Source of the DNA: an uncultured Prevotellaceae bacterium
GTDB taxonomy: Bacteria > Bacteroidota > Bacteroidia > Bacteroidales > Muribaculaceae
NCBI GenBank assembly: GCA_900322135.1
Contig: ONYP01000013.1
Span: 1-32,768 of the forward strand
Direction of reading: 5' to 3'
Length of the DNA stretch: 32,768 nucleotides
The translations under genes and the position numbers were made by a program. Positions within the stretch are counted from its first letter, which is position 1; every line of letters begins with the position of its first letter. Shown one piece after another: positions 1 through 32,768 of the stretch. The notes beneath the pieces are model-generated. The model was not told the DNA's origin and did not search any database. It saw only the letters and a program-made list of their open reading frames with translations.

Positions 1-1
1 G

Positions 2-382
2 TGTGTAGAGATAATCGCTCCCGAGATGCAGCGTCTCGGCTGCAAGTGCCCACCGCCGGGCTACTGCTTTACTGTTGAACATGACATGGAGTACAAGCCA
101 ACGGACGTGGACATTGAGTATTGCGAACAGGTAGAGGAGATGGGAGAGGACAGTGCCATCATCCAGTTCAAGCGTCTGCCCGCAGTGCCCAAGGCGCTCT
201 GCATGAAGCACGTCGGCCCGTATGAAAGATTCCACGAATCGTATGTAGAGGCGTTCCGTTACATCGAGGAGCATGGTTACAAGCCTGTTGGTCAGTTCCG
301 CACCTGCTACATTGATGGAGTCTGGAACCAGGAGGAGGACCCCGAGAAATGGCTTTCAATCATTCAGATACCAATAGAATAG
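2..382 (+). CDS. GyrI-like effector-binding domain protein (5' end outside window)
   Basis: The reading frame is open to the left edge, so this is the C-terminal ~126 residues of a longer protein. The first in-window ATG (position 26) is unlikely to be the true start, because the preceding codons (VEIIAPE) read as ordinary coding sequence. The pattern of a 'KALCMKHVGPYERFHESY' segment, then 'YIEEHGYKPVG', then 'YIDGVWNQEEDPEKW' and a final 'IQIPI' strand matches the GyrI-like small-molecule-binding fold. In this family that fold is often the C-terminal half of MerR- or AraC-type regulators and binds hydrophobic or cationic ligands. Whether a DNA-binding domain precedes it cannot be seen. A stand-alone GyrI protein is the alternative. 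Confidence 0.72.
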   Translation, partial: CVEIIAPEMQRLGCKCPPPGYCFTVEHDMEYKPTDVDIEYCEQVEEMGEDSAIIQFKRLPAVPKALCMKHVGPYERFHESYVEAFRYIEEHGYKPVGQFRTCYIDGVWNQEEDPEKWLSIIQIPIE

Positions 383-560
383 CCGTTTATCCTAACCGCC
401 CCCCAAAAAACAACTACCCGCGCCAACAAGAAGAATGTCCTTAATGATGCCCATACAACAAATTTCAATTGATATACTTAAAGTGAAGAGATAACGATTT
501 CTAGCGAAACTCGCTTTATGATGTGATTCTTCCCATTCGCTATCAAGTAGGTGGGCATTC

Positions 561-698
561 TTACTTGATGATGTATTTCTTGCCCGTGTTGATGTAGATG
601 CCTGGAGCCGTCGGTTTGGTGTTGTAGGTGCGCCCGGTGACAGTTCCAATCGCTGGGAGAGCAATCGCCCACCTGAGAAACGGGAGGCACGGGTGAGT
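561..698 (-). pseudogene. C-terminal remnant of a secreted protein
   Basis: On the minus strand, 45 codons bounded upstream by an in-frame stop (699-701) end in PTAPGIYINTGKKYIIK. A final 'GIYI-x-NGKKVxxK' strand is the usual end of many secreted or cell-surface proteins of Prevotella and its relatives. No start codon or body of such a protein is present; the GH3 gene ends 22 bases away in another frame. I read this as the leftover 3' end of a deleted gene. The rest of the 383-720 gap shows nothing I recognise. Confidence 0.5.
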
Positions 699-720
699 TT
701 ATCTGCAATATCCTTTGGGT

Positions 721-3042
721 TTATTTCCTGTAGCGGGCGGTACGGTGGTCGGTGATGATGCCGTTCCAGTTCAGGCCGTAGGCAAAATCATACACATGAC
801 CGTCGTTGTCGCGATAGGGTGTCATGTCATGCGGCTTGTCCTCGTTTTGTGTCTCGACGGTCTGCATGTCGGCGGGCATCTGGAACGGCAGGAGGCCTTG
901 AGGCTCAAAGCGTCCTGCAATGATGTCAAGTTTTGCCTTATTCTGCACACCGAAGCACAGCAGGATAGCATCGGCGGCGGCTTCAAACTCGGCAACCACA
1001 GCCGGGCGGGTAAGGTTCAATGTCACCACCACAGGTTTATTGCCCATCAGGCGGCGTGTCTCCAACACCAGGTCAAGGTCGCCCTCGTTGATAGTCTCGA
1101 CAGTCTTGCCACGGTAGCTGCGGTCAACGAAGGACTCCATCGGGTCGCCGCCTGCTATGCTCGGCTGACGGGCCGCAGTGGCGGTATAAGGTCGGTATTG
1201 CAGGCTGATAGGCATATATCCGTTGCCCCCTGCCTCCACATCGTCGCGGCTGTATCCGAAACCGCCCAGGGGCTCGTCAATATCCACGATGGCGAAATCG
1301 GCGAGCGCCGGGTCATCGACCACAGTAAAATACTGCTCGACCAGTTCGCGGTGGATGGGATAGTCGGTCTTTTCCTCGTAATTCTCGCCCCAGAATCCTT
1401 TCCTGGCGGGATAATGGCGCTTGGGCAGATATACCCGCAGCCGCTGCTGCAAAGGCAGGCAGTCGCCGTGGTTCTTGGCCATCACGATGGAACGCAGTTG
1501 GGCGTCATAACCCGCCTGCATATATTCGGGGTTGCCGACGATGCGTGAGGCTTCATCGGGGTCCACATAGGGGTTCTCGAAGAGCCCTAACCTGAAACTG
1601 TTGAGCAATAGCCGTCGGGCACTCAGTTCAAAACGCTCGCGTGCGCTCTGCTTGCCAAAATCGTGTTCCCACATCCGATAGGCCTCGACGATGGGTTGCT
1701 TGTCCTGGTTGCCGCCGAATTGGTCAACGCCCGCCAGCAGCACACGGTAATGGCGCTGGGCCACGGTGAGGTGCTCTACACCCCAGGGTTTGCCCCAATG
1801 CTTGTCGACGGCCTCGTAGTCGCCCGTGACCACCCAGTCGGTGCAAGCCACGCCATTGAAGCCGTAGCGCTCACGCAGCAGTTCGGTGATGATGTATCGG
1901 CTATAGTTCATGGCCACATTGTCCCCAGCGGGGTCAATGCCCCATGGGACCGTATAGAACGGCATCACGGCACTGGCGCTGACGGTGGGGCCGTCGAGCT
2001 GGAAGGCGCCACGGGTGAACGGCAGCAGTCTCGTCTCGAACTGGTGCCCTGGATAGACCGCATATCTGCCGAAACTGTAGTGTGAGTCCCGACCTCCTTC
2101 CTCGGAGCCGCCACCAGGCCAATGCTTGACCATGGCATTGACGCTGTTATATCCCCAGCCGTCTTTAATCTCTGCCCCACCCTGACTGGTCTGGAAACCG
2201 TCGCAATAGGCACGAGCGTAATCAGTGACCAGTTGAGGGTCTTCGCTGAAGCATCCCAACACACGCCTCCATCGTGGCTCGGTCGCAAGATCGACCTGCG
2301 GCGACAGGGCTGTGGTGATGCCCAAAGCGCGGTATTCCCTTGATGCAATCTCACCGAAACGCTTCACCAGTTCGGGGTCCATGATGGCGCCCATGCCGAT
2401 GGGGCGCGGCCACAACGAAATCTGTCCGCCGGCTCCTGCAAGGAACTCATCGCTTGTAGCCGTCTCGTTACGGGGGTCGCTGCTGTTGTTGGCGGGAATG
2501 CCGAAGCCCAGGCCCTCGACAAATGCCTGAACCCGATTGCTCCACCGTGCGGCAACGGCGGGGCTCTCGACCTTGGTGACCAGGACGGCGCGCACATTGT
2601 CATTCTTCAGGAATGACATCTGCTCGTCGGTCAAGTCCCAAGGGTTAGCACCGCTTTCAGTGAAGGTTTTTCCGTTATACACGGGTCGGTTGGTGTTTGG
2701 AACAGGCTGATGGCTGCTGTAGAGCATCAGCCCCGCAATCTGTTCAACGCTCAATCGGCCGGCAAGGTCACGGGCGCGTTCTTCGGCTGGCAGGCGCCAG
2801 TCCTCATAGGGCTCCAACTTGCCGTTGCGGCTCAAGTCCTTGAACGGCAGGCCATCAACCATGATGATGCCCACCCCACTATCGGGCGAATAACCCAGCA
2901 CGGGTGCATCGGGATGCATGACCAGGTTGTATCCATCCTTCTCTACGATCTGATATTTCTCTTCAGCGCCGTTCATGCTGCCCGCTTGATTGAAAACAAT
3001 TGCCAGGCAAGCCATCGCTGCCAGTACTCTTGTCATTGCCAT
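721..3042 (-). CDS. Glycoside hydrolase family 3 protein (beta-glucosidase-like), exported
   Basis: This 773-residue protein starts with a hydrophobic signal segment (residues 1-20). It carries the two-domain GH3 layout: a (beta/alpha)8 N-terminal domain followed by an alpha/beta sandwich domain. Visible motifs are VKHWPGGG (305-312), the conserved Lys-His of GH3, and GFNGVACTDW (394-403), in which Asp402 is the expected catalytic nucleophile. The expected role is release of terminal glucose or related sugars from plant or microbial beta-glycans in the periplasm or at the cell surface. No SusC/SusD pair adjoins it, so it is not clearly part of a polysaccharide utilisation locus. A second ATG at 3036 is equally possible as start. 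The GH3 assignment is firm; the substrate cannot be told. Confidence 0.9.
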   Translation of the reverse strand: MAMTRVLAAMACLAIVFNQAGSMNGAEEKYQIVEKDGYNLVMHPDAPVLGYSPDSGVGIIMVDGLPFKDLSRNGKLEPYEDWRLPAEERARDLAGRLSVEQIAGLMLYSSHQPVPNTNRPVYNGKTFTESGANPWDLTDEQMSFLKNDNVRAVLVTKVESPAVAARWSNRVQAFVEGLGFGIPANNSSDPRNETATSDEFLAGAGGQISLWPRPIGMGAIMDPELVKRFGEIASREYRALGITTALSPQVDLATEPRWRRVLGCFSEDPQLVTDYARAYCDGFQTSQGGAEIKDGWGYNSVNAMVKHWPGGGSEEGGRDSHYSFGRYAVYPGHQFETRLLPFTRGAFQLDGPTVSASAVMPFYTVPWGIDPAGDNVAMNYSRYIITELLRERYGFNGVACTDWVVTGDYEAVDKHWGKPWGVEHLTVAQRHYRVLLAGVDQFGGNQDKQPIVEAYRMWEHDFGKQSARERFELSARRLLLNSFRLGLFENPYVDPDEASRIVGNPEYMQAGYDAQLRSIVMAKNHGDCLPLQQRLRVYLPKRHYPARKGFWGENYEEKTDYPIHRELVEQYFTVVDDPALADFAIVDIDEPLGGFGYSRDDVEAGGNGYMPISLQYRPYTATAARQPSIAGGDPMESFVDRSYRGKTVETINEGDLDLVLETRRLMGNKPVVVTLNLTRPAVVAEFEAAADAILLCFGVQNKAKLDIIAGRFEPQGLLPFQMPADMQTVETQNEDKPHDMTPYRDNDGHVYDFAYGLNWNGIITDHRTARYRK

Positions 3043-3090
3043 GATTTTTATTTGGGTTGTTTGACATTTCTAATGGGAATCATTCCACCG

Positions 3091-3098
3091 CAAATATA
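3091..3098 (-). promoter_or_regulatory. -7 promoter box of the GH3 gene
   Basis: On the minus strand this reads TATATTTG, a perfect TAnnTTTG Bacteroidota -7 box, about 50 bases before the GH3 start. No good -33 TTTG is seen at the standard distance. Confidence 0.55.
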
Positions 3099-3353
3099 AA
3101 CCATTTCTTTGAAATATCAGACATACTCACGCCGTCAGGTCAATTATTACCTCGTTGCAGTAATCGCGCCGCGCGAGAAATAGATGTCGGCCCGACATTT
3201 TTTCAACGCTAATTGCGCGAAATCCACGAACTCCGCGAATAAAAAACTTAGCGGGAATATACATCACAATTATGAGATCACCTATTGCAGAGTATGCGGC
3301 TGCCAAAGAGGCTGCGATGAAGCAATACTCATTGCTCTTCTAAATACCGGGGT
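3099..3353. other. Intergenic region with one short perfect palindrome
   Basis: No convincing gene lies between the GH3 promoter and the SPL gene. A perfect 15-base palindrome (ATGTCGGcCCGACAT, 3184-3198) followed by five T residues is the only structured feature. It could be a protein-binding site or a weak terminator. Confidence 0.35.
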
Positions 3354-4226
3354 TTACTTTTTTGCAGATTTCTTGACCTCCTCATGATAGAAATAGTTCA
3401 CCACAATGGGCGGTGCATCGAAGGGGCGCTTGATGCTGTCGTCATCGCGGACATACGGCAAGCCGAGCCCTTCGGCATAGGCTTTCAGCTCCACATTCAG
3501 GTTCTCCCAGTAGTCCCTTTTGCGCTTGGAATAGATTTCCTCATACAAAGGAACTAATTCAGGTCTTTTCTCTCGTATATAATCCATGATCACAGCCTTG
3601 AAAGTGCCGCGCAGGTTCAGGTTCTCCAGCCAGATGAGATTGCACTGGTCCTTGGCCCGGTCGATGATGGCTTTCACATCGGTGATGCCCGGAAAGATCG
3701 GCGAGATGAAGCAGGTGGTTCTCACGCCCGCATCATGGAACGCCTTCATGGCTGCCAGCCGTCGCTCGATGCTCACGGCGCTGTCCATGTCATCCTTGAA
3801 GGACTCGTCCAGCGTGTTCACCGACCAACTCACACGGGCATTGGAGAAGGTCTTGATGAGGTCCAGGTCGCGCAACACCAAGTCACTCTTTGTGGCTATG
3901 GAAAGTTTGATTCCGCTCCCCTGCAGTTGTTCCAGCAACGAGCGAGTGCGACAATATGTTTCCTCTTCAGGAAGATAAGGGTCGGTGACGGAACCGAAAA
4001 ACAGTTCCTTGCCACGCAACCGCTCGGGATTTTTGATGTCAGGCCAATGCTTGATGTCAAGAAACTCGCCCCAGGGCTCGGTGTGCCCCGTGAAGCGCTT
4101 CATGAACGAGGCATAGCAATACTTGCATCCATGTGTACAACCCACATAGGAATTCACCGAATAGTCGCTGACGGGCAGATTTGATTTTGTCAAGACGGTC
4201 TTGACTTCAACTTCATTGATAATCAT
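3354..4226 (-). CDS. SPL family radical SAM protein
   Basis: This ~290-residue protein carries CTHGCKYCY near its N-terminus, the CxxxCxxC-type cysteine cluster that binds the 4Fe-4S centre of radical SAM enzymes. The following ELFFGSVTDPYLPEE and the later 'ATKSDLVLRD' region are typical of the spore-photoproduct-lyase-like (SPL, Rv2578c-type) group. The members usually found in non-sporulating bacteria have no known substrate. An upstream TTG (4259) would add 11 residues, but the TTG lies inside the -7 box, so ATG 4226 is the better start. It is transcribed divergently from the phosphate transporter across a 290-base gap and shows no functional link to it. Confidence 0.85.
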   Translation of the reverse strand: MIINEVEVKTVLTKSNLPVSDYSVNSYVGCTHGCKYCYASFMKRFTGHTEPWGEFLDIKHWPDIKNPERLRGKELFFGSVTDPYLPEEETYCRTRSLLEQLQGSGIKLSIATKSDLVLRDLDLIKTFSNARVSWSVNTLDESFKDDMDSAVSIERRLAAMKAFHDAGVRTTCFISPIFPGITDVKAIIDRAKDQCNLIWLENLNLRGTFKAVIMDYIREKRPELVPLYEEIYSKRKRDYWENLNVELKAYAEGLGLPYVRDDDSIKRPFDAPPIVVNYFYHEEVKKSAKK

Positions 4227-4256
4227 GATTCCGTTGTATGTTTTGCTTTCAAGGTA

Positions 4257-4264
4257 CAAAGGTA
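4257..4264 (-). promoter_or_regulatory. -7 promoter box of the SPL gene
   Basis: The minus strand reads TACCTTTG, a perfect TAnnTTTG box, 30 bases before ATG 4226. It overlaps the alternative TTG start, which rules that start out if this promoter is used. Confidence 0.55.
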
Positions 4265-4427
4265 GCGATTTTTTCGCAAAACACTACCGCCAGCGGTAAG
4301 TGTCCCTAGGCAGTGACTTCACACCCTCATCCTTGGGACTTCGCCACCAGCCAATCCCTGATGACTTGGATGCATTGTTGATGATTATTCTCTTGATTAC
4401 CGCAAAGATACTGAAATTCGCGTGACT

Positions 4428-4466
4428 TGTAACTATATGGTAATAGACCTGTAACGGGTTTGTAAC
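4428..4466 (+). promoter_or_regulatory. Four tandem 11-bp-spaced Pho-box-like repeats
   Basis: Boxes TGTAAC (4428), GGTAAT (4439), TGTAAC (4450) and TGTAAC (4461) recur at exactly 11-bp steps, one DNA turn. This is the geometry of tandem PhoB/PhoP operator repeats in other phyla. The complement GTTACA resembles the TTAACA/TTTACA repeats bound by Bacillus PhoP. The last box ends 22 bases before the -7 box, taking the place of the -33 element, as expected for activator-dependent promoters. The neighbouring genes encode a phosphate transporter and a PhoB-like regulator. Confidence 0.6.
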
Positions 4467-4488
4467 CGCTTATTCTTGCCATGCGGTG

Positions 4489-4496
4489 TACTTTTG
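4489..4496 (+). promoter_or_regulatory. -7 promoter box of the Na/phosphate transporter gene
   Basis: TACTTTTG matches TAnnTTTG. No -33 TTTG occurs at 19-21 bases; the tandem TGTAAC boxes occupy that zone, which suggests an activated promoter. Confidence 0.55.
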
Positions 4497-4518
4497 TGGC
4501 ATCAAAAGATTTCAGAAT

Positions 4519-6222
4519 ATGCAAACACCACCCCTAGAGACATTGGATTATGTCATGATTCTGCTCAAGATATTGGGCACACTTGGATTACTCATTTTCG
4601 GAATGCGCATGATGAGCACGGCCTTGCAAAAGATGGCAGGTCCGCACCTGCGCCATGTATTGGCACGCATGACGACCAACCGTTTTGCCGGTATGCTGAC
4701 AGGTGCCGGAGTCACATGCGCAGTGCAGTCGTCATCGGCGACTACGGTGATGACGGTCTCATTTGTATCGGCAGGGCTTCTCACACTGGGGCAGGCCATC
4801 AGCGTCATCATGGGTGCCAATATCGGCACTACATTGACGGCATGGATCATGTCCCTGGGATACAATGTGGACTTGACCAATGTGGTCTTTCCGGCTTTTC
4901 TCGTGGGAATACTGCTCATCTATCACAAGCGACACCGCTATATCGGTGACTTCCTGTTCGGTATAGCGTTCCTGTTCTTCTCACTGGTGCTGTTGAGTGC
5001 CTCGGGTAAAGAACTGGACCTGGAACACAACGAGGCTGTCGTGCAATTCTTCATGTCGTTCGACACGAGAAGCCATCTGACCATCCTGGCGTTCCTCGCC
5101 ATCGGAACCGTCATCACCTGCATCGTACAGTCATCGGCAGCCGTGATGGCCATCACCATCCTGCTGTGTTCTACTGGCGTGTTGCCCATCTACCTGGGCA
5201 TCGCTCTGGTGATGGGCGAGAATATAGGCACCACAGCGACGGCCAATCTGGCGGCACTCGGTGCCAATACCGAAGCACGCAGGGCGGCTCTGGCCCACCT
5301 GTTGTTCAATGTATTTGGCGTGATTTGGGTCATGTTCATCTTCTATCCATTTGTCGATATGGTCTGCAAACTGGTAGGCTATGACCCGGCCATCGGCGGA
5401 CAAACAGAACGCTTGCCAATTGTCCTTGCCATGTTCCACACCTGCTTCAATGTGACCAACACAGCCGTCCTTATCGGGTTTATCCCTCAGATAGAGAAAG
5501 TCGTCTGCTGGCTGCTGCCCAACAAGCATGAGCAAGAACCCGAATCTTTCAAACTCCAGTATATCAAATCCAACCTGATTCAGACACCTGAGATTGCCGT
5601 CCTGCAGGCGCAAAAGGAAACAGCCCACTATGGCAGACGCGTTCAACAGATGTTTGGCATGGTTCAAGAGATGCTGCTGGAGAAAGATGAAGACAGCATC
5701 CAACAGAAATTTGAAGAGATTGAGCGGGAAGAGCAAGTTACCGATGAAGCCGAGATTGTGATTGCGCGCTTCTTGGAACAGGTGAGCGAAGGACATCTGA
5801 GTGACGACTCTAAAATGAAAACACGCCAGATGTTCCGTGAAATCGGAGAGCTTGAAAGCATTGGCGACTCATGTTATCGCTTGGCGCGCACGATGCATCA
5901 CCGAGGTCAACTCGGCAATCAATTAGATAAAATGCGCATTGAGCGGATTCAACAGATGATGACACTTTGCGACAAGGCGCTGACACAGATGAATGCCGTG
6001 CTGGCCGATCCGCTTGAAGACAACGAACTGCGCCAAACATACTACTACGAGAACATCCTTAACAAGATGCGCGATGAGCTTAAGGCGGACAATGTGCGTG
6101 CAGTCAACGATAAACAATATGATTATTCACTGGGCACCACCTTTGGTGACCTGGTGGGAGAGCTTGAGAAACTGGGAGATTATGTTGTCAATGTCGTTGA
6201 GGCGCGTTTTGGGCTGATGTAG
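4519..6222 (+). CDS. Na+/phosphate cotransporter with C-terminal PhoU-like domain
   Basis: The ~567-residue protein has two copies of the Na/Pi-cotransporter repeat, each with the signature QSS motif: AVQSSSATT (69-76) and IVQSSAAVM (202-210). About eight hydrophobic segments follow one another in the first ~330 residues. The remaining ~230 residues are helical and acidic and resemble PhoU, a common fusion in bacterial NptA-like carriers. The role is sodium-driven phosphate uptake at the inner membrane, with the PhoU part likely giving feedback on transport or on the downstream kinase. A GTG at 4486 would extend the frame but overlaps the -7 box, so ATG 4519 is chosen; ATG 4555, just before the first membrane segment, is an alternative. 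The PhoB/PhoR-like pair follows on the same strand. Confidence 0.9.
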   Translation: MQTPPLETLDYVMILLKILGTLGLLIFGMRMMSTALQKMAGPHLRHVLARMTTNRFAGMLTGAGVTCAVQSSSATTVMTVSFVSAGLLTLGQAISVIMGANIGTTLTAWIMSLGYNVDLTNVVFPAFLVGILLIYHKRHRYIGDFLFGIAFLFFSLVLLSASGKELDLEHNEAVVQFFMSFDTRSHLTILAFLAIGTVITCIVQSSAAVMAITILLCSTGVLPIYLGIALVMGENIGTTATANLAALGANTEARRAALAHLLFNVFGVIWVMFIFYPFVDMVCKLVGYDPAIGGQTERLPIVLAMFHTCFNVTNTAVLIGFIPQIEKVVCWLLPNKHEQEPESFKLQYIKSNLIQTPEIAVLQAQKETAHYGRRVQQMFGMVQEMLLEKDEDSIQQKFEEIEREEQVTDEAEIVIARFLEQVSEGHLSDDSKMKTRQMFREIGELESIGDSCYRLARTMHHRGQLGNQLDKMRIERIQQMMTLCDKALTQMNAVLADPLEDNELRQTYYYENILNKMRDELKADNVRAVNDKQYDYSLGTTFGDLVGELEKLGDYVVNVVEARFGLM

Positions 6223-6300
6223 TACCAGCCGTGGGAAAGAAAAAAAATGAATTCTATCCCTTTATTCCGAGGCGCAGCATGCATTGGTCCAAAGCAAATG
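6220..6300 (+). repeat. Diverged copy of a ~78-bp intergenic repeat
   Basis: Starting at the transporter stop codon, this stretch matches the two repeats after the response regulator gene in the same order: TAGT-x-C-x-AGCCG, GAA-A-rich, ATGAA, TTTATTCCGAGGCGCAGC, CATTGG and GCAA-TGTA. It is clearly more diverged than those two are from each other. Its 3' end runs into the Pho-box-like repeats of the next gene. Confidence 0.65.
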
Positions 6301-6315
6301 TAATAGCATTGTAAC
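6299..6315 (+). promoter_or_regulatory. Two Pho-box-like repeats upstream of the response regulator
   Basis: TGTAAT (6299-6304) and TGTAAC (6310-6315) are spaced by exactly 11 bp, as in the transporter promoter. They end 33 bases before the -7 box, one turn (11 bp) farther than in the transporter promoter. This suggests autoregulation of the PhoB-like gene. Confidence 0.55.
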
Positions 6316-6348
6316 GGCACCAGCAAATACCATTTCATATCTATTTGC

Positions 6349-6356
6349 TATATTTG
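6349..6356 (+). promoter_or_regulatory. -7 promoter box of the response regulator gene
   Basis: TATATTTG matches TAnnTTTG, ten bases before ATG 6366, so the 5' leader would be only a few bases. A near-match TCTATTTG at 6340-6347 is an alternative. Confidence 0.45.
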
Positions 6357-6365
6357 CAATCAGAT

Positions 6366-7049
6366 ATGAAACAACAACGCATTTTAGTGGTTGACGACGA
6401 GCGCAGTTTGTGCGACATTCTGCTCTATAATCTGTCGATGGCAGGTTATGAAGCCGTAGCAGTCTTTTCGGCCGAAGAGGCTCTGGACATCGGGCCTGCG
6501 GGCTTTGACCTGATCCTGCTCGATGTGATGTTGCCAGGTCTGTCTGGCTATGAGTTGGCGCAAAAACTCAAAACCGACACCGCGACCAGCAGCATACCCA
6601 TCGTGTTCCTCACTGCCATGGGTGCCGAAGACGATAAATTGCACGGCTTTGATTTGGGCGCCGATGATTATATTCCCAAACCGTTCTCAGTTCGTGAAGT
6701 GCTGGCAAGGATTAAAGCCGTGCTGGGACGCACTTCTCAAACCCATTCTCTCAACCAGGAGCTCAGCTATGAAGGCCTCAAGTTGAATATGGCCAATAAG
6801 TCGGTCACAGCCGATGGTGAAGAAATCCAAATGACCAAAACAGAATATGAGGTCTTGAAATTGTTCCTTGAGCATCGTGGACAGGTTTTCTCCCGTCAAG
6901 AAATCCTGGATAGGGTGTGGCCCCAAGGAGTGGTTGTGAGCGACCGCACTGTCGATGTCAACATCACCCGCATGCGCAAGAAAATCGGGCGATACTCGTC
7001 ATGCATCGCCACCCGTCAAGGCTTTGGTTATTTGTTTGTAGAATTGTAG
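6366..7049 (+). CDS. phoB: OmpR/PhoB-family response regulator
   Basis: The 227-residue protein has an N-terminal receiver domain: acidic pocket VVDDE (8-12), phosphoacceptor Asp53 in LLDVMLPG, Thr83 and Lys105 in YIPKPFS. The C-terminal winged-helix DNA-binding domain contains QMTKTEYEVLKLFLEHRG, SRQEILDRVW and the recognition-helix region RTVDVNITRMRKKIG. It should bind DNA as a tandem dimer, consistent with the 11-bp direct repeats in front of it and of the transporter gene. The upstream TTG at 6345 is ignored because it lies beside the -7 box. The kinase follows after a repeat-filled 226-base gap. That it regulates phosphate genes is inferred from the neighbours and boxes, not from the protein alone. 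Confidence 0.88.
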   Translation: MKQQRILVVDDERSLCDILLYNLSMAGYEAVAVFSAEEALDIGPAGFDLILLDVMLPGLSGYELAQKLKTDTATSSIPIVFLTAMGAEDDKLHGFDLGADDYIPKPFSVREVLARIKAVLGRTSQTHSLNQELSYEGLKLNMANKSVTADGEEIQMTKTEYEVLKLFLEHRGQVFSRQEILDRVWPQGVVVSDRTVDVNITRMRKKIGRYSSCIATRQGFGYLFVEL

Positions 7050-7217
7050 TGCAAGCCGAGAGAAGAACAAAAATGAATATTTTTTTATTCCGAGGCGCAG
7101 CCTACATTGGCCACAGGCAATTGTAGTGCAAGCCGAGAGAAGAACAAAAAATGAAAATTTTTTTTATTCCGAGGCGCAGCCTACATTGGCTATAGGCAAT
7201 TGTAGTGCAAGCCGAGC
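7044..7217 (+). repeat. Tandem ~78-bp repeats (two full copies plus a partial third)
   Basis: Copy 1 (7044-7120) and copy 2 (7121-7199) are nearly identical over 77-79 bases; a partial third copy starts at 7200. Each has TTGTAGTGCAAGCCGAG, GAAGAACAAAAA, an A/T tract and TTATTCCGAGGCGCAGCC, then an imperfect hairpin CTACATTGG...CAATTGTAG that spans into the next copy. The response regulator's stop codon (TAG, 7047-7049) lies inside the repeat. No open frame runs through it. A diverged copy follows the transporter gene. Confidence 0.85.
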
Positions 7218-7275
7218 GCCATGGAACATGTATCGATGACAAAAGGTGCAACCCAAATTATCCAACTATTGAGAT

Positions 7276-8211
7276 ATGAAGCATTTATCCGAAGGTAGAA
7301 AGATGTTCCTCACCGTCATGGTGATATTTGTTGTCTATGCAGTGATCTTCATCCTGTTTGAAGACTATGACCGCCATTTCTTGAGGCCTTTCATGGAAAG
7401 CAGTGATTGGCACTTGATGCTGTTCTCGATTGTAGTCATGATCATTTTGGGCGTTTTGCTGCATCGTTATTCACACCGCATGGATGAACGCATCAGCAAA
7501 GAGCAGGCCGAAAAAGAGACCAGGATGCGCCGGGAACTCACCCAAAACATTTCGCATGAACTCAAGACACCGGTTTCCAGCATTCTGGGATATACCGAGA
7601 CCATACTCGACCATCCTGACATGGAAGACGACACACGGCGACAGTTCATCGAGCGGACACAATCCCAAGCGCGCCGTCTATCCGCTTTGTTACAGGATAT
7701 CTCCACATTGAACCGCATGGACTATGCTGCCGAAATGTTTGCCATAAAGCCGGTTGATGTATCACGAATCGTGGCCGACATTGTCAAGGAAACAGAACTC
7801 ACAGCCATCAGCAAGAAAATTGCCGTGTGTAACTGTATGTCTCAAGACATCATCGTTAACGGCAATGAGTCCCTCATCTACAGCATCTTCAGCAACTTGA
7901 TGGATAACGCCCTGAATTATGCAGGCGACGGGGCAACGGTCATCATCTGTGCCTATGAGCATGAAAATGATTGGCAATTCACATTCTCCGATAATGGAGT
8001 GGGCATCGATGCCGAACATCTGCCGCGCATTTTTGAACGCTTTTATCGCCTTGACAAGGGGCGCAGCCGCTCATTGGGCGGAACGGGATTAGGGCTCTCC
8101 ATCGTCAAGAATGCTGTCATGCTGCACGGAGGCACCATTACAGCAAAAGCAGAAGAAGACGGAGGCCTGCGCTTTGAATTCACCCTCAAAAAAAGCGGTT
8201 CAAACCGATAG
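7276..8211 (+). CDS. phoR: PhoR-like sensor histidine kinase
   Basis: The 311-residue kinase has two membrane segments (about 10-27 and 47-62) with only a short periplasmic loop of ~20 residues, so it has no large sensor domain. HisKA follows with NISHELKTP (His94). The ATPase domain shows the N box NLMDNALNY, G1 DNGVGID, F box FERFYRLD and G2 GGTGLGLSI. The absence of an extracytoplasmic sensor is typical of PhoR kinases, which take their signal from the transporter and PhoU. This fits the PhoU-fused carrier two genes upstream. The partner is the adjacent response regulator. Confidence 0.87.
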   Translation: MKHLSEGRKMFLTVMVIFVVYAVIFILFEDYDRHFLRPFMESSDWHLMLFSIVVMIILGVLLHRYSHRMDERISKEQAEKETRMRRELTQNISHELKTPVSSILGYTETILDHPDMEDDTRRQFIERTQSQARRLSALLQDISTLNRMDYAAEMFAIKPVDVSRIVADIVKETELTAISKKIAVCNCMSQDIIVNGNESLIYSIFSNLMDNALNYAGDGATVIICAYEHENDWQFTFSDNGVGIDAEHLPRIFERFYRLDKGRSRSLGGTGLGLSIVKNAVMLHGGTITAKAEEDGGLRFEFTLKKSGSNR

Positions 8212-8254
8212 TAACCCCGACGAAGTGCAAGGTAACCACAATGATTGCCCTAGT

Positions 8255-8401
8255 TCAGTGAACTGAGGCTGAGACTTCACCCGCCGAACTTGAAGCCATA
8301 ATGAAAGGTTTTGGTTCTGGCAATTTATAAATTCCCCGAATTACTGTGTCAATCCCTATATCCTCCTTATAGAGATTAACTATGCCAGAGATTCGTTTCA
8401 T
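8255..8401 (-). CDS. Possible 48-residue small protein, unknown
   Basis: The open frame starts at ATG 8401 with MKRISGIVNLYKEDIG and ends SASVH. It begins four codons after, and in the same frame as, the original stop (8414-8416) of the interrupted minus-strand gene. It could be a coupled small gene, or a read-through extension of that gene. The codons look ordinary but nothing identifies it. Confidence 0.3.
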   Translation of the reverse strand: MKRISGIVNLYKEDIGIDTVIRGIYKLPEPKPFIMASSSAGEVSASVH

Positions 8402-8413
8402 AAGAAACTGATA

Positions 8414-8493
8414 TTAATCAACATCTATAGCATCGAAACAGAGGACTAGAATATTTCGTCTCTTTAATGAGTCCTTGTTAACACCCATTTGAT
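8414..8493 (-). pseudogene. Severed 3' end of the gene at 12456-13067
   Basis: Excising the mobile element (8502-12463) and one copy of its 8-base duplication joins the 12,456-13,067 gene in frame to this segment. It adds 26 residues, starting NQMGVNKDSLKRRN and ending CFDAIDVD, before a TAA at 8414-8416. The continuous frame across the insertion point is strong evidence that the element interrupted a gene that was open before. Confidence 0.7.
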
Positions 8494-8501
8494 TAAAAAT
8501 A

Positions 8502-8525
8502 GGCAATGATATAGCTGTTGGCCCA
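8502..8525 (+). repeat. Left terminal inverted repeat of element 1
   Basis: The 24-bp end begins GGCAATGATATAGCTGTTGG and is identical to the reverse complement of 12440-12463 and to the internal copy 9855-9878. The host duplication TAAAAATA lies just outside it at 8494-8501. Confidence 0.9.
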
Positions 8526-8535
8526 GCTTTTATTG

Positions 8536-8561
8536 AAATGCAGTCCAAAAGGGCTGCATTT
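8536..8561. terminator. TIR-proximal hairpin terminator A
   Basis: AAATGCAGTCC, loop AAAA, then GGGCTGCATTT form an 11-bp stem with one T-G pair. The stem is followed by T on one side and preceded by A on the other, so it can act both ways. The stop codon of the minus-strand gene (8561-8563) overlaps it. Copies of the same design occur at 9893 and 28026. Confidence 0.7.
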
Positions 8562-9142
8562 TATGATAATAAACCCTTTAAGTAACGAAACATCCCATCG
8601 CACAATAATGTGAAACCCCGTTTTGCGTATTTCGGAGAGTTAAACGATAATAAATCATTTCCTCGATTGTCTCGAATTACATACGAGTCTGTTTCCGCTA
8701 ATAATTCGATACTGAGAAATTCGTTTATTCCTTGGTATGAGTATTGGCTTGATAAATCATCTTTTAAAACCCTATCTAATTCCCTTTTATCTGCTATGGA
8801 TTGAAGTGAGATAATGTTTATGGCCGATTTTTGAATTTGATGCATTGATTCTGCAATCTCAGAAACATATCTCTTGACGCTTGTCTCATTTGACAATAAC
8901 ACATCTTCTTCTCTGTACTCATAATCAAATGGAAAATCAATTTCCATAATGTCATACTCTTTCTCAACAAAAGGTATTCTCATTTCTGTTAGAATACATT
9001 CACGAGAAATGGCTAACAAAATAACATTATTTCTTTGGCGAGGGAATAATAGAACACACTCTACGCCACTATAAGTAAAGATGTATTTTGCAACCTTATC
9101 CTTATCCAAGTTATACAAATGGTCAAAACCTAAATATTTCAT
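8561..9142 (-). CDS. Element 1 cargo protein, unknown (193 aa)
   Basis: I do not recognise this protein. It begins MKYLGFDHLYNLDKDKVAKY, has no signal peptide or membrane segment, and contains alternating beta-like and charged helical stretches ending MFRYLKGLLS. It is AT-rich compared with the chromosomal genes around the element. It reads outward toward the left TIR and its stop codon lies in the hairpin terminator. A divergent cargo gene starts 47 bases upstream, so both likely share a control region. The same layout (outward gene, hairpin, TIR) is repeated at 9918-10316 and 27612-28025. Confidence 0.65.
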   Translation of the reverse strand: MKYLGFDHLYNLDKDKVAKYIFTYSGVECVLLFPRQRNNVILLAISRECILTEMRIPFVEKEYDIMEIDFPFDYEYREEDVLLSNETSVKRYVSEIAESMHQIQKSAINIISLQSIADKRELDRVLKDDLSSQYSYQGINEFLSIELLAETDSYVIRDNRGNDLLSFNSPKYAKRGFTLLCDGMFRYLKGLLS

Positions 9143-9189
9143 TTTTTCTAAAAATGGTATATATTTATATTAAGAAGATTACAAAGGTA

Positions 9190-9855
9190 ATGATATTATT
9201 CGAAGGATACAAAAAAGCCGTTGAAATATATAACAAATACAGCGGAACGGATAATGGCCGAACAACGGTGACATTGTACAATAATGAACTTGGTGTTTCT
9301 AAAGAATACCTTGTTTGGTTCACTTCGTGTATTGTTTGTTATAACATCCCTTTGTATATTGTGCTGAACGCATACAAAGATTGGAAACGATATGTTGTAT
9401 CATATTACAGGAAGACAGGCCAACCAATACCCAATATTGAATCACTTAACTACCAACAAACTATGAAGATAATCAATGAGTGTAAAAGGCAATGGGCGAA
9501 ACCTAATCCTATTTATAATCAAAACGGAGTATATGTTGGTGAGTTTAAATCGTTCAGTGACGCCAATATGTTACCGATAAACACTAATTGGTGCATTACA
9601 AAAACGAAAAGTCGTTACAATGAGTTCAACAATGAGAACAGTAAATGCCTTTATATCATAAACAACAGGAACCAAGACCCTTGGAGACGGGTTATTGCAG
9701 TTGTTTACACGGATAGGGTTGAGTATTGGGATTCCACAAACATTCGTATGGATGACAATGCCTCATATGAAAACACATTACCTTCGGAAGTCGTGGACAT
9801 TATACATAGCAAATGTCAGAAAACAAACGAAAATAAACAACATAAAACAAGATAG
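9190..9855 (+). CDS. Element 1 cargo protein with WCxT-type phage-like region (221 aa)
   Basis: ATG 9190 (MILFEGYKKAVEIYNKYSG) is preferred because earlier starts overlap the divergent gene. The second half contains PINTNWCITKTKSRYNEFNN, then 'CLYIINN', 'RVIAVVYTDRVEYWDS' and 'LPSEVVDIIHSKC'. This resembles the 'WC-T...F..Y' pattern seen in uncharacterised proteins of gut phages and other mobile elements, where a short strand pair follows the conserved Trp-Cys. Its function is unknown. The stop codon TAG uses the first G of the internal TIR copy (9855), and the last ten codons lie in a 24-bp sequence repeated at 10657. The C-terminus may therefore be the product of a recombination event. Confidence 0.6.
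   Translation: MILFEGYKKAVEIYNKYSGTDNGRTTVTLYNNELGVSKEYLVWFTSCIVCYNIPLYIVLNAYKDWKRYVVSYYRKTGQPIPNIESLNYQQTMKIINECKRQWAKPNPIYNQNGVYVGEFKSFSDANMLPINTNWCITKTKSRYNEFNNENSKCLYIINNRNQDPWRRVIAVVYTDRVEYWDSTNIRMDDNASYENTLPSEVVDIIHSKCQKTNENKQHKTR
9831..9854 (+). repeat. 24-bp direct repeat, copy 1
   Basis: The 24 bases ending AACATAAAACAAGATA are identical to 10657-10680. Here they end the 9190-9855 gene and touch the internal TIR; in the second copy they form the leader of the 10685 gene. The repeat brackets an 826-bp module. Confidence 0.85.
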
Positions 9856-9878
9856 GCAATGATATAGCTGTTGGCCCA
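9855..9878 (+). repeat. Internal third copy of the element 1 TIR
   Basis: The 24 bases are identical to the left end of element 1 and in the same orientation, and are followed by the same kind of hairpin and outward-facing gene. There is no matching 8-bp duplication at a partner end, so it is not a simple nested insertion. Confidence 0.88.
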
Positions 9879-9892
9879 AATATCTAATGAAA

Positions 9893-9910
9893 GCAGTCCA
9901 AAAGGGCTGC
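9893..9910. terminator. TIR-proximal hairpin terminator B
   Basis: GCAGTCC, loop AAAA, then GGGCTGC followed by ATTTTG. It shares sequence with hairpin A, and the minus-strand gene 9918-10316 stops 7 bases away. Confidence 0.6.
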
Positions 9911-9917
9911 ATTTTGA

Positions 9918-10316
9918 TTATGGAATCAAATCTAACTGTAGGGAATTACCACCCATATTATAATCGAACCAAGGGTCATTCAGAATGGCGAGTTCTTCTT
10001 CTGATATTAAGCCCTTATTTTGCAAAATTGCCAATATACTACTATCAATAAACTTCTGACCAAATAACTCAACAACTCCACCAACATTTATAAAGGCAAA
10101 CACAACCTGCAACTTATTGATAACGGATACTTGGCTTTTAACTGAAAGATAATCGGCATCAATCTGCCAAAATTTAGTCGGGTGTTGCTTAACATCATTA
10201 CTATATATGACTTTGCCGGTATCGGCTAAATCATTAAGCACTTCCCAAAGCAGTTTCCTTGAACAAACGTTCATTAGGTCATCAAGTACGGATTTTCCAA
10301 TGTAGAGTATACTCAT
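9918..10316 (-). CDS. Element 1 cargo protein, unknown (132 aa)
   Basis: I do not recognise this protein. It starts MSILYIGKSVLDDLMNV and has a helical first half with a short KVIYSNDVKQHPTKFWQID stretch. A hydrophobic region VVFAFINVGGVVELFG (about 78-93) follows, then an acidic helix (ISEEELAIL) and a short tail. No signal peptide is visible. It faces the internal TIR and stops next to hairpin B, repeating the layout of the left unit. It is AT-rich like its neighbours. A TACTTTTG -7 box precedes it. Confidence 0.6.
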   Translation of the reverse strand: MSILYIGKSVLDDLMNVCSRKLLWEVLNDLADTGKVIYSNDVKQHPTKFWQIDADYLSVKSQVSVINKLQVVFAFINVGGVVELFGQKFIDSSILAILQNKGLISEEELAILNDPWFDYNMGGNSLQLDLIP

Positions 10317-10332
10317 AGTCGTCTTTTTCTCG

Positions 10333-10340
10333 CAAAAGTA
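10333..10340 (-). promoter_or_regulatory. -7 promoter box of the 9918-10316 gene
   Basis: The minus strand reads TACTTTTG, a perfect TAnnTTTG box, 17 bases before the start. A partial TTG -33 lies about 19-20 bases upstream of it. Confidence 0.5.
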
Positions 10341-10385
10341 AGAACAAATTTAATAACAAGCAACTATTTATATAAAAACGTAATA

Positions 10386-10643
10386 ATGGACAATAGATTA
10401 AACTCTTTGATAGAAAGGATAGTTCGTGATGCTATAAACGAGGCAGGTGATTTACAACCTGATAATTATGTGCAAAACAATGCCCTTAATAAGTGGAGGG
10501 TTTTATATAATGTTATCACGAACTTGAAAAATGTAATGGAAATTACTTATAGGGACAATAACGGAAAAATAACCGGACAATTATATCAGGAGATTGTTGA
10601 CTATATTCATACGACCTTCAGTAATATGGGTATTAAAATGTAG
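10386..10643 (+). CDS. Element 1 cargo small protein with N-terminal amphipathic module (85 aa)
   Basis: This short soluble protein starts MDNRLNSLIERIVRDAINEA. That N-terminal helix resembles the one in the next gene and in a small open frame of element 2: hydrophobic-xx-II-xxx-V-xx-(A/V/Y)-I-x-E. The rest is a charged helical domain rich in Asn, Lys and Tyr (WRVLYNVITNLKNVMEITY). There is no known domain. It is divergent from the 9918-10316 gene and 41 bases before the 10685 gene on the same strand, so the two may be co-transcribed. Confidence 0.55.
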   Translation: MDNRLNSLIERIVRDAINEAGDLQPDNYVQNNALNKWRVLYNVITNLKNVMEITYRDNNGKITGQLYQEIVDYIHTTFSNMGIKM

Positions 10644-10656
10644 TCTGCTTAGTAAG

Positions 10657-10680
10657 AAATAAACAACATAAAACAAGATA
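10657..10680 (+). repeat. 24-bp direct repeat, copy 2
   Basis: Identical to 9831-9854. It sits directly before TAATATG, the start of the 10685 gene, so this copy is probably the native leader and the 9831 copy is derived. Confidence 0.85.
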
Positions 10681-10684
10681 TAAT

Positions 10685-11002
10685 ATGAAGAAGACAATTA
10701 GACTTAGTGAATCGGATTTACATAAAGTGATTAAGGAATCAGTGAAAAAGGTTTTTATGGAATCTATTGATAGCGTATCACCAGACCCATTTGGCACAAG
10801 TGCTGATTCATACCATTCTCAGTTCAAAGAAGATGCAATGTTCTTAAATAAGAATTGTCCGTGGAGAAAGAATCCTGATTGTGGCACAGTAGAAGGACTG
10901 ATAGAATGGGGAAATAATTGTTCAAGGGACTTTGAAAGCGGAAAACTAAGTATTCGAAATTACTTGGGCGATTTGAATAGAATGGCTAATGGCGGGATAT
11001 AA
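10685..11002 (+). CDS. Element 1 cargo protein with 'IRLSESDLHKVIKESV' leader (105 aa)
   Basis: The N-terminus IRLSESDLHKVIKESVKKV is a short helical tag that I associate with many otherwise unrelated small proteins of Bacteroidales phages and mobile DNA. The remaining ~80 residues hold three Cys and several Trp (NKNCPWRKNPDCGTV, IEWGNNCSRDF), which suggests a small fold stabilised by disulfides or a metal. The function is unknown. Its stop codon is only 5 bases from the stop codon of the convergent transposase gene, leaving no room for a terminator between them. Confidence 0.6.
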   Translation: MKKTIRLSESDLHKVIKESVKKVFMESIDSVSPDPFGTSADSYHSQFKEDAMFLNKNCPWRKNPDCGTVEGLIEWGNNCSRDFESGKLSIRNYLGDLNRMANGGI

Positions 11003-11007
11003 AGGCA

Positions 11008-11982
11008 TTAAGCCGCTTGGCACAGTTTAACCTCACTCCAACGTACAATCAGTCCAATGGACTTGGCGAACATATGGGCGAATCGCTCTGATTCGTCCAT
11101 TTTTCGCGTATTCCAACGATACACGGCCTCGTCAATGTAGCCTTGCAGATGCTCATCGCTCACGTCGTGGTAGCAACCCGTAATCATCCTACGGAAATGA
11201 GACCAAAACCCTTCAATGGTATTGGTGAATATGTCCCCATTCGCGTACTGTTCAGCACCGTGATTAACGATGGCATGACCATAACCTAACTTGGTCAGGC
11301 CACTGTAAGCGTTCAACTCATCGGTAATGACAGTTGAACCCTCAGCAACGAACTGCTTGATAATGGGCTGCAATGTGGCCTTGTCGGTCTTTTCAACAAC
11401 GAACGCGTGAACGTAACTCATGGGAATTATGTCACCCTTTTCATCCTCGATGTAGGTTCGCTCCATCAAACCGAATACGGGGGTCTTGGTCTTGGTTGAA
11501 CGGCCTTGGGTATGGGGTGTTCTCATGGATTTGTGCTTCCACTTCTCCTTGCCACCGATGTACACCTCATCGCACTCCACAGTGCCCTCAAAGGCTTCTG
11601 CATCGCTCTGAGGATAAAGCAAGCGGATTTTCTGCAACATATACCACGCGCTTGCTTGGGTGATATCGAGGTCACGGCTCAACTGATGTGAGGAAACACC
11701 TTTCTTGTGGCTGCTGATAAGGTACATGGCCACGAACCACTTGATAAGCGGCAACTTGGTATTCTCGAAGATTGTACCGACAAGACAGGAGAAGTTCTTG
11801 AGGCAGTGGTTGCAACGGAAACATCCGTCACCACGCTTGGAGCAATGATGAGCACCGCAGTAGGGGCAAACCACATCACCGTCACTCCAACGTGACTTGA
11901 TGATGGCCTGTTGGCACTTCTCCTTGGTGTTGAAATAGGAGGTAAGCGAGATAATGTTATTGAACTTTGCGAAGTTAATCAT
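11008..11982 (-). CDS. IS1595-family transposase
   Basis: The 324-residue transposase has the family's N-terminal zinc ribbon (VCPYCG at 38-43, CNHC at 57-60), then a helical DNA-binding segment, then an ISXO2-like RNase-H-fold catalytic domain. Candidate acidic residues are Asp138 in VECDEVYIGG and Asp221 in VITDELNAY, followed by the N/E region TNTIEGFWSHFRR (Asn254/Glu257). Length and motifs look intact, with no frameshift. It should cut at the GG-starting ends and produce 8-bp duplications, matching both elements in the window. It lies at the right of element 1 and reads away from the right TIR. It could also mobilise the transposase-less element 2 in trans. Confidence 0.92.
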   Translation of the reverse strand: MINFAKFNNIISLTSYFNTKEKCQQAIIKSRWSDGDVVCPYCGAHHCSKRGDGCFRCNHCLKNFSCLVGTIFENTKLPLIKWFVAMYLISSHKKGVSSHQLSRDLDITQASAWYMLQKIRLLYPQSDAEAFEGTVECDEVYIGGKEKWKHKSMRTPHTQGRSTKTKTPVFGLMERTYIEDEKGDIIPMSYVHAFVVEKTDKATLQPIIKQFVAEGSTVITDELNAYSGLTKLGYGHAIVNHGAEQYANGDIFTNTIEGFWSHFRRMITGCYHDVSDEHLQGYIDEAVYRWNTRKMDESERFAHMFAKSIGLIVRWSEVKLCQAA

Positions 11983-12146
11983 ACCGTATTTTACTTTTCT
12001 GATTAAAGTAATGCAAAGTTCGCGAATAATCCAGTGATTCCGGAATATTTTTAGCTAAAGAATGCTAGAAAACCCGCAAACCATGTAAGATTCGCGGGTT
12101 TTAGTGGGCCGATGGTAATACTATCACAACAAAAACCACCGAAACC
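11983..12146. other. Transposase upstream region with strong hairpin
   Basis: No coding frame is evident. A 9-bp perfect inverted repeat AAAACCCGC/GCGGGTTTT (12069-12077 and 12094-12102) is flanked by A and T runs and could terminate transcription in both directions. It would separate the transposase promoter from the RNA locus to its right. An AACCAC/GTGGTT palindrome (12134-12155) overlaps the -33 box of that locus. Confidence 0.45.
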
Positions 12147-12177
12147 TTTGTGGTTACGGTGATTTAAACTACCTTTG
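12147..12177 (+). promoter_or_regulatory. Consensus Bacteroidota promoter for the element 1 RNA
   Basis: TTTG (12147-12150), exactly 19 bases, then TACCTTTG (12170-12177). This is a full match to the -33/-7 consensus with the standard spacing, and no protein-coding frame starts after it. Confidence 0.75.
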
Positions 12178-12182
12178 CAATG

Positions 12183-12398
12183 CTCAGGGTCTGATCACCG
12201 CAGGGTGTATCCCTGCATATAACTTGGGTTCAGGCCATCAAAAGAGCAGAAAGGAGTGGTTTGCGATGGTTAACACAATAGTGTTCACAGAGCAGTGGCT
12301 AATTGAGGTAACAGACCTCATGCAGCGATTGGATGCTGTACGGCTCTAATTCTCCTTTTCTTGGAATGGTGGCGAACAACAACAGCCGCCATTCTTTT
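12183..12398 (+). ncRNA. Candidate structured RNA of element 1 (~215 nt)
   Basis: A consensus promoter and an intrinsic terminator bracket ~215 bases without a convincing open frame. Helices visible by eye are: GCAGGG-tgtat-CCCTGC (12200-12216); CCATC/GATGG (12235-12239 with 12265-12269); AACAC-aata-GTGTT (12272-12285). A three-way junction follows, closed by GAGC/GCTC (12290-12293 with 12343-12346). It encloses GAGGT-aacag-ACCTC (12305-12319) and TGCAGC/GCTGTA (12321-12340). The last helix is the terminator stem. The density of perfect short helices supports a structured RNA. I cannot match it to a known family. It lies between the transposase gene and the right TIR, so it may act in transposition, in control of the transposase, or as cargo. 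Confidence 0.55.
12364..12398 (+). terminator. Intrinsic terminator of the element 1 RNA
   Basis: GAATGGTGGC and GCCGCCATTC (12364-12373 and 12385-12394) pair over 10 bp with one G-T pair and are followed by TTTT. Confidence 0.7.
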
Positions 12399-12439
12399 AT
12401 ATAAATATAATGATATTTCTTGTGCTGTCAAGTATAAAT

Positions 12440-12463
12440 TGGGCCAACAGCTATATCATTGCC
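12440..12463 (-). repeat. Right terminal inverted repeat of element 1
   Basis: Perfect inverted copy of 8502-8525. It is followed by the 8-bp duplication TAAAAATA (12464-12471) and supplies the TGA stop (12456-12458) of the interrupted host gene. Confidence 0.9.
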
Positions 12464-13067
12464 TAAAAATATTATCAAAATGCTTTATCCAGTCATCTGG
12501 TTTTCTAACCATTTTTTTCCCCCAAGATAGATCATTTACAAAATTCAGAAAGACTAATACCACTTTACTGAACTGTTTCGACTCTTTGGCCAATTCTTGC
12601 ATCTTTTCCTTGAACACCATTCGATTGGCAATCTGGTAGTACTTCTTGAACCATACATCTTGGTCAGACTCGGATGTCAGATTTAAACCAGCAACAGTAT
12701 TAGCAACATTTCTAATTCGGCTACGGATGAGGCCTGATTTGGGCGTTGATGATCGTCTTATTTCGGAAAAGTGGGATTTCGCTTCAAAAAGATAAAGAGT
12801 TCCACTTCGTCCTAATGCAATACCATCCCACACTGGTTGTTTTGAAGGCCAAAAACCTTTGAATGCTTTTTGTTCAACATCAAGATTTCTCATAAGATCA
12901 TGATTATTTAACTGGCACTCATGGTAATTATTCTCCTTATCCTTCTTATAAGGCGATAACCATACGAGTTCGTCATCAAATTGTTTATTCAGAATATGCT
13001 GATTCTTTTTCTCAGTTATTCTCTGCATTTGCATTTTACTGCCTTTGCCGTTTGAAGTTTTGCTCAT
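12456..13067 (-). CDS. PD-(D/E)XK-nuclease-like protein, C-terminus replaced by element 1
   Basis: The 203-residue frame includes QPVWDGIALGRSGTLYLFEAK. The Asp (81) and the Glu-Ala-Lys (95-97) on the following strand are the layout of a PD-(D/E)XK catalytic core. Family members of this kind are small uncharacterised proteins thought to cut or bind DNA or RNA. The last two residues (RQ) and the TGA stop come from the element's right TIR. Without the insertion the protein would end 26 residues later, at 8414. The catalytic centre is upstream of the break, so activity may persist. Its upstream neighbour is the metallo-beta-lactamase gene, 71 bases away on the same strand. The nuclease assignment rests on one motif and is tentative. 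Confidence 0.6.
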   Translation of the reverse strand: MSKTSNGKGSKMQMQRITEKKNQHILNKQFDDELVWLSPYKKDKENNYHECQLNNHDLMRNLDVEQKAFKGFWPSKQPVWDGIALGRSGTLYLFEAKSHFSEIRRSSTPKSGLIRSRIRNVANTVAGLNLTSESDQDVWFKKYYQIANRMVFKEKMQELAKESKQFSKVVLVFLNFVNDLSWGKKMVRKPDDWIKHFDNIFRQ

Positions 13068-13138
13068 ATATCAATCATTGTTTAAATAGTAAAATCGATT
13101 TCACTGCAATATAGTAGCCATCTTATACAAGTGCAATT

Positions 13139-14467
13139 TCATTCTTGCACTTTGGCTTTCAAATCCTCAGAGATATCAAGCGATTTGAGGGATGTGCCGG
13201 GGTCCTTGTGGATGCCGATAATGGATTCCTTGGGGTTGATGGCGGTGATGACCTTTGCCAGGGTTTCACGGTCGGCGTGGCCACTGGTGTGGATATCCAC
13301 GACATTGTTGAAAGCGTCGCGGAAAAACTTATAGCGGGGATTCGCTTTTATTTGCTCGGGGTCTTTGTAATAGCCGTCCCAGGTTGAATAGATGAGCAAC
13401 ACCTCAGCGGGGGCTAATCCCTCGCAGATGTTTTTGACATTTTCAAGTTGCGCGGCACTGGCTACGAATACAAAGCCTCGTTCACGCATAGTGGCGCTAC
13501 CATCGCTGGATCTCAAGAATTTCGGGTGGAAATCAAACAGCCCCTTGGAGGCGCTAGCTTCCCGTCGCGTGAAGATGGACATCGTCTTTCTCATGAAGCG
13601 GTTACTGATGTAGTAATCTTTCTTGGCGAGGCGGGCCGCCTGCTTGATGGAGGCCAATCGCTCTATGTCGGTGGACGATGCCAGCACCACCACATACTTG
13701 AACGCCTCCATCGCCAGTGCCATTCTGCGGGAGACTTCACGCTCGGGGATGCATTGATCGGTCCTACCCAACATGGTACCCTCGGTGATCAGGATATCGA
13801 TGTCGGTGGCGTAGCGCTTGATGGTCGGCATCAGACCTTTGCCCAGATAACCATGCTCGCGAAAGTCACCAGTGTGCCAAATCCTCTTGCCATCAGCCTC
13901 AATGAGCAGCATGTAGCAATCATATGCCGAATGGCTGCAAAAGAACGGCGTGACACGAATGTCGCCCACCTCGACGGGACGCGGGGCGGTGTGGGGTTTG
14001 GGGCGCTGCCAGGTGTTAAAGGCTCTCAAACGCTGCAGCATGGCGTAGTGATTGGGCGCTCGTGTTGCGGCCAGCTCCTGTGTGGCGTTCTCTTCAGGTT
14101 TTTCGTCAGTCTTTAACTTGAACCTATTGGTCTTGTTTACCTTCAGTATTGCCTCGATGATTGACTCATATTTCGCTGTCATGATTTCCCTGGCTCCCTC
14201 ACCAATGTACTGCGGAATGCCGTCTGGGACATAGCGGAACATGCCGATGTGGTCCTCATGGCAATGGGTATAGAATACCGCCTCGTGCTCCTTGCGGTTC
14301 TGGGCAAAGATGTCCTCGACCATCTGCCGGTCCTCGTCGCTTGTGGTCGGCTCGCCCACGCCGGGCAGATTCTGCCCCATATCGATGAAGATGCGCGATG
14401 TGGCAGTGGAAATTTCGGTGATGCAACCACCTATCTGTTCTAATCCTCGGTGTATTTTAATGTCCAT
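13139..14467 (-). CDS. RNase J/CPSF-like metallo-beta-lactamase fold protein
   Basis: The ~442-residue protein opens with MDIKIHRGLEQIGGCITEIS, typical of RNase-J-like hydrolases. It has the zinc-binding YTHCHEDH motif (His68, His70, Asp72, His73) and the later histidine (FFCSHSAYD) and HTGDFREHG (Asp201) motifs. The C-terminal half, with 'EVLLIYSTWDGYY' and 'DIHTSGHADRETL', resembles the beta-CASP part of RNA-processing nucleases, including the conserved 'SGHA' motif. The expected activity is cutting or trimming RNA (or DNA) in the cytoplasm. ATG 14467 is preferred to the in-frame TTG 14476. Two small genes precede it on the same strand with a gap of ~45 bases, so the three probably form one transcript. 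Confidence 0.82.
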   Translation of the reverse strand: MDIKIHRGLEQIGGCITEISTATSRIFIDMGQNLPGVGEPTTSDEDRQMVEDIFAQNRKEHEAVFYTHCHEDHIGMFRYVPDGIPQYIGEGAREIMTAKYESIIEAILKVNKTNRFKLKTDEKPEENATQELAATRAPNHYAMLQRLRAFNTWQRPKPHTAPRPVEVGDIRVTPFFCSHSAYDCYMLLIEADGKRIWHTGDFREHGYLGKGLMPTIKRYATDIDILITEGTMLGRTDQCIPEREVSRRMALAMEAFKYVVVLASSTDIERLASIKQAARLAKKDYYISNRFMRKTMSIFTRREASASKGLFDFHPKFLRSSDGSATMRERGFVFVASAAQLENVKNICEGLAPAEVLLIYSTWDGYYKDPEQIKANPRYKFFRDAFNNVVDIHTSGHADRETLAKVITAINPKESIIGIHKDPGTSLKSLDISEDLKAKVQE

Positions 14468-14512
14468 AGTTGTCAATTAAAAAGATTGTCTGTTCTGCAA
14501 AGATACGAAAAA

Positions 14513-14989
14513 TTATTGATAAATCCTAGAGTCTTTTGTAATCCAGTCGCGGATATTGTCGAGATTCTCGTCATCGACAAAGACGGCGCGCAGGGTGATG
14601 TCATCTTGGACGCTGCTGGTGCTGAAGAAGTGTTCAAAAACCATATCCAAAGAATTGCAGTCTTCGATGAAGCGTTGCACATCCTTGATGAATTGCTCGT
14701 TGTTGCTGTGGCCGTCTGGAATGATGATGTGGATGAAACATAGCAGGCCGTAGTTGGGTTGCAATCCGGAAATCGGCATCAATAGGTTTCTTAAATCATC
14801 GAACAGGTTTTTTGCAGTTTCGTAAGTGTATCTGCTCTCAACTAGGTTCACTACATTGAAGTCAAACATCCATTCCATGTCGCTCAAGCAGCATGAGGAT
14901 TGTTCAAGACGGACTCCCTCCTGCGGAGCGTAGATTTGCTCCAGCAGGGTCAGGCGTTCGGTCGTCGTCAGGTTCTCAAGGATTCTCAT
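14513..14989 (-). CDS. Conserved-looking protein of unknown function (158 aa)
   Basis: The true start is ATG 14989 (MRILENLTTTERLTLLEQIY). It overlaps the stop codon of the upstream gene as ATGA, a sign of translational coupling. A longer frame in the same phase upstream is only the shadow of that gene. The protein is acidic and soluble, with alternating helices and strands (WMFDFNVVNLVESRYTYET; LLCFIHIIIPDGH) and no recognised motif. The regular spacing between this gene, its partner and the metallo-beta-lactamase gene suggests a three-gene unit. Confidence 0.7.
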   Translation of the reverse strand: MRILENLTTTERLTLLEQIYAPQEGVRLEQSSCCLSDMEWMFDFNVVNLVESRYTYETAKNLFDDLRNLLMPISGLQPNYGLLCFIHIIIPDGHSNNEQFIKDVQRFIEDCNSLDMVFEHFFSTSSVQDDITLRAVFVDDENLDNIRDWITKDSRIYQ

Positions 14990-15534
14990 TGCTCGTTCAT
15001 TTCTTTCCACAGGCGTTCCACTTCTTGTTGGTGCAGGGCGAATTCCAGTTTTGATCCGCTGAATCCGTTGAGGGGAACCCGCTCGAAGAATTGGGAGTAG
15101 AACTCGCGGGCATTGTAGTCTTCCCATGAGCGCCACGCCATTGCGCTCCAGTCCCATTTGTTGATAAACTTGCGGACAAGTTCGTTGGTCATTCTCACAT
15201 TGGGGTTCGCGGTGAGGGCTTTCCAGTCCCACAGGGGGGCGAGGGCTTCGATTCCTTCGGCCGTTACCGCCTGGCCGTGGGCGCATCTTGAGAATAGGTT
15301 CCAATTCAGTTTGTCTTTCCATCGCAGGGCCATCTCGGTGGTCCACTGGATTTCGTTGTTTCGAGACACCTCGTCCCACAGGAGTTGTTGCTCGTACCGT
15401 TCGAGGTGGGTCGCCGTCAGGGGGCGCTTTCGTGAGACGGTCATCCATGCTTGCCGTTCGATTTGTTTTTCCAGTCCTGCCGCCATTTCCACCCTGCGCA
15501 TCTCCGCTTTGTTGTTGACGATTACTTTGTCCAT
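14986..15534 (-). CDS. Trp-rich repeat protein (182 aa)
   Basis: ATG 15534 (MDKVIVNNKAEMRRVEMAAG) is chosen because the upstream extension in the open frame reads as low-complexity AT-rich DNA. From about residue 60 the sequence is built of units carrying W-x-W or W-x-x-L: LRWKDKLNWNLFSR, LAPLWDWKALTANPNV, FINKWDWSAMAW. These look like the 'WDWxxLS' repeats of ~20-30 residues found in Bacteroidales and phage proteins, probable protein-binding solenoids. The function is unknown. Its stop overlaps the next start (ATGA), so the two products are likely made in step. Confidence 0.65.
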   Translation of the reverse strand: MDKVIVNNKAEMRRVEMAAGLEKQIERQAWMTVSRKRPLTATHLERYEQQLLWDEVSRNNEIQWTTEMALRWKDKLNWNLFSRCAHGQAVTAEGIEALAPLWDWKALTANPNVRMTNELVRKFINKWDWSAMAWRSWEDYNAREFYSQFFERVPLNGFSGSKLEFALHQQEVERLWKEMNEQ

Positions 15535-15974
15535 TTCTTTGAAAATTAAAGATTTATATATTTGTTTATTTGAAAATTTTTTTGTATATAGGGGCGCGTT
15601 TAAGGTTGCGCTTATATCTATAAATACGAACTCGCGGCGACAAAAACGTGAATAATTTAGTGAACGGATGTTAAAAACTATCAATATCAGTAGTAAAACA
15701 TCACAGTATTACCTCATTCATTTAATATTCAAAATACTAAATACCAAGCCATTATTATACAATTTTAGAAAGTTTAACTAAACACACCTTCATTATCTGG
15801 ACTGCGTCCAAACAAGTATCATATAAACTACACATTCGTTCCGCCATAAAAAGCGTATCTTGTTTTCGACATATTTTACTCCAATAAGCGAAAAGAGAGT
15901 ATGCCAGAATGAAAAGGACCCCAAAAGTTTACTGTTAACTTTTGGGGGCTTCTTCAGAAGATCAGTGCAGGCTG
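15535..15974. other. Intergenic region, AT-rich, one terminator
   Basis: About 440 bases without a convincing gene. Apart from the terminator at 15919-15947 I see only an imperfect inverted repeat near 15590-15622 (GGGGCGC and GCGC between A/T tracts), which may belong to the promoter of the Trp-repeat gene. Confidence 0.4.
15919..15947. terminator. Intrinsic terminator after the RlaP-like gene
   Basis: CCCCAAAAGTT-tactgtt-AACTTTTGGGG is an 11-bp perfect stem. On the minus strand it is followed by TCCTTTTC. It lies 28 bases beyond the stop of the RlaP-like gene. Confidence 0.7.
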
Positions 15975-17168
15975 TTATGTTAACCGCAACTGCTGTTTTC
16001 TGATCTCAATCATCAGAGAATTGACAAATTCGGTGTCAACATGCTCACGGATGGTTGATTGTTCCATCAGCGAATTCATGCGTTCCTTTTCTTGCTCCAG
16101 CATGTCAATGATTTCGTCATACTCAAACTTGTGGTTTCGAACGTCCATCAAGAGTTGGCGGTCCCATGTTCGCTGAAGGATCAAACCTTTGCCCTCTGCG
16201 ATTTCACTAGCCATGTGCATCAATCTGAAGCAGTGCATCATGTTCTTGGAGTCATAGTTCTTCTCCAAGTTGGACTCATAACGCGCCTGGTTGCGATTTT
16301 TTACCCATTCCTGGTACTCGGCATACTGTCGGCAGTGAACCGAATATCCATCCTTATTGTAATAGATAAAGCACATGGGGCGGGAATGCTTGTCCTCGAT
16401 GGATGAAAGGCGGATTTCGTCAGCCTTGGCATCCACCTTGATGACTCCACGATAACCGATGGGGTACATGGCCGATAGGCGGTCACACATCTTGTCCATA
16501 TCACTCTCGCCGAAGTATTCGCAGGCGAAGGTCATGAACAACAAGTCCTCTCGCCATTCGGGATGGACCTCAGTGTGTGCGCCAAAATCATAATACACAC
16601 CGTAGATGTCATGCATGTTGGGCACATTCACCAAGCCACAGTATTCCTGGTAAAGCCCGCGATTCTGCAGCCAGTCCTTAAACCGCGTGCTACCTTGTCC
16701 CTTGAACGTGTAGATGAAGTGATAGGGTGTCAAGCGTTCATTCACGGGGTTGACAATCTTTTTGTTCAATCCACGCGCCTTCTCAATCTGGGACTTGGCG
16801 TAGCCAAAGAACGGATTGAAGCACTGTTTGCTGATGAATCGGTCGCGATTGTCAATCAACAATTGCATGAGCGGTGCCGGCTTCACAAGCATTTTGTCTT
16901 CGGGGACAAACAAGCTTTCTAGCACCGTGGGGTTGGACTTGAGCAACAGCCTGACAAGTTCACCGATTTCAAACCATGTATTGTCATGACGACTGTCACT
17001 CACTTGTCCCTTGTAACCAAAGCACCCCAATAGTTGCTCGGCGGTGCAGATGAACACACCGCTCGTGTCCACGTCGGAAACCTCGGTGTTAAGGCCGTAG
17101 AGATGGCTGCCACGTATATATTCATACAATAGCCTGCCGTCATTTCTTATCTTGTCAAATTCACTCAT
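15975..17168 (-). CDS. RlaP-like nucleotidyltransferase (PF10127-type)
   Basis: The 397-residue protein has the DNA-polymerase-beta-fold nucleotidyltransferase signature IRGSHLYGLNTEVSDVD: Gly20-Ser21, then the metal-binding Asp-x-Asp at 32 and 34. After it come the long helical region and 'YAKSQIEKARGL' typical of the RlaP (RNA ligase-associated polymerase) group. These enzymes are predicted to add nucleotides to RNA ends during repair and are often encoded beside RNA ligases. Its start overlaps the 3' end of the CCA-adding gene by 8 bases, so the two are translationally coupled, and an RtcB ligase gene lies just upstream. I place it in an RNA repair cluster; the exact substrate is unknown. 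Confidence 0.82.
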   Translation of the reverse strand: MSEFDKIRNDGRLLYEYIRGSHLYGLNTEVSDVDTSGVFICTAEQLLGCFGYKGQVSDSRHDNTWFEIGELVRLLLKSNPTVLESLFVPEDKMLVKPAPLMQLLIDNRDRFISKQCFNPFFGYAKSQIEKARGLNKKIVNPVNERLTPYHFIYTFKGQGSTRFKDWLQNRGLYQEYCGLVNVPNMHDIYGVYYDFGAHTEVHPEWREDLLFMTFACEYFGESDMDKMCDRLSAMYPIGYRGVIKVDAKADEIRLSSIEDKHSRPMCFIYYNKDGYSVHCRQYAEYQEWVKNRNQARYESNLEKNYDSKNMMHCFRLMHMASEIAEGKGLILQRTWDRQLLMDVRNHKFEYDEIIDMLEQEKERMNSLMEQSTIREHVDTEFVNSLMIEIRKQQLRLT

Positions 17169-18585
17169 CTTTTTTAGTCTTTTTCAATCGATATCCTTTC
17201 AAATGCTTGATGACCTCTTCTTTGTCACGAAGAGGATTCACAAATGCCAGTTTCAACAGGAACTCCTGGCATTCCTTTACTCTGGGGCCAGGGCTGAGAC
17301 CTTTCAGTTCCATGATGTCATTGCCCGTCAGCCACGGCTTGTATCCAAACAATGCACTCCCTTCAGCAATCATATCGACGCTGCGCTTTCTGATGAACGG
17401 CACTTGTTCAGGCAGACAGCGCCCTTCGGCATGGGCCATGTTATCAGCATGGATAAGCGTCATCAGGTCATCAAAACGCTGCTCGGTCTTGCAGATGTAC
17501 TGCAACTTTCTGATTTTGCGATTGTGCTTGCTCTGTATTACTTGTCCCCATTGTTTGCAGGACATATGGTAAAGAGTCAAGAATGACACATCGTCAATTG
17601 CCCTGTTGGGGAATTTCAGTCGTGACATGATCTCTTTCACCATAACGGCACCTGCCAGTTCATGGCCAATGAAATGAACGCTTCCGTCCACTCGCTCTTC
17701 ACGTGCGCGCACCTTGCCGATGTCATGCAGCACGGCTGCGAGTCGTAAGTCAGTGCGGGAGGTTACTGCTGAGATGTTTTCCAGCACCTTCATTGAGTGT
17801 TCCCACACGGTGCCAAAGTGATAGTCGTTCTGGTTCATTTCATATGCTTTCTCCATTTCGGGGACGACGAAATGCATGGCACCAGACTGTCGCAGCAGTC
17901 CCATGGCCATGACCGGATGGTCGCAAGAAAGCATCTTCTCGAACTCATCACGGATGCGTTCCCGAGAGATGATTTCCAACCTTGGCACATTGCGCAACAT
18001 ACCATCCCATGTGCTGGGTTCAATCTCCCATCCGTAACGAGAAGCAAATCGGATGCAGCGCAGAATGCGCAATGGGTCGTCATCATAGGTCAAATCGGGA
18101 TCAGCGGGCGTGCGGATGATATGGTCACGGATGTCTTCTGCGCCATGTCCCGTGATATCGATAACCTCTCCCGTGGATATATCCCAGTACAGCGCGTTGA
18201 TGGTTAAGTCGCGGCGCATACAGTCTTCCTCTATAGTGCCAAAGGCTGTGACAGGGTTGCGGCTGTTATGGTCATTATACTTCTCCTTGCGGGTCTGAAC
18301 AGCTTCCAGTTCCTCATCGGGGTAATCTTTCAAGCGGAACATGGCGGTGTGGTAGGTAGGATAAGTAACCGCATGGATTGAGGTATGACCGTTCTGGTCC
18401 AGCCACTCTGCCAGGCGTATACCGCCATCGGGCAGAGTTACGGCTATATCAATATCCTTGATCTCATGTCCCATGATTCTATCCCGGACGCAACCTCCGA
18501 CACAGAGCACGTGTCCTTCGAACTCAGTACCCCGAATTAACTCACGAAGCCGTTCAGTTATTGATATGTACAATTCCCTTTTCAT
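17161..18585 (-). CDS. cca: CCA-adding-type tRNA nucleotidyltransferase with HD domain
   Basis: The 474-residue enzyme has the class II CCA-adding head: CVGGCVRDRIMGHEIKDIDI (28-47, with catalytic Asp-x-Asp), RRDLTINALYWD, and DDPLRILRCIRFASRYGW, which shapes the nucleotide pocket. An HD phosphohydrolase domain follows (AAVLHDIGK, then 'HFIGHELAG'). Class II enzymes repair or complete the 3' CCA of tRNAs; the HD domain can remove 2',3'-cyclic phosphates. Start ATG 18585 is preferred to 18621. The overlap with the RlaP-like gene and the RtcB gene upstream suggest a role in RNA repair. It might still be the cell's only CCA enzyme, since Bacteroidota housekeeping versions have a similar size and domain order. 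Confidence 0.85.
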   Translation of the reverse strand: MKRELYISITERLRELIRGTEFEGHVLCVGGCVRDRIMGHEIKDIDIAVTLPDGGIRLAEWLDQNGHTSIHAVTYPTYHTAMFRLKDYPDEELEAVQTRKEKYNDHNSRNPVTAFGTIEEDCMRRDLTINALYWDISTGEVIDITGHGAEDIRDHIIRTPADPDLTYDDDPLRILRCIRFASRYGWEIEPSTWDGMLRNVPRLEIISRERIRDEFEKMLSCDHPVMAMGLLRQSGAMHFVVPEMEKAYEMNQNDYHFGTVWEHSMKVLENISAVTSRTDLRLAAVLHDIGKVRAREERVDGSVHFIGHELAGAVMVKEIMSRLKFPNRAIDDVSFLTLYHMSCKQWGQVIQSKHNRKIRKLQYICKTEQRFDDLMTLIHADNMAHAEGRCLPEQVPFIRKRSVDMIAEGSALFGYKPWLTGNDIMELKGLSPGPRVKECQEFLLKLAFVNPLRDKEEVIKHLKGYRLKKTKKDE

Positions 18586-18677
18586 TTCAAAATGCCGGTT
18601 GCCAAAAGAATGCACATGCATAGTTACAAATCTTATCGCTCATTTATCCAGTTCATCCAGTTTTTTATATTCAAAAA

Positions 18678-18717
18678 GCGCCAAGCGGCAATGAGAAAAG
18701 TCAATACCGCTTGGCGC
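18678..18717 (-). terminator. Intrinsic terminator after rtcB
   Basis: GCGCCAAGCGG and CCGCTTGGCGC pair over 11 bp (18678-18688 with 18707-18717) and TTTTTG follows on the minus strand. It ends the AAA-rtcB transcript, so the CCA/RlaP pair must have its own promoter or depend on read-through. Confidence 0.8.
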
Positions 18718-18741
18718 CCGAATGGAAAGACTATTATGGGG

Positions 18742-19914
18742 TTAGCCTTTGATCACTGCGATGGGGAGCAGGCGAGTTAAGATCTTGACCAGGTCAAGTT
18801 CGTTGTTGATGACCTGCTCGATGTCCTTGTAGGCTCCTGCCGCCTCCTCGAGGTCACGCTGCGAGCGGATGGCGTGGACAATACCCTGGTCATCCAGTTT
18901 CTTCACCTCATCCTCGAGCGAGAGCGTCTTGACAGCCGCAGTGCGGCTCATCAAGCGGCCAGCGCCGTGGGAGCAGCTGTTGAAGGAGTCCGGGTTACCA
19001 AGGCCCTCAACGATATAGGATGCAGTGCCCTGCGAGCCGGGGATGATGCCCACGATGCCCTCGCGAGCCAAGGTTGCGCCCTTGCGGTGAACGATGACAT
19101 TCTTGCCGTAGTGGTGTTCCCATGCTGCGTAATTGTGGGCGATGTTGATCATCGGCTCAAACTCAATGCCGGGAAGGGCATCGGCAATGACTTCCTGGAT
19201 GCGTTCCATCATCAGGCGTCGGTTGCACAAGGCAAATTCCACGCAGTACTGCATCTCGGCCCAGTAGTCGTTGAACTCCTGGGTCCGCAAAGGCAGGAAT
19301 GCCAGCCGCAGTTCGGGCTTCACCACCGAGTGCCAGCGCTCGTTGAGCATGACGGCAAGCTTGTTGTAGTGGTCGCCCACTTGCTTGCCCAGGTTGCGGC
19401 TACCCGAGTGGATCATGATCCACAGCATGCCCTTCTCATCGCGCTGCAGTTCGATGAAGTGATTGCCGCCACCCAGCGTACCCACCTGACGCTGTGCCGA
19501 GATGTACTGCGCCTTGACCACGGTCAGCTTGTCGATATCGTGACCTTGGGGCATGTGGCGTTCATCCTGGCGTTCCTTGTGGTGGTCCATGCCGAGGGGG
19601 ATGCGCCCACGGATGCCGCGCATGATCTGCTTGCGCAATACTTCGGTGGAAATATCCTCGACGCGCCAATTGGTCTTGACGGCGCACATGCCGCACCCGA
19701 TGTCCACGCCCACGGCGTTGGGAATCACGGCGTCAACACAGGCCAGCACACCGCCGATAGGCATTCCCATGCCGGCATGCACATCGGGCATGATGGCGAG
19801 GTGGTGGAACAGGAAGGGCAGCGTGCACAGGTTTTCAATCTGCTGCATCGCGCTCTCTTCCACATCGTTCGTCCAGATTTTGACAGGACGGTCGTTTATC
19901 ATTTTAACTTCCAT
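18742..19914 (-). CDS. rtcB: RtcB-family RNA-splicing ligase
   Basis: The 390-residue protein carries the RtcB signatures: MPDVHAGMGMPIGG (42-55), VGVDIGCGM (68-76, metal-binding Cys), GGGNHFIE (148-155), HSGSRNLGKQ (169-178), and SCSHGAGR (313-320), whose His316 is the expected guanylylation site. It ends in PIAVIKG, the usual C-terminal end. RtcB joins 2',3'-cyclic-phosphate or 3'-phosphate ends to 5'-OH ends using GTP and Mn2+, and in bacteria repairs cleaved tRNAs and rRNA. It is somewhat shorter than archaeal RtcB (~480) and close to E. coli RtcB (408). It lies 30 bases after the AAA+ gene on the same strand. No archease gene is in the window. Confidence 0.93.
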   Translation of the reverse strand: MEVKMINDRPVKIWTNDVEESAMQQIENLCTLPFLFHHLAIMPDVHAGMGMPIGGVLACVDAVIPNAVGVDIGCGMCAVKTNWRVEDISTEVLRKQIMRGIRGRIPLGMDHHKERQDERHMPQGHDIDKLTVVKAQYISAQRQVGTLGGGNHFIELQRDEKGMLWIMIHSGSRNLGKQVGDHYNKLAVMLNERWHSVVKPELRLAFLPLRTQEFNDYWAEMQYCVEFALCNRRLMMERIQEVIADALPGIEFEPMINIAHNYAAWEHHYGKNVIVHRKGATLAREGIVGIIPGSQGTASYIVEGLGNPDSFNSCSHGAGRLMSRTAAVKTLSLEDEVKKLDDQGIVHAIRSQRDLEEAAGAYKDIEQVINNELDLVKILTRLLPIAVIKG

Positions 19915-19944
19915 TGTCTCTTTTCATTTTTCGCGTTTAACTTG

Positions 19945-21117
19945 TTATGCACACAGAATTTGCAGGCCACCTCTGTACAGAGACGGTGCATCGTGATAAT
20001 TGACGATGCAGCAAAGTTCCTCCTTATCATTCCATGAATTCCTCACTGTGAAGAAACCATCAACATCAGGTTGCTCTAGGATAACACCGATTCTGGTATC
20101 CTGCTCTTTCATTAACATGGGATAGCGAGAGGCTATCTGCATAGAGTAGCAGTCGGCATCAAACCGTTCATCAATCTGGGCCTTATTGTTGGTGCGCTCG
20201 CCATCAGAATCCACCCAAGGCTTATTCAGCCAAGCGCCAACGGTCTCTCCCTTTTTGAGTTGCCCCTTGATGAAAGTCTTGAGTTCATCAAATCTGTTTT
20301 TAGGAACATCGTCAAAGCGTACAACATCAATCTTGTAACTTGCCTTGGGGATGTTCAGGAGGCTGTTCTCGTTAATCTCTCCATGGATATTCACTTCATC
20401 AACGATGGACTTCAGAATGTCGATGGTTGAAATCTCCAGTACATCAACGACGTTAAGTATCTGTGCAGTTTTACTCTGGTCGCGAAGATTGTCCTTGATG
20501 TAATCAGCAACAGCCTTTGCCGTCAGGTTGCCGAACTGCTTGATATACCTAATTCGACCCGGTCGTCCAAGAAGATTCTCGTCGATTGTCAGGCGGTTGG
20601 TGGTCAAGATATATAGTTTTCGGGTTTCATTATATACACCGTCAATCATCTTGAGAAGCATATCACCGGCTTTATTGAATGTCTTCTCTGCCTCATCAAT
20701 CAGCACAATACATTCAAAGCATAGTGACTGGATGAAATCTACCAAAGAGTCGTAAGGGGCGTTGACAATCACCACGGGCATTGATAACCTGTTGCTCAAA
20801 ATCTTTGACGCGATGGTCTTTCCAGTACCTTTCAGCCCGTTGAAGATGATGCCCAAGTTCTTGTTCCCCTCCACGAAAACGTCTGAGTTCCATGTGCTCT
20901 CAATTTTACGCATGGTGTCTTCAGCACCTAGGTCATATATCTTGAAATTGAATGTGAACTTGTCGGCAATCTTTCGCAAACCGAGACGTGAGCCTCCCAT
21001 GCTGGTTTGTTCGTATATTTGAAATACTCCCATCCCGGGTGTAATATGTAGAGTCGTGTCTCCTGGAATTGGATAGAAGACACCATTTTCCTTTACCCAT
21101 TTTTGTTTTACTTCCAT
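19945..21117 (-). CDS. AAA+ ATPase linked to rtcB
   Basis: The 390-residue protein has a BCS1/phage-like AAA+ core: Walker A NGLKGTGKT (93-101), Walker B CIVLIDEAEK (136-145), sensor LTTNRL (171-176) and an arginine-finger region LLGRPGRIR (182-190). The N-terminal ~90 residues (substrate or assembly domain) and the C-terminal ~170 are not recognised. It is co-transcribed with rtcB (30-base gap), and both proteins start MEVK. A likely role is remodelling RNA-protein complexes or activating the ligase, perhaps replacing archease; this is inference. A TAACTTTG -7 box lies ~97 bases upstream, leaving a leader with a TTCGG-gatgag-CCGAA hairpin. Confidence 0.82.
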   Translation of the reverse strand: MEVKQKWVKENGVFYPIPGDTTLHITPGMGVFQIYEQTSMGGSRLGLRKIADKFTFNFKIYDLGAEDTMRKIESTWNSDVFVEGNKNLGIIFNGLKGTGKTIASKILSNRLSMPVVIVNAPYDSLVDFIQSLCFECIVLIDEAEKTFNKAGDMLLKMIDGVYNETRKLYILTTNRLTIDENLLGRPGRIRYIKQFGNLTAKAVADYIKDNLRDQSKTAQILNVVDVLEISTIDILKSIVDEVNIHGEINENSLLNIPKASYKIDVVRFDDVPKNRFDELKTFIKGQLKKGETVGAWLNKPWVDSDGERTNNKAQIDERFDADCYSMQIASRYPMLMKEQDTRIGVILEQPDVDGFFTVRNSWNDKEELCCIVNYHDAPSLYRGGLQILCA

Positions 21118-21213
21118 TTCCTTTTTCGTCTTTAGTAATTATACATCATTTAATAAATGCGGGGTCCTGTAGCTCACAATTCAAGCGTCTTCGGCTCATC
21201 CCGAATCGCGATG

Positions 21214-21221
21214 CAAAGTTA
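21214..21221 (-). promoter_or_regulatory. -7 promoter box of the AAA-rtcB operon
   Basis: The minus strand reads TAACTTTG, a perfect TAnnTTTG box. No -33 TTTG at 19-21 bases; activator dependence is possible. Confidence 0.5.
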
Positions 21222-21328
21222 TGTTTTGAGCAACGCAATCTTTCTGCGTAGCAAAAAATAATCGTTTCAAAAACAACAAAAAAGTGCGATTTTTAACACA
21301 TGCGCAAATAGGCTGCGTAGAAAATGCC

Positions 21329-21336
21329 TACTTTTG
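21329..21336 (+). promoter_or_regulatory. -7 promoter box of the WYL gene
   Basis: TACTTTTG matches TAnnTTTG, 37 bases before the start. It is divergent from the AAA-rtcB promoter, with 107 bases between the two boxes, room for shared regulator sites. Confidence 0.5.
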
Positions 21337-21373
21337 CATCGGTAACTGACATTAAACAACAAAACTGAAAAAA

Positions 21374-22402
21374 ATGCCTGCCAACAAGAATGCGCTGATC
21401 CGCTATAAGACGATTGACCGGTGCCTGTCGAACCGATTCCGCCGCTGGACGCTTGAGGACCTGGTGGACGAATGCTCTATGGCCCTTCGCGAGATGGAGG
21501 GCATGACCAAGGGCGTGTCGGTTCGCACCGTGCAGGGCGACATCCAGATGATGCGCTCTGACAAGTTGGGCTATAACGCGCCCATCGAGGTCTATGATCT
21601 CAAGTATTACCGCTATAGCGACCCGGATTACACCATCACGGGTATGCCCTTGTCGAGCAACGACGTTGACGTGCTCCAAGAGGCTGTTGACATGTTACAG
21701 CAGCTGCAGGACTTTGACCAGTTCGGTGAGATGGCCGATGTCATCAACCGCCTGCAGGACAAACTGTCGGTCACCCGCCAGGAGCGCAGCCCGATTGTCC
21801 ACTACGACAGCGTGCCCGACCTCAGGGGTCTCAAGTTGCTCAGTCCGCTCTATGACCACATTGCCCATCACCGTGTGTTGCGTGTCATCTATCAGTCCTT
21901 CAGGCAAAGTGAGCCGGTGGAGTATGTTCTACACCCCTATCTGCTCAAGGAGTTCCGCAACCGCTGGTTCCTGTTCGGCTGCACCGATGGTGACATGCGC
22001 CTGTTCAACCTAGCGCTGGACCGCATTGTGGGCGTCACGGTTGCCAAGGATCTCGCTTTCTGCCAGAATCCCGACTTTGACGCTGAGCACTTCTTTGACA
22101 ATGTCATCGGCGTGAGCAAGAACCTGAAAGGTTCTCATCCGCGCCGCATCAAGTTCTGGGCCGACCGCGAGCAGAGCAACTACATCAAGACCAAGCCGAT
22201 GCACCCCTCACAGCGGCTCATCAGCGAGAATCCCGATGACGGCAGCTGCATCTTCCAGATCGAGGTCGTCATCAACTTCGAGATGTATTCCGTCTTCATG
22301 AGTTACGGCGCAGGGGTGAAAATCCTGTCGCCAAGCCTGGCGGTAACCTACATGCGCGAGCAACTCAACCTGGCCGCCGCCAACTACAACACGCCAACCT
22401 GA
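21374..22402 (+). CDS. WYL-domain transcriptional regulator
   Basis: The 342-residue protein starts with the helical 'NALIRYKTIDRCLSNRFRRW' segment and winged-helix-like region typical of Bacteroidales WYL regulators. The WYL domain follows (LRVIYQSFRQ...VLHPYLLKEFRNRWFLFG), with the WYL triplet read as WFL, then the C-terminal WCX-type extension. WYL domains bind nucleic-acid-derived or nucleotide ligands and commonly control repair and defence genes. It is divergent from the AAA-rtcB operon and is the obvious candidate to control it, for example by sensing broken RNA. That role is inferred from position. Confidence 0.85.
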   Translation: MPANKNALIRYKTIDRCLSNRFRRWTLEDLVDECSMALREMEGMTKGVSVRTVQGDIQMMRSDKLGYNAPIEVYDLKYYRYSDPDYTITGMPLSSNDVDVLQEAVDMLQQLQDFDQFGEMADVINRLQDKLSVTRQERSPIVHYDSVPDLRGLKLLSPLYDHIAHHRVLRVIYQSFRQSEPVEYVLHPYLLKEFRNRWFLFGCTDGDMRLFNLALDRIVGVTVAKDLAFCQNPDFDAEHFFDNVIGVSKNLKGSHPRRIKFWADREQSNYIKTKPMHPSQRLISENPDDGSCIFQIEVVINFEMYSVFMSYGAGVKILSPSLAVTYMREQLNLAAANYNTPT

Positions 22403-22508
22403 TTGCAGTGCGTGTCAACCGCCAGCAGATATCCCGATGCCGGATTCTCCCAGCACCTCGGCATTGTGTAAAACTATCTTAATATTCTGTAAGAATTTGC
22501 AATACCGG

Positions 22509-22538
22509 TTGTATTTTTTGCAGAAAACACTATATTTG
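22509..22538 (+). promoter_or_regulatory. Promoter of the 22567 gene
   Basis: GTTG (TTG at 22509-22511), 19 bases, then TATATTTG (22531-22538). A near-consensus Bacteroidota promoter. Confidence 0.6.
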
Positions 22539-22566
22539 CGGAATTAATAACCAAATCATGGCTGCT

Positions 22567-22971
22567 ATGAAACAATACATCAAAATAACCGTCACATTCT
22601 GCCTGCTGTTGGTGCTTGGGATTGGAGCCGCAACAGCCCAACAGGCCGTGGACACCACACAAGTCATCACGGTAATAGGCAAGGTGGTCAGTGTAAACGA
22701 TGACGAGCCGTTAATCGGAGCGACTGTAATGGTTAAAGGCACGCGTTTGGGCTGCGTCACGGATATCGAAGGTAATTTCAGCATCCAGGCGCCGCAAGGT
22801 TCCACCCTTGTCGTCAGTTATGTGGGATATGATAAGGCCGAGGTGACAGTTAACGACCCGTCGTCAGAAAAAACCGTGAGGCTCATACCGTCCAAACCTC
22901 AAAGCGGCTGGATTTATTTATCCGCAATCTCCAGCCCAAGGGAGGAAGTGCACCCGGCAGGGTGTCTTTGA
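22567..22971 (+). CDS. Small exported protein with carboxypeptidase-like regulatory domain
   Basis: After a signal peptide (MKQYIKITVTFCLLLVLGIG, then AATAQ), residues ~38-105 form one CarboxypepD_reg-like domain: VISVNDDEPLIGATV-type strand, GTRLGCVTDIEGNFSI and LVVSYVGYDKAEV. In TonB receptors of the SusC group this domain is followed by a plug and barrel. Here the protein ends 30 residues later with an unrelated tail (GWIYLSAISSPREEVHPAGC). Either it is a stand-alone periplasmic domain protein or the stub of a deleted receptor. No plug sequence follows in any frame that I can see. ATG 22567 is chosen over 22558 because it starts the signal peptide. Confidence 0.65.
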   Translation: MKQYIKITVTFCLLLVLGIGAATAQQAVDTTQVITVIGKVVSVNDDEPLIGATVMVKGTRLGCVTDIEGNFSIQAPQGSTLVVSYVGYDKAEVTVNDPSSEKTVRLIPSKPQSGWIYLSAISSPREEVHPAGCL

Positions 22972-22983
22972 ACAAGGAGCAGA

Positions 22984-23358
22984 TCAGTTTTTCCTATCCA
23001 AGTAATCAAGCAGGTCGATGATACCGGCAACACTATCGACACCCAGCACGGGAACAGACTCTACCATGCGTGTGGTGCCGTTGGCTTTATCGACATAGAA
23101 ATTCACTAACGCACCCGTATAACTGCGGAAAATCACTTTGTATTCCGACTCCGTCTCTTCACCCATCGTGACATACATGATGGTGGAATCATCTTCGGCC
23201 ACGCTCCAGTCATAGGTGCGATGGCAATAGTTGTTGACACCCTCCAAGGCCATTTCGGCCGTAATTCTTGAGGGCTGCACCGCATCGGTCGTCCTGTTCC
23301 CATGGCATGAGCAGAACAGCAAGCCCATCAACGCCAGTAAAGTGATGACATGTTTCAT
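22984..23358 (-). CDS. Predicted lipoprotein of unknown function (124 aa)
   Basis: ATG 23358 gives MKHVITLLALMGLLFCSC, a short signal ending in a lipobox-like Cys. An upstream start in the same frame would read through the -7 box and is rejected. The mature part has two beta-rich stretches (STIMYVTMGEETESEYKVIF, GALVNFYVDKANGTTRM) and a helical end. No known domain. It faces the previous gene with 12 bases between the stop codons. A TATCTTTG -7 box lies 29 bases before the start. Confidence 0.65.
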   Translation of the reverse strand: MKHVITLLALMGLLFCSCHGNRTTDAVQPSRITAEMALEGVNNYCHRTYDWSVAEDDSTIMYVTMGEETESEYKVIFRSYTGALVNFYVDKANGTTRMVESVPVLGVDSVAGIIDLLDYLDRKN

Positions 23359-23387
23359 AAATCTTGATTTATCATTCTCGTTGGCGC

Positions 23388-23395
23388 AAAGATAG
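23388..23395 (-). promoter_or_regulatory. -7 promoter box of the lipoprotein gene
   Basis: The minus strand reads TATCTTTG, a TAnnTTTG match, with a TTG roughly 21 bases upstream. Confidence 0.5.
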
Positions 23396-23466
23396 CGATT
23401 TTTCACCATGCTGCCAACTAGATGAAAAATCATACCCAAAATCAGTAATATTTGAAATATTTTCTA

Positions 23467-23474
23467 TAATTTTG
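23467..23474 (+). promoter_or_regulatory. -7 promoter box of the 23541 gene
   Basis: TAATTTTG matches TAnnTTTG, 66 bases before the start, so the leader is about 60 bases. Confidence 0.45.
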
Positions 23475-23540
23475 CGTCAGTTTTGTCATTGCATGCAAGA
23501 CTACCAATTAATCCATGTCAATTAACCATTATTTATTAAG

Positions 23541-24056
23541 ATGATGAAAAAAACATTTTTTACCTTAATGCTGATGCTCCTATCGGCGATTGCCGTAAAC
23601 GCCCAGAGTCTGACAGCCCATCAATGGGGAACCAAGCTGGCCGATGATGACGGTAAAGATGTACTCGTGGTTTTGGCCTTTGACAAAAACGGGGCCTGCG
23701 AACTCCTCGTCGGGGCTGAGCATCAAATGAAGGAGGACGGTGTGCCCATCACCATTACGGGCACTGTGAGCGTTCCCGGCACCTACACACTGAACGGCAA
23801 AGACCTGACAATGGACCTTAACAAGAGCCAGGCTGAGGTCGATTTTGACTATGAAATCAAGGGAATGGATGCCAAGACCAAGGCCAAGATGGACAAGCAA
23901 ATCAGGGGCGAACTCAACAGTTATAAAGGCGAATTCAAAAACACGATGCTTAACGGTATGCCCAAGATGCATAACATGAAGATCGTCTCGCTCACCAACA
24001 AGGAGCTCACACTCAAGCTTGATAACGGACGCGAAATGCCATTGTACGCATTATAA
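23541..24056 (+). CDS. Exported lipocalin-like protein, unknown function (171 aa)
   Basis: Signal peptide MMKKTFFTLMLMLLSAIAVN ends before AQSLTAHQW. The mature protein has the beta-strand rhythm of small Bacteroidales 'lipocalin-like' domains: W near the N-terminus, GTVSVPGTYTLNGKDLTMDL, a charged helix (MDAKTKAKMDKQIRGEL) and a final NKELTLKLDNGREMPL strand pair. Such proteins are common in gut Bacteroidota and their ligands are unknown. A strong terminator follows. No operon partner is visible. Confidence 0.68.
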   Translation: MMKKTFFTLMLMLLSAIAVNAQSLTAHQWGTKLADDDGKDVLVVLAFDKNGACELLVGAEHQMKEDGVPITITGTVSVPGTYTLNGKDLTMDLNKSQAEVDFDYEIKGMDAKTKAKMDKQIRGELNSYKGEFKNTMLNGMPKMHNMKIVSLTNKELTLKLDNGREMPLYAL

Positions 24057-24085
24057 CCATCGATTCTTCCCATCACAACAATAAC

Positions 24086-24116
24086 AATAAAGGCTGGAGA
24101 TTGTCCAGCCTTTATT
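24086..24116. terminator. Bidirectional terminator between convergent genes
   Basis: AATAAAGGCTGGA, loop gattg, TCCAGCCTTTATT gives a perfect 13-bp stem with A and T flanks. It serves the 23541 gene and the convergent TonB receptor gene. Confidence 0.85.
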
Positions 24117-24166
24117 GTTTGCCCTCCCCCCCTGGGGCGTTTACTGCAAAACACGCCACGGCGGGG

Positions 24167-26470
24167 TTAGAACTGGAGGGGGATGGCGAGCTTGACGATG
24201 ATGTTGCGGCCCATGTTGAAGACGCCCGTTCGACCTGTGACAGGATTCTCGTCGGCGTATTTGAGGCGGCTCAGGTGGCTCTGGTAAGCCTTGTCAAGCA
24301 GGTTGTCGGCGATAATACCCACATTGGCGACAACGCGGTTCTTGTGCTTGATCTGGGTGCCCACGCTGGCATTCAGCAGGGTGTATCCGGGGGTCTCGGT
24401 CTCGCTGTCGCCTTCCATCAGATAGTGGTCTTGCCTGGCGTAGCAGTCCAGGCCCACTGCGATGAAAGTGTTGGTCAGCGTGCGGCCGTCCCTGATAAGG
24501 TCGTAGTGCAGTTCACTCTTCCAGTGCAGCGGCGGCGTGCAGGGCAGGTAGCGGCGCTCCAGCGGCTGGTTGAGCAGTCGCGCGTCAACAAAACCCAATG
24601 AGTTCTCGAAGTGCAGCGGCTCCACAGGGTGTACATCCACCGAGAACTCTGCACCCCACAGGCGGGCGTTACCGCTGGTATAGCGATAGGTCTGGTAACC
24701 CTCGGTCTCCACACCTGCCAGGCGCTTGATGTAGATGTAGTTGTCGATGCGGTTCAGGAACAGCGACGCCTGTGCCGAAATCACTGCCGACGAATAGTCG
24801 GCGCCCAGGTCAAATTGCCAACTGAACTCGGACTTCAGGTCCTGGTCTCCAAGTTCGTAGCGGATGCTGCCCTCGTGCACGCCGTTGCTGGCCAGTTCGC
24901 TCATGTTGGGCGTGCGGAAACCACGAGAAGCGTTCAGACGCAGGTTCAGCCGGTCGGTGGCATGATAGACGGCTCCCACGCTACCCGTCACACCGCTGAA
25001 GTTGCGTGAGAAATCGGTGAAGATGTCCTCCAGCGCCATGCTGTGGATATGGCGGTTGTCAAAGCGCAGTCCACCGCTCAGTGTCCAACGGTCCACCTCC
25101 TTGCTTGTCGTGGCGAACACACCGATGTCAAACAATTTATATTCAGGAATGAGCACTTCCTCACCCCTGTTGAGCGACTGCTGCCACATGCCGTTGGCAC
25201 CTGTGGCAACCTTCCACCCGCCAGTGCCAAAGATATAGCGCACATCATAGTTCACCGTGTGCAGGAGGAAGTCCAGTTCTGCCTCGTCGGGGGCTTCCTC
25301 AAACTCCTGGCGCCGGTTGTGCTGGTAGCCCAGAATGAGTTTGAGCCTGCCGTCTCCCAGGAAGATGGAGTTGTCGAGCACGGCCTTATAGTGGTGTATC
25401 TGCTGGAAGGGCAAAGCCTTGTGGTAGGTCTTGGCGTCGTAGCCCTCACAGGGAACTTCAAGGTCGCCCGTCACGGCATCACGCTCACCCTCAACGATGC
25501 CAGGAGTGAGGTGGAAATAGTTGAGTGCCAGGGTGCTGTTGCCCCACTTGCGGCTCAGGCCCAGCAGCCCTGACAGGGCGCGCTGGTGAAACTGTGAACC
25601 CACGACATAGCCGTCGTAGCGGTTCTTGTAGGCGTGTGCCATGCGTTCGCTCCAACGCAGGTCCCACAGCAGCCGCTTGTTGCCCGCAAGGTTGAGCGAG
25701 TAGTCCCACAGGCCGTTGTTGGTCTGATACTGAGTGCTCAGGTTGGCCTCGGTGTGCCCCTTGGCAATGGCGGGAATATTATTGAGCACAAGGACGCCCG
25801 CCATGGCGTCACTGCCATACATCAGGCTCGCCGGCCCCTTGAGAATCTCGGCGGTCTGCACGCGGTCGGCGTCCACCTCGATGCCGTGCTCGTCGCCCCA
25901 CTGCTGACCCTCCTGGCGGATGCCGTCGCTGACGACAGCGACACGGTTATAGCCCAAACCCCTGATAACAGGTTTTGAGATGGCGCCGCCTGTGGTCAGT
26001 TGTGACACGCCGGGTTGTTGGGCAAGTGCATCGATGATGTTGGTCGATGCTATAGCATGCAGCTCACGATGGGATACCACATTGACGGGAGTGGGCGAAT
26101 TCCTTAATTGAGAAGTGCCGGTAAACGCAGTGACCACCACCTCGTTGATCATGGCATTGCTCTCCTTCATGACGAAGTCGAGATGCGTCGTCTGGCGCAG
26201 GTCCACATCCTTGACGATGGTCTGATGGCCGATATAACTCACTTGAATGGTGACTGTGGCGAGCGGCAGGCCGCTGATTTCATATTGCCCGTTGTCGTCG
26301 GTGATGGTGCCGGTGTTCAGGTCAGGGAAAAACAAGGTCACTCCAGGCAGTGACAATCCGTCGCCCTCATGGGAGACAGCGCCACAGAGTGTTGCCGTCT
26401 GGGCGTGAGCCACAGCGGCTGCCATTGACATACATATTGCCGTCAACAGCATGAAATATAATCTTTTCAT
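24167..26470 (-). CDS. TonB-dependent outer-membrane receptor
   Basis: The 767-residue receptor starts with signal peptide MKRLYFMLLTAICMSMAAAV ending AHAQ. A CarboxypepD_reg-like domain follows (~22-105: LPGVTLFFPDLNTGTITDDN, YEISGLPLATVTIQVSYIGH). Next come a TonB plug (NIIDALAQQPGVSQLTTGG, VIRGLGYNRVAVVSDGIRQE) and a beta-barrel ending in LAIPLQF with a terminal Phe. Its size and lack of a SusD partner place it with small-ligand receptors (siderophore, heme, corrinoid or metal) rather than with SusC glycan transporters. The Cys/His-rich gene upstream on the same strand favours a metal ligand; this is inference. ATG 26470 begins the signal peptide. Confidence 0.9.
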   Translation of the reverse strand: MKRLYFMLLTAICMSMAAAVAHAQTATLCGAVSHEGDGLSLPGVTLFFPDLNTGTITDDNGQYEISGLPLATVTIQVSYIGHQTIVKDVDLRQTTHLDFVMKESNAMINEVVVTAFTGTSQLRNSPTPVNVVSHRELHAIASTNIIDALAQQPGVSQLTTGGAISKPVIRGLGYNRVAVVSDGIRQEGQQWGDEHGIEVDADRVQTAEILKGPASLMYGSDAMAGVLVLNNIPAIAKGHTEANLSTQYQTNNGLWDYSLNLAGNKRLLWDLRWSERMAHAYKNRYDGYVVGSQFHQRALSGLLGLSRKWGNSTLALNYFHLTPGIVEGERDAVTGDLEVPCEGYDAKTYHKALPFQQIHHYKAVLDNSIFLGDGRLKLILGYQHNRRQEFEEAPDEAELDFLLHTVNYDVRYIFGTGGWKVATGANGMWQQSLNRGEEVLIPEYKLFDIGVFATTSKEVDRWTLSGGLRFDNRHIHSMALEDIFTDFSRNFSGVTGSVGAVYHATDRLNLRLNASRGFRTPNMSELASNGVHEGSIRYELGDQDLKSEFSWQFDLGADYSSAVISAQASLFLNRIDNYIYIKRLAGVETEGYQTYRYTSGNARLWGAEFSVDVHPVEPLHFENSLGFVDARLLNQPLERRYLPCTPPLHWKSELHYDLIRDGRTLTNTFIAVGLDCYARQDHYLMEGDSETETPGYTLLNASVGTQIKHKNRVVANVGIIADNLLDKAYQSHLSRLKYADENPVTGRTGVFNMGRNIIVKLAIPLQF

Positions 26471-26676
26471 TCTGTGTAACAAAAGTTGGTTAAGAAAACA
26501 TCAATGTCGGGAGAGAGGAAAACTCCTTGAAGGTGACTTCAGTAAATCAGCAACTGATTGGGATTCGGGTTTTTGCTTGAGCGCAGGTTGGTTCAGCTTT
26601 GCCGAGGCAGAGCATGGTTCGTGTTTCAAGAACACCAGCCATCTGGCACCCAAAAAGAAGCAAAAACAGCCAATAT

Positions 26677-26703
26677 CATGAATTACTGAAACGGTAATTC
26701 ATG
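26677..26703 (-). promoter_or_regulatory. Hairpin between the Cys/His-rich gene and the receptor gene
   Basis: CATGAATTAC, loop of 7, GTAATTCATG: a perfect 10-bp stem. It starts 10 bases beyond the stop of the upstream gene and could end or attenuate its transcript before the receptor gene. The ~205-base leader between hairpin and receptor shows no riboswitch that I recognise. Confidence 0.45.
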
Positions 26704-26712
26704 GAAGCCACC

Positions 26713-27066
26713 TTAGGCACAGAATGTAAAAGGTGGAGCGCGTGTGTTTTGATGTGTGCTAACGCCTAACTCAAGCGCAGGCACAGCGATATCAATGGTC
26801 TGGCAAATTACTGTTTGGGTAACATACAGATGTTGCTCTTCGGCAGTCTGATAGACATTGCCACGGAACACACACAACAGGCAGTCATCATGTGCTTTGG
26901 CCACAGTGATGTGCCCATTGTGGACATGATGTTCAAGACACTCCTGGCACAGCTCGTCCCAGTCCTCCCATTCATGATGGAAGTCCAACGATGACAGCAC
27001 GACCATCGGCACATACACCAACAGCAGCACCCATGCCAACCAATATGTCTTGTCATGCCGTTTCAT
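26713..27066 (-). CDS. Small Cys/His-rich membrane-anchored protein (117 aa), probable metal binder
   Basis: The protein starts MKRHDKTYW with a single membrane or signal segment (LAWVLLLVYVPMVVLSSL). The exposed part is rich in His and Cys: FHHEWEDWDELCQECLEHHV, then NGHITVAKAHDDCLLCVF with two CxxC motifs. Similar short proteins with a 'HxxH...CxxC' pattern sit beside metal-related TonB receptors in Bacteroidales, so a copper, zinc or heme role is plausible. It precedes the receptor gene by ~240 bases, with a hairpin between them. A TACCTTTG -7 box is 11 bases before the start. Confidence 0.65.
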   Translation of the reverse strand: MKRHDKTYWLAWVLLLVYVPMVVLSSLDFHHEWEDWDELCQECLEHHVHNGHITVAKAHDDCLLCVFRGNVYQTAEEQHLYVTQTVICQTIDIAVPALELGVSTHQNTRAPPFTFCA

Positions 27067-27077
27067 GATTATGATGG

Positions 27078-27085
27078 CAAAGGTA
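27078..27085 (-). promoter_or_regulatory. -7 promoter box of the Cys/His-rich gene
   Basis: The minus strand reads TACCTTTG, a perfect TAnnTTTG match; element 2 is inserted 44 bases upstream of it. Confidence 0.5.
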
Positions 27086-27128
27086 AATAATAATCACAAA
27101 TGGCAATTATTTGTATCTAAATTTTTTT

Positions 27129-27150
27129 GGGAATGATATACTATTTGTCC
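27129..27150 (+). repeat. Left terminal inverted repeat of element 2
   Basis: GGGAATGATATACTATTTG plus TCC, identical to the reverse complement of 28086-28107. The host repeat ATTTTTTT is just outside. Confidence 0.88.
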
Positions 27151-27172
27151 CAGAATGAAAAGAAATCACATT

Positions 27173-27460
27173 TCAACTGAAATTGATGGAATAATGATGA
27201 ATAAAATCACCCAAATTACCACCAAATTGTACCTTTCTCAACCCAAGAGCTTCTAGCATTGTTATTGCTTCTTTTACTGTTTCATTCCTCGAATCTGCAA
27301 GAAATACCGCATGATACGAACCGTCTTTTTCTACTTTGGTTTGCACATTAAAACCATGACGATAGCAAATGTCATAAACTTTGTCATCAAGAACTTTGTA
27401 TATACCCATACCATCACCATCATTCTCATTGATGGAAGTATTTTTGTGAATATTGCTCAT
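27173..27460 (-). CDS. Element 2 cargo protein, unknown (95 aa)
   Basis: The protein starts MSNIHKNTSINENDGDGMGI and continues with a compact alpha/beta pattern: VYDICYRHGFNVQTKVEKDG, YHAVFLADSRNETVKEAITM, LEALGLRKVQFGG. No known domain or signal peptide. It faces the left TIR, which is 22 bases from its stop. A separate small frame (27426-27530) overlaps its 5' end in another phase and carries the amphipathic module seen in element 1 proteins. A frameshift may therefore have split one gene into two. Confidence 0.55.
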   Translation of the reverse strand: MSNIHKNTSINENDGDGMGIYKVLDDKVYDICYRHGFNVQTKVEKDGSYHAVFLADSRNETVKEAITMLEALGLRKVQFGGNLGDFIHHYSINFS

Positions 27461-27530
27461 TGATATACTCTCGAACCACATTTTTGATTATTCCCTCAAT
27501 AATCACTTCTTTTCGCTTATTTCTATCCAT
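27426..27530 (-). CDS. Element 2 34-residue open frame with amphipathic N-terminal module
   Basis: ATG 27530 opens MDRNKRKEVIIEGIIKNVVR, then EYINEQYS, and stops at 27426. The helix 'VIIEGIIKNVVREYINE' follows the same hydrophobic-xx-II-xxx-V-xxx-I-x-E pattern as the 10386 and 10685 proteins. It overlaps the next gene's start in a different phase. It may be a translated leader peptide, or the detached N-terminus of the 27173-27460 protein. Confidence 0.4.
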   Translation of the reverse strand: MDRNKRKEVIIEGIIKNVVREYINEQYSQKYFHQ

Positions 27531-27583
27531 ATCAATATACTTTATACTTTACTTATAAATAGTAATTTATCAGATATTTTTTG

Positions 27584-27591
27584 TATTTTTG
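27584..27591 (+). promoter_or_regulatory. -7 promoter box of the 27612 gene
   Basis: TATTTTTG matches TAnnTTTG, 20 bases before ATG 27612, in the gap between the divergent cargo genes. Confidence 0.45.
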
Positions 27592-27611
27592 CGCTAATAA
27601 TAGTTTTCGAC

Positions 27612-28025
27612 ATGGAATACAGAAAAAACGCAAAAATTGAAATCAGTAGTGCCGATGCTACGATATCATTAGTTCATAATGGCAATAATCTGTCGGCCAT
27701 AGTAAAGAACCCTAATGGTAAAAAAGTCGCATCAATTGATTCGATTAAAATGACAATTGGAAACAACGAACATTTTAATGGTTTTGAATGCTTTTATGTT
27801 CAATCAATAAATGCAATTAGTAATTATGAAATAATGTTTCGCTTACAACAGTTCTTTTATGAAAGCGTTCATAATTTGGGATATAGGTACTTATTATTTG
27901 AGACAAGAAATCCGATATTGTTGGATATTGCAAAGCATTTATATGTAATTGAACCAATTAAAGGGACCAATTGCTATATTGCGGATTTGGATAGAATGTT
28001 CTATCATTCCTTAACTGATAAGTAA
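27612..28025 (+). CDS. Element 2 cargo protein, unknown (137 aa)
   Basis: ATG 27612 (MEYRKNAKIEISSADATISL) is preferred; the upstream part of the frame is AT-rich and includes the -7 box. The protein has two halves: a beta-rich N-terminus (ATISLVHNGNNLSAIVKNPN, KVASIDSIKMTI) and a helical C-terminus (MFRLQQFFYESVHNLGYRYL, PILLDIAKHLYV). No signal peptide or membrane segment. I do not recognise it. Its stop codon (28023-28025) touches the hairpin terminator, as for the outward genes of element 1. Confidence 0.6.
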   Translation: MEYRKNAKIEISSADATISLVHNGNNLSAIVKNPNGKKVASIDSIKMTIGNNEHFNGFECFYVQSINAISNYEIMFRLQQFFYESVHNLGYRYLLFETRNPILLDIAKHLYVIEPIKGTNCYIADLDRMFYHSLTDK

Positions 28026-28049
28026 AATGCAGCCTGATTGGACTGTATT
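28026..28049. terminator. TIR-proximal hairpin terminator of element 2
   Basis: AATGCAGCC, loop, GGACTGTATT pair over 9 bp with one bulged A. Read on the minus strand it is ACAGTCC...GGCTGCATTTT, clearly akin to the two hairpins of element 1. Confidence 0.65.
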
Positions 28050-28085
28050 CATATTTTAGCAATTTTTATGTTAGAAATTACTTGA

Positions 28086-28107
28086 GGACAAATAGTATAT
28101 CATTCCC
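28086..28107 (-). repeat. Right terminal inverted repeat of element 2
   Basis: Perfect inverted copy of 27129-27150, followed by ATTTTTTT (28108-28115). Confidence 0.88.
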
Positions 28108-28212
28108 ATTTTTTTACAAGCGGTTGCGTAATACAGCCCCTGTCTCCAACAAGAGTTCCCACCACCATACGCGAAACAAGATGGGCTCTGGCGTTGTTCA
28201 GCTCTCCCTCGT

Positions 28213-29865
28213 TTACAACGACTTGATGTCTCCCGTGCTATCGGGCATCAGGTAACGGGTGCCGGTGTCCTTACTGATCTGTTCACGGTAGCGCTGGTCA
28301 TAGCCGGGCGTCGTGTAGCGCCCCGGAACGACGACGCCATTCTCCGACGGCTTCATGATCTGGTCGTTGTGCTTCACGGCGATAAGGCGGAAGAGTTTGT
28401 CCCAGCGCTGCATCATCATGGCGGTGTAGTCGGCACTCTTGGCGGTGAGGTAGCTGACGCGCTCACGCTTGGTGAGCGGCTCGATGTCTTTCAGCACCTG
28501 TGCCTGATCGGCGGCATAGAAGTCTTCCAACTCCTGCTGCGCCTCACGCAGGTCGCCTATCATGGCGCTGTAGCGCGGATAAATCATGTTGGCAACCAGA
28601 TTGTTGAGCCAGAAAGCGCTGTGCTCGCTGAACTCGTTGCTCACATTGTTCTCGCGACGGAAGGCCTCGGGCACCTCGTTCACACAGCAGTACACCGGCA
28701 CATAGGCAACCATGTTGGCATCGTCGCAATTGAAGTACATGACGCCTCCCACCTCGTCAGGCAGCCAGTTGCGCAGTTGTGACACCAGCGTGAAGCCCGA
28801 CTGCGGTGTGCCGATGGCACGCTCACGGAAGTAGTTCTTGCCGTCGACTTCCCAGTTCATGGGCAGCGGACGGTAAGGTGAGCCCCACGGTCCCGCACTC
28901 ATGTCGGCCGTCATGTCGAGCGGAGTGCCCTCGTAATGGTCACGCATGTCGTTCATGATGTCACGCACCGACACCTTCCTGTCCGGCTTGATGTAGAGGG
29001 GCAGATGGTCGCAAGCGTCATGCTGGCCGTTGATGTAGGGCAGGTACTTGTCCATCTCGGCATGGTCGCGGTGGTGGCGGAAGAAACTCCACACGCGGGC
29101 ATCGGCATAGCGCACCGAGGAGAAGGAGATGGGGCAATAGGCATCGCGGAAACTGAAGTCCTCATCCTTGCCACTGTAGTAGCCCTTCTCTCGCGCGAAG
29201 GAAATCACATCCCTTGAATACAGGCAGTTCTTGGGGTCCTTCAAGGGGAACTGGCGTATGCGGGAGAGATTGGCATGGGCACAGATGCAGTCGTCAGGGA
29301 TGCGCACGGCTACCCACACGGCACCTTTCACACCGGGGCCCTTGCCCACGATTTCGAGAATCCAGGCCTCGTTCTTGTCGCACACGGTGATCGTCTCACC
29401 CGTGCTGCTGTAACCATACTCCTGCACCAGGCCGGTCATGACGGTGATGGCCTCGCGTGCCGTAGCGGCTCGTTCCAGCCCCAGATGCATCAGGGTGAAA
29501 TAGTCGAGCAAGCCCTCAGGGTTCTGCAACTCCAGGCGGCCGTCGAAGGTGGTTTCCACGATGCTCACCTGCTTCTCGTTGATAAAGCCGATGACATCAT
29601 AGGTGTATTCCACTTGAGGCACATAGCCCCTCACGGCTCCCCTGCCCCACTCACGGATGGCAATCTTCTCGCCCTTGTCATGCCTGCCGCCCGGAGTGCG
29701 CGACAGGGAGCCGGCGAAGCCATAACCATCACAATTATAGGTACAGATTACAGAGCCGTCGGCCGAGGCGGCCTTGCCAACAATCAGGTTGGTACATGCC
29801 CATGACGGAGCGATTGCCAGCGTCAACGCCGCCACGAGGGAAGTGAGAAATCGTTTCGCTTTCAT
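28213..29865 (-). CDS. C69-family dipeptidase, exported
   Basis: The 550-residue enzyme starts MKAKRFLTSLVAALTLAIAP; cleavage after SWA exposes Cys24 in ACTNLIVGKAASADGS. That N-terminal Cys is the catalytic nucleophile of peptidase family C69 (N-terminal nucleophile hydrolases). Further family features are NCDGYG, INEKQVSIVETTFDGR, 'SSTGETITVCDKNEAWILEI' and a long helical C-terminus. It is expected to split dipeptides in the periplasm. ATG 29865 is preferred to 29979 because it starts the signal peptide and because a TACCTTTG -7 box lies between the two starts. No operon partner is seen. Confidence 0.9.
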   Translation of the reverse strand: MKAKRFLTSLVAALTLAIAPSWACTNLIVGKAASADGSVICTYNCDGYGFAGSLSRTPGGRHDKGEKIAIREWGRGAVRGYVPQVEYTYDVIGFINEKQVSIVETTFDGRLELQNPEGLLDYFTLMHLGLERAATAREAITVMTGLVQEYGYSSTGETITVCDKNEAWILEIVGKGPGVKGAVWVAVRIPDDCICAHANLSRIRQFPLKDPKNCLYSRDVISFAREKGYYSGKDEDFSFRDAYCPISFSSVRYADARVWSFFRHHRDHAEMDKYLPYINGQHDACDHLPLYIKPDRKVSVRDIMNDMRDHYEGTPLDMTADMSAGPWGSPYRPLPMNWEVDGKNYFRERAIGTPQSGFTLVSQLRNWLPDEVGGVMYFNCDDANMVAYVPVYCCVNEVPEAFRRENNVSNEFSEHSAFWLNNLVANMIYPRYSAMIGDLREAQQELEDFYAADQAQVLKDIEPLTKRERVSYLTAKSADYTAMMMQRWDKLFRLIAVKHNDQIMKPSENGVVVPGRYTTPGYDQRYREQISKDTGTRYLMPDSTGDIKSL

Positions 29866-29902
29866 ATCTTGCAAAATCTGGTTGATGTTACTGTCGAGGA
29901 TA

Positions 29903-29910
29903 CAAAGGTA
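29903..29910 (-). promoter_or_regulatory. -7 promoter box of the C69 peptidase gene
   Basis: The minus strand reads TACCTTTG, 37 bases before ATG 29865. Confidence 0.5.
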
Positions 29911-30161
29911 ACGATAATTTCGAGAAACGCTCTCGTTTGCCATTAATCTTAGGCTGTTTTTGGTGCAAGAAGGCGGCAACTATACCTAAAAAATACCGTT
30001 GCTGTTTGAACCACGCTAGAGGGCAGGGGCCTGAAAAGAGGCTTTTTCTTACCTCCCGTGGGAGAAAAAAGGTGTTTTTTACACAAAAAATGAAGATTTT
30101 TTATGGAACGAAAAAAGACTGCGGTCGGTCATATTTCCTTTGCAGCGTCAAACGAAAACAA

Positions 30162-30249
30162 GGAGGATTGCCCAAGTTGGTTAATGGGACGCACTGTTAA
30201 TGCGTCAGGTCGGTAAAACGGCGCAATGGTTCGAATCCATTATCCTCCG
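30162..30249 (+). tRNA. tRNA with Asn anticodon (GTT) and long variable arm
   Basis: Acceptor GGAGGAT pairs with ATCCTCC; anticodon stem ACGCA/TGCGT holds loop CTGTTAA, anticodon GTT. The T arm AATGG-TTCGAAT-CCATT is complete and the discriminator is G. Between anticodon stem and T arm are ~19 bases, including a possible GTCG/CGGC stem. That is a class II variable arm, normal for Ser, Leu and Tyr tRNAs but not for Asn. The 3' CCA is not encoded. Confidence 0.85.
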
Positions 30250-30258
30250 CAGACATAA

Positions 30259-30342
30259 GGGAAAGCGGCGAAGTTGGAGAGTCGCGGCAGACTGTAAATC
30301 TGTTGCCCCTAGGCTGAGTAGGTTCGAATCCTGCCTTTCCCA
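30259..30342 (+). tRNA. tRNA-Tyr (GTA)
   Basis: Acceptor GGGAAAG/CTTTCCC, anticodon stem GCAGA/TCTGT with loop CTGTAAA (anticodon GTA), a class II variable arm with GCC-ccta-GGC, T arm GTAGG-TTCGAAT-CCTGC, discriminator A. Confidence 0.92.
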
Positions 30343-30355
30343 CTAGTCAATTGAT

Positions 30356-30429
30356 GGCTCCGTAGCTCAGCAGGTCAGAGCACCACACTTTTAATGCGGG
30401 GGTCCTGGGTCCGAGTCCCAGCGGAGTCA
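30356..30429 (+). tRNA. tRNA-Lys (TTT)
   Basis: Acceptor GGCTCCG/CGGAGTC (one G-T pair), D stem GCTC/GAGC, anticodon loop CTTTTAA (anticodon TTT), T arm CTGGG-TCCGAGT-CCCAG. The anticodon stem CCACA/TGCGG has one A-C mismatch at its middle pair. Confidence 0.88.
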
Positions 30430-30449
30430 CTTATCAAATCACATGAGTT

Positions 30450-31025
30450 ATGTTCAGGCAATTATACATAAGATGGATGGTTCGGCTCGGCCGTGCCGTG
30501 GATATATGGTCGCACAGCGAGTATCCCTCCCAGGTGCTGTCCAACCTGTGCAGCAACCCATTCACTTTTGACGGTGTTGCGTGCGGCAGCATGGAGGGCT
30601 TTCTCCAGTCCTTGAAGCAGCAGGACCGCGACAAGCAGCGGCAGATATGCGCCATGAAGGGCCGCAATGCCAAGAGGGCGACCAGCACAAGATGGCAGAC
30701 CGACCAAATCGTTTGGTGGAAGGACATCGCCATAGACCGACAGTCGGAAGATTTCCAGCAACTGGTCCGCCATGCCTATCAAGCCATGTTCGACCAGAGC
30801 GAGCGGTTCCGCGCCGCCCTGATGGCGACACGGGGCATGAGGCTCTACCACTCCCGTGGCAAGAGCAACCCGTTCAAGACCATCCTGACCGAGCAGGAGT
30901 TCTGCCAGATACTCACCGGCCTGCGCGACAACTACGACCGTCGCGACAAGGGCCTGGGTCACCGCAGGCTCATCTTCGTCGAAGTGGAATACGATGAGCC
31001 CTCGCCCCAGACGGTCGAGAACTAA
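30450..31025 (+). CDS. NADAR-like family protein (191 aa)
   Basis: The pattern 'YPSQVLSNLCSNPFTFDGVA', then CGSMEGFLQSLK, a middle helix with 'KGRNAKRAT', and 'LMATRGMRLYHSRGKSNPFK' followed by a final LxxLR helix matches NADAR/YbiA-type folds. In that family, 'SNF...DG...S.E...Q..K' and a late 'TG' segment outline the pocket. NADAR proteins act on ADP-ribose- or ribosylamine-type N-glycosides, and several take part in NAD-linked conflict and repair systems. The start may be ATG 30450 or 30477. It begins 20 bases after tRNA-Lys on the same strand and may be transcribed with the tRNAs. The fold call is by pattern only. Confidence 0.55.
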   Translation: MFRQLYIRWMVRLGRAVDIWSHSEYPSQVLSNLCSNPFTFDGVACGSMEGFLQSLKQQDRDKQRQICAMKGRNAKRATSTRWQTDQIVWWKDIAIDRQSEDFQQLVRHAYQAMFDQSERFRAALMATRGMRLYHSRGKSNPFKTILTEQEFCQILTGLRDNYDRRDKGLGHRRLIFVEVEYDEPSPQTVEN

Positions 31026-31042
31026 GTTTCCCCCAATAAAAG

Positions 31043-31064
31043 CCGCCGCAAGGGGGCACGGCGG
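31043..31064 (+). terminator. Weak hairpin after the NADAR-like gene
   Basis: CCGCCG and CGGCGG (31043-31048 with 31059-31064) form a 6-bp stem 18 bases past the stop codon; only AATT follows. Confidence 0.3.
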
Positions 31065-31214
31065 AATTATGTCTCAGGATACTGAATTTTAATTATATTT
31101 TGAAGAATTTCCAGCCCGCAAGGCGGTTATTGTTCCGTCAGTTGATTCTGGCACGCCCCCTCGTCCTGGTCTGTCATCAGCGCCTGCTTTGCACGCCAAT
31201 CATGTATTGCTATA

Positions 31215-32048
31215 TCAAAAGCTCTCGGGATTATATTTGAGTGCATCCGACGGCCAACCGGTAACATTTCGGCCCGTATCAAGAAGGCGTATTTCACCAA
31301 GGTCATCATCGGTCAAGGTAAAGTCAAAGATGTCCATATTCTCAATCATCCGCTCCTTGTGGGTGGTCTTGGGGATGATGATAATGCCGTTTTGGACCAA
31401 GAACTTCAAGGCGATCTGGGCTGCTGTCTTTCCATATTTCTCGCCGATGCTCTTGAGAACCGGATTTTTGAAGATGCCGTGTTTACCTTCGGCAAGCGGA
31501 CTCCAGGCTTCCAGGGCTACGTCGTAGGGCTGCAGGTATTCCATCATCGCTCGCTGCTGATAGAGCACATGGGTCTCGCACTGGTTCACGACAGGCATGA
31601 CTTTGGCACCCTTAACAATCATCGGGAAGGTGTTGGGATAGAAATTTGACACACCGATAGCCTTGAATAGGCCTTGCCCATATAGGTCCTCGAGCGTGTG
31701 CCACATGACAGCGGGATTCCCCACTGGCCAGTGAATGAGCATCAAGTCCACATAATCCAGACCAAGTTGCCTCATGGAATGATCGACCGAACGCATCGTC
31801 TCGTCATGTGTATAACATGAATCGCAGATCTTTGTCGTGATGAACAGCTCTTCACGAGGAACGCCACATGCCCGCACGGCATCCCCCACCCCGCTCTCGT
31901 TGTAGTACATGGCCGCCGTGTCGATGCTCCTGTAGCCTACCGATATGGCATCCTCCACAACCCGCTGTGTTTCCCTCTCAGGGACATCATAGACACCCAG
32001 GCCAACCATCGGCATCAGTAATCCGTTATTCAAAGTCTTAAATTCCAT
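31215..32048 (-). CDS. Aldo/keto reductase
   Basis: The 277-residue (alpha/beta)8 oxidoreductase starts MEFKTLNNGLLMPMVGLG. It has the catalytic set Asp and Tyr in IDTAAMYYNE, Lys in FITTKI and His in LIHWP, plus the C-terminal IPKTTHKERMIEN signature that binds NADPH 2'-phosphate. It reduces aldehydes or ketones in the cytoplasm; the substrate is unknown. ATG 32048 is preferred to 32162 because the extension contains the TAATTTTG -7 box. The cupin gene lies upstream on the same strand but is separated by a strong terminator. Confidence 0.92.
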   Translation of the reverse strand: MEFKTLNNGLLMPMVGLGVYDVPERETQRVVEDAISVGYRSIDTAAMYYNESGVGDAVRACGVPREELFITTKICDSCYTHDETMRSVDHSMRQLGLDYVDLMLIHWPVGNPAVMWHTLEDLYGQGLFKAIGVSNFYPNTFPMIVKGAKVMPVVNQCETHVLYQQRAMMEYLQPYDVALEAWSPLAEGKHGIFKNPVLKSIGEKYGKTAAQIALKFLVQNGIIIIPKTTHKERMIENMDIFDFTLTDDDLGEIRLLDTGRNVTGWPSDALKYNPESF

Positions 32049-32080
32049 CTTTCTTCTACACAATCCAAAAAACTCCGTTA

Positions 32081-32088
32081 CAAAATTA
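32081..32088 (-). promoter_or_regulatory. -7 promoter box of the aldo/keto reductase gene
   Basis: The minus strand reads TAATTTTG, a TAnnTTTG match, 32 bases before the start. Confidence 0.45.
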
Positions 32089-32172
32089 GTGAAAAATAGT
32101 GCAAGTTGAATGAAATGAAAAATATATTTGAGCATTTCTAAAATGCAGCCTAGTTTATCCAAATTCAGCCAA

Positions 32173-32215
32173 AGTCAAGTGAGGCGGGCGAAATTATCGT
32201 CCACCTCACTTGACT
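32173..32215 (-). terminator. Intrinsic terminator after the cupin gene
   Basis: AGTCAAGTGAGG and CCTCACTTGACT pair perfectly over 12 bp (32173-32184 with 32204-32215), 27 bases past the cupin stop on the minus strand. Confidence 0.75.
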
Positions 32216-32242
32216 CTTAAACCTCGTGTCGGCAAGCCTGCC

Positions 32243-32698
32243 TTACCAGTTGAGGGGTTCCTGCAGGATGTTGCCGTCGGCCATGGGGCTGTCGGCCTCG
32301 GTGAACGGGGTGGCCTTGTACTGGATGCAGAGCATCGTCAGATTCTCGTTGCCCGTATTCTTCAACGCGCGCTTGCCGTTGGGCGACACGCGGATGACGC
32401 TGCCCTCGCTGACGGGGAAGATCTCGCCATCAACCTGATACTGGCCCTCGCCACGCAAGATGAAGTAGAGTTCCTCGTGGGTCTTGTGGGTGTGAAGGAA
32501 ACCGCTGTCCTGTCCGGGAACGAGCGTCTGGAAAGAGAACTCGCTGGCTGCGGCGCCAACGGCCTGTCCGCCGAATACCTTGCCCTGAATCGTGAAGTCC
32601 GGACCCATGGGCAACTCGTGTTCGATAATCTCGCTGATGCGGCCAACATTAATGGCGGCAAAATTTGCACCCTGTGCAATCTTTTCAATCTGTTTCAT
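32243..32698 (-). CDS. Cupin-domain protein (151 aa)
   Basis: ATG 32698 gives MKQIEKIAQGANFAAINVGR. The cupin core shows motif 1 as HTHKTHEELYFILRGEG (metal-binding His-x-His, Glu) and motif 2 as VSEGSVIRVSPNGKRALKN, where the usual His is replaced by Lys-Arg. That replacement suggests altered or weak metal binding. Small cupins of this type act as isomerases, dioxygenases or simple sensors; the function cannot be told here. A start at 32752 in the same frame would add 18 residues that look non-coding. Confidence 0.85.
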   Translation of the reverse strand: MKQIEKIAQGANFAAINVGRISEIIEHELPMGPDFTIQGKVFGGQAVGAAASEFSFQTLVPGQDSGFLHTHKTHEELYFILRGEGQYQVDGEIFPVSEGSVIRVSPNGKRALKNTGNENLTMLCIQYKATPFTEADSPMADGNILQEPLNW

Positions 32699-32768
32699 TG
32701 TGTAGTAAATGTGATTAATGGTTTTTATTGGATGAATAATTCTTGCGGTCATTCAAGATGTCGGCCAG

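Follow-up and report, generated by a model that had tools for sequence, protein, structure and literature searches.

Transposons of the IS1595 family that carry passenger genes are already known, and mobile insertion cassettes are transposase-less elements with passenger genes. In T4, the internal proteins and Alt carry capsid targeting sequences (CTSs) that are cut by gp21, and in IPIII the CTS has ten residues and its processing depends on residues 8 and 10 (PMC9026906). Jumbo phages have been described that transduce genomic islands, which use a tyrosine integrase downstream of tmRNA (PMC12595487).

The window analysed here, a 32,768-bp stretch of DNA from an uncultured Prevotellaceae bacterium, contains an element that resembles the IS1595 family in its transposase, with a Zn-ribbon and an IS1595 DDE (ISXO2-like) domain, in its ends starting with GG and in its 8-bp target duplications. 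Unlike in other IS1595 elements, the leader-tag block of its family is constant and flanked by two exchangeable slots, the cargo bears a phage tag and a phage-type upstream motif, and members sit in huge phages. None of these three features was found for IS1595 in the literature searched. The family shares with the jumbo-phage islands (PMC12595487) the carriage of bacterial mobile elements by very large phages, but it is a DDE transposon that inserts into both phage and host genomes.

An IS1595-family element with two cargo modules

The segment 8502–12463 is, as the original prediction had proposed, an element of the IS1595 family whose 24-bp ends are perfect and whose 8-bp duplication is exact. 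The terminal inverted repeat GGCAATGATATAGCTGTTGGCCCA forms the outer left end (8502–8525, plus strand) and, with 24/24 complementary positions, the right end (12440–12463, minus strand), flanked by the target-site duplication TAAAAATA at 8494–8501 and 12464–12471. Besides these two copies, TAAAAATA is absent from the plus strand between 8400 and 12600. With up to three mismatches, the 3.09-Mb genome has 11 occurrences of the 24-mer end and 0 of its reversed control, so that a chance origin of the ends is excluded in practice. The transposase (324 aa, 11008–11982, minus strand) is intact, again as predicted, and matches Pfam DDE_Tnp_IS1595 (PF12762; 3.8e-45, 154.1 bits, cut-off 27) and Zn_ribbon_IS1595 (PF12760; 3.4e-6, 27.4 bits, cut-off 25.4) as well as the NCBIfam IS1595 transposase (NF033547; 4.7e-57, 193.3 bits, cut-off 75).

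The insertion interrupts a gene: a minus-strand ORF (12456–13067) runs into the right end, and an open frame on the same strand resumes left of the left end. A comparison of strains for the empty site, which had been suggested, yielded one match across the joined flanks among 101 relatives (G052, 68% identity), but its left side spans just 16 bp, 8 of which are the duplication, and this genome is a weak candidate for the empty site. The putative ongoing mobility of the element fits its sequence. As anticipated, the 4-kb arrangement is not fixed, and the other copy in the same genome, L012, combines a 97% identical transposase with different cargo and has a similar hairpin close to its cargo-side end.

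A third exact copy of the 24-bp end lies inside the element in the orientation of the left end (9855–9878, plus strand), and the cargo therefore consists of two modules in tandem. The 18-nt hairpin GCAGTCC-AAAA-GGGCTGC inside the left end (8540–8557) has an identical second copy behind the internal end (9893–9910). In module A, the untagged XA (193 aa, 8561–9142, minus strand) has the host-type promoter element TAnnTTTG at 9182–9189 (minus strand), and YA (221 aa from the ATG at 9190; 9190–9855, plus strand) has the phage-type upstream motif TATTTAT 28 nt before its start (9162–9168, plus strand). YA terminates at the inner end and so lacks the tag and the C-terminal part of its relatives L023, L031 and L238. 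Two loci in the viral contigs encode relatives of YA, and its predicted fold (pLDDT 77.5, pTM 0.63) matched no PDB entry at E <= 0.001. Alignment alone (12–22% identity) places XA with its X counterparts in L023, L031 and L238, to which it has no phmmer match; its fold model (pLDDT 39.6) was discarded.

In module B, XB (132 aa, 9918–10316, minus strand; weak relatives in L034, 8e-5, and L050, 5e-4) is preceded by two copies of TAnnTTTG (10333–10340 and 10345–10352, minus strand). TATTTAT (10365–10371, plus strand) lies 21 nt before the start of YB (85 aa, 10386–10643, plus strand), whose N-terminus LNSLIERIVRDAINEAG looks by eye like a shorter tag variant. The tagged gene follows (105 aa, 10685–11002, plus strand), with its tag MKKTIRLSESDLHKVIKESVKKVFMES at 10685–10765 (plus strand) and a variable body that reaches the transposase stop. 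A 24-bp leader repeat precedes this gene (copy 2, 10657–10680, plus strand) and also abuts the inner end (copy 1, 9831–9854, plus strand). The last 8 bp of copy 1, ACAAGATA, may stem from an earlier insertion, as its target duplication. A second element would have inserted into the leader of the first one, and one tag-transposase half would then have been lost, leaving two tandem modules.

The five small unknown genes that had been described are present as ORFs, and the cargo set proved as unfamiliar as it had seemed: no family exceeded its curated cut-off in Pfam or NCBIfam, PADLOC gave nothing at E <= 0.01, and PHROGs gave E >= 0.02 throughout. Cargo of other elements (two sets of ten proteins) likewise gave nothing above the Pfam cut-offs; below them were DUF4160 for the X of L061 (22 bits, cut-off 23) and Pribosyltran for the X of L057. 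Their PHROG matches were to families without an assigned function, the best being phrog_38534 (2.9e-4).

Most relatives are built as IR-tnp>-<Y-X>-IR, with differing cargo. The constant blocks are the inverted repeat with the transposase, the leader with the tag, and the hairpin with the inverted repeat; exchangeable slots lie in between. With up to six mismatches allowed in the ends, exact 8-bp duplications were found in 25 of 40 distinct transposase copies (43 entries minus L103, L131 and L139, which repeat L022, L023 and L024), and a further scan added three more. Y and X form a divergent pair that is mostly co-inherited (15 of 19 pairs, which are not independent since they belong to about five families). 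Co-inheritance is also a trait of toxin-antitoxin and effector-immunity pairs; of known toxin or antitoxin domains, the sub-threshold DUF4160 in the X of L061 was the only sign.

Most Y genes are preceded by TATTTAT and most X genes by TAnnTTTG, the host promoter element. The Y upstream regions are A+T-rich, and shuffles gave TATTTAT in 1.5 of 37; in this 37-element count, the tagged ORF was taken as the window's Y and, having no motif, was scored as a miss. The motif also stands upstream of 106 of 305 other phage genes in the loci listed. It is a candidate phage-type promoter, not a proven one. Its reading as a T4 late promoter was dropped, because the T4 late element reads in the opposite direction. 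Y with the phage-type motif and X with the host promoter are also seen in chromosomal copies, among them the window and L046 (Prevotella sp. MA2016); in L050 (Prevotella sp. tf2-5), the X promoter is present and TATTTAT is absent within the range tested.

A short tag shared with huge T4-like phages

Of 45 testable copies, 36 have the tag, of about 27 residues, behind the transposase and antisense to it; in the other nine, the model did not recognize it. These 45 were drawn from 57 loci; in the remainder, the C-terminus of the transposase or 800 bp of sequence beyond it was missing. Twelve further viral-contig transposases (36–61% identity) were kept outside this count. Ten of them, mostly more distant transposases, have at least 1.3 kb behind, and the tag is missing in six of these ten (L290, L293, L296–L299). 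At E <= 0.1, the tag has two matches in the window's 3.09-Mb genome, both inside its IS1595 elements, 3–33 matches in each of 12 phage contigs, and six in LR756508.1. At E <= 1e-5, there are 15 matches in 11 of 101 genus genomes, eight of which lie about 1 kb or less from a transposase. In an isolated-phage collection, where the short query makes the search weak, the tag was found at E <= 10 in one of 50,697 records, at three places. The tag string RLTESDL was not found in the literature searched.

Most tagged phage loci were collected as at least 600 stretches, at least 157 of them confirmed, in at least 78 loci. The motif, cassette, TATTTAT and body-match counts are based on the tagged proteins of the loci listed (at least 170 distinct ones). 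The tag starts at residue 3 or earlier in 138 of 170 distinct proteins listed and beyond residue 40 in 17, and some proteins contain two tags (for example L265, 667 aa, and L195, 498 aa). The motif L/I-x-E occupies tag model positions 8–10 in 137 of the 138 N-terminal phage tags listed and positions 25–27 in 115 of them, compared with 102 of the 16024 positions that follow the tag. In the window's own tag, the first place reads L-S-E and the second F-M-E. A cut site at positions 25–27 alone had been considered and was widened, given the near-constant motif at 8–10. Of 37 elements, 19 have the tag inside a longer frame that is open for 60 codons or more ahead of it (fewer than 60 in the other 18), and targeting would then require either translation starting internally at the ATG of the tag or an internal signal.

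Compared with the T4 CTS by its published description rather than by T4 sequence, the tag is similarly a short N-terminal segment common to otherwise different proteins, its L/I-x-E at 8–10 matches the IPIII CTS positions, and the tag-bearing phages encode a gp21-type protease. It differs from the 10–19-residue CTS of T4 in its length of about 27 conserved residues, unless only the first ten are removed, and in its presence on many proteins per phage and inside transposon reading frames.

Of 13 phage records, 10 encode a T4 gp21-type prohead protease (Peptidase_S77, PF03420) that scores above the cut-off, against none of 14 controls. The three records in which it was not seen (G109, 147 kb; G110, 136 kb; G112, 62 kb) are likely fragments. 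In the distance test on the ten protease records, with tag positions taken from the listing without its weakest matches, a listed tag lies within 2 kb of the protease in seven phages, where random placement gave a mean of 1.2 and never reached seven in 20,000 trials. The nearest listed tag in the other three is 5.6, 25 and 31 kb away. When G102, G103, G107 and G108 are counted as one lineage, the tag is near the protease in 4 of 7 (P 0.006). In G103, a Gp23 capsid protein, portal and terminase share the protease/tag locus.

Several matches speak for exchange between phages and chromosomes. The tagged-protein body of the chromosomal L058 matches a tagged gene in phage L205 (1.5e-55), 1.2 kb from an S77 protease (1e-23), and the transposase blocks of phage L241 and the chromosomal L042/L043 are 93% identical. 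Complete elements with ends and target duplications are present in viral contigs. The window's exact 24-bp end has no occurrence in the viral contigs, the phage copies bearing other ends, and only two of the 37 transposon bodies that follow the tag have a match among the tagged phage proteins listed. Viral homologues were found for 5 of 19 N-parts and 19 of 36 X, mostly in phage-borne elements themselves; the clearest outside transposase loci is the match of the L035/L045 N-part in phage locus L214 (3e-67). Short cassettes with inverted repeats and duplications hold 6 of the 153 tagged phage genes listed and none of the controls; five have no transposase, and the sixth, L203, retains a remnant of about 45 residues.

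Proposed delivery of the cargo and its alternatives

We consider it probable that this IS1595-type family inhabits huge T4-like phages from rumen and gut samples as well as Prevotella-type chromosomes, and that it moves phage-adapted, putatively capsid-targeted cargo. In this reading, the tag would be a capsid-targeting sequence; the tagged protein would be made during infection from the phage-type promoter, enter the prohead, be trimmed there behind L/I-x-E by the gp21-type protease, and be ejected with the DNA into the next cell. X, acting as a partner (immunity, chaperone or counter-factor), would be expressed by the host from a promoter of its own, and cargo would be swapped by recombination at the tag, whose DNA recurs in phages and transposons alike. 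In a more far-reaching version, which we hold to be possible though somewhat short of an even chance, the family would be a transposon-borne, virion-delivered cargo system that circulates between huge T4-like phages and their presumed Prevotella-type hosts. Its co-inherited Y-X modules would be under split control, with X switched on by the host sigma factor and Y by phage transcription; the tag would serve both for packing Y into heads and as the joint for swapping modules, and single tagged cassettes would hop within phage genomes without a transposase of their own. If so, huge phages would have a route to gain and exchange injected proteins via a transposon and its hitch-hiking cassettes, and ready-made, capsid-addressed genes would move between phage and host. 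With the tag, candidates for injected proteins could be listed from DNA alone for huge phages that are uncultured, and there would be a direct way to test how internal proteins of the T4 type diversify; the model would explain why the unknown genes of rumen Bacteroidales IS1595 elements differ from copy to copy.

An ordinary passenger-gene transposon might instead have picked up neighbouring DNA, which would be phage DNA because such elements often sit in huge phages, the tag being the marker of a large phage protein family of any function and the cargo being useless to the element. The precedent of passenger genes in IS1595-type elements, the failure of the tested cargo to reach any family cut-off and the untagged six of ten further viral-contig transposases agree with such capture. 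Random capture leaves unexplained the same place and orientation of the tag in 36 of 45 copies, the X-Y co-inheritance in 15 of 19 pairs and the opposite promoter types of Y and X, and we regard it as unlikely. We give a similarly low chance to the tag being another targeting or assembly signal in the infected cell, such as one for phage nucleus import, scaffold binding or degradation. Its internal position in 17 of the 170 proteins listed, its doubling in L265 and L195, and the protease phages that carry it only far from the protease would suit such a signal; its mostly N-terminal position (138 of 170 listed), the fixed L/I-x-E and the clustering of tags at the gp21-type protease argue against it.

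The promoter arrangement in the chromosomal copies (window and L046) would also suit a host defence or a parasite on phages, in which phage transcription triggers Y, Y enters the prohead through its tag and spoils or hijacks assembly, and X protects the host or regulates Y. Elements and tagged cassettes lie inside phage genomes, some of them beside structural genes, which is unexpected for a purely anti-phage element, and PADLOC matches neither the window's cargo nor that of L012. This role appears quite improbable to us, and virion delivery remains our preferred, if tentative, model.

The leader with a micro-ORF and a second element

The candidate RNA of the original prediction is a folded leader ahead of a conserved 26–27-aa ORF. 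Its transcription unit (12147–12394) comprises TTTG (12147–12150, by eye), TACCTTTG (12170–12177), AGAAAGGAG between the folded leader and the micro-ORF (12248–12256), the 27-aa micro-ORF MVNTIVFTEQWLIEVTDLMQRLDAVRL (12266–12349; similar in L024 and L274), and a closing hairpin followed by a T-run (12364–12394), all on the plus strand. The RNA candidate has no Rfam match up to E = 1. Among 101 genomes, the unit is matched in G049 (1.6e-16) and G091 (1.6e-10). Just ahead of it lies AGTGGGCC (12103–12110), the inner remnant of an earlier right end; relatives with short ends have their terminal repeat at the equivalent position.

The window also contains a 979-bp element of the same kind without a transposase (27129–28107), with perfect 22-bp ends GGGAATGATATACTATTTGTCC and the target duplication ATTTTTTT. 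Like mobile insertion cassettes, it and the phage cassettes have inverted repeats, a target duplication, a gene inside and no intact transposase; unlike them, the passenger here is a tagged phage gene. The X gene of the 979-bp element lies at 27612–28025 (plus strand). Its Y gene starts at 27530 (minus strand) with an N-terminus that is tag-like by eye, and the part related to the Y of L026 (27481–27173) is in another frame than this start. The original prediction had included neither this element nor the third internal end, the tandem modules, the micro-ORF and the connection with huge T4-like phages. The viral contigs (L294/L295) contain a transposase whose ends are identical to those of this cassette in the window.

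The window element and its family

The original prediction of a complete IS1595-family element at this locus was borne out: the element at window positions 8502-12463 is bounded by 24-bp inverted ends that match each other fully, is flanked by an exact duplication of TAAAAATA and encodes an intact transposase of 324 aa. The insertion interrupts, near its end, a gene without an assigned function. The chromosomal neighbours encode a glycoside hydrolase of family 3, a Na/Pi transporter, a response regulator and histidine kinase, RtcB and a TonB receptor, with three tRNAs in the surroundings. In a comparison for empty sites, one of 101 relatives spans the joined flanks, weakly, with one side reaching only 8 bp beyond the duplication.

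A third exact copy of the end lies inside the element at 9855-9878; it is oriented like the left end, and the same hairpin follows both. The cargo therefore comprises two tandem modules, A and B, each opening with an end and a hairpin and each carrying a divergent gene pair, X and Y. A 24-bp repeat stands immediately before the third end (9831-9854) and again (10657-10680) before the gene carrying the tag, a segment of about 27 residues with the consensus xKKxIRLTESDLHRIVKESVxxxLxE. As the simplest history suggested by the sequence, element B would have inserted itself in element A's leader and duplicated ACAAGATA, and one of the two tag-transposase halves would then have been lost through recombination.

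The other IS1595 copy in the same genome, L012, has a TCAAGAAA duplication, a transposase 97% identical to that of the window and the same plan with different cargo. In a survey of named genomes and genus genomes, in which up to 6 mismatches between ends were tolerated, 25 of 40 distinct transposase copies had ends and exact 8-bp duplications, and a separate comparison added three more. Each gene was inspected in 27 of the elements, which are 1.6-4.8 kb long. The commonest layout is terminal inverted repeat (IR), transposase, Y pointing back at the transposase, divergent X, and IR, from which L025, L042, L047, L052, L055 and L062 depart. Copies occur in strain-titled records rather than MAGs (L046 in Prevotella sp. 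MA2016, L050 in Prevotella sp. tf2-5), and a fragment is found in the likewise strain-titled complete sequence of Segatella baroniae B14 (L067); chromosomal residence is thus not merely a binning artefact.

In 36 of 45 testable copies, the tag is encoded no more than 1.5 kb behind the transposase and antisense to it, and the tag model found none in the other nine (L025, L047, L052, L055, L060, L062, L065, L066 and L240). In the window's genome, its matches are confined to the two IS1595 elements (E <= 0.1), and the 101 genus genomes contain 15 matches in 11 genomes (E <= 1e-5), eight of them within about 1 kb of a transposase. The cargo of L025, L047 and L062, which are tagless by model, includes by eye a repeat-rich surface- or tail-like protein. 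MITE-like derivatives of 160-162 bp, which have ends of this kind mismatched at 3 of 22 positions and are flanked by exact 8-bp duplications, were also observed, four in genome G094 and one in G067 (L113, L141, L143, L146 and L147), along with further, unproven end pairs of similar spacing.

Constant blocks, exchangeable slots and upstream motifs

Apart from the end itself, the window element and L012 align in three blocks: the IR and transposase to the stop codon (91.5% identity), the leader and tag (87 bp, 93%), and the hairpin and IR (59 bp, 95%; 87% against the second copy of this block). Over a 1141-bp stretch that begins at the tag edge and stops just short of the end, the elements L035 and L045 are 96.8% identical, against only 74.7% in the transposase block, and their proteins behind the tag are unrelated. 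Among the elements having a tag, 19 pairs, which represent about five families and hence are not independent, share the N-terminal part of Y (E < 1e-10). X is homologous in 15 of these 19 pairs (background, 26 of 630), all four misses involving L046, and the part behind the tag is homologous in none (background, 13 of 666). X is co-inherited with Y and the part behind the tag is not; the tag is therefore the joint where cargo is exchanged, and X goes together with Y.

The two genes also differ in their upstream motifs. TATTTAT lies 15-55 nt upstream of the Y start in 29 of 37 elements (shuffled, 1.5), and the host element TAnnTTTG precedes Y in none of the 37. Before X, TAnnTTTG was found in 22 of 34 elements (shuffled, 2.4) and TATTTAT in 6. 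Both genes are served by a single intergenic stretch, so the pattern appears in mirror image on the opposite strands. One study gives TAnnTTTG as the -7 consensus of the main sigma factor of Bacteroides (PMC7366714). In the window, the rule is kept in modules A and B and in a second, transposase-less cassette, given a YA start at 9190. Among the matches listed, TATTTAT occurs within 80 nt before 75 of 136 tagged phage genes (opposite strand, 28; shuffled, 10), and before 106 of 305 other phage genes. Of 232 phage genes of at least 150 aa, 82 have TATTTAT and 33 have TAnnTTTG; of 180 host genes, 7 and 58 do, respectively. In the phage record G103, TATTTAT precedes the capsid, scaffold-like and portal genes and is absent before the protease and terminase genes.

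Phage copies, cassettes and phage heads

The tag model has 3 to 33 matches per contig in 12 phage contigs of 62-413 kb and six in the 484-kb phage LR756508.1 (E <= 0.1). Three of the eight transposase loci first found in viral contigs have ends and duplications, the ends being perfect in L238, with 2 mismatches of 24 in L239 and with 5 mismatches in the tagless L240. Twelve further viral-contig transposases are 36-61% identical; a tag within 2.6 kb was present in four of the 10 testable ones, once in the opposite direction, and ends with duplications were found for L291, L293 and L294/L295 as well as for the distant L298 and L299. L294 and L295 look like one element present in two contigs. L237 is located between tail-tube and tail-sheath genes, L239 is close to a gp19-type tail-tube gene, and the element remnant L244 adjoins a capsid gene.

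The transposase block of phage L241 has 93% DNA identity to those of chromosomal L042 and L043. In phage L205, a tagged gene located 1.2 kb from one for Peptidase_S77 (1e-23) is matched by the body of the tagged protein of chromosomal L058 (1.5e-55). Such matches to a tagged phage protein were obtained for only 2 of 37 transposon bodies (reversed control, 0). Among the matches listed, short cassettes of 441-1394 bp, bounded by IS1595-type ends and exact duplications, enclose 6 of 153 tagged phage genes, and the element L239 encloses a seventh; controls with other terminal dinucleotides gave 0, and untagged ORFs 3 of 575. Five of the six cassettes lack a transposase and L203 retains about 45 residues of it; the weakest are L209 (ends with 4 mismatches of 22) and L200 and L203 (A-runs as duplications). 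The window cassette at 27129-28107 is of the same transposase-less kind, with perfect 22-bp ends, identical to those of L294/L295, a ATTTTTTT duplication and a Y with a relative in L026. Another relative of this Y (L190, 5234-5467; 9e-10) is encoded at one extremity of a viral contig in which tagged genes occur as well, and a phage protein in L277 (2156-3286) joins a YA-type domain to repeats that by eye resemble those of phage homing endonucleases.

The T4 gp21-type prohead protease (PF03420) scores above the cut-off in ten of the 13 phage records and in none of the 14 control genomes. Among the matches listed, a tag lies within 2 kb of the protease gene in seven of the ten records (129, 193, 95, 1409, 1131, 1220 and 628 bp), and the nearest tag is 5.6, 25 and 31 kb away in the other three. 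Random placement gave a mean of 1.2 and never reached seven in 20,000 trials; with G102, G103, G107 and G108 merged as one lineage, a guess based on a shared neighbour gene, the count is 4 of 7 (P 0.006). The protease locus of G103 also has a Gp23 capsid protein (2.5e-73), portal and terminase. According to one source (PMC9026906), T4 gp21 cleaves behind L/I-x-E, and ejected proteins of T4 bear capsid targeting sequences in the form of N-terminal propeptides 10-19 residues long; in IPIII, ten N-terminal residues are enough, and residues 8 and 10 determine processing. Among the matches listed, L/I-x-E stands at tag positions 8-10 in 137 of 138 N-terminal phage tags and at positions 25-27 in 115; behind the tag, the motif occupies 102 of 16024 positions. 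In the window element, the tag reads L-S-E at the first site and F-M-E at the second. In large phage proteins of 498-711 aa (L265, 7262-9265; L195, 1606-3102; L264, 5535-7670), the tag is internal or doubled, and these are candidate scaffold proteins or polyproteins.

Our comparisons establish the family and its architecture, the shuffling at the tag, the distribution of the tag in phages and two putative promoter types. In the working that we propose, Y would be produced during phage infection, enter the phage head, be trimmed and then be injected, with X as its presumed resident partner. By analogy with the T4 internal proteins, Y may act on the host or on host defences. Passenger-carrying IS1595 elements and T4 capsid targeting are each established; searches of open-licence papers found no mobile family that combines the two, and the case for novelty would be stronger if packaging were shown.

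The candidate RNA and a neighbouring cluster

The extra right end of the window element (12105-12440), for which a candidate RNA had been proposed, has counterparts in L024 and in L274, where the adjacent transposase is 76% identical. A folded leader, the purine-rich AGAAAGGAG and an ORF of 26-27 aa are common to the three sequences, and in the window and L024 a terminator-like hairpin follows the ORF. From the three sequences compared, the candidate is more probably the mRNA of a putative micro-protein than a non-coding RNA. In the window (12248-12256) and L274, AGAAAGGAG forms a strong Shine-Dalgarno-like stretch before the micro-ORF. Such strong sequences are unusual in Bacteroidetes. Phages with genomes of up to 331 kb reportedly encode the ribosomal protein bS21 (PMC9723584). 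Elsewhere in the window, 14513-22402 encodes an RtcB ligase and a poly(A)-polymerase-type nucleotidyltransferase, and by eye further ORFs for a nucleotidyltransferase, an ATPase and a WYL-type regulator, resembling an RNA-repair cluster.
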